64,000 nucleotides of DNA, from the NCBI GenBank assembly GCA_023014365.1, contig JAEBUN010000028.1:620001-684000 (forward strand). The letters are read 5' to 3'. The DNA comes from Lepiota brunneoincarnata (Eukaryota; Basidiomycota; Agaricomycetes; Agaricales; Agaricaceae). The notes beneath the pieces are model-generated. The model saw nothing but the letters and a program-made list of their open reading frames with translations. It did not search any database and had not been told where the DNA came from. This document shows, piece by piece, positions 1-64,000 of the stretch (position 1 is the first letter of the stretch; each line of letters opens with the position of its first letter). A program made the translations under genes and the position numbers.

Positions 1-798
1 ATGAGGGTCCTGTCATCAACATATGAAAGCATGTCAATACTGAGGCCAGGGGTCCTCTGGTAATACAGATATACCAGGGGGGCGAGGTACAGTGCAGACA
101 AGACTGGGGACAGAGCAGAGCCCTACCCCACACCCACATTTGCCTGCCTGGGGTCAGACTGGAAGGAGTTCCACAAATAGGTGGTAGACCTCCTGACCAA
201 GTAGGAGCTAAAGAATTGCACCAGCTCTGGCATGAACCCCAACCATGAAAGGATCACCAGAATCATATCATGATTCAGTGAAGGGAAGAACTGGGTAATG
301 TTGAAAGCAACAATGCTTGTCCACAGCTGGGCATAGTGAATTTACTGCCACCACTACTGCACCTTACTGCACTAGTGTCACAGTAGTATCACAGTAAAGT
401 GGTGGTAATGTGCAGTAATGTGTGGTAATGTGTGGTAATGTGCAGTAATGTGGCAAAAATTGAGTCTGGGCCCAAGCTGGCCAGGGCCTGCCCTAAAAGA
501 CTTTGATTTCTGGTAAGGTGCCAAGTAACACATCAAATTTGAGGTTGCCCAATCCCTAGTCAACATAGTTTACTGTTAAGACAACAATGGTAACTGATCA
601 TTTTCAATCCCCTAACCTTCATTCTTAATTAATGAAAAGATTATTGGCAAATGCTTTTGCAATAGTCAGTCTTGAGTCAATCCAAGAATTTCACCTCTAG
701 TGACTCAATACCACATCCCCCAACTATTCCATTAAACATAAGAGGAGTATCAATGACTAGGTTCAGAATATGCCAGTCTTCCCCCAGCTATCTATCAA
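1..798. other. Non-coding stretch with short simple repeats
   Basis: No convincing gene is visible. At about 408-449 a 10-bp motif of the form GTAATGTGNR is repeated roughly five times. Just upstream (about 350-400) are GTCACAGTAG-like words that also make up the 32-bp repeat at 18.7 kb. The rest is AT/GC-balanced, CpG-poor sequence without long open frames. Confidence 0.5.
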
Positions 799-1062
799 GA
801 AGTATACTAGATAGGGTCACATATGGTCCCAGCATTCAACCTCCCTAATTCCCAAAACAATGGTACTCACTTACTTGACCAGCCAGTACACTTGGCCTGA
901 CTGCCTGTTAATGCTTCCCCTTTGTAGAGTGGGAAAGCTGACTTGCTTGGTCCTGTTATATCAAATTGGATGCAAGGTGTGAAAGCTGGTGTCCACCAAT
1001 TGACATCCCCTAGGGAAGGATATACTCTCAGTCCACCCATAGTGACAATGGGGTGGAACTCT
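799..1062 (+). repeat. Dispersed/tandem repeat unit interrupted by the KDZ element
   Basis: This stretch recurs in direct orientation at 15668-15917 and, truncated, at about 15494-15615. Shared words include CTAGATAGGGTCACA-like, CCTCCCTAATTCCCAAAA and CCAATTGACATCCCCTAGGG. The unit ends in GGTGGAACTCT, where the KDZ transposon begins. The intact paralogue at 15.9 kb has the same end without an insertion, so this was a short tandem array of roughly 300-bp units before the transposon arrived. Confidence 0.75.
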
Positions 1063-1601
1063 CACATAGTCAACCTACATTGTATCGAATGAGTGGGGCC
1101 AGCAAATGCATACACTGTATCAAGTGAATGGGAGCCAGCGGGCCCGCTGGCTCTGCTACCTCACCATAAATCTTCATGCCTGGATCTTATCCCACAGTCA
1201 AAGAGGTCCTAAGAGGTCAGGATCATGGGTACTAGAAATTCCAGGTTAGGGAGTGGAAAGCGGCAATCTGGGAGGGGTGGGCCAGCACAACCTAGATATA
1301 ACTGTCCTTCCATATTAGAATGTATGTGGCAAAGTGACAAGTATGATACATTCACAAATGCCAGAAATATTGACAAATCGAATGCCGGATGTGATACATG
1401 TGCCAGACAATGGGGTGGCAAACAGCGGTATGGGTACTACAATGGTCCATATGACGGCACACCACCAGCCATACATTCTGCAAGACGTAACTTGTGCTGA
1501 GGCCAGCTGGCAGTTGGCCAGCATCATTTCAAGAATTGCTGGGATGTAAGTTGGCAAAATGTCAAGGGCAAAAGCTGATGCAATGTGCTGGGCAGGAGGC
1601 T
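1063..1601 (+). repeat. KDZ left terminal inverted repeat
   Basis: It is the reverse complement, with scattered mismatches, of 14921-15459. Both arms contain the words GTCAACCTACA at the tip, GGACAGTTATATCTAGG or its complement in the middle, and TTACATCCCAGCAATTCTTG or its complement inside. On this side part of the arm is duplicated: about 1381-1530 (GGATGTGATACATGTGCCAGA) recurs at about 1606-1745. The 330 bp after it (1762-2089) show no gene. Confidence 0.85.
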
Positions 1602-2089
1602 AATGCTGGATGTGATACATGTGCCAGAGGATGGGTTGGCAAAGGGCAGGAGGAATACCAGACCAAGGTCTATGGGGTCAAGGTGAAAACCATACATTGT
1701 GAGGAATGTTGGCTGTGCCGGGGCCAGCTGTGGTACACCAGTATTGAGTGAGGTTGTAGTGCTAGAATAGTGTAGTGGGTGCCTAGCAATCAACTGACAT
1801 GGATAGTGAACATGTTTGGAATGTAAAGTTGATGAAGCCGAAATGAGCAGCACACATATTGCCAGTGTACCAGTCATATAATTAATACATGGGCCGAATG
1901 CAGGGCCAACACTAAAACTGCCATAAAATGTGCCAAATGTATATGACACAGGATTCAATGAGCAGCAGGAAGGCTGCATGATAGCGAATAATCTGGAGTG
2001 GGAAAGAACAATATTACAATTTTAATATTTAACATAAGTAATTTTGTTACTAGAGCTCAACATCAGGAGTGGGGAAGACCGCATGATGG

Positions 2090-2325
2090 AATTATTGCCC
2101 ATTGTCAATATTTGAGATTTTCTGGGCGATATCTTCTTCAATGAGTTCATTGGCATGCTAGCGTAAGCTTAACAATCTTTTGTAGGCTTGGTCCTGGACA
2201 GCAAGCCATTGCAGCTCTGAATGGTACAGCCTGTGTGCCGCATCCTTGTAACTCAGACCAAGATGGTGTTGGAGGGCTTTGACTTCAGCATGCCCAGCAA
2301 AGAGCTCACACTCCAAGAGGCTCTG
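2090..2325 (-). pseudogene. Decayed exon of an unnamed basidiomycete repeat-family gene
   Basis: Reading the minus strand gives about 75 codons with the pattern C-L-L-x-R-E-C-like start, then SYKDAAHRLYHSELQWL and a helix-rich end reaching SNIDNG. I recognise this as the C-terminal part of a multicopy agaricomycete family of unknown function. An in-frame TAG at 2158-2160 breaks it, and the upstream part changes frame near 2320. It lies inside the KDZ element, 1.2 kb upstream of the next gene block. From 2330 to 3160 nothing else is convincing. Confidence 0.4.
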
Positions 2326-3160
2326 GTGACACAGACATCAGGCAGGTAAGGGTCCTGAAGAAGTTTGGTAGGGGCTAGTGGCTTACTGGCACTGCCGGAG
2401 CCATTATGTTGCCACAGCCTATTAGTCCATATGGTAGATCCTCTTTTGAAACCAGCTAACATAAAAACATTTAGCAAGACGAAAGCCAGATTGCCGGCAA
2501 GGGGGATGTTGCTATTGGGAAGGTGTTGGTGGGGTAGCATTCGGCAATTTGGTCAGGGCTAGCAACATTGGGCCCCTTTGTGGCAATGCATGGCCAGCAG
2601 CCATGCAGGCATTTTCAGCAGGAGCACATGCATTGCTGCCTAATTGGCACAATGAAGGTGCAGTGACAGACGTGCAATACAATGTATGTAGCGGGTCTTA
2701 ATGGAACAATAACATACCATTGGTTTAATGTCCTGAAGGCCGAATAGTTCTTGCATCTTGACATTTTTGTGAGCAAGCTCAGCAGCATTAGTCATATAGC
2801 TGGGAACAAGAATATCTTGCATATTATTGTTTGCTGGATTTTTGGATGGTGATAGAGTGTCAAGTTGTTTGGTATTGACAGGTGGGAAAGGATTCATGAG
2901 AGATGGCCCAGCGGAATGCCTCAGACAGAACAAGAGATATTGTTGTAGTGATTGGAATTGCAGCTATATCTGTATAAAATAAGGCAATTTTATGGAAGTT
3001 GGTGATTAGTAAGCATTGCGTTTTGAACTGATCACATGTCCAGGGTTGGAAATTTTTTCAGGCGCATCCAAACAACATGTTGTTTCCCTCACATATTCCT
3101 CAGCCTATCGGAACATTCACATCATGTGATCAAACCTTTGTCATCAAAGCCATTTTTAAC

Positions 3161-3569
3161 ATGACTACACCCACCGCAAAGGAGATCACATTGGCCTTGG
3201 AAAAGTATGAGAGCAATGTCCAGCAGGCACTGCATAATGGCCAGGTCACAGAAATAATGGAGACATACCTGGAAGAGATGGTATGTAGTTTGTGCTAGAA
3301 TTATGATATTGCATCAATTGGCAAGCCACATACAGCAGAAGACATTTGCACATACAAAAAGTAACAAGCCAGCAATTCATGCCACTTTCAAAAAACATTG
3401 ATTCCTCCTCAAATTCATTGTTGCCTGGCATGGCCAAGGCAGCAATCCAACATTTAATATAGATCAGCTAAATGCACTTGAAAAATATGACAAAAAGGTC
3501 ACAAAGAAGAGTGCTGATAAAATGGTGCATGCCGATGAATTGTTTCTTGGCTGCACAGGATTTACTTAG
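3161..3569 (+). CDS. Possible small two-exon gene inside the KDZ element
   Basis: An ATG at 3161 opens a helix-rich frame (MTTPTAKEITLALEKYE...) to a GT donor near 3282. After an AG near 3463 a second frame contains LNALEKYDKKVTKKSADKM and ends at TAG 3567-3569. The repeated ALEKY-type motif on both sides suggests one protein. It may be the first exons of the larger gene starting at 3590. The function is unknown and the evidence is weak: open frames, plausible splice sites and composition only. Confidence 0.25.
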
Positions 3570-3589
3570 CCACACTTGGAAAAAAGCAG

Positions 3590-6048
3590 ATGAGACAAGT
3601 CAGCGGACATTTGCAGGGACAAGGGGCTACGACCACCTCCGGCCAAGGTGATGCCATGAAGGCAAACTCTGACCAAGCAACATTTCCAGGACCGATCAAG
3701 CTGGCACCAGGAACAAGTGCACAGCCAGGCACCAACTTCGCCAGCCCACACAGTGAAGAGCAGGCAACGCAATGCACTCTGCCACCAGCCAGCACACCTG
3801 CTGATGACATTCTGGGAACTTTGGCAGCTGGACGAGTCTGGCATGTCAGAGCACCAAGATTGGAAATACCTGAAACGTCGGCAGTGGGGCAAGCACATTG
3901 GGCTGCAGCATCAAGACCTCCAATTACTGTATTGTCAGCTGACACACCAAGCTCAACATCTGACTCCTACAAGCCGTCAGAATCACTGCCACCCCTTCCA
4001 TCAAATGACAAAGGCAAATGCAGAGCTGTGCCACACCGCTGGGCCATTACAGACATGGAAATGGATGGACTACAACAATCAAACAGGCCGCCATGGGCCC
4101 AACATAGGCTGGCAGTACCACAAGGTAGCCAGCCCCATCGCATTCCACAGCCGACTGGCCAGCTATTTGACACAGCATGCTGGCAATGTGTCCAAAGCAA
4201 GGTTCCATGTCAGGTTGATGCCGGTGGAGGTGCCTGTTGCCACTGCAGGGTCAAAAAGGTCCAATGCATAAATTATGCAGGTGTTAGGCGGGGGGTTAAT
4301 CACAAGCAAGTACCAACACCACTGCCACGGTGCCCTCTGAAATGGCAAAGGGGAATCAAAGAAGAAGAGGTCACGAAATGGGTCAATGTCACTACCAATG
4401 ACGACAACCAATTGAATTGGACAAATTCAGAGGACGAGACAAAGGCCGTGGCATGTCAGCAGGCTGCCGAGGTCGCATTGTCAAAGGCTGCAGCACAGGC
4501 ATCAAGGGCCAATGCAAAGGGGAAGGCCAGGGCCATGGAGGAGGCAAGTACCTTGGTACCGGCCAAAGTCATGGCACCCCATGGCAATGGTGCCAACCAC
4601 CCAGCAACCGGCCACCCTATGCCAAATTTTCAGTGGGGGCCGGAAGATAATGAGGGATATGAAGAGGGTAAGCTATTACTAATCTCATGCAGAATTTATG
4701 TTCACTCACTCACAATGTCTATTCAAGCCATGGGTTGGGTCCAAGAATGCTTGGATTATTTTGACCAGTGGCTGATCAAACATTTTAGCCATGTGCCAAG
4801 GGCAAAGCACTCTTCCAGGCCGCACGGATTTTCATGATGGAGGAAAGTATGAAGGGCTTTTGCACTTGGCTGGATGAAATCCAAAGCCAGATCATTGCCG
4901 GAATGCCAGCACTCTTGCTGGACTTAGAAAGTTGGGTTGGGAACTTGGAGAAATTGGTTGAGAGCCTGTCCCAGCAGGTTGGAACATTAGTCACAGGTGT
5001 CATGGGTGGCACTGGTATTACTGATGCTAGTTACACTGGGGAAACAGGTGGAAACACAGCCATGGTGATGGATATCAATGCCAGGCCCATCAGGTGCAAT
5101 GCTGGTCGCGCACCCTCCGGCCATTAATCCTCCAGCTGCCGCACCACACTCACTCTCGCCAATCGATCTCACCACCGACCATGTGACAACTTTGCCAGCA
5201 CACCAATGCCCCTCACCCCTGGCCTTGCCACAGCCACAATCCCAATCACCACCTGCATCGGCCATACTGCCACTGGCAGTACCTCAAGTTGAATTCCATG
5301 ACCCAACCCAGTCCAATAGGCTAGGTGATCACACAATATTCTTGACATCGCCATCCTGACATACCATGCACCAATGAGAAGCCAGCAACGAATGATGCCT
5401 TACCTACCATTAAGGCTGGCCTCGCCAGTGTCTGCCTCGGCAGCATCCCCTGTTGCCGCTACAGATGACAATATGCCGGCGAATTTTGTTGGGAGTTTGC
5501 CAAGATCGTCCTCAACACCGGCAACTGCCTTTCAACCAGCAAGTCCTTCGTCCCCAGCACCAGTGGCAACTTTGGCTGTTCCACCCACCATGTCTCCACC
5601 ACCACTCCCCCCCCTCCCAGCAAACATCACTGCACTGTCATCGCCCAATGCCACCATATCACATTTCCCGCTTGCCAGCCACCCATCCAGTGCCGATGTC
5701 TCTCTTCCCCCTCCTGTTCCCAGTGTCATGACCCCAGGGGTGCAATTAATTGCCTCTACCCTGGCACATTCCCAAGAGGATGTTATCATCCATCAAGCCA
5801 CATTGTTGGAGCCGCATACTGGCACTCTTTCACATCCTCAGACTTGCTCACAGTCGCAAGCTGACCGTGATCATGGACATATCGATTTGGCCAATTCCCC
5901 AGCATCCCTCCAACCCCCAAGATGCAGTCCACGCTTAAGTAGCTCACTGGTGCCATCATTGGACACAAGTGTAGATACCCCGCATCTCAAAAAACGCAAG
6001 GCATCAGGCAGCAATGATGACCAGGTGCAACAAAAAGCTAGATCTTGA
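3590..6048 (+). CDS. KDZ cargo gene with Zn2Cys6-like cluster, coiled coil and C-terminal NLS
   Basis: The first open frame (3590-4837, up to 415 codons) contains CWQCVQSKVPC followed eight residues later by CCHCRVKKVQC. This fits CX2CX6C-X8-CX2CX6C, the fungal binuclear zinc-cluster pattern, at roughly 4165-4270. A GT donor near 4670 and an AG near 4729 mark a likely intron. A second frame (about 4805-5127) is a coiled coil (LDLESWVGNLEKLVESL). A third (5374-6048) is Pro/Ser-rich and ends with KKRKASGSNDDQ, a likely nuclear signal. The whole suggests a DNA-binding nuclear protein carried by the transposon. Frame changes near 5350 may be unrecognised introns or damage. The following 690 bp (6049-6742) show no gene. 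Confidence 0.5.
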
Positions 6049-6742
6049 GATCTAGCTATCACATTGTATTTATCAGCTATTATTGTGTATCTTTCTTGGG
6101 ATTTTTGTTTTTTTGGACTTAATTTTCCAAATATATTGCTTTGTCTTCCCTCAGTTGCCAGCTAGCCAAGTTACTTTACAACTGATATACCCTCCCCATT
6201 ACATCACTTATTGCATTGTTGCTCCTGGGAGTGCTGCTGCTGCATTGAGGCTATAGATATGGTATATTGTTAGTAGGTATTCTGGGTATGCAGTGGTGAA
6301 CATACCTGGATCAATTTCAACAGGCAGCATCAAAGTGGGGTCAATGGCCAGTAATGGCTGGTACCCTGGACCTGCTGGGACTCTCGCCAGGGTGACTTTG
6401 AGGAAGCCCAGGCAGGGTACACTGTGACTGCAAATGCGGCACATGCTGAAGTATCAACAATACTGGCATGGCATATGTTGGTTCACCATTACTGGAACCG
6501 TTTGAGGGAATGATTGGTGAGAAGCCATTTGCGATCAATGTATTCATTGAAGGCTGATTGACAATGACCATGCTGAATCTATGTTGTCTGCTGATTGATG
6601 CCAGCCTGATGTAAGGCTGCAATTTCCATCCGGATTTGTAAGCTGGTGTCCATCTGCTGAAAGCTCCTGTATAGGCCGATTGCCAGTTACTGGGTCAGTG
6701 GACTCAGCCTTTGCTGCATTTTGTCATCCGTATTGCCTTGAC

Positions 6743-8263
6743 TCAACATTCCTCATAATGGCCGGTAATGAGCTCATAGTCCCTGGATAATTTGCAGCAT
6801 GAAATTCTCCATTTTGGTAATAGGCCTGGAACCGGAACTGCAGCTTCAGCACCATGCATCGTTTGCCGTCCAATGATATGTTCAAAAAACTGCTGAATTT
6901 GAAGCTTTGGCATATTCCATGGGTCACATATTTTGAAGTTCCGAGGGATAAATTTATGTTGTACCAACTTCGGCCGATATTTCTCCAGCGTTTTGAATGG
7001 CACATGCCTTGCCCTCTGTGCCAAGGCCAATTCTACAAGTCTCCATAAGTTTTCTGGCATTTGAGCAAGGAATGAAAAACATACTGTAGTGGGTTGTGAG
7101 ATAAGTCCACATCATCTCCTCAAGCACATGCTTCTTCAATTCATTGATTGTGATAGTTGTTAATGGTATGATGGGAAATCCCCTCCTGGTCAGTTTGAAT
7201 GATGGGATTGCCGTGCTTGCCGCAGTCCCTAGCAACTGCGGCAATTGGTCCTTTTGCTGATGCAGCACCCCAACATATGAGGCAAACTCATTTTGCATCT
7301 TTTCCACAGGGCCCTTGTATGCCTTCACAAATGTCTCTGCCGCAACACCCATAGTTAATGCCATCTCATCAAAACTGAAAACAGTTTCTCTTATCATCCA
7401 TAGGATTTCTGACATATGTTGGCCACTCACACACCTATCATCATCCATTCATCTGTGTCCGGAAATCCAAAAAATGTCATAGTGACAACTCCCATCTCCA
7501 ACCAGCATTTCCTTGACCATTCCTTCATATGCCGTTGTGCTTGTGCAGTTGCAATCCTAGATATTCATAAGTTGAGGTCCTTGAACAGTAATTTCTAGTA
7601 CATACTGTCTTCTTATCTCAGGCTCATTGCCGTTGGTCTTGTATGACATGACATATGCTGTGATTGCCCCCTTTTCCGATTTGTCCATGCATTCATACAC
7701 ATGCTTGGCCGCCTTGGTACAAGTTTGAAAGTATTCCTTTGATCCCAGTCTGAGTTCATTGACATTCAAGATTGCTTTCATCTTGTCTTCAACTGCTGCC
7801 TTCCGTGTCTTCCAGACAGCTTGATTTTGAGTTCATTGTGATCCCAGGTTTTATTGTTCTGTTGGAGGCATAAGGACGCCAATTGTTTGCAAGCCACTTC
7901 CCCAATGCCTGGTTAACTATCTTCAGAACCATTCACCAGAAAGGTATTCCATTACTGCATACCTTGACACGCTTTTCCGTCTCATCCTCTGCCAATGGGA
8001 TCTCTCCATTATGCATCCAGTAGTTGAAGATATTGGGAAGAATTTGTGATTTGAAAATAATCCCTCGCTGTTCCAGCAGTAGTTTGCTTGCAGTAATTCT
8101 CTTTGTATTTTTGAATGACTCCCTGTTCTGCAGGGGGATATTGGCAGTCAGCTCTGGGCTTCCTTGCTTTCTTGACAGTCTGCATGGTGATCGGATAAGT
8201 AAGAACAAAGGCCACGAGGGACCAAAGTTGATTTTTACTGCCATGCTGAGCACACATGTGCAC
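6743..8263 (-). pseudogene. Decayed multi-exon repeat-family gene (ANNWRP family), KDZ cargo
   Basis: On the minus strand three blocks follow in order. An N-terminal exon (about 8263-7900) has ILPNIFNYWMHNGE and LGKWLANNWRPY. A middle block (7781-7557) has KAAKHVYECMDKSEKGAITAY and EIRRQYVLE. A C-terminal block (about 7550-6743) has KEWSRKCWLEMGV, FGFPDTDEW and VPFKTLEKYRPKLV with DPWNMPKLQIQQF. I know this arrangement from a large agaricomycete family of unknown function. The frame changes several times (near 7930, 7800, 7555 and 7440), some by introns and some by lesions. It runs divergently from the transposase gene. Confidence 0.45.
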
Positions 8264-8319
8264 TCACCTTTGCCCAATACCAACAAGATCGCCTTCTTCG
8301 GATCCCATGGATTACCTGG

Positions 8320-11300
8320 TTGTGCCTCAGAAAACAGTCGCAGAAACGCAAGCAAGGGAAACAGGATGGATGGGTCATTCGGGCTGCTGATGAAATGACT
8401 GAATTTTGGACATACAAAGAAATAACTGTGGAGACACTGCATGGACTGGTGGCAACTAAAATTAAGGTCCCACTCCAGTCTGGGTCGGGCGCAAAACAAA
8501 CAGGAAAGGATCGGCAAGGAAATGAAGTTCCACTCTCAGGCTGAGACAGCCACATGAGGAATAGTAGATGACTTGGGTTCTGAATGCTGGGAGGGATGAT
8601 GATGATGATGATGATGTAACAATGGATGGCGGGTTTCCGTGCTGTGATAATGGTGATGAGTTTGATATTGAAGAGAAGAACGAACCTGAGGCCGAATAAA
8701 GTAAGTCGATTTGCTTACAATCATCATGAGAAGGAGGAAGTCTAACCCCTGCAGCAACAACACTGGATGGAAGAGTTTGTCAAACATGCCGATGGTCTAA
8801 TGGTGGCACTCCTTGCCCGCAAAGCATTGCCTGGCAATGGCAAGTGTTGCAACTGCACTGAGGAGCGACAGGCAATTTGGCAATGCCAAGATTGTTTTGG
8901 AGCCAAGGTGCTTTGCCAAATGTGCATGAGGCACTCCCATTTTGGCATTCCTCTGCACAGGCTGGAGCAGGTGGACTGGGCAGTTCTTTGCCTTGGCTAG
9001 TGTGTGGGAGGTTGGAACATATATGATGGTGCCGCACAACGATGGTGGAGGAGACCTGTGTCCTATACTGAAAAATCACATAGACATGCTCGAGGTGGGT
9101 CAGGAGCTGAAGGATCATGCTGAGCAAGAAACATTGCTGTGTGGGAACAGGCAAGCAGAAATGCTGTCCTGTCCAACAGTTGGCCTCTGGCTCATAATGC
9201 CGAGCTAGGACTGTAATACTTTTCCACTCAGCAATACCCAGGCTGATCCTGAAATTGAGGAAGGGTTATGTGGCTCAGATGAAGGTGGTGTTGCTGATGA
9301 GGCCACAATGGGAATGGATGAAATGCAAATGGGGGAGTTTTCCAGAAAGCTGCAGGACCCAGCTTCGAAGCAAACAGGACTTTGTCCCCCAAACTGATGC
9401 ACTTGGCAATCAATATGTGCAGCTTATACACACAAATGGTATACACCATATTGCCTTGGTGACTTGTGCCTGCTGGAGGAGAGAGGACACTATTGCCTGA
9501 TTTGATGTATTGCCAGTCTAGTGCCGGCCACATTCACACAATACTGCACTGTGTTCATGGCAGATGTTCTTGATGATTGTCGACTCGAGAATTTGGAATG
9601 CAAGGCCTCAGCATATCAATACTTCCAGAAGCTTCACCAGCTTACTGCCCCCATGGCACCTGGCAAAGTGCTGAACTTGTATCAGGAACTGCTGCGAATG
9701 GCACAGTTGTGGCTGCTGGTTAAAAAGAGAAAGTGGGCAGGCTATGGGCAGAGTTCATCAAAAGGAAGTCCAACAAGTGCCAGATCGCTTGTAAACTTTT
9801 GTCCAGCATGCCCCCAGCCTGGCATTAATCTGCCTCCCAATTGGAAAGAAGATTCAAACAGGTTAGTCAAGATTTGTCTATTTTGTCCTGCATGTCATAT
9901 TGATTGCAGTCTGGAGGTGGGCTTACCGGCATTTCTTTGTTGCCGACGGCAATTTCAAGGCAGACCACATTCGGCAAACCCATGGCACTTCTGATATTTG
10001 GCTGGCTGAAGGAGGTGGCATGTTTGCCACACATGTGTGCAGTATCACAGCTTCCTCCAAGATGCAATTGAGATGTCCACAGTACATTCACTGGCAGTAC
10101 TTCCATATCCTCAAAAACATTTATTCATGATCTGAATACAGAAGGCACCATGTGAGAACCGCTTTCATGCGATCGAACTTGCAATGGCTGGTTCCAAAGC
10201 CTGCGATGTTACCGGCATAGTAGCCATAGCTTGTGCTTGGCATGGATGCTTTGCACCAAATGCAATTGCTGACTTGTTCAAGGGGGAGCAGCAAAAGAAC
10301 ATAGACTGGGTCTTTTTGCAATCTCTGGAAACAACCCACCTTGATCCAGAGCAAGGTGCCATGTTGATTTATGACATTGCCTGCCAATATTCGGTCCATC
10401 TCCAAAAAAGAATTGGCCATCATCTCCCAAATGATCTGGTCGTTGACCGAGCCATTGGTCTCTTTCATGTGTATGGCCATAGACAGGAGTGCTTTTTCTG
10501 GTATGCACCGTCCTTCATCCCTGGCAGCAGTGTAGTGGCCGGTGAAATTCTAGAATCTTTATGGTCATCCTTAAATTCCATTTCACCAACTGTTCGTACA
10601 GCAACCTTGGCAAACCATGCCGAGACACTTGACAATCATGCCAGTGATTCAAACCACAAGAAAATGCTGAACATTTGTAAGTCTACCTTGCCAGTCTGCT
10701 GATGCCATGCAAGCCCTAAGCCTCTGTTGAACAGCAACGGCATTATGTGCATGATATATCCAGGTGAACGCAATGGTGAAGGACACAACAGAATATTTCA
10801 GTTCATTGAGCAAAGGTATATGCAATCAGGATGTAGAGCAATGGACAGCTGGCAATTCTGCATGCTGAGGCCTGCCAAATAGGCTTGCTGAAAGCAATGG
10901 ATATCTTGGCTGCACAAGATGGCAATGGAGGCCAGGGATCTCTACCCCCAGCAGCAGAATACACCCCAACAGAGGAGTGGATCCAGTCAGCAATTGATGC
11001 TGAAGAACACCAGTTTGTATTTCTCACATTATTTATGTTGCAAAGAAAATAACTGCTAACACACATGGCAGAGTTGAGCTTAGAGGGACCCTCCAAGGGC
11101 CAATGAACCCGGCTCAGGAGGACCTCGCAAAATGACTGCAACAGGCATTGACAGATGAGTTTGCCAGGCTTGTGACAAGGCAACAGCATCTGGGTATAAC
11201 GCAAGGCAGTATGATTCCTGCCAATGACATTGATGTCTGGGATGTATTTGATGCCTTGGATGACGATGCTGATAGTGTCGCCGCACAGCCGGCAAACCCC

Positions 11301-12117
11301 AATGCACCTGACTCATCAGCAAATGGCACCCCACTGGAAAGGCAGCCTATTAGCATGCCATCCACATTTGAATCCCCTAATGCAAAACTATGTTCCGTGG
11401 AATTATCCCTGCGCCAATCCCAAGCCCTGCGTCATCTGGAAAGCCTTCGCACCACCATTGCCGAAAAGTCATTTCAATACTCCCACATATTATGGGTGGC
11501 CGGCCGCAAGCCAATTCAACTGCGAAGTTGCACAGCCATCATTGCGCTCAATAATTGAATCGCATTTCATTGCCGGTATATTCAAAGTGCTGGGCAGCAA
11601 TGATTCGCTTGTGTGCCGATGCCTCGGTGTTGGCCCAGTTTCAGCCATTGGCCAGAGCTGATGTACAGTGCAGCACTGCCCTACTTAACACAAATGAGCT
11701 GGGATCAACTGCAGTCCGCCTTTCATGGATATGGCAATCTCACTTTGCCGGAGACAATAAGTCTTCACCTGATGCACTAAAGGAATGTAAGTCCATAACT
11801 CTGCCCACACAACCTGGTCATTCCCTAGAGCAGAATGCTGACATGCCTTCCCAGTCCAATGGGTACATTGGCTTCATGCACAGGCACAGAAGCAACGGTG
11901 GGAGGAAGAATTTATTATGGTTCAATATGAAATGCAGTGGACAGTCAGGTACTTCCTTCATCTGCAGAACATGTGGATTGAATGGGACAGTGGTGATGCC
12001 AAACCTGCCGGTCTGGCAGCATATGCAGCCCGAAAAGTGGCAATGTGGGGCAAAATGGCAGCTCATGCCAATTCTTCATTTAGTCAGGTGCTAGACATCG
12101 CTGATCATCCCACACAA
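8320..12117 (+). pseudogene. KDZ transposase with N-terminal CxC2 cysteine cluster
   Basis: It would catalyse excision and integration of the element with an RNase H-fold core. An N-terminal block (8320-8544; EFWTYKEITVETLHG) and an acidic stretch precede the cysteine cluster (about 8844-8960; CCNCTEERQ, CQDCFGAKVLCQMC, then HSH and LHRLEQW-like). Next come HTNGIHHIALVTCAC (about 9430), CPACPQPGINLPPNWKED (about 9815), FVADGNFKADH (first catalytic Asp), MLIYDIACQYSVHL (second Asp), GLFHVYGHRQECF and GEILESLWSSLN (Glu). The C-terminal part has VELSLRQSQALRHLESL, LSWIW and EMQWTVRYF. Introns 9862-9916, 10097-10141 and 11787-11854 restore these motifs. A one-base shift near 10030-10040 and further breaks near 9200-9520 and 10680-11150 suggest decay. 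Confidence 0.8.
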
Positions 12118-12251
12118 TGATGTTTGGGATACTTATTACAGCTACTGAATAGATATATATATACAGATTATGATTCATCACATGACCGATTGATCTTTCT
12201 CTTATCAACCAAGTGATCTTGACCTTTGCCAAATTTTTCAACCACACAATG

Positions 12252-12916
12252 CAGCAAACTTCTTCATGTGCCCCAAGCGATGAATCTGACTCTGTCCCAT
12301 CATCACAAGAGATCATATCCTATTGTGACTTGTGGCTCCATGCAATATTACTTGCCATCCAAAATTCCACTGGTGAGAAGGAAGCATGGATTACCGAAGG
12401 CATAGAAAAAGAACTGGTATGTGTGTGATGATTGACATTTTCTCAGCTCATTCCGATTGTTGCCATTTGATGTGATGTTAGCATTTCTTGATGATTGCTG
12501 TCAGCTTGGCCATGGCAAGCAGCTGATTGCTGAATGTGCCACCGGTTACACAATACCTGGCCTGGCACCACCTAGCCCCACACACAGAAAATGTGCTAGA
12601 TCTGGCCATGTTTCTCTCCCTCAATGCTGGAAATCATCTGAGCCATCCAACTGGCACTGCCCCAAGCTACATTGCCGATTGGTGGGAACATAACACAGCG
12701 CCAAGCAAGGACAATTTTATTAATGTTACAAATGTGACTGAATGCCTGGAGCATCATTACAAAGTGATGCAGTCAAGCTATGCTGTGGCCTCCTCCTATT
12801 CCACCTCAGATAAGTGCCCATTTGCACCCAAACCCCACCTCAACAAAGGGTGCCCCAGATGCAAAATGTACTGTGGTGCTGCCATGGATGTGCTCCATCA
12901 ATTACATAGCCTCTGA
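12252..12916 (+). CDS. Unidentified gene block downstream of the KDZ transposase
   Basis: A frame from the ATG at 12252 (MQQTSSCAPSDESDSVPS...) runs to a donor-like GT near 12417. A second, at about 12527-12916, contains SYIADWWEHNTAPSKDN, NVTNVTECLEHHYKVMQ and two Cys pairs (GCPRCKMYCG). I do not recognise a family. It may be one gene with the 13038-14576 block. The short spacing to the transposase stop and the same strand suggest it belongs to the element. Confidence 0.3.
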
Positions 12917-13037
12917 ATAAAGATACAGACTGCTGAGGCTTCTGCTGAGAATGAATGGCTCCTTGTAATGCAGTGAGCCTCTGCATTTCATCAGCTTCAT
13001 GAGCAGGCCACTCTAAAGGAAATGGAAGTCCCATCAC

Positions 13038-14576
13038 TTGGGTATCAATCAGGTTCAGCCGACTGGCAATGCACAAGGCAGCTTGCCAGCTGTGACACTA
13101 GCCACCAGCACCTCAAGCATAAAGGCTGGAGCTTCAGCAATGATGGTGGCCACATCACAACCTCAACAGTGCAAAACCCAGAATACTTCGGCACCTGTGA
13201 CGCCGAAGCCAATGCCTTCTCAAATCAAGGCCCCAACAAATTCTGAATTGGCCGAACGATTCAGGAAACATTCAAGCACTGAGCACCAGCGGCTTCAGAG
13301 TGAACCATCACTCAAATGGATGTGGGGAGTGGATCTTGATAACAATGATATCCGGCAGATGCACCATGCTGCTGACAATAATTACAAGGTCCCTCACTCT
13401 GGGTACGATTGTTCCCTCTGGCAAGGTCATTTCCAAGGAGAGGATTCCATAACACCTTCTCTCCCAGGCTCAGGTACATGGCAACCATCTTCTATCCTGT
13501 CAAATCAACCCAGGCCAGACCTGAGTTACATTCTGATGATATACCAGCACACTTTCAGGCCTTCCCCCTTTCCCGTGTGCATCAGGCAGACACTCACGCA
13601 CCCCATTCACCATCATCATCTTTCACATTGGGCCCATCACCATCTGCTGTATTCACTTGCTTGTTGCCTGAGCACTTGGCCTGCCAGCGATGTTGTTGCT
13701 GAGCATGCCACTGCCGGCAATGTCGTTGCTGAACCTACCCTTCCTGTACCACAAGAAGGAGCCTCAGATGCTCCCTTTCCCATCCAACCATTGCCACCCT
13801 CTCCATCCCCTGTGATTCACTGCATGGACACCGCCAGTGCACTCCAACACTCACTGAGACTACCCATTCCCTGCAATGCCCCTGACACACAGTTTAGGAC
13901 TCTTTCCTTGTCCTCAACCAACTCATCTGATGATAGTCTTCTTTCTGCAGCTGCATTAGCGCTCCATCTTGATGCTCCCTCGCCAACTCCCATCTTGCCT
14001 GAAGCCAGGTCTGCCATGGCTGGCTCATTTGCACATCATTGCCTCAGGTCAGGCTCAAGTGGCTGGAGCCTGGACTCTGACATTCTTGCAAATGCCACTT
14101 ATGCCCTCGATAATGCTGCTGCCATGCTATTGGCTATAGCAGCTGAAGACGTCATGTCAATGACTGGCCCCCACTCCTCAACCTCTTCTTCTTCAATTGG
14201 CTGGAGCTTAAGCTCTGCCATTCTTACAGATGCTGCTTATTGCCTGCATGATGCCTCCCTTGGTCTCTTGAATGTATTCAATCATGGCAGCCTTGCTCTC
14301 ACCAATCCTCACTCCCAAACTCCCAGTTCAAGTAGTAACAGTGTGACCTCCACCACCCTTGCCAACACCGTTTATGCCCTCGATGTTGCCATGGACATGG
14401 CAACCCTCTCATTATCTGCATCCAATAATCCCCTGGCAGCAGGCAACCAGGGCCACAACATCCTTGCAGAATCTCCTCAATCAGTCGCAAGTGGCAGCAG
14501 CCTCAATTCTGGTGTCCTCACCGATGCCACCACTGCCCTTCACAATGTTACCACATGTGAGTCAGCTGGCACCTGA
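13038..14576 (+). CDS. 512-codon Ser/Pro-rich protein with C-terminal tandem repeats, KDZ cargo
   Basis: This is the longest intact frame of the KDZ element. Its N-terminal third contains a charged segment (ELAERFRKHSSTEHQRL) and a Trp-rich patch. A Pro/Ser/Thr-rich linker follows. The C-terminal part (residues about 330-510) holds four tandem repeats of roughly 43-47 residues. Each has Ser-rich, then W-S-L or similar, then I/V-L-x-x-A/T-x-Y/T-A-L-x-x-A/V. Examples are SGWSLDSDILANATYALDNA, IGWSLSSAILTDAAYCLHDA, TSTTLANTVYALDVA and LNSGVLTDATTALHNV. No signal peptide or membrane segment is obvious. The start is uncertain, since upstream exons are likely. Function unknown. Confidence 0.45.
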   Translation: MGINQVQPTGNAQGSLPAVTLATSTSSIKAGASAMMVATSQPQQCKTQNTSAPVTPKPMPSQIKAPTNSELAERFRKHSSTEHQRLQSEPSLKWMWGVDLDNNDIRQMHHAADNNYKVPHSGYDCSLWQGHFQGEDSITPSLPGSGTWQPSSILSNQPRPDLSYILMIYQHTFRPSPFPVCIRQTLTHPIHHHHLSHWAHHHLLYSLACCLSTWPASDVVAEHATAGNVVAEPTLPVPQEGASDAPFPIQPLPPSPSPVIHCMDTASALQHSLRLPIPCNAPDTQFRTLSLSSTNSSDDSLLSAAALALHLDAPSPTPILPEARSAMAGSFAHHCLRSGSSGWSLDSDILANATYALDNAAAMLLAIAAEDVMSMTGPHSSTSSSSIGWSLSSAILTDAAYCLHDASLGLLNVFNHGSLALTNPHSQTPSSSSNSVTSTTLANTVYALDVAMDMATLSLSASNNPLAAGNQGHNILAESPQSVASGSSLNSGVLTDATTALHNVTTCESAGT

Positions 14577-14920
14577 ACCCTACTGAAACTTATGAATTTC
14601 CTCCCCACTCAGATGACAATCATAGTTCAGGTGGGGAAATCTTTGATGAATCAGACACATCCTCCTCCCCTTCTCTCTCCCCTGTCCTTGCTTTCCAAGC
14701 ACTTTGCCTGCCTCTCTGCCCCCCCAGCTCAGCCCAACTTCTTTCATCAGGGGAAGCAGCTAATCAAGGTACATCATGCTCTGCCGCCTATACTGCTGAG
14801 GACTTTCAGACATTTTGCAACCCTGATGACTATGCATAAATACCTCTAGTTCATTTTTTATGTATAATAAATAAACCAAATGCATGGTATTCGTGGTCCC
14901 CTGTATTTTTTAAATGCTGC

Positions 14921-15459
14921 ATGGCCTCCTGCCTGGTCCATTGCATTGGCTTTTGCCATTGACATTTTGCCAACTTACATCCCAGCAATTCTTGAACTGA
15001 TGCCAGCCAACCGCCAGCTGGCCTTAGCACAAGCTACGGCTTGCAGAATGTATGGTTGGTGGTGTGCTGTCATACGGACCATTGTAGTACCCATGCCACT
15101 GGTTCCACCCCATTGTCCAGCACCTGTATCACATCCGGCATTCAATTTGTCAATATTTCCAGCATTTGCAAATGTATCATACTTGTCACTTTGCCACATA
15201 CATTCTAATATGGAAGGACAGTTATATCTAGGTTGTGCCAGCCCACCCCTCCCAGATTGCTGCTTTCCACTCCCTAACCCGGAATTTCTAGTACCCATGA
15301 TCCTGACCTCTTAGGACCTCTTTGACCATGGGATAAGACCCAGGCATGAATATTTATGGTGAGGTAGCAAAGCCAGCAGGCCTGCTGGCTCCCATTCACT
15401 TGATACAGTGTATGCATTTGCTGGCCCCACTCACTCGATACACTGTAGGTTGACTACCT
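14921..15459 (-). repeat. KDZ right terminal inverted repeat
   Basis: Reverse complement of 1063-1601. Its outer tip reads TGTAGGTTGACTACC before the target duplication. The arm carries an uninterrupted frame on the plus strand (14880-15314), whose counterpart on the left arm is on the minus strand; this symmetry reflects the inverted repeat and is not evidence for a gene. Confidence 0.85.
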
Positions 15460-15467
15460 GGAACTCT

Positions 15468-15950
15468 AATAATTGGTGGTGGCTCAACCATTGGGAGGTA
15501 TATTAGACAGGGTCACAAACAGTCCCAGCTTTCAACCTTCCTAATTCCCAAAATGAAGGTACTTGCCTACTTGACCAGTCAGTACACTTGGACTGGCTGC
15601 CCATTCATGTCCCCCCTTCATATAGCAGCAATGCTGGCTTATCCCAAGGCAGTGAGTCCTTCAGCCATCAGGAGGCATACTAGATAAGGTCACAAACAGT
15701 CCCAGCTTTCAACCTCCCTAATTCCCAAAATGAAGGTACTTGCCTACTTGACCAGTCAGTGCACTCGGCCTGACCACCCATTCATGCTTCTCCTTCATAT
15801 AGTAGGAAAGCTGACTTGCTTGGTCCCATTATATCAAATTGGACACAAGGTGTGAAAGTTGGTGTCCACCAATTGACATCCCCTAGGGAAGGGTGTACAA
15901 CAACTGGGTGGCACTCTGGTAAGTGGCAGTGGTTCAACCAGAGACATAGA
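15468..15950 (+). repeat. Right-hand units of the about 300-bp tandem repeat, with KDZ empty site
   Basis: A truncated unit (about 15494-15615) and a full unit (about 15668-15945) match 799-1062. The full unit ends GGGTGGCACTCTGGTAAGTG, then GGTTCAACCA. This is the undisrupted form of the target that carries the KDZ element in unit 1. No gene is seen here or in the next 140 bp. Confidence 0.75.
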
Positions 15951-16090
15951 TAAACTAAAGAAATTACTACAAAATTCAAGAGCCCCAACCAATGCACAAA
16001 AATAAAGGTGGTGGCTTGATTGATAGCACAGGAAAACTAGAAAAAAAGGCTACAAAATCTAATGGGCTCTAACTAACTTGGGTCTATTTG

Positions 16091-17620
16091 TGAAGTCATG
16101 CAGTGGCTTAATTGAATGAATAGTAGTTGAATAGTCATGAAAGGTCAGCAGCAGCTCAACCAGGCAAATGGTGGCTGCAACAGTAGAGAATTCAAGTATA
16201 CATATGCTACTATTTAGATGACTTGAATTTCCTGACCATTCCAGCTGCTGCTAACCTTTCATGACTATTCAGCTGCCGTTCAGTCAGTCAAGCAGCTGGA
16301 TGGCTTGACACATGCATGTATAGATATATTCTGCTAGTCAGATGACATGAATTTCCTGAGTGTTCTAGCCACTGTTCACCTGGTTGAGCCGCCACAGACC
16401 TTTCTTGACTATTTAGCTGTCATTCAGTCAGTCAAGTAGCTAGATGACTTCAGACATGCACATATAGATATATTCTACTAGTCTAATTGAATCCCTTGAG
16501 TGTTCCAGCCGCCATTCACCTGGTTGAGCTGCCACAGACCTTTCTTGACTATTCAGCTGTCATTCAGTCAGTCAAGTAGCTAGACGACTTCAGACATGCA
16601 CATATAGATATATTCTACTAGTCTAATGACTTGAATCTCTTGAGTGCTCCAGCTGCCATTCACCTAATTGAGCCACCACAGACCTTTCTTGACTATTCAG
16701 CTGTCATTCAGTCAGTCAAGTAGCTAGATGACTTCAGACATGCACATATAGATATATTCTACTAGTCTAATGACTTGAATCCCTTGAGTATTCTGGCTGC
16801 CATTCACCTGGTTGAGCTGCTGCTGACCTTTCTTGACTATTCAGCTGTCATTTGGTCAGTCAAGCAGCTGGATGGCTTGACACATGCACATATAGATATA
16901 TTCTGCTAGTCAGATGATGTGAATTTCCTGAGTGTTCTAGCCGCTGTTCACCCAGTTGAGCTGCCACAGACCTTTCTTGACTATTCAGCTGTTGTTCAGT
17001 CAGTCAAGTAGCTAGATGACTTCAGACATGCATGTATAGATATATTCTACTAGTCTAATGACTTGAATCTCTTGAGTGCTCCAGCTGCCATTCACCTAAT
17101 TGAGCCACCGCAGACCTTTCTTGACTATTCAGCTGTCGTTCAGTCAGTCAAGTAGCTAGATGACTTCAGACATGCATGTATAGATATATTCTACTAGTCT
17201 AATGACTTGAATCTCTTGAGTGCTCCAGCTGCCATTCACCTAATTGAGCCACCGCAGACCTTTCTTGACTATTCAGCTGTCGTTCAGTCAGTCAAGTAGC
17301 TAGATGACTTCAGACATGCACATATAAATATATTCTACTAGTCTAATGACTTGAATCCCTTGAGTGTTCCAGCTGCCATTCACCCAGTTGAGCCACTGCT
17401 GACCTTTCTTGACTATTCTAGCTAGATGACTTCAGACATGCACATATAGATATATTCTACTAGTCTAATGACTTGAATCCCTTGAGTGTTCCAGCCACCA
17501 TTCACCTGGTTGAGCCACCACTGATCTTTTGTGACTATTCAGCTGCTGTTCAGTCAGTCAAGCAGCTGGATGACTTCACATATCCATGTATAGATAAGAT
17601 ATATTTTGAAGAGAATACTC
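16091..17620 (+). repeat. Palindromic minisatellite array 1 (about 143-bp units)
   Basis: One unit in reverse orientation (16091-16195) is followed by about ten forward units (16216-17600). Landmarks are CCTTTCTTGACTATTCAGCT, CAGTCAGTCAAGTAGCTAG and ATATATTCTACTAGTCTAAT, each recurring every 142-145 bp. The unit near 17365-17485 lacks about 27 bp, giving GACTATTCTAGCTAGATG. The reverse/forward junction lies near 16200, with inverted words AATTCAAGT and ACTTGAATT on either side. No coding capacity. Confidence 0.85.
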
Positions 17621-17750
17621 ACAAGTCAATTGCTTGACTCTCTTGATATACCTTTATGACTTTCATATTCACTTATTTCTTTAGCTACTGATTGCTTACT
17701 TCACACAATTGACTTCTGAAAGAATGGGCCAACCAAGACCATAGGTGATA

Positions 17751-18563
17751 TTACAATTTAGTACCAAATAAAACTTCATGGAGCCTCTGGTCACTCAAGC
17801 AGTATTCTTCAAGAGCCATCTGATACCTGAAATACTCCTCAGATAGCTCAATCCTTTCAGAGTCATTGTCCAGGACAGCATCTGCAGACCTTTGTATTAG
17901 ATTTTTGGTAATATGTGACCTGAGATTTTGAATCACTAGCCTCTTGAGTTAGCTTACCCCCAAGTTCATAATCGTTCACCCTGTAACTTAGAACACCCTC
18001 CATTGCTCCTGCAATACCAAGTTCTGATTCAGTAATGGGGGTGGAAGCTTCTGCAGGAGCCAAAAGTGAGGGCTTTGGCTGGTACTGAGGGACCCAATTG
18101 AGAACAGCCTCAGCTGTTCAATCTTCTAACCTGAAGTCCATTGCGGATTCACACTTCCTTTTTGCTTGTACACATGAAATGCACCTTGTCATGCCATACC
18201 CTGTAAACTTGTAAGCCACACAATCCGTCCAGAGCGCATATACCCACTGTCAGTTGGGTGGCATGGCTGCTTCAGTTTAAGACACCAAACACAAGGGTTG
18301 CCCCCCCCCATTTTCCTTCTCTGCTCCCATTCCTCCCTGCCTTGCTGCCCTGCCCTATCCACCACACCTGCTGCATCCACCTTGTTATTATCCTCATCTT
18401 GTGACCTCCCCATGTTTTGCTTTGAAGGGTCAGGCAAGGTTACAGTGGGCAACTGCACCTGGTCTTGCTGCTTGAGTTTGGTCACCAAGTACCAAACCTG
18501 ATCAGCTAACTCAGGGTGCATCTCAAAAATGCTATCAAGCTTGAGATCAAGAGGGGAGGACAT
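17751..18563 (-). CDS. Zn2Cys6-type protein gene, spliced, between the minisatellite arrays
   Basis: The likely start is the ATG at 18563-18561 (MSSPLDLKLDSIFEMHPELA). The first exon is followed by CVWCLKLKQPC. An intron at 18201-18243 joins this to CISCVQAKRKC through an 11-residue linker, giving CX2CX6C-X11-CX2CX6C, the Gal4-like pattern. The intron follows a GG dinucleotide in the linker, exactly as in the antisense gene of the chromovirus at 32 kb. Later blocks include AEASTPITESELGIAGAMEGV (about 18060-17950) and, near the end, SADAVLDNDSERIELSEEYF up to a stop at 17751. A TGA near 18115 is either in an intron or a lesion. Probably a nuclear DNA-binding protein; targets unknown. Confidence 0.5.
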
Positions 18564-18745
18564 AGTGGATGTGGGCTTGTGAAGATTGAAGTTGGCAATT
18601 CTGTTCCTTATATGATTTCCTGCCTGTGGCACCCTGGGATTCAAGTGGATCAACCACCCCAAATATTATCAGTTAGGCTCAGACTCAAGTCCTCTTCCAC
18701 AAATCCATTTTATAACTACAGCAGACACAGTAGGGGTACAGTAAT

Positions 18746-18965
18746 GTCACAGTAGTGATAGCAGTAGGGTGCAGTATGTCACAGTAGTGATGGCGGTAGG
18801 GTGCAGTATGTCACAGTAGCAATAGTGGTAGGGTGTGGTATGTCACAGTAGTGATGGTGGTAGAGTGCGGTATGTCACAGTAGCAATGGTGGTGGGGTGC
18901 AGTAGTGTCACAGCATGTATGTCAGTAGGGTGTGGTAATGCCACAGCAGGCACAGGCACAGTAGT
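18746..18965 (+). repeat. 32-bp minisatellite, about six units
   Basis: Units start GTCACAGTAGTGATRGCRGT and end AGGGTGCAGTAT, repeating every 32 bp with variants. The last two units are degenerate. From here to 19379 no gene is convincing. Confidence 0.7.
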
Positions 18966-19379
18966 GTACAATATGCTACCATGCCAAGCATATTATGTAT
19001 GGATCATTGATTTCCTGGGATATCATGGCTGCAAAGATAGATCAAATGGGAAAAGTGAGAGGGTTTCCAAAAGTAGAAGTATTAAATTTAGTCACCAGCA
19101 ATGTCATCTAAATATAGTGAAGGAAGTGAAGCAAGAAGGCACATTTTGCAAAAGAGAGCCTAGATTTAAGCTATAAGCTCAAACTCAACCAGTACATAGC
19201 AACCAAATACATAGCAACAAGGCAGGATTCACAGAATAAGCTAAGCTCAAGTTCAAAAAGTTTAGTTATGACTCTGAGGGCAGGATTACAATGCCACAAC
19301 CCACTTCCCACAGGGAGGAAAACATAATAAAAAGTGCAAAATCCTCAATCTCAATCCCCAACATTGCACCCTACACACT

Positions 19380-19780
19380 ATGTCATCCCCTTGCAAAATG
19401 AACTCCCATGCCACCTCAAGGATCAAGCCAGCCAGCACCAGGACAGCCGGAGGACAAACTGGCACCCCTATCCCAGGTCCTTTGCACCCAACCTACCAGC
19501 CACCTCCCACTCCAGGCCCCTTGTGCCAAACCTATCACCAACCTGCCACCCTGGGCCCCTCCCACCCAACACTCCAACCGCCCACTATCACTGCTGCTGC
19601 CACTCACAGCCCATCAAAGCACCCAGCACCTGAGCATGATGACAACAATGATGATAGCACTGGGGCTCAAATGGAGGAGCAGGTAATGGTGAGGTGGGAG
19701 AAACAATTGAAGAGGAGAGTGGATGAACATGCTGCAAGCATAAGGATGGAAGCATTGGAGAGGGAGAGAGATGGGGCCCC
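19380..19780 (+). CDS. 5' exon of a proline-rich/coiled-coil gene, cut by a SINE-like repeat
   Basis: The ATG at 19380 opens a frame with a Pro/Thr-rich segment and then an acidic-to-coiled-coil region (MEEQVMVRWEKQLKRRVDEH, then RMEALERERDG). The frame then runs into a sequence with tRNA-type promoter boxes, where coding character is lost. It may belong with the coiled-coil/acidic block at 21.2-21.9 kb, on the same strand. Function unknown. Confidence 0.35.
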
Positions 19781-20850
19781 CCTAGCCCAGTGGTTTCAAT
19801 CACTAAAGATGGGGAGAGGTGGCTGCGCATGGCTGCCAGAAAGGTTGGGGGTTCAATTCCCTCTTGCCCTCCATACCTGTGAAGTGGGGAAAGGTTGCAT
19901 GGTTGTCATCAGATACTACCGTGTGCTTGGTTCTTCAGGTGAGTAAACTATCTCCAAGGAAATTTGGTGGTCTCCTTGATCTCAGTTCTCAATTTGGCAG
20001 CTGGCAATCACTGATCTGGGGTAAATCTGGGGGAGAGATCATTGGAGCCCAAAGTGGCGGATCTGGATTGATATCAATCAGACCAGATCAGCTGTGCCCG
20101 ATAAGGGAGCAAAAGCACAGGGTGCGGTAAGCGGGGGAAGATTACAAAAACAGGTCAAATGTCCCAATTGGGGCCAGGCAACCCCCCACATTGGGAAAGC
20201 CCGGTCTGGCATGCTGCTGGTTTACTCCAGGTGAGTACTGGTCATTAGTCCATAGTAGTAGGTTCCTGGGTCCATGGCAAAGGGTGGGGTGCTGGGTGTT
20301 CTGTGGTGACCCACGGCTTCTCTTAGGGGTTGCTGATTGAGGAGGTCTGCTGTCCACACTGCAGACTCCTGGATGGGACTGCATCTGGGCATGCTCTGGG
20401 TTCAATCCCCAAATGGGTGTTCCACACGATGGTGTATGGCATGGGCTTGGGGCTGAAACAACTCCACGCTAGGGGCCTATGGACCCCTGGAAGTGCAACG
20501 TAGTTGGCTGTGGGCAAGGCAGAGACCTGGGACAGGTGGGGATCCACACTGGTTGGCACCAGCGAACCACCTGCCCAGGAACAGGAACCCCAGTAGCCAG
20601 TGCTCTATACAAACTCCCTGGTGAAGCGTGGGCCATAGCAAACTGGGACAGTCTCCTGCAATCTGGCTAGAGAGCACTAAATCCTCTGTTGGTTCTCCTG
20701 GCTGACTAAGTCAGGTTAGAGTCTAAGTTGATTCCAGGGTCCAGTGCATCTGGTGCTTGCCTCGCAAGAGCACAAAGCAATAGGGTCCTCCCTCACAGGA
20801 GGGCCCTATACCTTATAAATTGGAGATTTTAAAAAAAGAAAAAAAAAAAA
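19776..20850 (+). repeat. SINE-like repeat with tRNA-type A and B boxes and A-rich tail
   Basis: TAGCCCAGTGG (19783-19793) fits an RNA polymerase III A box, and GGGTTCAATTCC (19849-19860) fits a B box 66 bp downstream. A second B-box-like word, GGGTTCAATCCCC, lies near 20399. The stretch ends in an A-rich tail at about 20828-20850. The flanking bases do not form an acceptor stem, so this is not a tRNA gene. At about 1.07 kb it is long for one SINE and could be two or more units. Confidence 0.35.
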
Positions 20851-20856
20851 GAGGGA

Positions 20857-21060
20857 GAGAGAGCAGGGGCAGGCAGGGCCCACCATTGAACAAAGAAGGG
20901 TGGACGATCAGTCTGCATAGATGAAGTTGGAGGAGTCGGAGGGGTTGGTATGGGGGCAGGGGCAAACAGGGCCTTTCATTAAACAAAGGAGAGCAGATGA
21001 ACTATCTGCAAGGATGAGATTGGAGCAGTCAGGGTGGGAGCAGGGGTGGCGGCTGGGAGA
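20857..21060 (+). repeat. Two-copy tandem repeat, about 92 bp
   Basis: GCAGGGGCAGGCAGGGCCC-like (20860) recurs as GCAGGGGCAAACAGGGCC (about 20955). Both are followed by ATTGAACAAAG or ATTAAACAAAG, then GATGAAGTTGGAG or GATGAGATTGGAG. A third partial start is seen near 21040. Confidence 0.55.
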
Positions 21061-21209
21061 ACAATGGCCACATAAAATAGGGGAGCATAACCCCTGTGTG
21101 TGATGCCTTACCAAGCAGTTGGCATGTCAAGAGTCCTCAGGTGAGTAGTACTAATATTATACTTTTGATTGAACTATTTTGCTAATAAGTTGCTATAGCT
21201 CCCACTATC

Positions 21210-21864
21210 ACAAAGTGTGCCCCTTGTGTGAAGGCAAAGGCCAGGTGTGAAGCTGCTGGCTTGCCAATGGGGGGCACAGAGGCCTTGCCACAACTCTTTC
21301 AGCAGCCACTGATAGAGGCCACCCAGGTGGCAGAACCAAGGCCAGAAACAGTGACTGGGATTTCTGGCACAATGCAAAACAATGTAAGTTTTGAGATGTG
21401 ATGATTATCATAGCAGCTAACAAGTGATATGCATAGGTTCAAGATCATGGGTCATTTAATCCCTGTTGCATTGCATACTTCACCACCCTGGTGCAAACAC
21501 CAATGCAGGCTATCCAGGAGAACAGCAAGAGGATAGTCAACCTGACTGAAGAACTAGTCAGGTTGCATACGGCCCTGGAGATGCAGACCAGGAGCAACTA
21601 CAGGCTTGCAGAGTCATTCACATCAGGATGGGTAAAGAAGTGGCAGGAGAAGGACAGGAAGAGATGGATAGAAATGTTGGAGAAAGCAGAGGACAGAAGG
21701 ATAGCCTCTGAAAAGTGGGCAAGGACAGGGAATGCAATGGATTCACAGACAATGAGGATGTGGAGGAGGAGGAGGGTGATGATGATGATGAGGAGGAGGA
21801 AGAGGAGGAGGAGGATGACAATGACAATGACAATGACAATGAGGATGGGAGGCCAGACAAGTAG
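21210..21864 (+). CDS. 3' exons of a coiled-coil gene ending in an acidic tail
   Basis: A first block (about 21232-21386) reads GGTEALPQLFQQPLIEATQ up to a GTAAGT donor at 21387. The next block (about 21491-21740) is a coiled coil with NSKRIVNLTEELVRLHTALE and SGWVKKWQEKDRKRWIEML. The frame must then change near 21710-21740 to reach an acidic run of Asp, Glu and Asn encoded by GAT/GAG/GAC/AAT microsatellite, ending GRPDK and TAG at about 21864. The frame change is either a short intron or an indel. Possibly the end of the gene begun at 19380. Function unknown. Confidence 0.35.
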
Positions 21865-21928
21865 AATATGTACAAACTAATGTAAAGTAATCATATTCTT
21901 GAGTCTTGTTCCATTTGAAATCCATGTG

Positions 21929-22855
21929 TGAAGTCATGCAGTGGTTTAAATGGCTGAACAACAGCTGAAATAGTCAAGAAAGATAAGTGGTGGCTCAGCT
22001 TAGTGAACAGCAGCTAGAACAGCCAAGAAATCCAAGCCATCCAGCTACCTGACCAACTGAATGGCAGCTAAATAGTCACAAAAGATCAGCAGCAGCTCAA
22101 CTGGGTGAACGGTGGCTGGATCACTCAAGAGATTCAAGTTATTAGACTAGTAGGATATATCTATATGTGCATGTCTGAAGTCATCTAGCTAGAATAGTCA
22201 AGAAAGGTCAGCAGTGGCTCAACTGGGTGAATGGCAGCTGGAACGCTCAAGGGATTCAAGTCATTAGACTAGTAGAATATACCTATATGTGCATGTCTGA
22301 AGTCATCTAGCTAGAATAGTCAAGAAAGGTCAGTGGCGGTTCAACTGGGTGAACAGTGGCTGGAACACTCAAGAGATTCAAGTCATTGGACTAGTAGAAT
22401 ATAGATAATCTATATGTGCATGTGGAGTCATCTGGCTGCTTGACTGAAGATGAATAGTCAATACTTGAGTGCTCCAGCCGCCGTTCACCTGGTTGAGCTG
22501 CTGCAGACCTTTCTTGACTATTCAGCTGTCATTCAGTCAGTCAAGTAGCTAGATGACTTCACACATGTATGGATATATTCTATTAGTTTAATGACTTGAA
22601 TCCCTTGAGTGCTCCAGCCACTATTCACCCAGTTGAGCTGCTGCTGACCTTTCTTGACTATTCTAGCTAGATGACTTCAGACATGCACATATAGATATAT
22701 TCTACTAGTCTAATGACTTGAATCTCTTGAGTGCTTCAGCCACCATTCACCTGGTTGAGCCACCACTGACCTTTCTTGAATACCCAGCTGCCACCATGTC
22801 AGTCAAGTAGCTGGACAATTTCACACATGCATCTAAAGATATATTCTAAGTCTTA
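21929..22855 (-). repeat. Palindromic minisatellite array 2
   Basis: Reverse-oriented units (21929 to about 22440) are followed by forward units (about 22455-22850), the same order of orientations as array 1. The reverse units include the short form lacking about 27 bp (TCTAGCTAGAATAGTCAAG near 22190 and 22310), shared with one unit of array 1. The array's end abuts the stop codon of the dioxygenase-like gene. Confidence 0.8.
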
Positions 22856-24229
22856 ATCATCCACAAGCATTCCATCTACCTCCTTCAACTCCATTTTCTC
22901 AACAAAGTCTGACTGCTTTGACCAGCCAGGAATTTCCACACCTAACTTCTTGTATATCACCTCTTTCATGTAGAAGGCATATACTACCCTGTCCCCATGT
23001 TCCCAATGCCCAACCCCATGTTTTAGAAAATGTCCACATAGGAAAACACCAGTACCAGAGGAGTACAAAAGCGTTATCTTTAACTCTGGTAGTGACAAAC
23101 AAGTGTCATCACCATGGGTCCAAAGGCTTACTAGGAGGTCATAACATGTCCAGTGTGCTCCCCTATCCTTATAGCTTTCAGTGATTCTGTTAAGGATTAC
23201 TGTTATCCCTGAGAAGCAGGAATGCCACTCATTGGCATAGTCCTTTGTTTCAGGTAATGCACGCAGTTTTGACAAGGATGCTTCATAGAGAGTGGGGTGT
23301 GTGAGCATGAGTGCCTTGTTGAGAAGGTCAGTTGAAGGCCGAATCATCTTGAGCCATTCTTTGCTACTGGTGTTTTTTTTTAATGTACTAGAGGTTACCA
23401 GTCTTGCCTTGGAACTATTCTGGTAATAAGTGTAGAGCATGAATTGGGTGTGTAGTATCAGTAATGAGAGGATACACACTGCATGTCCAGCAGGAATCTA
23501 ACCCAGTGAGAAGTTCAGGACACCTCTAGTCATCTTCTGACCTGGGACTTGGAGAAATGATGCAGGGTCATTTCTCCAAGTCTGAGCCTGGCCCAAACAC
23601 CACTCAAGTTGAGGTTGAATAAAATCTGTTGCCCTGAGGAGATTATCCTGTTTCAATACTATAAGCTACACTTCATAATAGTTGTACAATGAATGTTATA
23701 CCTGATGATTCTGGGGCAAGAGGTTAGGTAAATACCATACCAATATATTTCCTTGGTTATTGATGATAGTTGTGGGCTTGGTGAAATGCTTGGGACTGGG
23801 TTTGGATTTTAACATGATCTTTTTTGATGGCTCCAGGTTTGTTACATTGCAGTCAATAACATCTGGGCAATGACTTGAATAAAAATAAAAAAGCAAAGGT
23901 GTGGGAGACTGACTCACAAGGACAGAGACTAGCAGCAGTGAGAATTCACATGATATGCCTTTCCTCTGCTTCATTCTCTTTCTTCAAGACTTGTCTGTTC
24001 TCACTCATGATTTCTCCAAGGATTGGGCTTTTTAATATCTGGTAGTTGACTTGAATTTGACCCAGGAGGCTCAGACTAATGTGTTGTGAGTTAAAATGAG
24101 CTTTTTCCATGCATGGAATTTTGCTCTCATGTATGCTACTAGTCCCTTGTTTTTGTGGTACTGTTTTTTCTTATCCCTCCCCCAGATTTTCTTCACTGAC
24201 TTGCTAGTGGAAGGTTGGATAGGAGCCAT
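22853..24229 (-). pseudogene. TET/JBP-like 2OG-Fe(II) dioxygenase, decayed
   Basis: The family oxidises 5-methylpyrimidines in DNA using Fe(II) and 2-oxoglutarate. On the minus strand the likely start is at 24229 (MAPIQPSTSKSVKKIW). A block around 23760 reads GNILVWYLPNLLP, and the last exon (23479-22853) carries the core: VILNRITESYKDRG, CYDLLVSLWTHG, LSLPELKITLLYSSGTGVF, FLKHGV and EHGDRV. In relatives I recall, the ESYKD position is H-x-D; here the first metal-binding His is Tyr, which one C-to-T change would give. The Asp, distal His and Arg remain. Stops separate the exon blocks between 23480 and 23700. The family call comes from motif memory. Confidence 0.6.
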
Positions 24230-25652
24230 AAAGTACACATTTATAACCATGAGCTGATCCCAAATGGATCCCAACAAACAAACAAACAAACAAACCTATA
24301 AAGTAAGTACCTGCTCGTGAAATGATTTTCCCAGCCCCTTGAACTCCATGTCACCAATGTCCTGTGTCATGGAAGCTGAAACTGCTGTTGCACCACAAAA
24401 TCATTTCATTTGTGAAATCACTAGCTAATAAAGTAACTAACTCTCCAATACCAAATAATATCAGTATATGGCCATGGTCAGACACTGGGTGTGAGAGATT
24501 AGAATACTATCTAAAATATGTGAAGGCAGACATCTCAGAAACAGAACCAGAACACCTAGACAAGTAAAAATGTGCTGTTAACTAACTTATTAGTGATAAG
24601 GCTATGGAAGAATGACTCTGGTATGAATGTACCCAAGTGTTGTATCCAATACCATGTTAACTAAGATATTAGTTAAGATACTCATGACTACACAAAAGAC
24701 CCATTTCTTCACTTCTGCCCTAGAAAGCGGATGAGGTGTAGCACTTATGACCTTCAGATGGTACCTAGCCATAGTAACAGGTTCTGGAAGCAAATCTTGA
24801 CAAGAGAATCTAGAAATTAGCTAATTTCCTGGTAAGGATGTTCCCTTGGAACAGCTCTGATGGTATTGAAAGATAAAAGATCAGATGGGGGTATCCAAGA
24901 GGGTACTCAGGGATGGATGCTCCCTCATAGTAACAAAAGAGACCAGAAATGATGGACTAGAAAATAAAGATTGATAAGAATGAAACAAGCTAATTAAATT
25001 CTAATATTAGTTTGCTGCCTGAAGGCTATGGAAGTGGACTTTTAGGACATTAGGGTTGAGAACCTGGGTGTGGAGAATCCAAGAAAAAGATAAAAACCCT
25101 TAGATAAGAATTAGCAAGGAAACTTGCTAACCCAACCGGCTGTGATATAAATAACCAGGCACTTAGGGAGCAAGTTCCTGAGAGTGAATTATGTCACTGA
25201 TATTGGAACTCCTAGAATGATGCTCCTAAATGATGAGGAGACAATAAAATGATGAAGCCGAAGGCTTGTTTCAGGTATACCCATAAGTTAATTGTATATT
25301 GTTATAAAAACTTGTCTGTAAATTACATGGGAGGCAAGAAACCACTTGCCTATTTCTCCCCCCTGACTGTATGGTTGATTAGGATAGGAATACAAAGCAA
25401 TTTTATGCAATTTTCTTCAGTCATAGACCACCAGAGACTTAAAGAGTTATACTCTTAAAAACCAGACCCTTTGAAACAATTGAGATATTGACAGACCCTT
25501 CTGCTTGACTCAAGAGCTGAATATGAGTTGATACAACTCTTCTGTTCTTAAGTAGAAAGTTCACTAACTCCTGTTTCTTTGGGTTCCTCTTAGAGGCCTT
25601 GCCTCAGAAGTATACCATTGAATTGTAGAGCTGTTTAATTGAGAAGTGAATA
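24230..25652. other. No gene recognised; AT-rich spacer
   Basis: Only short unrelated open frames occur. A (AAAC)n microsatellite lies at about 24274-24294. No motif, repeat or splice pattern is convincing. Confidence 0.5.
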
Positions 25653-25924
25653 TGGTATGCTAGGGCCCATTGAAAATGCTGTCCACTAGGTCTATCTAGT
25701 TTAGAGATACTTACTGCAGGAGCTTGCCAAAAGCCTGTCTCACTGAGTAGTATAAAGTTTTATTGCATTGTTCAGAAGCTGTAGCGTGCTAGGACCTGTT
25801 AGATAATGCTGTCTGCTAGGCCTACTAGCTTAAAGACACTTACTGCAGGAGCTTGTCAAAAGCCTATCTCGCTGGGTAGTGTAAATTTATAGTATTGTCA
25901 AGAGAAAAGGATGTAGTATGCTAG
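25653..25924 (+). repeat. About 130-bp tandem repeat, third unit split by gypsy A1
   Basis: Units begin near 25653, 25785 and 25913 with GTATGCTAGG- or GTGCTAGG-like words. The first two also share TTACTGCAGGAGCTTG and AAAAGCCT. The third unit continues after the retrotransposon at 33811 (GGCCTATTAGAACATG). The uninterrupted GCTAGG in units 1 and 2 shows the target before insertion. Confidence 0.75.
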
Positions 25925-26587
25925 TGTCATATCCACACCAAACCTAGAGCTTAACCATTAGGCTTCGGCTTCTCGACTCCACGTGTGCTCCACACGACAA
26001 CCCTATGCCCTCCGACTCGGCCCCGACTGGCTCCGACCGCAACCCTTCGCCCCGATCACGCGACCTACTTCTACACGTGCCACGACCACCTGACCCTCGG
26101 TGCTCCCATTGTCCAGTTCTCCATTCTCCGTCCGTAATCAGAATACGTTACCAGTCTCCATACCCGTACCGGTCTCCATTCCATTCGAAATTATTCGTAA
26201 TCCGCTTGTAACCATATGGGTCTCCGCTTCGCTCCGCACGTAGTCAGTACGAGTCATCATTCGTCGAGCTAGTAGTATATATACCGTAGGCACTTGGCTT
26301 GTACTCCTCAGTCTGATAATCGAATCGAGCAGCGGACCAGCTCCCTGTTCCATATCCTCTCCTCTCTTCTGCCTCGCTCCGCTTCGGCTCCGACTTCCTG
26401 AAATACGGACTAGGACAGTAGGAGGGCACAGCACATAAGCTGAGGCCGCAAGTCCAACCCCCCGCCCGACGTACTCCGCCTCGGTCCCGAAGTCTACGTA
26501 CTGACTTCGCCCTGTCCCCCGGTTACCTTATACCAAGGATACCACCCCGACCCTCCGCTTCGGTTCCGACCCGCACCGGCTCTAACA
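25925..26587 (+). repeat. 5' LTR of gypsy A1
   Basis: 663 bp, TG...CA ends, identical to 33143-33805 except for one base by eye. Contains the promoter TATA box and predicted RNA start. Confidence 0.95.
26276..26320 (+). promoter_or_regulatory. LTR TATA box and self-priming R sequence
   Basis: TATATATA lies at 26276-26283. AGTCTGATAAT (26310-26320) begins 34 bp further on, where transcription should start. It is the exact complement of the 11 nt at the primer site 26590-26600. In Tf1-type elements the first 11 nt of the mRNA pair with the primer-binding site, so this places the start of R at about 26310. Confidence 0.7.
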
Positions 26588-26589
26588 GT

Positions 26590-26600
26590 ATTATCAGACT
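26590..26600 (+). other. Primer-binding site, self-priming type
   Basis: ATTATCAGACT begins 3 nt after the 5' LTR and is complementary to 26310-26320. No TGG of a tRNA-type primer site is present. The pair is also conserved in copies A2 and A3. Confidence 0.7.
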
Positions 26601-26640
26601 CAAACTCCTCCTGTCCACCACACTCTGAATTTTTCTAACC

Positions 26641-28047
26641 ATGGTCTCTCGAACAGTTACCCGTACTCGCACTCTCGTAACTCCAGCCGCTCGCCGTAGC
26701 AAACGCATCACTCGACAACCTCCTTCCGAGGAACTGCAACCCGACTCCCCGAGGGCTTCTCGCTCTCACCAACAATCGATTGCACCCTCGACCCCAGACC
26801 GTTTCTCTGAAGATATACAACCTTCAGTATTCCGGACTCCCGACGGCCCCAATGATGGCCCCGACCCCAATCCTGATCCCAGCGACCCTGGTGATCCCGA
26901 CGACTACCCTGACAATGGGGACGGGCCCCCGGGCGACGACGAACCATCAGACAACGGCGACAACAACAACAACATCCCACCTGGCAACACCCGAGACGAC
27001 CATGATAGACTCATACTCCGAGTTTTCCAACGCATAGCCGACCAAATGGACGGCCGTGGGAACTCTCAAGCCCCACAGCCTCCTCGATCTCCCCGTACCA
27101 AAGCTCGAGAACCTGACATCTTTACAGGTTCCGACCCCGCCAAACTCAAACCCTTCCTCTTCCAATGTCGGCTCTATTTCCGTACTAACCCGGCCCAGTT
27201 CGCTATCCCCGCCACCAAGGTCAACTTCGCGTTGACATACCTCACAGGCGTGGCACAGCAACACTTCGAAATCGGCCTCGACGAGGCCGACAACCACGGA
27301 ATAATACACGACTGGATCGAGGACTGGGACCAGTTCACCCTGGAACTGCAGACCAATTTCGGTCCCGCGGATCCGACCGGAGAAGCTGCTGAGCAGCTCG
27401 ACTCCCTCCGAATGCGCTACGACGAGAAGATCGCCGTCTACAACGTCGATTTCCTCCGTCTAGCTGGCCAACTCCGCTGGGGTGACGAAGTATTCTGTCA
27501 CCGCTACTACAAAGGCCTCCCCGACCGCATCCAGGACATTCTGTCCAATCGGCCCGACGGCAAGCCCGACACCTTCATCGAAATGCGAGCAGCAGCGATG
27601 AAGATCGATGCTCGCTACTGGGAACGCCAACGCGAGAAGGCCCGCGCCAAAGCCGCTTCGGACCCGACCGCCTCTAGGAAACCTGGAGGCAACCCATCCC
27701 CTTCCACCGCGACAAACCATCAACCTGCCGCCAAGCCTGCCAACAGTAACAACAAAGGCAGCACCCCCAGTAATAACATCTTCAAGGGCAATCCGCCCAA
27801 CCCGTCCGCCAGTCAGAAATCGGCCCCGCCAAAGTCCGACCTTACTAGTAAACTTGGTAAGGACGGTAAATTAACCCCCGAGGAACGTCAACGACGTTTC
27901 GACAATAACCTCTGCCTTGTCTGCGCAGATCCCAATCACAGGGCTGCCAACTGTGACAAGAAGAAATTCCCTGACGCCAAGGCTAAAGGCCGACAGGCTC
28001 AGATTCCCGAGACAGACGCGCCGGCTCTTCCGAGCTCGGAAAAATAG
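26641..28047 (+). CDS. gag: Gag polyprotein of gypsy A1 (468 aa)
   Basis: Forms the particle and binds the element RNA. The start ATG sits in ACCATGG, 53 bp after the LTR. The first 120 residues are Pro/Asp-rich and probably disordered. Residues about 150-330 form the retrotransposon gag (capsid) domain (FLFQCRLYFRTNP, FCHRYYKGLPDRIQ). A Ser/Asn/Pro linker follows. The zinc knuckle CLVCADPNHRAANC (CX2CX4HX4C) lies at about residues 425-438. The frame ends TCGGAAAAATAG, overlapping the -1 frame that becomes pol. Confidence 0.93.
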   Translation: MVSRTVTRTRTLVTPAARRSKRITRQPPSEELQPDSPRASRSHQQSIAPSTPDRFSEDIQPSVFRTPDGPNDGPDPNPDPSDPGDPDDYPDNGDGPPGDDEPSDNGDNNNNIPPGNTRDDHDRLILRVFQRIADQMDGRGNSQAPQPPRSPRTKAREPDIFTGSDPAKLKPFLFQCRLYFRTNPAQFAIPATKVNFALTYLTGVAQQHFEIGLDEADNHGIIHDWIEDWDQFTLELQTNFGPADPTGEAAEQLDSLRMRYDEKIAVYNVDFLRLAGQLRWGDEVFCHRYYKGLPDRIQDILSNRPDGKPDTFIEMRAAAMKIDARYWERQREKARAKAASDPTASRKPGGNPSPSTATNHQPAAKPANSNNKGSTPSNNIFKGNPPNPSASQKSAPPKSDLTSKLGKDGKLTPEERQRRFDNNLCLVCADPNHRAANCDKKKFPDAKAKGRQAQIPETDAPALPSSEK

Positions 28048-31000
28048 TCGGCGGTCCTCAGGCCTCTGCACAGACTGAGGATCGCATTGAACTCTGCTGT
28101 GCTCCAGAGAGTTTCCGTCTCAATGCGTCTGCTCTTTCCAATCCAAACTCTCTTCATATTACATTAACTTCTCCTTTAGTTACTTTGTTACCCTCTGTTT
28201 CCGCTCCTGTACTCTCCGCTTCGGACCCGCTTTCTACAACAGACAATGTAGTTAGTTCTGACTTTTCTTCTTCTTTTTCTCCTTTCAAAGCTCTTGTTGA
28301 TAGTGGTTCTACTCACTGTTTTGTGGACTCTTCTTTCGTTCGTTCTTATAGTATTCCAACCTCGTCCATCCCGGCTATTGAACTTCGGTTATTTGATGGG
28401 ACCTCAAACGCCTACATTACGGAACTTGCGCAACTGCCTGTATCCTTCCCCTCCGGTGAATCTATCATTTTGGACACTTATGTCACCCAGCTCGACTCTT
28501 CCTGTTCTGTGGTCTTAGGACACAACTGGCTCACCCGCTACAATCCGTTGATTGACTGGGCTTTGGGCAGTATTACTTTCCGGCCATCCCTACTGGAGAA
28601 TCCTGCTTCCGTCTCTACCTGCGTCGCACCCGCATCGGCTCCGCCTATGGCCGCCCCTGACTCTCCTGACCTAGGTTCACCACCCCTGTCTGGGACCTCG
28701 TCCCAATCTGTCCCCCTTGCGAAACCGCACATCTCCTTGATAAACGCTCCTGCCTTTATCCGCGCTGCCAAGCTCCCTGGCTCCCAACAATTCCGAATCA
28801 ATCTTTCCGCCGCCTCCGCATCGGCCGCGTCCTCTGCTGTCTCCGAGGAACCGCCTGACCTCTCGTCCATCCCCGAGGAATACCACGAGTTCGCTGACGT
28901 TTTCAGTAAATCGCGTGCTGACACACTTGCTCCACACCGCCCTTACGACCTCCAGATTAACCTAGAGGATGGCGGTCAGCCTCCGGTCGGTACCATTTAC
29001 TCCCTTTCACAATCGGAGCTTGGAGCTCTACGTGATTTTATTGACGAACATTTATCTATTGGTTTCATCCGCCCCTCCACTTCCCCTCATGGAGCCCCGG
29101 TCCTCTTCGTCAAGAAAAAGGACGGCTCCCTCCGCTTATGCGTTGATTTTAGAGGTCTCAACCGTATTACCAAGAAGGACCGCTATCCCCTTCCGCTCAT
29201 CTCCGACCTCTTAGACTCCCCTCGCAAAGCTCGCGTATATACCAAGATCGACCTCCGCCACGCCTACCATCTTGTCCGCGTTGCTGACGGCGACGAATGG
29301 AAGACCGCCTTTCGGACCCGCTACGGCTCCTTCGAATGGATGGTTATGCCTTTCGGCCTCACCAATGCCCCCGCCACCTTCCAGCGGTTCATGAACGATA
29401 TATTCAAGGACATGCTCGACGTCTGCGTTACTATCTACCTTGACGACATTCTGATATACTCCGACAACCATAGTATCCATCGTGACCAAGTCAAGGAGGT
29501 CCTCAAGCGGCTCCGCCAACACGGTCTATACGCCCGCCCTGACAAATGCCAGTTCCACTCTGACACAGTGGAATATCTCGGCTACATTCTCTCCCCCGAC
29601 GGCCTCCGAATGGACCAATCTAAAGTCAAGACCATCCAGGAGTGGCCTGAGCCTAAGAAAGTCAAGGACATCCAGTCCTTCTTAGGCTTCGCCAATTTCT
29701 ACCGTCGCTTCATTCACGGATACTCCGACATCGTCGTTCCGCTCACTCGCCTCACCCGCAAAGACGTGAAGTGGAATTTTACTGATGATTGTCGCGAGGC
29801 CTTTAACTCCCTGAAGGAAGCATTTATCTCCGCCCCCGTCCTCACTCCTTGGGTCCCCGACGCTCAGATCATTGTCGAGACCGACGCCTCCGACTACGCC
29901 CTTGCGGCAATCCTCTCTATCGTCACCGACGATGGGGAGGTCCATCCCGTTGCATTCCATTCCCGCACCTTTAACACGGCCGAACTCAACTATGACACTC
30001 ACGACAAGGAACTCCTGGCGATATTCGAAGCCTTTCGCATCTGGCGGCACTATCTCGAAGGTGCCCCCCTTGCTATTGATGTGGTCACTGACCACAAGAA
30101 CCTCGAATACTTCTGCACCACCAAGATCCTGACTCGCCGCCAAGCTCGTTGGTCCGAGTTCCTATCCCAATTCCACCTCGTCATCCGTTTCCGACCCGGC
30201 CGCCTCGGCACCAAGCCTGACGCCCTAACTAGACGATGGGACGTCTACCCTAAAGGGGGGAATAGCGACTATGCATCAGTCAACCCGCACAACTTCCGGC
30301 CTGTGTTCACTCACGAACAGCTCGCGGCCTCCGTCCGTGCCACCACTCTTTACGCCCCTTCCCTTTGCGCAGCTGTAGTCATGGACCTCGATCAGCTACA
30401 CCGCGATATTCTCGCCGCCCTATCAGCGGATCCGACCGCTTCCGCCCATCTTGCCAGCCCAGAAGGCCGTTGGTCAGTTAATGATAAAGGTTTCCTCCTC
30501 TTAGACGACAGAATCTACGTCCCTGACGCCGACAATCTCCGACTTCGGGTCCTCCAGTACAAGCATGATCACGTCCTAGCCGGCCACTTCGGTCAGAATA
30601 AAACACTGGAACTCATCCGGCGCGAATACACCTGGCCTAGCGTCCGCACCTTCGTCAAGGATTTCTGTAAGTCTTGCGTCACCTGTATGAGGTCTAAACC
30701 CCAGCGCCATCGCCCCTACGGTCTCCTTAAGCAACTCCCCATCCCCGAACGCCCTTGGAATTCAATCTCCATGGACTTCGTCGAAAAACTTCCCGCCTCC
30801 TCCGGCTATGACGCCATCCTGGTAATCGTTGACAGACTCACCAAACAATCCCTCTTCATTCCGACTTATGATACCGTCACTTCCTCCGACCTCGCCCGCC
30901 TATTCGTCCTCCACGTCTTCTCTAAGCACGGCGTGCCCGAACATGTTACCTCCGACCGCGGCTCCGAATTCGTCTCCCACTTCTTCCGCTCATTGGGACA

Positions 31001-31850
31001 AGCCCTTGACATGAAGCTACATTTCACCTCGGGCTATCACCCAGAAGGCGACGGACAGACGGAACGCACCAACCAGACCCTGGAACAATACCTCCGGGTC
31101 TATTGTAACTACCAACAGGACAATTGGTCCGAATTACTACCCCTAGCTGAGTTTGCTTACAACAACGCTCCTAGTGCCACCACCGGTATCTCCCCATTCT
31201 TCGCTAATAAAGGATACCATCCGAACATCACAGTTCATCCTGAACGCGATCTTGCCTCCGCCCGGGCCCGCCATTTTGCTGTTGATCTCGACGACCTACA
31301 TACCACCCTGAAGTCCGAAATAGCGCTAGCCCAGCAACGTTATCAGACCTCCGCCGACGCCCGCCGACTCCCCGCCCCGGACTTCAAGGTTGGACAAAAG
31401 GTATTCGTGAAAGCCCAATTCTTCCGCACCACCCGTCCCTCCAAAAAACTCTCCGAAAAGTACCTTGGGCCTTATGAGATCATTGCACAAGCAGGTACTC
31501 ACTCCCTTACACTCCGACTTCCCGACTCCATGCGTGGAGTACACCCAGTCTTCCATGTTTCCATGCTCGAACCAGCCACACCTAACACCATACCCGCCCG
31601 ATCGGATCCGCCGCCCGCGCCGGTTTCCATTGACGGTGAACCAGAATACGAGATTGCCCGCATCGTCGACTCTAAGATCGATCGGCGCCGCGCGTGCAAG
31701 CTCCTCTATAAAGTCATCTGGTTAGGTTACGAAGACACTGAAGAAGAGTCCTCGTGGTTGCCAGCCACCGAGCTTGAACATGCTATAGATCTCGTAGAGG
31801 CTTTTCATTCCTCTTACCCTGCAAAGCCTGGTCCTCTTCACTCACTTTGA
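28044..31850 (+). CDS. pol: Pol polyprotein of gypsy A1: PR-RT-RNase H-IN-chromodomain
   Basis: Copies RNA to DNA and integrates it. The frame is -1 to gag and open from 27987, lacks an ATG before the protease, and so is probably made as Gag-Pol by -1 frameshifting near GGAAAAATAG. Counting residues from 28185: protease DSG at 39-41, RT active site YLDD at 418-421, RNase H near 560-680, integrase zinc finger from about 795 (H..H) to 830 (CVTC), and integrase D864-D924-X35-E960. A chromodomain spans about 1155-1205 (YEIARIVDSKI, LLYKVIWLGYED, SSWLPATEL). The chromodomain suggests targeting to modified histones. No stop or frameshift is seen. Confidence 0.95.
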   Translation: MVGGPQASAQTEDRIELCCAPESFRLNASALSNPNSLHITLTSPLVTLLPSVSAPVLSASDPLSTTDNVVSSDFSSSFSPFKALVDSGSTHCFVDSSFVRSYSIPTSSIPAIELRLFDGTSNAYITELAQLPVSFPSGESIILDTYVTQLDSSCSVVLGHNWLTRYNPLIDWALGSITFRPSLLENPASVSTCVAPASAPPMAAPDSPDLGSPPLSGTSSQSVPLAKPHISLINAPAFIRAAKLPGSQQFRINLSAASASAASSAVSEEPPDLSSIPEEYHEFADVFSKSRADTLAPHRPYDLQINLEDGGQPPVGTIYSLSQSELGALRDFIDEHLSIGFIRPSTSPHGAPVLFVKKKDGSLRLCVDFRGLNRITKKDRYPLPLISDLLDSPRKARVYTKIDLRHAYHLVRVADGDEWKTAFRTRYGSFEWMVMPFGLTNAPATFQRFMNDIFKDMLDVCVTIYLDDILIYSDNHSIHRDQVKEVLKRLRQHGLYARPDKCQFHSDTVEYLGYILSPDGLRMDQSKVKTIQEWPEPKKVKDIQSFLGFANFYRRFIHGYSDIVVPLTRLTRKDVKWNFTDDCREAFNSLKEAFISAPVLTPWVPDAQIIVETDASDYALAAILSIVTDDGEVHPVAFHSRTFNTAELNYDTHDKELLAIFEAFRIWRHYLEGAPLAIDVVTDHKNLEYFCTTKILTRRQARWSEFLSQFHLVIRFRPGRLGTKPDALTRRWDVYPKGGNSDYASVNPHNFRPVFTHEQLAASVRATTLYAPSLCAAVVMDLDQLHRDILAALSADPTASAHLASPEGRWSVNDKGFLLLDDRIYVPDADNLRLRVLQYKHDHVLAGHFGQNKTLELIRREYTWPSVRTFVKDFCKSCVTCMRSKPQRHRPYGLLKQLPIPERPWNSISMDFVEKLPASSGYDAILVIVDRLTKQSLFIPTYDTVTSSDLARLFVLHVFSKHGVPEHVTSDRGSEFVSHFFRSLGQALDMKLHFTSGYHPEGDGQTERTNQTLEQYLRVYCNYQQDNWSELLPLAEFAYNNAPSATTGISPFFANKGYHPNITVHPERDLASARARHFAVDLDDLHTTLKSEIALAQQRYQTSADARRLPAPDFKVGQKVFVKAQFFRTTRPSKKLSEKYLGPYEIIAQAGTHSLTLRLPDSMRGVHPVFHVSMLEPATPNTIPARSDPPPAPVSIDGEPEYEIARIVDSKIDRRRACKLLYKVIWLGYEDTEEESSWLPATELEHAIDLVEAFHSSYPAKPGPLHSL

Positions 31851-31921
31851 GTTACTGACCACACATCGCACCAAGAAACAACCATGTATTAAACAAACCA
31901 AAAAAAAACAACCCCGTACAA

Positions 31922-33007
31922 CTACCTATCGGTGTCGTCTCCAGAGAGCCCGGGCGACCCATTCACTTCTTCCATCAAATCCTGCACCTCCTCCTCCGAA
32001 GCGGGCCCGACACTCCCCTCCGAACCCTCCGTCTCCGAAAAATTTCCACTCGACCAATTTCCGTCCACCTGAGCCTCCCAACGCCGTAGTTGCTCGTAGC
32101 AGCCAGCAAGCGACCCCATCTTGTCGACCTTTTCCCCCAACCGAGCGATGGACCGCTCAATTCGCACCTCCAGGGTGTAGATTTTCTTGACGGTCTCCTG
32201 GTGCCTTTCTTCGATGAGCCGTTTCAACTCTACAAGGTCCATCAATTGGCATCCATCATAATACAGGATCCCTTACTCACCTTCGAATTGCTGGCCCGAC
32301 AAACCACCGGCCCCGCTCGGCTCCGTCTCCTCTTGACCCCCGCACCGTTTTTTCATTTTGCTGCACCGACGGCAACTCCTGGTGTTACTAAGAAACTATC
32401 AGTATGTAGTCCGGAAATCCTCCAAAATGACTTACCCGCCGGCCACCTCACATGGGGCCCCGTCTCGCTGGCACCTCCAGCAGGGATTCTCGCCCCCGAA
32501 TACGTGCGCATGGCCCCGTCGCGGGGCCGCCCTCGCCTTTGCCTTCCCCTTACCCTTACCCCCTGAATCCCTGGAGTCCTCCTCCCCCTCTTCCTCCTCG
32601 TCCCTCGCCTCATCCCTATCCGTATATTCGGAATCCGACTCCTCCGTATCTACTTGCATCGGGTCTTCCGACGGACGGCTCGACGAGGCCCCTGTGGTCG
32701 TCGCAACGAGTCGGGCCCGAATCGCCCGACGCTCTGCCTCGGCGGTTTCCTCTTGCTGCCTCCTGATCTCCTCCGCATATCGCTCCTTCGCGCGCTCTTC
32801 CGCTTGTCGCTGGCGCAGCTCTATGAGCCGCCGTCGCTCCTCCTCTTGGCGCTCTATTGCCAGCCGCCGCTCCTCCTCCTCTCGCCGTTCCTCTTCTTCT
32901 AGCCTCTCGATTTCGAGCCGCTCTCGTTCCTCTCGCTCCGCCTTCTCTCTCAGTAATCGCGCCTTGCGCTCCATAGCGGTCGGTTGACGGGATGGTTGTC
33001 TGCTCAT
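31922..33007 (-). CDS. Antisense spliced gene for a Zn2Cys6 coiled-coil protein in gypsy A1 (328 aa)
   Basis: It lies between pol and the 3' LTR on the opposite strand and converges on pol (71 bp between stops). Exons are 33007-32436, 32387-32281 and 32229-31922; introns 32388-32435 and 32230-32280 have GT-AG ends. Residues about 14-110 are a highly charged Glu/Arg coiled coil. Then come an acidic stretch and C176-X2-C179-X6-C186-X9-C196-X2-C199-X6-C206, matching the Gal4-type Zn2Cys6 cluster, with the first intron inside its linker. The C-terminus is another helix (ELKRLIEERHQETVKKIYTL) and an acidic tail. A TATAAAAAAA box lies about 55 bp upstream of the ATG. All frames and splice sites are intact. 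Probably a nuclear DNA-binding protein made from its own promoter; role unknown. Confidence 0.8.
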
Positions 33008-33129
33008 GGGGGTAGGAGGTTAAGTTGTGTCCTCTCAAATTCGAATCAGTTCACCTTTTTTTTTATACCCTCGTGGAATTTTCCGGTGGGCCCCGGTCTA
33101 GACCGCCTTGGGCCTCGAGGCTCGGCCCT

Positions 33130-33142
33130 AAAGGGGGGGCAC
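33130..33142 (+). other. Polypurine tract of gypsy A1
   Basis: AAAGGGGGGGC immediately precedes the 3' LTR, the usual place for the plus-strand primer. The complementary tract is seen in A2 at 36841-36852. Confidence 0.75.
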
Positions 33143-33805
33143 TGTCATATCCACACCAAACCTAGAGCTTAACCATTAGGCTTCGGCTTCTCGACTCCAC
33201 GTGTGCTCCACACGACAACCCTATGCCCTCCGACTCGGCCCCGACTGGCTCCGACCGCAACCCTTCGCCCCGATCACGCGACCTACTTCTACACGTGCCA
33301 CGACCACCTGACCCTCGGTGCTCCCATTGTCCAGTTCTCCATTCTCCGTCCGTAATCAGAATACGTTACCAGTCTCCATACCCATACCGGTCTCCATTCC
33401 ATTCGAAATTATTCGTAATCCGCTTGTAACCATATGGGTCTCCGCTTCGCTCCGCACGTAGTCAGTACGAGTCATCATTCGTCGAGCTAGTAGTATATAT
33501 ACCGTAGGCACTTGGCTTGTACTCCTCAGTCTGATAATCGAATCGAGCAGCGGACCAGCTCCCTGTTCCATATCCTCTCCTCTCTTCTGCCTCGCTCCGC
33601 TTCGGCTCCGACTTCCTGAAATACGGACTAGGACAGTAGGAGGGCACAGCACATAAGCTGAGGCCGCAAGTCCAACCCCCCGCCCGACGTACTCCGCCTC
33701 GGTCCCGAAGTCTACGTACTGACTTCGCCCTGTCCCCCGGTTACCTTATACCAAGGATACCACCCCGACCCTCCGCTTCGGTTCCGACCCGCACCGGCTC
33801 TAACA
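33143..33805 (+). repeat. 3' LTR of gypsy A1
   Basis: 663 bp, matching 25925-26587 except A at 33384. Followed directly by the GCTAG target duplication. Confidence 0.95.
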
Positions 33806-33810
33806 GCTAG

Positions 33811-34897
33811 GGCCTATTAGAACATGTTATCTGCTAGTCTACGGAGGTTCACTGATTGCAAAAGCTTGCGTTTTGCCTGACTTATTGAATCATGACAATA
33901 TTAGTTAACATATTATATATGTAGTAATGACCATCAAAGCTCCCATTGTATTCAGATAGGACAACTGTCTGTCTAGTTGGAGACTAAGAGAATAACTTAC
34001 CAAAACCCTAAAAACATTAGAATTGAATATATTTCTGGAGATCTGCAACAACCTCTCCCCCACAAACTTATAATGTTGGAATTAGTGAACCTGTTAATGA
34101 ACTTCATTTTCAATCTTGTAAAGTAATCCACTTTTCACCACTGTGTGCACCAGCAGTGGAGGTGACTATGTGCAATACAGTGTGCAGGTGAGATCAAGAT
34201 GGCTCCCTCCCCACTTTTGTGGGTGAGGTATTCTGTGCTCCTCAAACATTGCCATCCTGTCTGGCAACATAGGGTGTGCATTTGAGCAGAAGCCCCCACC
34301 TCTCTACACATTGAAGAGTGCTGTAGAGTGTCTCCTCTCTGGAGGAGAGTTCATAGTGGGCATGCACTGCATAACAAGCCACTTGTGGCTTGGTACATTT
34401 TATTCTCCTTCCCCCTTGGCCTCTATCACCCCCAGTGGCTACCTCCCCAGCTAAGTCTACACCCCCAGTCCCTCACCCCTCTACTGACTTATCCTACCTC
34501 TGAAATTACATAGAGACAGCCACTGCCACCACCATCTAGCCATTCCCCCTGCCTTACCCTGCCTGCAGTACACATCATAGATACAATGTTGTATTAGTAT
34601 TTACTGTTCTTCATTTAGTCCTATCTGTGGTCTAGTCAGGAGGATCCCCTGAATAAAGCACAAATAAGACATTTGTAGTATACCTGTTTTTGAGACTGCT
34701 AGATAGATAGTTAGAAAACTTGTGACTTGTAAAATAAAGATAACTATGAATTGTGTTGATTAATTTTGCGACGGACGGGCGCTTATTTAGACGCCAGTAA
34801 GGTGAACTTCAACTTTTTTAAGTTCCCTAGTGTGTCACCCAACCCCATCTTCCAAGTTCTACCCCCAACCCCCCTCAACACACTTTCTATTACCACC
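33811..34897. other. No gene recognised between gypsy A1 and the zinc-finger gene
   Basis: The first 90 bp or so continue the split tandem repeat. The remainder has no convincing frame, repeat or signal beyond short T-rich and CT-rich runs. Confidence 0.45.
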
Positions 34898-36174
34898 ATG
34901 CCCAAGACCAGCCACAAGACCACAGCCTCCTCTGCCAACACTGCTGCCACCAGGACCACTAGGGCCACCCAGGCTGCTGCTGCTGGCCACTGCTCCGGTC
35001 AAGCAGCCTCTAGTTCCTTATCTGTGATCATTTCAGCTGCTGCAGATGCTAATAATAATGCTACTGCTGCCAGCTGCCACTCCTCCAGATCACAGCTAGT
35101 AGCCTCTGGACCATTGTACTTGGTGGTCAAGCTGACTCAACTTTGCTATCAGCAATTATTTCAGTGGCCACAACTAGGAACAATGATGCCATGGACCTGT
35201 CAAGTGACACCATGGAGCTGTCATATCTTGACAAGCAGCCAGGGAATGGAGTAAGTCCTTATATCCTATCATTCTCACTCAATCTCACTAACTGTTCATT
35301 AGTTCTGCAGCCAGTGCACTGAGGGTGGCTACCTCTATATTTGCAGATGCCACCAAAGTATTTGCAATCGCTGTCTTACTGGTGCTCCCAATGATGTCTT
35401 GTCACTGGGAGACTTTACTTGCCCACATTGCTGGACATTGGGTGATAACAAAACTCATCTATACCAAGTGAGTTTTCTAACCCCTTTCTATTCATATTGT
35501 CTAATAACAGTGGCTACAGCCATTTTCAAAGCTAGAAAGACCTTTCTACATGCCATCAGCTATGGCTACCCAGTCTTGACTTCCAGTCATAACCCAGGAT
35601 AACTTATGTATCCTGGTTTTCTGGCTATCTGGCTCTGATCCAGCAGCTTGTATATCTTGGCTCATTCATGGGCATATCAAGACTTATTTTCCTGGAGCTC
35701 CATTTGGTGGTAGACTTGGCCTCATCAAAATTGTATTTGATTTTAGTGCCACAGCTACTATTGAGGCATTCCAAGCCCAGATGGCTGAGCTACCCCAAAG
35801 GCTGTCAGAGTATCACTGCTTTGTAACCCTTGTTTCTATACATGCAACTCCTACTGGTGGCTTCTGGGTTCAAGCCACCCCTAAACCTGCTGCTGCTGAA
35901 CCCACCAAAGTGAGTACAGTAATCATATAGCCTACCATTTGATCTAAACAACTACTACAGTTTTTAAATGCTATCTTCCCAGCCCTGGTACTTGAACAAT
36001 TGACATAGGATGACTGTTCCTCATTGTTCATTATCTCATGTGGTGGTCCTTTCATAAACAATGAACCTAGGGCCCAAATATACAATTTCGTAAAAAAGTA
36101 AGTCTGATAGTCACATAAATAATGATTCAACTCTGACTGCCAACCAAAGTCACTTCTGGCTCACCATGGCATTC
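34898..36174 (+). pseudogene. 5' part of a PHD/RING-like zinc-finger gene, split by gypsy A2
   Basis: The ATG at 34898 starts a Ser/Thr/Ala-rich N-terminus (MPKTSHKTTASSANTA). An intron at 35251-35302 leads into a cysteine-rich domain with FCSQC, TEGGYLYICRCHQSICNRC and FTCPHCW (about 35303-35440), a cross-brace zinc finger pattern. A second intron is near 35469-35512. A later block contains DPAACISWLIHGHIKTYFPG, GRLGLIKIVFDFS and YHCFVTLVS. The frame through WLTMAF reaches 36174 and continues after the retrotransposon at 50185. Frame changes near 35080 and 35570 also suggest damage. A multicopy agaricomycete family; function unknown. Confidence 0.55.
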
Positions 36175-36840
36175 TGTTAGAGCTGGTGTGGGTCAGGACT
36201 GAAGCGGAGGGTCAGGGTGGTATCCTTGATATATGTAAGGTAACTGGGGGACAGGGCAAAGTCAGTATGTAGACTTCGGAACCAAGGCAGAGTGCTTCAG
36301 GCAGGGGGTTGGACTTGCAGCCTCAGCTTATGTGCTGTGCCCTCCTACTGTCCTAGTCTGTATTTCAGGAAGTTGGAGCTGAAGCAGAGCAAGGCAGAAG
36401 AGAGGAGAGGATATGGAACAGGAAGCTGGTCCACTGCTCAATTTGATTATCAGACTGAAGAGTACAAGCCAAGTACCTATGGCATATATACTACTGGCCT
36501 TACAAACTATGACTTGTACTGACTATGTGCAGAGCAAAGCGGAGACCAATATAGTTACAAATGGATTACAAACGGATTACGAATGGAATGGAAACCAGTA
36601 CAGGTATGGAGACTGATAACGTATCTTGACTATGGATGGGAAATGGAGACTGGGAATTAGAGACACCAAGGGTCAGGTGACCACAGCACGTGTGGAGGTG
36701 GTCATGTGATTGGGGCAGTGGGTTGCAGTCAGAGCAAGTCAGGGCCAAGTTGGAGGGCAGAGGGTTATTGTGTGGAACACACATGGAGTTGAGAAGCAGA
36801 AGTTTAAGTGATTAGACTCTGAGTTGGCGTGGATATGACA
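36175..36840 (-). repeat. 3' LTR of gypsy A2
   Basis: Reverse complement of the A1 LTR with extensive CpG loss; 666 bp, TGTTAGAGC...ATATGACA on the plus strand. Confidence 0.9.
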
Positions 36841-36971
36841 GTGCCCCCCCTTTAGGACTGAGCCTCAAGGCCCAAGGTGGTCTAGGCCGGGGCCCATTGG
36901 AAAGTTCCAGTAGGGTATAAAAATGGTGAACTGGTTCAATTCCAAAAAACACAACTTGACCTCCTACTCCC

Positions 36972-38008
36972 ATGAGCAGACAACCCTCCCAACAACCGAC
37001 TGCCACAGAGTGCAAGGTGCAATTGTTGAGGGAGAAGGCAGAGCAAGAGGAATGAGAGTGGCTAGAAATCGAGAGGCTGGAGGAGGAGGAGCAATGAGAG
37101 GAGGAGCAGCAGCAGCAGATGATAGCACTGCGTCAGCGACAAGTGGAGGAGCAGGCGAGGGAGTGTATGGCAGAAGAGATCAGGCAGCAACAAGATGAGG
37201 CTGCCGAGGCAGAGCATCAGGTGATTTGGGCCCAACTCATTGCAATGACTGCAGGGGCTTTGTTGAGCCACCTGCCGGAAGAACCAATGGAGGTAAATAT
37301 AGAGGAGTCAGGTTCCAATTACATAGATAGTAATAAGATGGAAGATGAGGGGGAGGAGGAGGTAGAGGCCTCCAGGGATACAGGGAGTAAGGGAAAGGCA
37401 AGGGCAAGGGCAGCCCTGCGATGGGGCCATGTGAACATATTTGGGGGTGAGAACCCCTGCTGGAGGTGCGAGCAAGATGGGGTCCAGTGCGAGGTCGCTG
37501 GCGGGTGAGTCGTTTCTTGAAGGTTTCTGGGATACATACTGATAAGGTTTTTAGTAACACCAGGAGTTGCCATTGGTGTAGTAAAATGAAGAAACGATGT
37601 GGAAGCCAAGAGGAGATGGAGCCAAGTGGGGCCAGTGGGTTGTCGGGCCAACAGTTTGAGGGTAAGTAAGGAGTCCTGTATTGTGATGTATGCTAATCAG
37701 TGGGTGTTGTAGAGTTAAAACGGCTCATCAAGGAAAAACACCAGGAGACCATCAAAAAGGTCAACATCCTGGAGGTACGGCTCGAGCAGTCCATTGCTTG
37801 ATTGGGGGAGAAGGTGGACAAGGTAGAGCAGGTGGCAGGCTGTTATGAGCAACTGCAGCATTGGGAGGTGCAGGTGGATCATAATTGGTTGAGTGGAAAT
37901 GTTATGGAGACAGAGGAGAGCATTGGGGCCACCTTGGAAGAGGAGGTGCAGGGCTTGATGGAAGATGATGCTGCACAGTTGCCCAGCCCCTCTGGAGACA
38001 ATAAGTAA
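36972..38008 (+). pseudogene. Antisense Zn2Cys6 gene of gypsy A2, three TGA stops
   Basis: Homologue of the 31922-33007 gene with the same position, orientation and exon layout. Exons are 36972-37504, 37555-37661 and 37713-38008, with GT-AG introns at 37505-37554 and 37662-37712. The zinc cluster is intact: CWRCEQDGVQC, then NTRSCHWCSKMKKRC. In-frame TGA codons at 37053, 37095 and 37799 stand where A1 has Arg CGA or CGN codons. A TATAAAAA box at 36916-36923 is 56 bp upstream of the ATG. The conserved splice sites and cluster in an old copy argue that the gene was part of the ancestral element. Confidence 0.75.
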
Positions 38009-38085
38009 TTTGGTAGTAGTTTTTGTTGTCTTTTCTTTTTTGATAAATCTTGTTGTTTCTTGGTGTGATGGTAATCAGTGGAAAC

Positions 38086-41000
38086 TCAGAGTGAATGGAG
38101 GAGGCCAGGCTTAGTGGGGTAAGAGGAATGGAAAGCCTCTACTAGATCTATGGCATGTTCAAGCTCAGTAGCTGGTAACCATGAAGACTCTTCTTTGGTA
38201 TCTTCATAACCTAACCAAATGACTTTGTAGAGGAGTTTGCATGTGCAGCGCCGATCAATCTTTGAGTCAATGATGCAAGTGATCTTGTATTTGGGTTTGC
38301 CATCAATAGAAACGGGCGCAGGTGGCAGGTCCAATCGGGTGGGTATGGTGTTAGGTGTAGCCCGTTCAAGCATAGAAACATGGAAAACTGGGTGTACTCC
38401 ACACATGGAGTTGGGGAGTCAGAGGGTGAAGAAGTGGGTACCTGCTTGGGCGATGATCTCATAGGGTCCAAGGAACTTTTCAGAGAGCTTTTTGGAGGGA
38501 CAGGTGGTGCAGAAGAACTGGGCTTTAATGAACACTTTTTGCCCAACCTTGAAGTCTGGAGCCAGGAGATGGCAGGCATCGGTGGAGATCTGGTATCATT
38601 GCTGGGCTAATGCTATTTCCGACTTCAAGGTTGTATGTAGGTCATTAAGATCAACCACAAAATAGCAGGCCCAAGCAGAGGCAAGGTCGAATTCAGGATG
38701 AACTGTGATGTTCAGATGGTATCCTTTATTAGTGAAGAATGGGGAGATACCGGTGGTGGCACTAGGAGTGTTGTTGTAAGCAAACTCAGCTAGTGGTAGT
38801 AATTTGGACCAATTGTCCTGTTGGTAGTTACAATAGACCCGGAGATATTGTTCCAGGGTCTGGTTGGTGCATTCCATCTGTCCATCACCTTCTGGGTGAT
38901 AGCCCAAAGTGAAGTGTAGTTTCATGTTGAGGGCTTGTCCCAATGAATGGAAGAAGTGAGAGATGAATTCGGAGCTGTGGTCGGAGGTAAAATGTTCAGG
39001 TATGCCATGCTTGGAGAAGATGTGGAGGGCGAATAGGCGGGTGAGGTCAGAGGAAGTGACAGTATTGTAGGTGGGGATGAATAAGGATTGTTTGGTGAGT
39101 CTGTCAACTATTACTAGGATGGCATTGTAGCTGGAGGAGGTGTGGAGTTTCTTGATGAAGTTCATGGAGATTGAATTCCAAGGGCGTTCAGGGATGGGGA
39201 GTTGCTTGAGGAGACTGTAGGGGCAGTGGCACTGGGGTTTAGACCTCATACAGGTGACACAAGACTTACAGAACTCCTTGACAAAGGTGCGGACACTAGG
39301 CCAGGTGTATTCACACTGGATGAGTTCCAGCATTTTATTCTGACTGAAGTGGCCAGCTAGGATATGATTGTGCTTGTACTGGAGGACCCAAAGTCGGAGA
39401 TTGTCGGCATCAGGGACATAGATTCTGTCGTCTAGGAGGAGGAAACCCTTATTGTTGACTGACAAATAGCCTTCCAGGCTGGCAAGATGGGCAGAAGCAG
39501 TTGGGTCTGCTGGTAGGGTGGTGAGGATGTTGCGGTGTAGCTGATTGAGGTCCATGACTACAGCTGTGCGAAGGGAAGGGGTGTAAAGAGTGGTGGCATG
39601 GACAGAGGCTGCAAGCTGTTCATGAGTGAACACAGGCCAGAAGTTGTGTGGGTTGACTAATGCATAGTCACTACTCCCCCCTTTAGGGTAGACATCCCAT
39701 TGTCTAGTTAGGGTGTCAGGCTTGGTGCCAAGGCAGCCGGGTTGGGACTGGATGACAAGGTGGAATTGGGATAGGAACTCAGACCAACAAGCTTGGTGGT
39801 GAGTAAGGATTTTGGTGGTGCAGAAGTATTTGAGGTTTTTGTGGTCGGTAACTACATCAATAGTAAGGGGGGCACCTTCTAGGTAGTGCCGCCAGATACA
39901 AAAAGCTTTGAATATCACCAGGAGTTCCTTGTTGTGGGTGTCATAATTAAGTTCAGCCATGTTAAAGGTGCAGGAATGGAATGCAATGGGGTGGACCTCA
40001 CCATCATTGGTGATGATAGAGAGGATGGCCGCAAGGGTGTAGTTGGAGGCATCAGTCTCGACAATGATCTGAGCATCAGAGGCCCAAGGAGTGAGGACAG
40101 GGGCAGATATGAATGCTTCATTCAGGGAACTGAAGGCTTTGCAACATTTGTCAGTGAAATTCCATTTCATGTCTTTGCAGGTGAGGCGAGTGAGCGGAAC
40201 AACAATGTTGGAGTAACTGTGAATGAAGTGACGGTAGAAATTGGCGAAACCTAAGAAGGACTGGATGTCCTTGACTTTCTTGGGTTCCGGCCACTCCTGG
40301 ATGGTCTTGACCTTAGATTGGTCCATTTGGAGACCGTTGGGGGAAAGGATGTAGCTGAGGTATTCCACTGTGTCAGAGTGGAACTGGCATTTGCTGGGGT
40401 AGGCATATAGACTGTGTTGTTGGAGCTGCTTGAGGACCGCCTTGACTTGGTCACAATGGATACTATGATTGTCAGAGTATATCAGAATGTTGTCAAGATA
40501 GATAGTAATGCAGATGTCAAGCATGTCCTTGAATATATTGTTCATGAACTGCTGGAAGGTGGCAGGGGTGTTAGTGAGGCCAAAAGGCATAACCATCTAT
40601 TCAAAGGAGCTGTAGTGGGTCCGAAAGGCAGTCTTCCATTCGTTGCCATCAGCAACACAGACAAGATGGTAAGTGTGATGGAGGTCAATTTTGGTATATA
40701 CGCGGGCTTTGTGAGGGGAGTCTAAGAGGTTGGAGATGAGTGGAAGGGGGTAATGGTCCTTCTTGGTAATATGGTTGAGACCTCTAAAATCAACACATAA
40801 ATGGAGGGAGCCATCCTTTTTCTTTATGAAGAGGACTGGGGCTCCATGAGGAGACATGGAGGGGCAAATGAAGCCAATAGATAAATGTTTGTCAATGAAA
40901 TCACATAGAGCTCCAAGCTCTGATTGTGAAAGGGAGTAAATGGTACTGACTGGAGGTTGACTGCCATCCTCAAGGTTAATCTGGAGGTCATAAGGGCAGT

Positions 41001-41820
41001 GTGGAGCAAGTGTGTCAGCATGCAATTTACTGAAAACATCAGTGAACTTGTGGTATTCCTTGGGGATGGATGAGAGGTCAGCTAGGTCTTCGGAGACAGA
41101 AGAGGATGCAGCCGATGCAGAGGCAGTGGAGAGATTGATTTGGAATTGTTGGGAACCAGGGAGCTTGGCAGCACGGATAAAGGCAGGGGCATTTATCAGG
41201 GAGATGTGTGGTTTTGCAATGGGGACAGATTGGGACGAGGTCCCAGACAGGGGTGGTGAACCTAGGCCAGGAGTGTCAAGGGTGGCCATAGGCAGGGCCA
41301 ATGCGGGTGCGATGCAGGTAGAGATGAAAGCAGGATTCTCAAGTAAGGATGGCTGGAAAGTGATACTGCCCAAAGCCCAGTCAATCAACAGATTGTAGCA
41401 GGTGAGCCAGTTGTGTCCTAAGACCACAGAACAGGAAGAGTTGAGCCAGGTGACATAAGTGTCCAAGATAATAGATTCACTGGAGGGGAAAGATACAGGC
41501 AGTTGCGCAAGCTCCATAATGTAGGCATTTGAGGTCCCATCAAATAACCAAAGTTCAATAGCCAGGATGGACAAGGTTGGAATACTATGAGAACAAACAA
41601 AAGATGAGTCCACAAAACAGTGAGTAGAACCACTATCAACAAGAGCTTTGAAAGGAGAAAGAGAAGAGAAATCAGAACTAACTACATTGTCCGTTGTAGA
41701 AAGTGGGTCCGAAGCAGAGAGTACAGAAGCGGAAACAGAAGATAAAGAAGTAACTAAAGGAGAACTTAATGTAATGTGAAAAGAGTTCAGGTCAGAAAGA
41801 GTGGATGCATTGAGACGGAA
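38086..41820 (-). pseudogene. pol: Pol of gypsy A2, inactivated
   Basis: Co-linear with A1 pol from protease to chromodomain. Only two premature stops are obvious: near 40597 (Trp of SFEWMVMPFG) and near 38595 (after ALAQQ). The RT box reads YLDN instead of YLDD, and the first integrase Asp of MDF is Asn, so catalysis is lost. Many Arg codons have become Cys, His, Gln or Trp, as expected from CpG transitions. The chromodomain is still readable at 38406-38086. Confidence 0.88.
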
Positions 41821-41885
41821 ACTCTCTGGAGTACAGCAGAGTTCAATGCGATCCTCAGTCTGTGCAGAGGCCTGAGGACTGCCAA

Positions 41886-42531
41886 CTATTTTTCCAAGCT
41901 TGGGAGAGCTGGTGCATCTGTCTCGGGGAGCTGAGCCTGTTGGCCTTTAGCCTTGGCATCAGGGAATTTCTTCTTGTCACAGTTGGCAGCCCTGTGATTG
42001 GGATCTGTGCAGACAAGGCAGAGGTTATTGTTGAAATGTTGTTGACATTCCTCAGGGGTTAATTTACCATCCTTACCAAGTTTACTAGTAAGGTCGGATT
42101 TGGACAGGGCTGATCTCTGACCAGCGGATGGGTTGGGCGGAGTACCCTTGAAGTTGTTGTTGCTGGGGGTGCTGCCTTTGTTGTTACTGTTGGCAGGCTT
42201 GGTGGCAGGTTGTGTGTTGGACAAGGTGGATGGGGATGGATTGCCTCCAGGTTTCCCTTCTCATGCTAGTGTTCCCAATAGCAGGTGTCGATCTTCATTG
42301 CTGCTGCCTGCATTTCAATGAAGGTGTTGGGTTTGCTGTCGGGCCAATTGGACAGGATGTCCTGGATGCAGTTAGGGAGGCCTTTGTAGTAGTGGTGACA
42401 AAATACTTCATCACCCCAGTGGAGTTGGCCAGCTAGGTGGAGAAAGTCAACATTGTAGACAGCAATCTTCTCGTTGTAGCACATTCGGAGGGAGTCAAGC
42501 TGCTCAGCAGCTTCTCCGGTCAGATCTGCAG
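41886..42531 (-). pseudogene. gag: Gag of gypsy A2, C-terminal part
   Basis: Contains YNEKIAVYNVDFLHLAGQL, the Asn/Ser linker and the zinc knuckle CLVCTDPNHRAANC, ending at 41886. About 35-40 bp present in A1 (the codons around KARAKAASDPTAS) are deleted near 42258. The upstream half of gag resumes at 48745 beyond the nested element. Confidence 0.85.
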
Positions 42532-43032
42532 TGTAAGGGTGACCTGGCTGCTGTGTTGCATCAGCTGAGCAGGGAGAAACCTTAGTATCATTTCCAGACT
42601 TCTACCAAGTACATACCTGAGCAGGGAGAAACCTTAGAGAATCAAGTAAGGTTTCTCCAAGCTCACCTACACTACTTATACTACCTGCCATAAGGTCCAA
42701 GTTGAGTAATTTACTCTACATAAATGGCTGTGAGGTGTCAGGGATGCCTAAAGTAAGTATAGTTGGGAATGGGCTCAGGATAGGGTCATGCATGCCAGTG
42801 AGGGTTTGCGTCTGCATTGGAGGGGTGTAGGAGGGAATTCCAAGTACTGGGGTGTTGGGGGACAGATTTCTGGGCCCAGGGGGGCTGGAAATCGGATTTC
42901 TGAGTGCAGGAGGGCTGGGGATTAGATTTCTGAGTGCAGGAAGGCTGGAAATTGGATTTCCAGGTGCAGGAAGTCTGGGAATCAGAATTCCAAATCTGCA
43001 GTTGTGAGCAATGACCTGGAGTTCCCCTTACA
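42532..43032 (-). repeat. 3' LTR of gypsy B
   Basis: 501 bp; contains about four copies of a 30-bp unit (GGGCTGG...GATTTCTGAGTGCAGGA) where the other LTR has about two. Confidence 0.88.
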
Positions 43033-43033
43033 C

Positions 43034-46000
43034 CTACCCCCCTTCAAGGTTGTGACGACTCAGCACAATGGTCAGATTGAGGGCACAGAAGGGGATTGAG
43101 CCAAATGCAAGACTCCTGATCTGTCTCGGAGCTCCTAGGTGTTGTTGATAGAATTCCATTATGCAGTCAGGGGCATGGATGTCCTTGGCCAATTCCCAGG
43201 AGTTTTCTTCAATCCTGAAGTCCTTCCATTTCACTAGGAACTGGAGTCTCCTCTGGTGGATGTGGCTATCCAGGATTTCCTCAACTTCCCACTCTTCTTC
43301 ATCCTCAATGATGATAGGTGCTGGCAGTGGTTTGGGCTGGCATCTGGGAATGGGGTCGGTGGGAGCGAGTGTGAGCTTTACCACATTGAAGACTGGATGG
43401 AGGTGTCTCATGGATTTCGGTAGCTTCAGTCGGTATGCATTGGAGCTGACCTGTTTGTCAATTGCATAGGGTCCTAACCAGCAATGTGAGAGTTTCTTGG
43501 ATGGTCATGTGGTTTGTATGTCTGATGCATTCAGGAAAACCTTGTCTCCAGGTTTAAACTTCAGAGTTGGGGTTTGCCATTGGTTGTAGTACCTTACCAT
43601 GTTGTCTTTGGACTTCACAAGTGCTGATCTTGCCTCCTCCAATGCCGATTCCATCTGGGATTTGAACTCATTGACTGTTTCCAGCCAAGATGGTCGTTGG
43701 CAGGGTTCAAACCCCATTCTCAGGTTTCGGCCAGTGTCTAGGACAAATGGTGAGTGTTGGGTGGAAGTATGGATGTGGTTGTTGTGCTGAAATTCTGCCA
43801 GGGGGAGAAGGGCATGCCAATCATTCTGTCGCTCATTGACAAAGATCCAGAGGTATTGGTCCAATTCCTGGTTGACCTGTTCTGTCTGCCCATCTGATTG
43901 AGGGTGCCATGCTGTAGAGGAAGCACCTTTGATTCCGAGTAAGCGGTAGAGTTCCCTAGTGAATGATGCAATGAACTGAGGACCCCAATCCAAGACCACT
44001 TGATGTGGAAGTCCATGTAGTTTCCATGCTGTGCTGCTCCATCCACTGTAAGGGTAGTGTGTGTTGGGATGAAATGAGCACGTTTGGAGACAGAGTCAAC
44101 CACAGTCATGACAGCATCATACCTGTTGGACTCTGGGAGTTCCACTACAAAGTCTATGCTAATGGTATCCCATCAGGCTTCCAGAATGGGGAGAGGGTGA
44201 AGTTCTCCAACAGGGAGTTTCCAGATTGGTTTTGCGTGGAGGCACAGGTCACATGTAGAAACATACTGACCAATGTAGCAAGACATGTTGGGCCACCAGT
44301 AGTTTTGGGAGACAAGTTCCAGAGTTTTCCATCAGCCTGCATGTCCCCCAATTTGGGAATCATGGTGAAGGGCTACAATGTGTCAGCAGAGTGCTGCATC
44401 ATCTGGAACATATATTTTGCCTTGGAAGAGAAGCAAGCCATCCAGTTCCAACCACTTAGCACTGCGCACTGAGCATGTTGCAGACTTCTGGAGTTCCTGG
44501 GCTGCTTTGGCCACTGTTTCCTCTTGTCTGCCTCCTCAGTTTCCAGAGCGGATATCTCAGAGGAGGGCCTGCTCTTCCTCTTGAAGAGAAATCCCGTCAA
44601 CAGCTCGCACTGCAAAAAGAGATGCTGGAAGAAGTGTAATGTCAGCATTATCCTGTGCTCCTGAGCCATGATCAGATCTCTGAGACAAGGCATTGGACTT
44701 TTCCATGCTGCAACCAGAACAATGGTGAAGAGAGAAGTTGAACTGGGAAAGATAGAGGGACCAATGTGCCTGTTGGTGGTTCAGCTTCTGAGCAGTCATG
44801 AAATACTCTAAGTTCTTGTGATCTGTCCAGATTTCAAACTTTTCCCATGCTCCTTAAAGGAAGTGTCTCCACTCTTCCAGTGCCCAGATAATGGCCAGCA
44901 TCTCCTTATCATGGATCTCATAGTTGCACTCCACCAGAGACAAGGCTTTAGAGTAAAATGCTACTGGGTGCCACTTTCCATCATCTCCGGAGAGTTGAGA
45001 TAGTACAGCCCCCGTGGCAAAATCTGAACTATCAGCTTCTATTTGGAAGGGTGCCTTATCATCTGGAGAAGCCAAAACTGGAGCCAAAGTGATAGCTGCT
45101 TTCAAGCCGTCAAATGCTGCTTGCTGTTCCAAGTTCCACTGCCATGTAGTGCTGTTTTGGGTGAGGTCAAAGAGGGGTCAGGCTATGTGGGAGAAGTCCT
45201 GGATGAAGCAGTGGTAGAAGTTTGTAAAACCCAGGAAAGACTGAAGCCCTAACTTGTCCTTGGGGGTCAGCCACTCCTTGACTCCTGCAACTTTGACTGG
45301 GTCCATCTTGATGGAGTTTTCCAAGATGATGAGTCCTAGGTACTCAATGTGAGTGTGCTCAAACTCACACTTTTCCGGCCATAGGTAGAGGTTGTGCTGT
45401 TGAAGGATCTCCATGACATGCCTAACAACATCCCTATGCTGCTCCAAGGTCCAGGTGAAGATGAGGATATCATCCAGGTAGACGACTACAACTCCTTCCA
45501 TGATAAGTTCATGAAAGATGTCATTCATCATCATCTGGAAGGTGGCCAGGCTGTTAGTGAGGCTGAAGAACATGACAAGGGGTTTGAAGAGGCCCCTATT
45601 GGTGTGAAACACTGCCTTCCACTTGTCTCCTGGCTTAATCCGGACATTATTAAAGCCCCATCAAACATCTAGTTTGGTGAAGTACTTTGCCCTCCAGAGC
45701 TGCACAACCAGCTCAGAGATGAGGGGTAGAGGGTACTTGTTCTTCACCATGAGGGCATTGAGTGCTTGGTAATCCTGTACTAGGCAAAGCAAGCTGTCCT
45801 TTTTTTTAATGAAGAAGACTGGGGAAGCCATAGGAGACTTAGATGGGTGTATCTGACTGGAAGACAAATTTTCCTGTAGGAATTTGTCCAGTTCCTTCTG
45901 CTCAAGAGAGGACAGTGGATAGACCTTGCACCCCTTGGGGTCTGCTCCTGGAACAAGCTCTATTGCATAATCCCAGGCTTGGTGATCTGGGAGCATGTCA

Positions 46001-46809
46001 AAGGACTCCTTGGCAAAGACAGCAGCATACTCCTGAAGATATGGGGGAACATGTGCTCAGAAGCTGGAATTCTGGGGGCTATCAATCTGGGAATTCCAGA
46101 GGAAGGCTTCTGCTAGGTGCTGAGAGGTGGTAGAGCCTGCGGCAATCACCTCCGGAGTGGGCTTTGGAGGGAGGAGTCCTACTGCAAAGATGTGATCCCC
46201 ATCTTCTAAAGGCTCCTCCGACTCTTCAGTAGGGAGGGCTGGCTCATCCTCATCCTCTTCTTCATCTAAGGTGGGGAAGGGGCTGAGTCAGCAGGCACAG
46301 ATGCAACTGGCTTGAAGCTTTTGGGCATGGCATTTGGCATGCAACTGGTCTTGGCATTCTGTACAGTGTGAGGGGCATTGGGATAACTTGACTTCTCCAG
46401 TTTGCCAGTTAATTTCCAGGTTATGAAGCTTCAGCCATGTAAATCCCAGAAGGAGTTCTTGCTTCCCCAACTTGGTTACTGCTAACAGCATGCGTTCGGC
46501 ATGGTTCCGATAGCATAAGACCACATCTACCACTTTGGAAATTTGTCCAGCCTCATTCGGAGTCCCATCTACATTGAACACCAGGATGGGATTGGATAAG
46601 TGGCAAGTACTGAGGCAAGCAGCATGCACAAAGTCTTGGTCAATGAAGGAACCGGTTGCACCAGAATCCACCAATGCCTTGACTGTTTTGTATTCTGCTG
46701 AGTCAGTGGTCTCAAGTTCCACTGTCAACTGGAGAGACTTGGATTCCAAGTCAGAATAAGCAATGATTGGTCTCTTTGGGAGGTGGCATTCCCAGTGGGG
46801 ACGTCGCAC
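43034..46809 (-). pseudogene. pol: Pol of gypsy B, fragmented
   Basis: Blocks in order on the minus strand: protease VKALVDSGATGSFID (about 46690); RT from 45996 with IKKKDSLLCLVQDYQALN and YLDDILIFT (about 45480); RNase H (45132-44854, EADSSDFATGAVLSQL); integrase zinc region (about 44330-44240); integrase core with IDFVVELPESNRYDAV, LDWGPQF (the usual SDRG changed at two bases) and SDGQTEQVNQELDQYL. Last is a chromodomain (43330-43150, EWEVEEILDSHI, FLVKWKDF). Numerous stops and frame changes; not functional. Confidence 0.85.
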
Positions 46810-46928
46810 TGAAGTTTTTGGGGGTGGTGGTGTGTCTTCAGGAGTTGGTTTAGAGCCAGAAGCAGGTTCTATTTAATCTACCAACAAAACCAAAAACCTA
46901 TTACATGAATGTGGTGGGGGCACACCAG

Positions 46929-48191
46929 TCACCCATTGCACTGCTGAAAATCCTCTTCAGCTTCTAACTCTGCTTCTTCCACCCTCAGAATTCCAGTTGT
47001 TGCAGCTAGGGCATCCATCTCCAAGTTGCACTTCTGCATCAGTTCATCCTGTTTCTCCAGATCCATGTACTGGATGTCATGACAGAGTGGACACTCAGCC
47101 TTCATATGTCCCAGTTTTTTACAATGGTAGCAGAGCAGGGGGAGTCTGGATTTCTGCTTGGAGGCATTGATGTCCATAGGGACTGGATTTCCCAGAGAGG
47201 GGTTGAAGTGGATAGGGGGGCGTGGTGGGGCCAAAGGTCTGATTGTCGGCATAGCAGGGGGGAGTCTGATATATCCTGTGGGAGGCTTGGAGGGGGGTGG
47301 GAGTGGGGAGCGAGTACTGGAGCAGAATGCCTCATTTGCCATTTGGGCTTGGTCTACCTGTCATGCTGCTGAGTACCAAGCCTCTGGGTCTGAGTCCAAG
47401 GGATGGCCTGCTGGGAGGGTAGCAATGGCATTCTGGATGGAAGGGCATAGACCTCAGTGGAACTTAACCACAATAACTCAGGGGTCTTGGTATCCAGACT
47501 TGGAGATGAGAACCTTGAAAGTATCTAGGTAGTCTTTGACAGTCTGCTCTCATTGGTGGTATGATGTGGACTCCAACATGTTTAGTGCATCGGCTTCTGC
47601 ATTGACAGGGAAAAACCAACCCTTGAATTGTTCAGTGAAGTCCCACCAGTCTGTAAAGGGAAACCCACCAATGCTAGCTTCCAAGCAGAACAGCTCATCG
47701 GCCCACTGCACTGCATGTCCTGACTTCATGTAAGAGAGGGTCCACAGTATTTTCTGTTCATCAGACCAGAATTGATCTGCCAAGAGCCTGATGTAGAGCT
47801 GGCATGCATTCAGAAATGCATGACCCTTGGCACGTTCTCCGTCAAATTCAGGTGGGGTTGCCACCTTGGCCTTGGTGGAGGTGTGTGGTGAAGGTGATGG
47901 TGGATGGGGGTGTGGAGCAGGAGGGGGGGGTTCATGGGTGGTGGCTTGGGGCTCATACTCCACTCTATTGAGGGGCATGGCTGAGATAGAGGGGGGGGTG
48001 TTGGGGTGCTGTCATCCTATTGAGTCCATGAGGTTTTGGAGCGTGTCACATATGTCATTCACCATGTCTGTCATGTTCTGTTCAGCTTCAGCTTGTTGGG
48101 CCTGTACCATTGCCATGTCTGTGAGAAGTGAGCCTATGGCGTGCTCAATGGTCATTTGAGTTGGTGGTTGCTGCTGCTGCTTTTGGGACAT
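46929..48191 (-). pseudogene. gag: Gag of gypsy B
   Basis: Start at 48191 (MSQKQQQQPPTQMTIEHAIG), then a coiled coil, a Pro-rich stretch and a gag domain (ATPPEFDGERAKGHAFLNAC, FWSDEQKILWTLSYMKSGHA). The zinc knuckle CYHCKKLGHMKAEC (CX2CX4HX4C) lies near 47110. Stops near 47995, 47550 and 47490-47350 break it. The C-terminus at 46929 is Glu-rich. Confidence 0.8.
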
Positions 48192-48303
48192 GATGGCAAG
48201 GGCATTGGGAGGTAGAGGAAGGGAGTAGTTGGCATGGGAGAAGTGGTATAACTTGTCCAGGTGTTGTCAATGGCCAGTCCTCTGGGAATAGACTTAATTC
48301 TTC

Positions 48304-48744
48304 TGTAAGGGTGACCTGGCTGCTGTGTTGCATCAGCTGAGCAGGGAGAAACCTTAGTATTATTTCTGGACTTCTACCAAGTACATACCTGAGCAGGGAG
48401 AAACCTTAGAGAATTGAGTAAGGTTTCTCCAAGCTCACCTACACTACTTATACTACCTGCTGTAAGGTCCAAGTTGAGTAATCTACTCTACATAAATTGC
48501 CATGAGGTATCAGGGATGCCTAAAGTAAGTATAGTTGGGAATGGGCTCAGGATAGGGTCATGCATGCCAGTGAGGGTTTGCGTCTGCATTGGAGGGGTGT
48601 AGGAGGGAATTCCAAGTACTGGGGTGTTGGGGGACAGATTTCCGAGCATTGGGAGGCTGGGGACTGGATTTCCGAGTGCAGGAAGTCTGGGAATCAGAAT
48701 TTTGAATCTGCAGTTGTGAGCAATGACCTGGAGTTCCCCTTACA
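48304..48744 (-). repeat. 5' LTR of gypsy B, with TATA and self-priming motif
   Basis: 441 bp. On the minus strand a TATAAG box (plus 48447-48452) is followed about 33 nt later by ACTCAATTCT (plus 48410-48419). The bases just after the LTR (plus 48294-48303, ACTTAATTCT) pair with it at 9 of 10 positions, matching the layout of family A. Confidence 0.65.
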
Positions 48745-49476
48745 CACAGGACCAAAATTGGTCTGCAGTTCCAGGGTGAACTGGTCCCAGTCCTTGATCC
48801 AGTCATGCATTATTCTGTGGTTGTTGGCCTCGTCGAGGCCAATTTCAAAGTGTTGCTGGGCCATGCCCATAAGGTATGTCAATGCGAAGTTGACCTTGGT
48901 GGCAGGGATAGTGAACTGGGCCAGGTTGGTATGGAAATAGAGTCAACATTGGAAGAGGAAGGGTTTGAGTTTGGCAGGGTCAGAACCTGTAAAGATGTCA
49001 GGTTTGCAAGCTTTGGTATGGGGAGTTTGGGGAGGCTGTGGGGCTTGAGAGTTCTCACAGCCATTTATTTGGTTGGCTATGTGTTGGAAAACTTGGAGCA
49101 GGAGTCTATCATGGTCATCTCGGTTGTTGCCAGGTGGGGTGTTGTTGTTGTTGTCGCTATTGTCTGATGGTTCATCATTGCCCTGGGGGCCTGTCCCCAT
49201 TGTCAGGATAGTCATTGGGATCACCAGGGTCACTGGGATCAGGATTGGGGTCGGTGTTGGGGCCATTGGGGGTCTGGAATAGTGAGGGTTGTATATCTTC
49301 AGGAAAATTGGTCTGGAGTCGAGGGTGCGACTGATTGTCAGCAAGAGCAAGAAATCCCTTGGGGAGCCGGGTTGCAGTTCCTCAGAAGGAGGTTGTTGAG
49401 TTATGTGTTTGCTATGGTGAGTGGCTGGAGTTACCAGAGTGCAAGTATGGGTCACTGTTTGAGAGACCATGGTTAG
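48745..49476 (-). pseudogene. gag: Gag of gypsy A2, N-terminal part
   Basis: Starts at 49476 (MVSQTVTHTCTLVTPA) and continues through the acidic N-terminus and the first half of the gag domain (DPAKLKPFLFQC, MAQQHFEIGLDEANNH) to the insertion point of element B. Frame changes near 49320 and 48945 and many CpG losses. Confidence 0.85.
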
Positions 49477-49523
49477 AAAAATTCAGAGTGTGGTGGATAG
49501 GAGGAGTTTGAGTCTGATAATAC

Positions 49524-50184
49524 TGTTAGAGCCAGTGCAGGTCAGGACCAAAGCAGAGGGTTGGGGTGGTATCCTTGATATAAGGTAACCAGGGGACAGG
49601 GCGAAGTCAGTATGTAGACTTCAGAACTGAGGCAGGAGTACTTTGGGCAGGGGGTTGGACTTGCAGCCTCAGCTTATGTGCTGTGCCCTCCTACTGTCTG
49701 AGTCCATATTTCAGGAGGTCAGGGCCAAAGCAGAGCAAGGCAGAGAAAGAAGGATATGGAACAGGGAGCTGGTCCACTGCTTGATTTGATTATCAGACTG
49801 AGGAGTACACGCCAAGTACCTACAGGTATATATACTACTGGCCTTACAAACTATGACTTGTACTGACTATGTGCAGAGCAAAGCGGAGACCAATATAGTT
49901 ACAAACAGATTACAAACAGATTACAAATGGAATGGAAACCAGTACAGGTATGGAGACTGATAACATATCTTGACTACAGACAGGAAATGGAGACTGGGAA
50001 TTAGAGATACCAAGGGTCAGGTGACCACAGCATGTGTGGAGGTGGTCGCATGATCAGGGCAGTGGGTTGCGGTCGGAGCAAGTCGGGGCCGAGTCAGAGG
50101 GCAGAGGGTTGTTGTGTGGAACACATATGGAGTCGAGAAGCAGAGGTTTAAGTGATTAGACTCTGAGTTGGTGTGGATATGACA
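49524..50184 (-). repeat. 5' LTR of gypsy A2
   Basis: 661 bp, strongly CpG-depleted relative to A1. The adjacent primer site (AGTCTGATAAT on the plus strand, 49511-49521) still matches the LTR. Confidence 0.9.
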
Positions 50185-50730
50185 CATTTGTCAATAATGC
50201 CTTTTATCCTACAACATGCCATACATTCCTGATGAACTTTGTTTGGACAGTATTTGTGAACCAAAATTCTGCCATGGTTCACAACATCTTTTTGGCTGAC
50301 CCCGATCTTGGCACCAGTACTGACTTTATCATGGTCATCCAGAAGACCAAAGACCTGGAGAAAGAGACTGGAATATGCATGATAAAATGGTCTCATGACT
50401 TATACAGGCTACTTGGAAACCCCCATAGCCAGTCTTGTGAAAATTGCTGTGTATTGGATAGGTGGCAAATTATAGAGAGGAAGGGAAAATCACCCAATGA
50501 AGGGAAGGGTATCCACCCTAGTAAGTCATCATGTTCTATATGCTCTCTCCTCTCAACTGAACTTTGTAGAATTATGCCCAGTTACTTTGGTTTGCAAGAA
50601 CTCTAAATGTGGAGCCAAAAAACATTTTGAGGCTCCACCACATGCATTTCTTGTAACAAGGGACTATGCACCACAGAGTATTCCACTGGGAAAGAAGCTA
50701 GGGGTCTGGATTGGGCACTACATATATTGA
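50185..50730 (+). pseudogene. 3' part of the split zinc-finger gene
   Basis: The frame continues from 36174 across the target duplication (WLTMAF, then VNNAFYPTTCHTFLMNF). It runs through FLADPDLGTSTDFIMV and CENCCVLDRWQ to an intron at 50521-50569. The last exon has LCPVTLVCKNSKCGAKKHF, a C-terminal zinc ribbon-like pair, and ends at TGA 50728-50730. This half is intact; the gene was probably readable when A2 inserted. Confidence 0.55.
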
Positions 50731-51539
50731 TAGTGATGGTTTTGTTGGAAAAAAGCGTGCAACGGCAGTGTGTTCGTTTGGCCTTGGTGAGCTTGTGAGG
50801 CAAATGGATGGCTACATACAACTTGAGTAGACTACTTAAATAATATCTACAACAATAAGGTCCATAAACAATAAAACAATTTCAAATCACATGCATTGCA
50901 CAGGCTTGTATGATGCCAGAATTCCAACAGGTTTACCTTTAGAATGTACTTCTTTATGCTTTTCTTTTAGTGAAAATAGGTAGAAAGCAACTGATTACAA
51001 TAAAACTGCTTAACATGTGGATTTGACATGATGTGAGCCAATAAGAAGATGTATACTGAATGAATTCCAATAGCTGAGATGTCAAGACAAGGTAAAACAA
51101 AGTGAAATGAAGCAAAATAGAGAGAAAGAGAGAGAGAGAGAAAAAAAGAGAGAAGGAGACTTTAAATGTGAGTAAAATTGTTGTTAACTGAGGTCCCTAC
51201 AGAATACATACAGTTTATATACTCTAGGGACTGTGGAGCTTGTGTATGCTTCAGAAACCTTACAAAGAACATTAAAGAAAGAGGTGGAGATGGAACAAGG
51301 ATGAGAATGAAGGAAAACACAAGAAAATCAGAGATTACTAGCTACTATTCATTTTGTACTGTCCTGCCTTCCATCATATTCTACAGGCAGTGTTCACTGT
51401 TTATTTCCAAGGGGTAGAGAACAGAGAGACAAGCCAGGAGGAGGGGGGGAAATATTGCTGATCTGAAATGATTTGATCTAAGGCCACATGTTTCCTTTTT
51501 GGGAAAATTGTTGTACCAATGGTTTGTTGGGGTTTGTCT
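50731..51539. other. No gene recognised; GA microsatellite
   Basis: AT-rich sequence with a GAGA-rich run at about 51119-51160. The open frame at 51178-51417 has no recognisable features. Confidence 0.45.
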
Positions 51540-51877
51540 GAGATCATTATGGAGAGGTGATTGGCTCAGCTATGCAAGCAGCCAGGTAGCCATCTCTACA
51601 ATGTCAAGATGACTACTGCAATTGGTGTGGAACAAGTCTAGGGGGAATGGTACCAGAGATTGTGAACTATTTCATACTAGACTGCCCAGCATATGAAGAT
51701 GAAAGGGACAACATGGCAAGAAAGATAGGAAGGGCAAACACACATGAGCTGGCAAGAATCTTCAAGATGGGGGATGGCATATGTAAGAAAGCTGCTCAAC
51801 TATATTCACACAATGAAGAGGCTCAAGGACTCATTCAATTCACTAAAAATCATCAACCTACAGAAGGAAGCACTTGA
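51540..51877 (+). pseudogene. 3' end of a LINE-type reverse transcriptase ORF
   Basis: The frame contains CNWCGTS, then VNYFILDCPAYEDERDNM and ARKIGRANTHELARIF, ending at 51877. This C-X2-C...H/Y...C-P-x-Y-x-x-x-R zinc motif is typical of the C-terminus of non-LTR retrotransposon polyproteins in fungi. The preceding LCKQPGSHLYNVKM-like stretch is one frame off, and the usual His is replaced (NYF instead of HFL-like). Upstream RT domains are missing, as expected of a 5'-truncated insertion. From here to 53061 no gene is convincing. Confidence 0.5.
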
Positions 51878-53061
51878 ACACGAAAGGGCAAAATGAACCC
51901 TCCAAAGCCTTTCTCTAATCACTCACCTAAGATCAAGGCAATGACTGTCCTTTGGCAGTAAGAATGGGAACACAGAGAGAGGCAACCAATCCCCCACTGC
52001 TAGGCTGAATGCCAGCAACAAAAGGAGAAGACAGACAGGAATGTACAGCAAAGTAGGGAGGGTGAAGATACCCCAAACAGCATTTCCTTGCTGGACTACA
52101 AGGTGAAGCAAGCACTTGGGGTATGCCTTCAGTAGGGCTGGGGTATTTCACTGAGTTGATCAAGGAGCACAGGGGCCCTAAGGACTCCTTCATACATCAT
52201 AGATAACACAAAGTCCAACATGAGGTATGTTCTTGAGGACTCTGGATCCTAAGGCTAAGTTGTATCTGGGAGCCAGGGAACATGAAACAAGGGGAAACAT
52301 CAAGTTTTCACTGCTACATTAGCAGAAATATAGGAAAGAGAAAGGAGAGGATATAAGAGATAGTGTGGGAGGCATCATTTGGCCTCTCTACAACCTAATG
52401 AAAATGTGTTGAGGGCCAGATTCTGTGTGTGGGCAAGATTCTCAGTGAAACAAAACTTGGAAGTGTAGGATTTATAAAATATGTGCCACATAGCTACTTG
52501 AATACACTGTCTTTTATCCAAATCCAAAATTAGCCTTACAATATCCCATTATAAATGCTTACTGCCTTCCTCAGGTCCTCCTCCTTGCTTGGCTAGTAGC
52601 TTGAGGGACTTGAATAGTCTCAACATTCATATCCTGTATGTGTTGTCATTTTGAGCAGCATAGCTGGGGTATCTCTTCTTGATCAGAGTGTTTTCATTTC
52701 CCAACACCACCACTACTCTTGTGGTCCCTGGGAGTTACAATTACTACCTTTGGAATTGGCCTTGGCTTGGGATGAGGGGGTGGAGGAGGTAATACCACCT
52801 CTACATAATCTTTGCTAGGCTAATAGATAGTGAGATCAAACAAAAACCATGCCCAGTAATCAAAATACTTACCTCCAACTCATCATCATTTTCTAGCTGA
52901 TCCCTATGATTCCAGTCACCTGGAACAAGTAAGTATGGGTTCCATATCTGTTGATGGTCCCCTGAATCCTATCCCCATTGCATATTCCCTGCATGTCCAG
53001 CACATAATGATTGTTCAAACATTAACTCTTCCAAGCTTTGGATGCAGAGTTGATCTATGCC

Positions 53062-53662
53062 TTACCCCACCTGTGATGCCATTTTGACCTGGATAGTCCA
53101 TGCTTGCTCCATAATCTCTTTGATCTGCCTCTCCAATGGTGCATTTCCCATGCCTGTCCTCTGATGCAGTTGATGGGCAATAAGGAGTGTCACAGCATGG
53201 GAGAATCCAATGCCAGCAATCCACCATTGCCGCTGTGAAGCATCACCATGGCATACCTCACAGTGTATCCAGTTTGAAATCATCCCCACATCCTGACAAT
53301 CCAATGAGCCAATGAAAGAAATGCCTGATTGAGGGGAAAGCTTCTTCTGATATGTATACTGTCTTGCTGGAAATAGGGGATCATTTGGAATACTAGCTGG
53401 GTTAAAGACCATTTGGTGGAGCAAAGATAAAGATGGCTGTAAAGCCTGGTTGATTTTGCTTGTATATGGGATGGAAATTGGATCTTTGACCACCTGGTCA
53501 CACAATTCAGGCATATTACAAGCAAGCTGCCACTGTCCCAGCTAAGAAATGTTAGCAATATTCCAAGAGAAATGAAATAGGGCATACCCTGACTGCCTGC
53601 CATGCCTTTGCTTGTCCCCATAGAGCTGTCACCAAATCCTTCTCTGGCACAACTGTGATCAT
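53062..53662 (-). CDS. Two-exon hypothetical protein gene, intact (184 aa or longer)
   Basis: Exon 1 (53662-53588; MITVVPEKDLVTALWGQAKA) joins in phase 0 over a 46-bp GT-AG intron (53542-53587) to exon 2 (53541-53062). Exon 2 includes LQPSLSLLHQMVFNPASIP, SFIGSLDCQDVGMISNWIH and QRQWWIAGIGFSHAVTLLIA and ends ASQVG. Lengths 75 and 480 nt keep the frame. The Trp-rich and Ala/Leu-rich helices look like a folded domain, but I cannot name it. The 5' end may lie further upstream. It is one of the few undamaged genes here. The following 440 bp (53663-54106) show nothing. Confidence 0.5.
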
Positions 53663-54106
53663 GCCTGGTTTGAGTGATGTATTCTCAAACAAACAACTTC
53701 TCTACCACTTTACCCTCCATTGCTCTCCATCATTTACCATACCAATCAACAGGACTGGGTACCAGAATGTGCCAAGTTGTGTGAGTGTGCCATGGCCAGG
53801 TCTATACAAGTTTTGGTGTTCAGTCACAATTAACATTTGACAGGCTTACCATAATCTTTTTTGCCCAGGTCCTAGCTTCTCAGCTTCTCCAATATGTTGC
53901 CTACAAAATAGTAAGCCTCAGACAAAAAGATAGGTGAGAGCACTCATGTTTGTATTGATCCAGGTTTTTTATTTATTGAAGGTAGAGTACAATGATGGCA
54001 CTCAAACAGGCCCACGGATAATAACATGCAACTTTCAACTTGTTGCAAGCAGGGAGTATGAGAGTGTCAGTGACATATTTGGCACTTAGCCAAAGATCCA
54101 TGGTCT

Positions 54107-54766
54107 TGTCATATCCATGCCAACCCAGAGCCTAATTGTTAAACTTCAGCTTCTCAACCCCATGTGTGCTCCCACATGACAACCCTTTGCCCACCAACTC
54201 AGCCCCAACTCACTCCAACTACAACCCATCGCCCTGGTCATGTGACCACCTCTGCACATGCCATAGTCACCTGACCCTTGGTATCTCTATATCCCAGTTC
54301 TCCATTCTCTGCCCATAGTCAGGGTATGTTACCAGTCTCCATACCTGTACCGGTTTCCATTCCATTTGTAACCTGTTCATAATCTGTTTGTAACCATATT
54401 GGTCTCTGCTTTGCTCCACATGTAGTCAGTATGAGTCATAGTTCGTAAGGCCAGTAGTATATATACTGTAGGTACTTGGCATGTACTCCTCAGTCTGATA
54501 ATCAAATCAAGCAGCGGACCAGCTCCCTATTCCATATCCTCCTTTCTCTGCCTTGCTCTGCTTTGGCCCTGACCTCCTGAAATATGGACTCGGACAGTAG
54601 GAGGGCACAGCACATAAGCTGAGGCTGCAAGTCCAATCCCCTGCCCGAAGTACTCTGCCTTGGTCCTGAAGTCTACATACTGACTTCACCCTGTCACCTG
54701 GTTACCTTATATCAAGGATACCATTCCAACCCTCCGCTTTGGTCCCAATCCACACTGGCTCTAACA
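54107..54766 (+). repeat. 5' LTR of gypsy A3
   Basis: 660 bp, TGTCATATCC...CTCTAACA, with CpG sites mostly TpG or CpA. The 11-nt self-priming word ATTATCAGACT follows at 54769-54779. Confidence 0.9.
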
Positions 54767-54793
54767 GTATTATCAGACTCAAACTCCTCCTGT

Positions 54794-55454
54794 TGTTAGA
54801 GCCGGTGCGGGTTGGGACCGAGGCGGAGGGTCGGGGTGGTAACCTTGTTATAAGGTAACCGGGGGACAGGGCGAAGTCAGTACGTAGACTTCGGGACCGA
54901 GGCGGAGTACGTCGGGCGGGGGGTTGGACTTGCGGCCTCAGCGTATGTGCTGTGCCCTCCTACTGTCCTAGTCCGTATTTCAGGAAGTCGGGGCCGAAGC
55001 GGAACGAGGCAGAAGAGAGGAGAAGATAGAGAACAGGGAGCTGGCCCACTGCTCGATTCGATTATCAGACTGAGGAGTACAAGCCAAGTACCTACGGTAT
55101 ATATACTACTGGCCTTACGAACTATGACTCGTACTGACTACGTGCGGAGCGGAGCGGAGACCGATCTAGTTACAAACGGATTACGAACGGATTACGAATG
55201 GAATGGAAACGGGTACAGGTATGGAGACTAATAACGTATCTTGACTACGGACGGGAAATGGAGACGGGGGTATGAGACACCGAGGGCCAGGTGACCACGG
55301 CACGTGTGGAGGTGGTCGCGTGATCGGGGCAGGGGGTTGCGGTTGGAGCAGGTCGGGGCCGAGTCGGAGGGCAGAGGGTTGTTGTGTGGAACACACGTGG
55401 AGTCGAGAAGCCGAAGTTTAAATGATTAGACTCTGAGTTGGCATGGATATGACA
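54794..55454 (-). repeat. Solo LTR of family A nested in the A3 leader
   Basis: 661 bp in reverse orientation with perfect CCTGT duplications at 54789-54793 and 55455-55459. It keeps many CpG sites, so it is much younger than the A3 sequence around it. Removing it restores the leader sequence seen in A1. Confidence 0.92.
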
Positions 55455-55485
55455 CCTGTCTACCACACTCTGAATTTTTCTAACC

Positions 55486-56881
55486 ATGGTTTTTGAACAG
55501 TTACCCATACTTGCACTCTGGTAACTCCGGCTGCTTGCTGTAGCAAATGCATCATTCAACAACCTCCCTCCAAGGAACTGCAACCTGACTCCCCAAGGGC
55601 TTCTCGCTCTCACTGACAATCTATTGCACCCTCGGTTCTCTGAAGATATACAACCTTCATTATTCTGGACTCCCGATGGCCCCAACGATGGCTCTGACCC
55701 CAATCCTGATCCCAGCAACCCTGGCGATCCCAACAACAACCCTGACAATGGGGATGGGCCCCTGGGCAATGATGAACCATCAGACAATGGTGACAACAAC
55801 AACAAACATCCCACCTGGCAACAACCAAGATGACCATGATAGACTCCTGCTCCAAGTTTTCTAACACATAGCCAACCAAATGGATGGCCATGGGAACTCT
55901 CAAGCCCCACAGCCTCCCTGAACTCCCCATACCAAAGCTCGCATACCTGACATCTTTACAGGTTCCAACCCCACCAAACTCAAACCCTTCCTCTTCCAAT
56001 GTCGGCTCTACTTCCATACTAACCTGGCCCAGTTCGCTATCCCTGCCACCAAGGTCAACTTCACATTGATGTACCTTATGGGCGTGGCCCAGCAACACTT
56101 CAAAATCAGCCTTGACAAGGCCAACAACCATGGAATAATGCATGACTGGATTGAGGACTGGGACCAGTTCACCCTGGAACTGCAGACCAATTTTGGTCCT
56201 GCAGATCCAACCAGAGAAGCTGCTGAGCAGCTTGACTCCCTCCAAATGCGCTATGACGAGAAGATCACTGTCTACAATGTCAAATTTCTCCACCTAGCTG
56301 GCCAACTCCACTGGGGTGATGAAGTATTTTGTCACTGCTACTACAAAGGCCTCCCTGACCACATCCAGGACATCCTGTCCAATTGGCCTGATGGCAAACC
56401 TAACACCTTCATTGAAATGCGGGCAGCAGCAATGAAGATTGATACCTGCTATTGGGAACACCAGCATGAGAAGGCCTGTGCCAAAGCCGCTTCGGACCTG
56501 ACCACCTCTAGGAAACCTGGAGGCAATCCATCCCCATCCACCTTGTCCAACACACAACCTGCCACCAAGCCTGCCAACAGTAACAACAAAGGCAGCACCC
56601 CCAACAACAACAACTTCAAGGGTACTCTGCCCAACCTGTCCACCGGTCAGAAATTGGCCCTGCCCAAATCCAACCTTACTAGTAAACTTGGTAAGGACAG
56701 TAAATTAACCCCTGAGGAACGTCAATGATGTTTCAACAATAACCTCTGCCTTGTCTGCGCAGATCCCAATCACAGGGCTGCCAACTATGACAAGAAGAAA
56801 TTCCCTGATGCCAAGGCTAAAGGCCAACAGGCTCAGCTCCCTGAGACAGATGCACTGGCTCTCCCAAGCTTGGAAAAATAG
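55486..56881 (+). pseudogene. gag: Gag of gypsy A3
   Basis: Aligns with A1 gag from the first ATG (followed at once by TGA at 55495) to the final GGAAAAATAG. Several stops and an approximately 12-bp deletion near 55634. The zinc knuckle is partly lost (NHRAANYDKK, the last Cys is Tyr). An open segment of 220 codons remains at 56066-56728. Confidence 0.88.
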
Positions 56882-56958
56882 TCGGCAGTCCTCAGGCCTC
56901 TGCACAGACTGAGGATCGCATTGAACTCTGCTGTGCTCCAGAGAGTTTCCATCTCAAT

Positions 56959-57548
56959 ATGTCTGCTCTTTCTGACCCAAACTCTTTTCACATTACATTA
57001 ACTTCTCCTTTAGTTACTTCTTTATCTTCTGTTTCTGCTTCCGTACTCTCCACTTTGGACCTGCTTTCTACAACAGACAATGTAGTTAGTTCTGATCTCT
57101 CTTCTCTTTCTCCTTTCAAAGCTCTTGTTGATAGTGGTTCTACTCACTGTTTTGTAGACTCATCTTTTGTTCATTCTCATAGTATTCCAACCTTGTTCAT
57201 CCCGGCTATTGAACTTTGGTTATTTGATGGGACCTCAAATGCCTACATTACGGAGCTTGCACAATTGCCTGTATCTTTCCCCTCTGGTGAATCTATCATT
57301 TTGGACACTTATGTCACCTGGCTCGACTCTTCCTATTCTGTGGTCTTAGGATACAACTGGCTCACCCACTACAATCTGTTGATTGACTGGGCTTTGGGCA
57401 GTATCACTTTCTGGCCATCCCTACTTGAGAATCCTGCTTCTGTCTCTTCCTGCATTGCACCCACATCAGCCCCACCTATGGCCACCCCTGACTCTCCTAA
57501 CCTAGGTTCACCACCCCTGTCCGGGACCTTGTCCCAATCTGTCCCCCC
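56959..57548 (+). pseudogene. pol: Truncated pol of gypsy A3 (protease region)
   Basis: Contains [19 protein letters not shown], so the protease motif is kept, followed by the linker up to about 57548. There the sequence switches to the neighbouring gene. The open frame runs on to 57579 in foreign sequence. Confidence 0.85.
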
Positions 57549-59110
57549 AAAGTCACACACCACAAATTATCAGCCATGAATTGGTCACTGTCGACCAGAT
57601 GGGTTGATACAGGAACAAGTTGCATGGCCTGCTCAACTTCCAATATCTCCCCCCAAGGAACTTCAGCTGTGCTCATAGGAGCCCGACTTTGGTCTCCCTG
57701 CTCCTGAAGCAACTCAACTGGGCCCACAGCAACCTCCTGGACCTTGTGCATGTCTTCATCATCACTATCCTCATCCTTCCCCCACTCTGTACAACAGTGC
57801 CACTCATTGAAAACAGCATCATACCATTTCTGCCCTGGGCCATATTCTGCAAGCATACTCTCTCGCTCATCTCTCCTCACAAGTTGTCGTGTAAACTTGG
57901 TGGGATCATCAGAATCCCAATCCCAGACAAAGACAGGCACACTGGTAGTGGGTGGGTTCCTCTCTTGGTTCTCCCATTTTTGACGATCCAGTGTGGTCCC
58001 TCTTGCTTTCAGCTTGGCAATGGCAGCTGCATGCTCTTGAAAGAATGGTTCCCAAAATGTTCTCCCAGACCTGGTGGACTCCATCCTCACTGTTCCTCCT
58101 TTGGTGAGATACACATGTATGTCTGGTGAGCTTCCATCTGTGGGCTCACCAATTGACTATTTGTAATCTTCATCTGGTGGTTGCAGTTGAAAAGAGTCTG
58201 GTTCCCATGGTGGAAACTCATCACCAGTGTCAAATTTGGAAGATGGGAGTGGCCATTCATGGAGTACATCAGAAAATGCAATGAGTGGCCAGTGGCTAGT
58301 AGTAGGGAAGTGAGGTGTCTTTGCAATCCAAGTGGTCACCAGTTGAAGTTTGTGGGCACTAGGTGCAGGATACAATGGATCTGTTGTAGGACTCCAACAG
58401 TACCATACAGGGACATTGATATTCATGAAATAGGCAGGGCTTGGCTGTGATGGCTGGGGTGGGAGATGGAGAATCACACCTGCTCAGTTTATGTCCTAGT
58501 ATCTCTGCAACAGCAGTGCTGTTCGGAGACTATCCAGTAGCGCCTGATTGAACTTGCGCACCATTGTGACCTGAACAACCCATTTTGCAGGTGTGATTCC
58601 CTCATAATAGCCAGGATCTACGATCTTGTGGATTTGCCAGTGGAGTAAGCCCAACCATATACTAAACCAGTTGCAGGCTTTGGTAGTGAGATGCCATGTG
58701 CGTGATTCCGTGCTGTGTTTTTGGTGATACCTGAAACTAGAAGGGGCAAATGGGCAGAGAAAACTCAGGCCATTCTTGGTCTTCAGAATTCGTGTGATTT
58801 CATCCAGACTGTTCTCAATTGCTAGCCACTGCAAAACAACCTGTTCTGGAAAACTAAATCCATCTGAACCCATATAGGTAAATTTCTGTGGAATGTGAGC
58901 CAACAACTCTACCAATATGCTGCTGTAAGCCACAGGTATGGTGGGGACACAGCTCAACCACTCTGTTTGTGCAGTCCACCATTGCAGTTGTTGGAAATCG
59001 TTGGCTGTCGAGGCACCTAGCACAAATGTACGAAAGCCCTCAATTGTATTGTCCTCCACCAGCATGAGATTGTGCTGGCTGTTGGGTGAATAGAAAGTGT
59101 CACCATTCAC
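57549..59110 (-). pseudogene. Single-frame repeat-family gene with three stops, truncated by A3
   Basis: One minus-strand frame of about 520 codons runs from 59110 (MNGDTFYSPNSQHNLM) with in-frame TAG and TGA near 58496-58484 and TAG near 58155. Segments include PEQVVLQWLAIENSLDEI, TKACNWFSIWLGLLHWQI, NINVPVWYCWSP, FWEPFFQEHAAAI, ERNPPTTSVPVFVWDWDSDD and KWYDAVFNEWHCCTEWG. I recognise this as one of the largest agaricomycete families of unknown function, usually a single long exon. Its C-terminus is cut at the junction with gypsy A3. Confidence 0.55.
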
Positions 59111-60354
59111 AATGGAAACTCACCCTGCCATAATGGAGATCCTACCAGCTAATGTCCAAGGAGATCCTCAGACAAACTCTGACAGAAACTGTGTGGGTGC
59201 TTCAAGCTCTGCATTCAAGGAGATCCTCAGACAGGTGTTACAAGCTTAAGGTGTCAAGTGGGAGGGCAATAACTGTTTAGGGGTTGGTCAGGTAGGATCA
59301 GTTTGTGGTTTCTTGACTTACACTAACATGTGCTCACAGTCATTGACTTGAGGGGAACGGTGGTAGTGGTTGCACTAGGTGTGGATCACAGCACCAACAG
59401 ATCAGAGGCATCACCTGACCTTTAACAAATTTCTGGTCATGTGATGCTGATGGTGTGCAGTGCCTTCAGCCTTCAAGTTCCACGCTACCACCTCCTTGCT
59501 GCAAATTTGACTCAACCGCTCAAGGAACATACTTGTTTTTAGAGTTGGAGTGGTCTTTGGATCTCCAAAGACCTCTCCTCCTCATTTGTGGTCTTGGGAC
59601 AATGGTCTTTGGACCTCCAAAGACCCTCTAATATGGCCTTGTGATGATGATCTGTATATATGAAGAGTATGGTGCAACAACATTATAAGGAAATGGACCT
59701 TGCTTGCTGTCTTCTCCCCTCGTAACTTATTTCATGCCCTTCCAGTTCTGCTCTAAACTTCATTAATAAAATCCTTGTCTTCTGCCCCATATCTCCGACT
59801 GTGCCTTGGGTCAGTAGGACAGATCAGCTTGTGCAAACTCTCAGCAAAACATCTACCCAACTTCTCTCATCCCTCTTCTCTCTCTGTCTTGCCTCAAGGA
59901 TCAAAGACCAGCACTGATGACACAGCCATGCTCGCGACCTGGTCACCTCTCCCTCCCTCCCCAAGGAGATGAAATACTGATGTGGTGGATATGAGATGAC
60001 TAGCAAAGAAGTAGGGGTTGCCAATTGATCTCAATGAGACCTTATCAAATCAGAATCAGCTTATATCCATGCATGTTACAGGCCAGATTAGCCAGCACAA
60101 ATCGGTAATGGGAATAGAGAGTGGTGGTAGTGGGATCCACTCTGGGAGTGCCAAGTTGCATTGTGGGCCACATAGTATAATTGGATATGTCTGTAACTAC
60201 ATACACATATCTCTCCCACCCCTACTATTTATGATCTTTCCTGTTCAACCTCTTAGATACCTTCATGGGTGACTGCGTTGTCTCATGAACTTTGATGCAG
60301 ATGGTTATCGTAATCTTCCTGAAAGTTAGCTCCCATAATACCCTTCTATGACAA
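59111..60354. other. Non-coding stretch with paired palindromes and promoter/polyA-like signals
   Basis: Two 22-bp near-perfect palindromes with identical 10-bp arms GGTCTTTGGA and TCCAAAGACC lie at 59552-59573 and 59604-59625. Downstream are TATATATG (about 59655) and AATAAAATCC (about 59765). The spacing suggests an LTR or other promoter-terminator unit, but no second copy or clear ends were found. Confidence 0.35.
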
Positions 60355-60795
60355 TCAACTCACTTTTCTTTTCTTACAGGGCCTGTTTCCATCACTTTCC
60401 CCCAACTCACACTTATGACTATTTGCAGATGGTCCACCATCAGTAATAGCACTGTTGCCTCTGTCCACAGCTGCTGCAGTCTTGGTTGTACCATCACCTC
60501 TCAATTCAATGATGGCTCCATTCCCATGTGTGGTGTAACTGGTGCACTCCCCATTCATGCTCACAATAGAATGATCTGGCACCTGCCTGATAACTATGGA
60601 GCTTCTTAGCAAAGTAGGATATTGTATGTCAAGTTGTTGACCCAGGTAACAATATTGAAGCTTCACCAGGTCCTTGGCAAGGACTGGCTTTGCAGTTATA
60701 TGTGTTGGGTGAGAGAACCATTGTGAGTGATAACTGGATTTGCCAACATGTTGTACTGCCCACTTATCTATGCCTAAAGGCTTGATAAAAAGTTA
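60355..60795 (-). CDS. C-terminal exon of an unidentified gene with a nuclear signal
   Basis: A minus-strand frame of about 145 codons is open from near 60795 (FIKPLGIDKWAVQHVGKSSY). It reads through YPTLLRSSIVIRQVPDHSIV and NGECTSYTTHGNGAIIEL and ends PCKKRKVS, a likely nuclear signal. There is no clear start, so upstream exons are expected. The amino-acid pattern looks like a real folded domain; I cannot assign a family. No gene is evident between 60796 and 61405. Confidence 0.35.
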
Positions 60796-61405
60796 CTCAA
60801 CTCACCTACTCACAGAGTCAATGGTACCCATAGCTGGATGCACCCCAAGCAACAAACATCGGTGGTAGTGGAATCCTGCACTACAGTTAAGTTGATGAAT
60901 TCAATGAGTGACTGCCTCCTAATTCCTTACGTCCTTCTATTAGCTAAAATACTTGCCCCTGTTTGCCTCCAATCAACACCCTCTTCCACCTTGCTATCCC
61001 TCTTGATCCACCAACAACTTATTGGACTGGGACAACTGCAAATGAGAGCACAGTATGTAATCATTTCAACGCGCAGGTGTTGGTTATCCATGGATGTTAT
61101 CACTTCCGCACCGCACCAGGGCACTGTGCATGTGAATTAGGTGTGGCAGTGGGCTCCATTAGCATTTGTTCTGGTACGTTTGACCCATTTTCACCAAGTA
61201 CAACTTATGTTCCTGCTCAATCCTGACTTTCCCCAGCTTACCACCAGATAATGGCAAGCACCTTCACCCAAGTGCCCTTTGCATGTACGCTGCCAATGTA
61301 CCTCCGAGAGGTATTCAATCACAGGCTCAGATAGGTATTTAAGGATTCTTGTGGTTGATTACTGCTCCCACATTTGGTCACACTTTATTCACAGTGCATA
61401 TGAAT

Positions 61406-62635
61406 ATGGCCAGCACCAAGAAGACAATTGCCAGTGCCCCCAAGAAGCCCATTAGGAAGACAACCAGTGGCACAGGTAGGAGACCCAATCCTCAGCTGCC
61501 ATCTCCACAGGCACCCACCCCCACAACTCCATCCTATGAAACAAATACCCTGCTATGGGTCACTGCTGCTGCAAAAGTTACAAACAGCTCCACAGGGAAG
61601 ACAACCTCTGGCTTATCAAAAGAGAACAGGGCACCCGCATTGCTTCAAGCACAGACCAAAACCCCGAACGATACTGTCCTGACTGCTCTACTCACCAAGG
61701 TTGCAAAACAAGAAGGCAAGATATTATTTTCTGGGTACTATCTATGCAACTGACATCATTCAGCAGAGATTGATAAGCTGAAGAAAACCACTGCCTTGAA
61801 GGCCAAGGGCAACAACATAAAAGAGATCCCCTGCCCCCATGGCACCATTGCAGGCCTTCAGGGCAAAATGGGCTTGGAAAACAACTGGCCACTTTACATG
61901 CACTGCCAGGTAAGTTCTGCTTCATTTTACTTTCAATGCTAATGTCTGCCATAGGCACTTGTTAAACATGCCCTGGAGCATGCAGATATATGACGCAACA
62001 TTGATTGGAGGTGCCAAGACCCAGTTGTCTTGGCCAAGATTGCCAATATTGTATGTTTATTCTTAACTAGTCATAATTGCTAACCACATACACCAACTAT
62101 GTACATCACACAGGTGCACACTCAACATGAACAGCTTTGGTGTTATGAAGGAAACTGGGCCACCATCAATATCATAAGGATGGCACTCAAAAATAAAAGG
62201 ACCGGTACTTGAAGAACCCTTTGTGCTTTGAAGAGCACCAGCAAGGATCAAAATGATGAGATTGGAGATGCTTTTGAGCAGGAAGGGCACAATGCAGAGT
62301 ACATCAGTAGTGATAAGGGTGCAGATGAAGTGGGAGCAGGTAGCGATGGGGGAGTCAGTGGTGATGATAGGGAAGAGGGGGGTAGTGATGACAAGGAAGA
62401 GACAGGGCTTGACAAGGAGGAAGGGATAGGGCTTGACAAGGAGGAAGGGACAGGTTATGATGAGGAGGAAGAGACAAGTTGTGATGAGGAGGAAGAGATA
62501 GGTTGTGACGAGGAAGAGACAGGTTATGATGAGGAGGAACCTGAGGACGATGATGAGGACACTGGTGTTTTGGTGGGGGTAAAGAGAAAAGCAAAGCAGA
62601 GTGCTGGAAAGATGAAGAGGCTAAGGAGAAAATAG
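61406..62635 (+). pseudogene. Three-exon repeat-family gene with three in-frame TGA codons and an acidic tail
   Basis: Start at 61406 (MASTKKTIASAPKKPIRKTT; an ATG at 61400 is also in frame). Exons are about 61406-61909, 61955-62050 and 62114-62635, with GT-AG introns of 45 and 63 bp. Conserved parts are KEIPCPHGTIAGLQGKMGL, ALVKHALEHADI, DWRCQDPVVLAKIANI and NWATINIIRMALKNKR; I know this arrangement from a multicopy agaricomycete family of unknown function. The tail is a Glu/Asp repeat ending KRKAKQSAGKMKRLRRK, a nuclear-signal-like end. TGA at 61751, 61991 and near 62211 interrupt an otherwise intact frame, each explicable as CGA to TGA. Confidence 0.55.
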
Positions 62636-63796
62636 TGTAGGAAGGTTGATGAGTTCAAGAGGGGGGGAGAGTGTCTTTGAGTTGGACTAGGGGAGGAAAG
62701 AGATTGTGACGAGTATTCAAGATACAAGGATATATTTTCACTGGAGAATGAATCCCCCAAACTTCTATATTAAATATGGTAGAGAAAGTGGTCCTACATT
62801 ACTTGTTGGCTAGAGAAGACAATGAATGCACAAAAGGGAGTGAAACTATATAACTATGAGAGGATGTATAGGTGAAACAAATGTAATGGAGGTAGATTTT
62901 TGTGGGATGGGAACACAGAGAAAAACTTACAAGTATGTTATGAAGAAATTTTACATACATTTTTATGGGGACTTGTCTGAAGACTGAAGGTATGAACAAT
63001 CCAGGGTCATCATTCCGTTCCATTGTTTGTCATCCATGTCCAACATTTGTCATCTCCATACCATTTCCACATGTAGCCAGGAGGCTACTCCCACAATAGT
63101 GAAGGTTGGGAAACAGAGGGAGGGAGAGATGGGATCAATGAATCTAGGTAAGAGGAAGAGCTGTACTTCACTACCCTATAATACATCTTTCTAGCTAGCT
63201 AGCCGTCATCTGCCCTCTGCAACAGTACAGTTATATTGTTGCTTATCACTGCAGTAATGGTTATCAATCACAACTATTTTTGACATTCATACCTGAGGGG
63301 GCTGACCACCTGAACACTCAATTCCTGCAGCTTTCATAGTTGAGAATAACAACTGAGATTGTTGTCTCTTCTACTGACTAATTGCCATGATTTACCCCAG
63401 AACAAAGGTCGTGATTTCCTTCGGAATAAGGGTAGAATTTTCTTCAGTTTCCTTCTGAACAAAGGTTGTAAATCTTTAATAATTCGAAGCAAATTACGAC
63501 CCCTCACAACCTTAAATGAAGCAACATTCCTCCATTAAGTGTGATAATTAAGTGTACTAGGATGTGTAAATTGCTACATTATCAATGAATATTTGCAACA
63601 CTAATATTTCCATATATGGTGGGAATTGACCACCCCTTATGTCAGAATCAGGGGTTGTTTTTTACGACCCCCTGGGTCTTACAGTGTAAGACAGGACCAA
63701 GTCTGTATAGACATCCTGTGTTGATGCTGTGCTACTCAAGAGAGAACCCCTAACCTGGGTAACAGATAGAGCATGAGAATGATTGCATATAAGAGC
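62636..63796. other. No gene recognised; AT-rich spacer
   Basis: Low-complexity and AT-rich sequence. A 17-bp hairpin-like palindrome (GTCTTACAGTGTAAGAC) lies at about 63676-63692. No other structure seen. Confidence 0.45.
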
Positions 63797-64000
63797 AGCT
63801 TTTTGCAAAAAAGAACTGTGCTCCTTGTGGTGGGCAGACAGAAGGAGGTGCATGCCATATGACAGCTGAAGAGACAATGATGGCATTGGCATGGAGAGAC
63901 TTCACTGATTTAATGGAAGAAGTCTATAAGGAAGCATCAGTGAAGTTTAAAGAACAAAAAGGGAAAATCAAGGCCTATAAAAAGATATTGAGGGAGGAAC
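63797..64000 (+). CDS. Partial open frame running off the window
   Basis: Open from about 63797 to the end without a stop. From the ATG at 63859 it reads MTAEETMMALAWRDFTDLME and then a Lys/Glu-rich helix. Upstream in the same frame is NCAPCGGQTEGGACH. No family recognised; the remainder lies outside the window. Confidence 0.25.

Follow-up and report, generated by a model that had tools for sequence, protein, structure and literature searches.

A conserved antisense gene with introns and a zinc-cluster-like motif in a chromovirus family of Lepiota brunneoincarnata

Does a retrotransposon of Lepiota brunneoincarnata carry, on the strand opposite to its gag and pol genes, an additional protein-coding gene of its own, and, if so, what might such a gene do for the element? 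The window analysed here, that is, the whole 64-kb stretch of DNA, contains an element, A1, for which this question can be asked base by base (see the table for coordinates). A1 is young, with 663 of 664 aligned bases identical between its LTRs, its gag and pol are open, and it looks self-primed. Five domains of pol score above the Pfam cut-off (PF00078, PF17917, PF17921, PF00665 and PF00385) and identify a chromovirus (a Ty3/gypsy element with a chromodomain), as do the LTRs, the target duplication and the polypurine tract. The complement of the primer site lies at LTR offset 386, 34 nt past a TATATATA, i.e., at the predicted start of the element's own RNA, and A1 would accordingly fit the self-primed, Tf1/sushi-like group. 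With the RNA predicted to start at about 33528, U3 therefore spans roughly 33143-33527. The gag and pol frames overlap at 27987-28047 in different frames, which suggests a frameshift, and, by identity, the closest named relative of pol in the protein database is from Leucocoprinus birnbaumii (83%). A second Ty3-type element (42532-48603, minus strand) is nested in A2, an older inverted copy of A1; its pol frame ends near its own 3' repeat, which, judged by eye, appears to leave no space for an antisense gene.

Table. Features of element A1, its antisense gene and the copy of that gene in A2 (window positions; minus-strand features are given in their own reading direction)
Feature	Position	Strand	Details
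Chromovirus A1	25925..33805	+	TG..CA LTRs; 5-bp target duplication GCTAG at 25920-25924 and 33806-33810
5' LTR of A1	25925..26587	+	
Primer-binding site, self-priming	26590..26600	+	11 nt complementary to LTR at 26310-26320 and 33528-33538
gag	26641..28047	+	PF03732, E 2.8e-9 on 26644-28047; ATG from sequence
pol: protease, RT, RNase H, integrase, chromodomain	27987..31850	+	Pfam; 1287 codons open, stop to stop
Antisense promoter region	33142-33008	-	TATA box 33061-33067; conserved CACAACTT 33022-33029
Antisense exon 1	33007-32436	-	Glu/Arg-rich probable coiled coil (by eye), acidic stretch, basic stretch, first half-cluster
Intron 1	32435-32388	-	48 nt, GTAAGT..TAG
Exon 2	32387-32281	-	Second half-cluster CRRCSKMKKRC
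Intron 2	32280-32230	-	51 nt, GTGAGT..TAG
Exon 3	32229-31922	-	C-terminal part, acidic tail, stop TAG
Polypurine tract adjoining 3' LTR	33130..33139	+	From sequence; conserved among copies
3' LTR of A1	33143..33805	+	Sense TATATATA at 33494; predicted RNA start ~33528
Same gene in A2, older inverted copy	36972..38008	+	ATG, GT/AG sites, six cysteines kept; three in-frame TGA

The opposite strand between pol and the 3' LTR of A1 holds three exons that encode 328 residues and then end in TAG; read unspliced, the frame runs into stops in both introns. The exons join six cysteines in the arrangement C176-X2-C179-X6-C186-X9-C196-X2-C199-X6-C206, and intron 1 splits this cluster. A first-pass annotation of the DNA had described exactly such a gene (three exons with GT-AG introns, 328 residues, a CX2CX6C-X9-CX2CX6C cluster), and we could reproduce it to the base; it had also described A2 as bearing the same gene, splice sites and cluster interrupted by TGA codons, which holds as well (exon 1 in frame, introns of 50 and 51 nt, three in-frame TGA). 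A TATA-like box is likewise present upstream of the antisense ATG, although in A1 it begins 60 bp away rather than the roughly 55 bp given earlier, and in 59 of 62 copies a TATAAAA motif stands 56-65 bp ahead of the ATG. All nine copies compared share the same CACAACTT a short way upstream of the ATG. Adjoining the polypurine tract is a near-palindrome, GGGCC-AGCCTC-AGGCCC (33112-33130, minus strand), exact in 48 of the 62 copies; it may be an operator, with the proviso that the neighbouring polypurine tract needs conservation anyway.

The gene is a trait of the element family. We searched the genome (55.6 Mb in 95 contigs) with exon 1, which gave 152 matches (150 scored of 226 candidates), and compared the pol-end sample, i.e., the best 150 of 948 candidates, with the best 150 matches each for exon 1 and for the C-terminal part of the gene. 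Among the matches listed, both gene ends stand antisense at 115 of the 150 pol ends, one end alone at 19 (11 with exon 1, eight with the C-terminal part) and neither at 16, a tally that may understate how often the gene is present; none of the 150 listed pol ends has a sense-oriented exon 1 within 2.5 kb. That is, at least one gene end marks the arrangement called aORF-3R, in which pol and the 3' LTR flank an additional antisense gene, at 134 of the 150 listed pol ends. Of the 150 exon 1 matches listed, 76 are open, as are 71 of the 126 that are linked to a listed pol end, a level that mutational decay would give. No intronless processed copy was found with a spliced 249-nt query among the best 40 of 166 candidates: 39 of the 41 matches span both introns and the other two are one intron-bearing copy in two pieces. 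The missing intronless copies say nothing for or against splicing.

Conservation across copies was assessed in an alignment of A1 with 61 further copies (L002-L062; n = 62), of which L002-L030 are the best-scoring matches and the other 32 were chosen for diversity among rows without listed exon 1 stops. Fifty of the 62 are open over at least 300 codons, which, given this choice of copies, is not a fair sample of integrity, and two of the fifty (L007 and L008) finish in a shifted frame. The ATG is conserved in all 62 copies, as are the donor and the acceptor of intron 1; the donor and the acceptor of intron 2 are each kept in 61, so that all four splice sites stand in 60 of 62. The donor of intron 1 reads GTAAGT or GTGAGT throughout and that of intron 2 reads GTGAGT in 58 copies. 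The exons hold their frame, exon 1 (527-587 nt) having the same length modulo 3 in 61 of 62 copies, partly conditioned by the choice of copies, and exon 2 measuring 107 nt in 59 of 62, whereas the introns vary (47, 48, 51 or 71 nt for intron 1; 48-51 nt for intron 2). The splice sites are kept even where the identity of intron 1 is down to 45%.

Purifying selection on the encoded protein is indicated by comparison of nine groups of less than 93% identity (36 pairs, which are non-independent; the copies also recombine). For the antisense frame, median dS was 0.64, dN 0.13 and dN/dS 0.21, with 0.16 for residues 1-166, 0.13 for the cluster region and 0.29 for the remainder. Without L007 (a family A copy with a frame-shifted tail), the remaining 28 pairs gave a dS of 0.57, a dN of 0.12 and a ratio of 0.20 (range 0.13-0.37). 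The other five frames of the same spliced DNA in these groups gave 1.16, 1.48, 1.32, 0.34 and 1.71; the frame with 0.34 has 3-7 stops per copy and shares its third positions with the gene, and its low ratio therefore mirrors the gene's third positions. Differences at codon positions 1, 2 and 3 numbered 1544, 1340 and 3260 (1336, 957 and 2744 without CpG-type changes), and a codon model with free parameters was better than one with omega fixed at 1 by 102 and 74 log units in two modules, kappa also being fixed in the null. Within families, the ratio was 0.19 in family B (10 copies) and 0.54 in the young family A (22 copies), or 0.57 in the latter after removal of shifted tails and one unusual ending (20 copies). 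The last 148 codons of pol, with a ratio of 0.06 (30 of the 36 pairs with dS above 0.05), are under tighter constraint than the antisense gene. Two checks that the earlier reading of this DNA had proposed, namely dN/dS on further copies and conservation of the introns, thus came out in its favor, with a median of 0.20-0.21 among types and all four splice sites in 60 of 62 copies. From conserved splice signals, a TATA-type promoter and selection taken together, the antisense protein-coding gene is almost certainly real.

Among the 50 open copies, cysteines 176, 179, 196, 199 and 206 are invariant and 186 is kept in 49; off the cluster, position 270 is a cysteine in two of 50. The spacing C-X2-C-X6-C-X9-C-X2-C-X6-C, the consensus of fungal Zn2Cys6 (GAL4-type) regulators (PF00172), is the same here. 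However, the Pfam Zn_clus match scores 14.3 bits, below the gathering cut-off of 21, and the first half-cluster aligns to positions 15-31 of the 39 in the profile, i.e., to its second half, while the second half-cluster by itself has no Pfam match. Classical members carry the lysine-rich loop in the first half of the cluster; here the loop SKMKKR, with its basic residues, sits in the second, and the order of the half-clusters therefore looks swapped. Pfam returned no other domain than Zn_clus at E of 10 or below, bZIP included. In the protein database, the full gene (8000 candidates scored) found no homologue outside L. brunneoincarnata at E of 0.001 or below and residues 163-300 (155 candidates) none at E of 1 or below; the same database does include fungal proteins, e.g., pol relatives up to 83% identical, and antisense, intron-bearing genes in repeats may be unannotated in it. 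Solved structures and viral contigs gave no match, and bacterial assemblies, searched for stray DNA, held only distant pol relatives (13 loci, best segments 30-52% identical). Two other places in the window carry comparable motifs. The protein at 3539-4837 (plus strand) has a CX2CX6C-X8-CX2CX6C cluster at 4178, the first half of which aligns to positions 1-15 of the Zn_clus profile with no swap indicated by Pfam, and 63 matches in the genome, among them several open ones of about 45% identity. At 18665-18124 (minus strand), within a repeat that has 31 matches, lie two half-clusters (18323-18213) with a possible short intron between them; these are unrecognised by Pfam and may be relatives of the cluster in the antisense gene.

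The cluster is apparently dispensable for the copy that lacks it. Seven of the 16 listed pol ends with neither gene end were fetched, and copies with deletions within the gene fall into two sets. Four copies at separate sites (L064-L067) share one in-frame deletion by which the coiled coil, the cluster and both introns are gone; a 71-codon antisense frame remains, in which the first 19 residues are fused to the acidic tail and which is open in three of the four and broken by a TGA in one. Four more (L063, L068, L069 and L070) have other deletions. The LTR pairs of L064-L067 are 99.4-99.7% identical (over 636 bp for L064), compared to 98.2-99.5% in the 15 gene-bearing copies measured (L015 gave no 5' LTR), and these insertions are at least as young as the gene-bearing copies measured. 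These four young insertions without the cluster show that it is not required in cis, and the simplest account of them is help in trans from full copies. Family members without the gene, which had been named beforehand as grounds for rejecting it, do exist in these eight copies and at 16 of the 150 listed pol ends, but they count against a need in cis and not against the gene.

Comparison of individual copies revealed a mosaic. For instance, L041 matches A1 at 100% in the final 447 nt of pol and at 99% in exon 3, yet their identity falls to 77% in exon 1, 80% in the promoter and 45% in intron 1; between L041 and L061 it is 99% in exon 1 vs. 73% in exon 3, and between L046 and L047 100% in exon 1 and promoter vs. 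76% in exon 3. Over the 36 pairs of nine copies, exon 1 identity correlates with that of the promoter (Spearman 0.66), intron 1 (0.72) and exon 2 (0.72) but not with that of exon 3 (0.01) or pol (0.13), while exon 3 identity goes with intron 2 (0.45) and pol (0.59). In recombination the promoter and exon 1 move together relative to exon 3 and pol, the switch therefore lying in or beside exon 2, and, because promoter identity tracks exon 1, gene and promoter are inherited together. Template switching during reverse transcription would account for this pattern. U3 tracks exon 1 weakly: Spearman values are 0.32 and 0.31 for the pair of LTR sixths that lie closest to the tract and 0.09 and 0.14 for the pair after them, and L041 and L046 are 97-99% identical over most of U3 at 78% in exon 1. 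We considered and rejected joint travel of U3 as a whole with exon 1, given values of only 0.09-0.32 across the four U3 sixths.

We tentatively favor, at close to even chances, a third, accessory antisense gene encoding a trans-acting regulator as the best overall explanation; the narrower claim, that the protein regulates transcription, we advance with somewhat more reserve. Transcription would run toward pol from the TATA promoter between the polypurine tract and the antisense ATG, and the transcript would be spliced twice. As the genomic RNA is sense, introns on the antisense strand are not lost in retrotransposition. The protein produced would have acidic stretches, a Zn2Cys6-like cluster and probably a coiled coil; it may enter the nucleus, pair through its coils and bind DNA in the neighbouring U3 or in the antisense promoter. 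It would then act in trans, tuning the sense transcription of related copies much as HBZ, by analogy, tunes HTLV-1. The weak tracking of exon 1 by U3 (Spearman 0.09-0.32) disfavors a strict pairing of regulator and target and lowers the standing of the regulator role. Also counting against the explanation are the sub-cut-off Zn_clus score, the recent transposition of cluster-less copies, exon 1 being open in only 76 of the 150 listed matches, the tighter constraint on pol and the family A ratio of 0.54-0.57. A bolder extension sees the gene, together with its promoter and the neighbouring end of U3, as an exchangeable, immunity-like module, similar to the repressor/operator types of phages: each exon 1 type would encode a regulator that is specific to its own control sequences, copies would in this way repress their own type, and template switching in exon 2 would move a new type onto a successful gag-pol backbone, which would escape repression. 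We regard this as a long shot, weakened by the same exon 1-U3 linkage (about 0.3 at best), although the target of a module could be the tightly linked antisense promoter region instead of U3.

Alternatively, the protein might act on chromatin or on the integration complex (e.g., in nuclear entry, site choice or resistance to host silencing) and not on transcription. The chromodomain of pol already indicates that contact with chromatin matters to the element, the CpG to TpG-type differences and the breaks of A2, all of them TGA, point to an attack by the host against which an accessory protein could help, and nuclear steps are among the proposals for plant antisense proteins in the excerpted text of PMC7264820. 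However, Pfam finds no domain for such a role besides the cluster, and the deletion copies still inserted (help in trans could explain this), and we consider the role unlikely, if the most serious of the competitors. It is improbable that the antisense transcript itself is the agent, as double-stranded or small RNA limiting the element, with the protein secondary: convergent transcription over the pol end would give overlapping RNA, as discussed for plants in the same excerpts (PMC7264820), but RNA action does not need a dN/dS of 0.2, invariant cysteines or conserved splice signals.

Two further readings would deny the gene a role in the element. The gene might have been captured from the host and be maintained for the host's sake, or be a passenger that does nothing for the element. 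This would be in keeping with the half-cluster proteins at 4178 (plus strand) and 18323-18213 (minus strand), which suggest that such genes exist outside the element; the presence of antisense gene ends at 134 of the 150 listed pol ends and the divergence of the types under constraint speak against both forms, the selection result contradicts the passenger in particular, and we judge this reading slightly less probable still than RNA action. Finally, the frame might be an artefact, open merely through base composition or through constraint on an overlapping sense frame, one of which is indeed open for 216 codons (32337-32987) over part of the gene. Yet the three sense frames have ratios of 1.32, 0.34 and 1.71 and stops in 7/9, 9/9 and 9/9 copies, on which grounds overlapping sense coding was rejected in the nine groups, and the introns vary whereas the exons hold frame; an artefact is hence extremely improbable.

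Antisense genes in this place are already known, and the A1 family adds to them. The antisense gene brtn of Boty-like elements was reportedly described by Zhao et al. in 2011. The earlier view that Ty3/gypsy elements normally encode only gag and pol is too strong, since excerpts of PMC7264820 and PMC11963269 place antisense genes between pol and the 3' LTR in Boty, Grande, RIRE2, Retand and PvRetro13. The nearest likeness in those excerpts and in parts of PMC8365987 and PMC4227169 is brtn of Botrytis cinerea: Boty, too, is a gag-pol element of a fungus, has a chromodomain and bears its extra gene in antisense orientation after pol and before the 3' LTR. For brtn, the excerpted passages of these citing texts mention neither a zinc cluster nor introns nor a test of selection. 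Among the plant aORFs of Retand, Grande (gene23), RIRE2 and PvRetro13, gene23 has its own promoter and a nuclear protein, and DNA binding is predicted for the TRP28 domain of Retand, according to the excerpts (PMC7264820 and PMC11963269; TRP28, PMC11963269). These differ from the A1 gene in their protein domains and in belonging to plant elements, and the word "intron" is absent from the main text of both papers. HBZ of HTLV-1 would be the best functional parallel, as an analogy of mechanism with no kinship claimed. In the passages of PMC3185765 consulted, HBZ and APH of HTLV are antisense, spliced, located near the 3' LTR and nuclear, and regulate sense LTR transcription; HBZ differs in being a bZIP protein of a retrovirus whose RNA starts in R/U5 of the 3' LTR, whereas the TATA box of A1 lies between the tract and the ATG.

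No zinc-cluster antisense gene in a fungal element appeared in the titles or abstract openings of the literature matches listed, which cover subscription papers only in part; as far as those matches show, what is new in a fungal chromovirus is a zinc-cluster-like protein whose introns are conserved, together with the measured selection and the exchange of modules. The fungal family offers many open copies, diverged types, natural deletion copies, conserved introns and a zinc-cluster-like motif, and one can therefore ask directly whether the protein binds its own element and controls it, and whether each type acts on its own sequences. If so, fungal retrotransposons would gain a counterpart to the antisense regulators of complex retroviruses.

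The window holds other features as well. CxC2 and KDZ transposase domains and a TET/JBP dioxygenase domain are found at 9506-10702 (plus strand) and 22853-23497 (minus strand), and enzymes of this sort in fungal DNA transposons are a subject of PMC12730594, as far as its excerpts go. Direct repeats, mostly spaced at 144 bp, occupy 16204-17629, and a fragment at 491-1096 (minus strand) matches eukaryotic small-subunit rRNA in Rfam.
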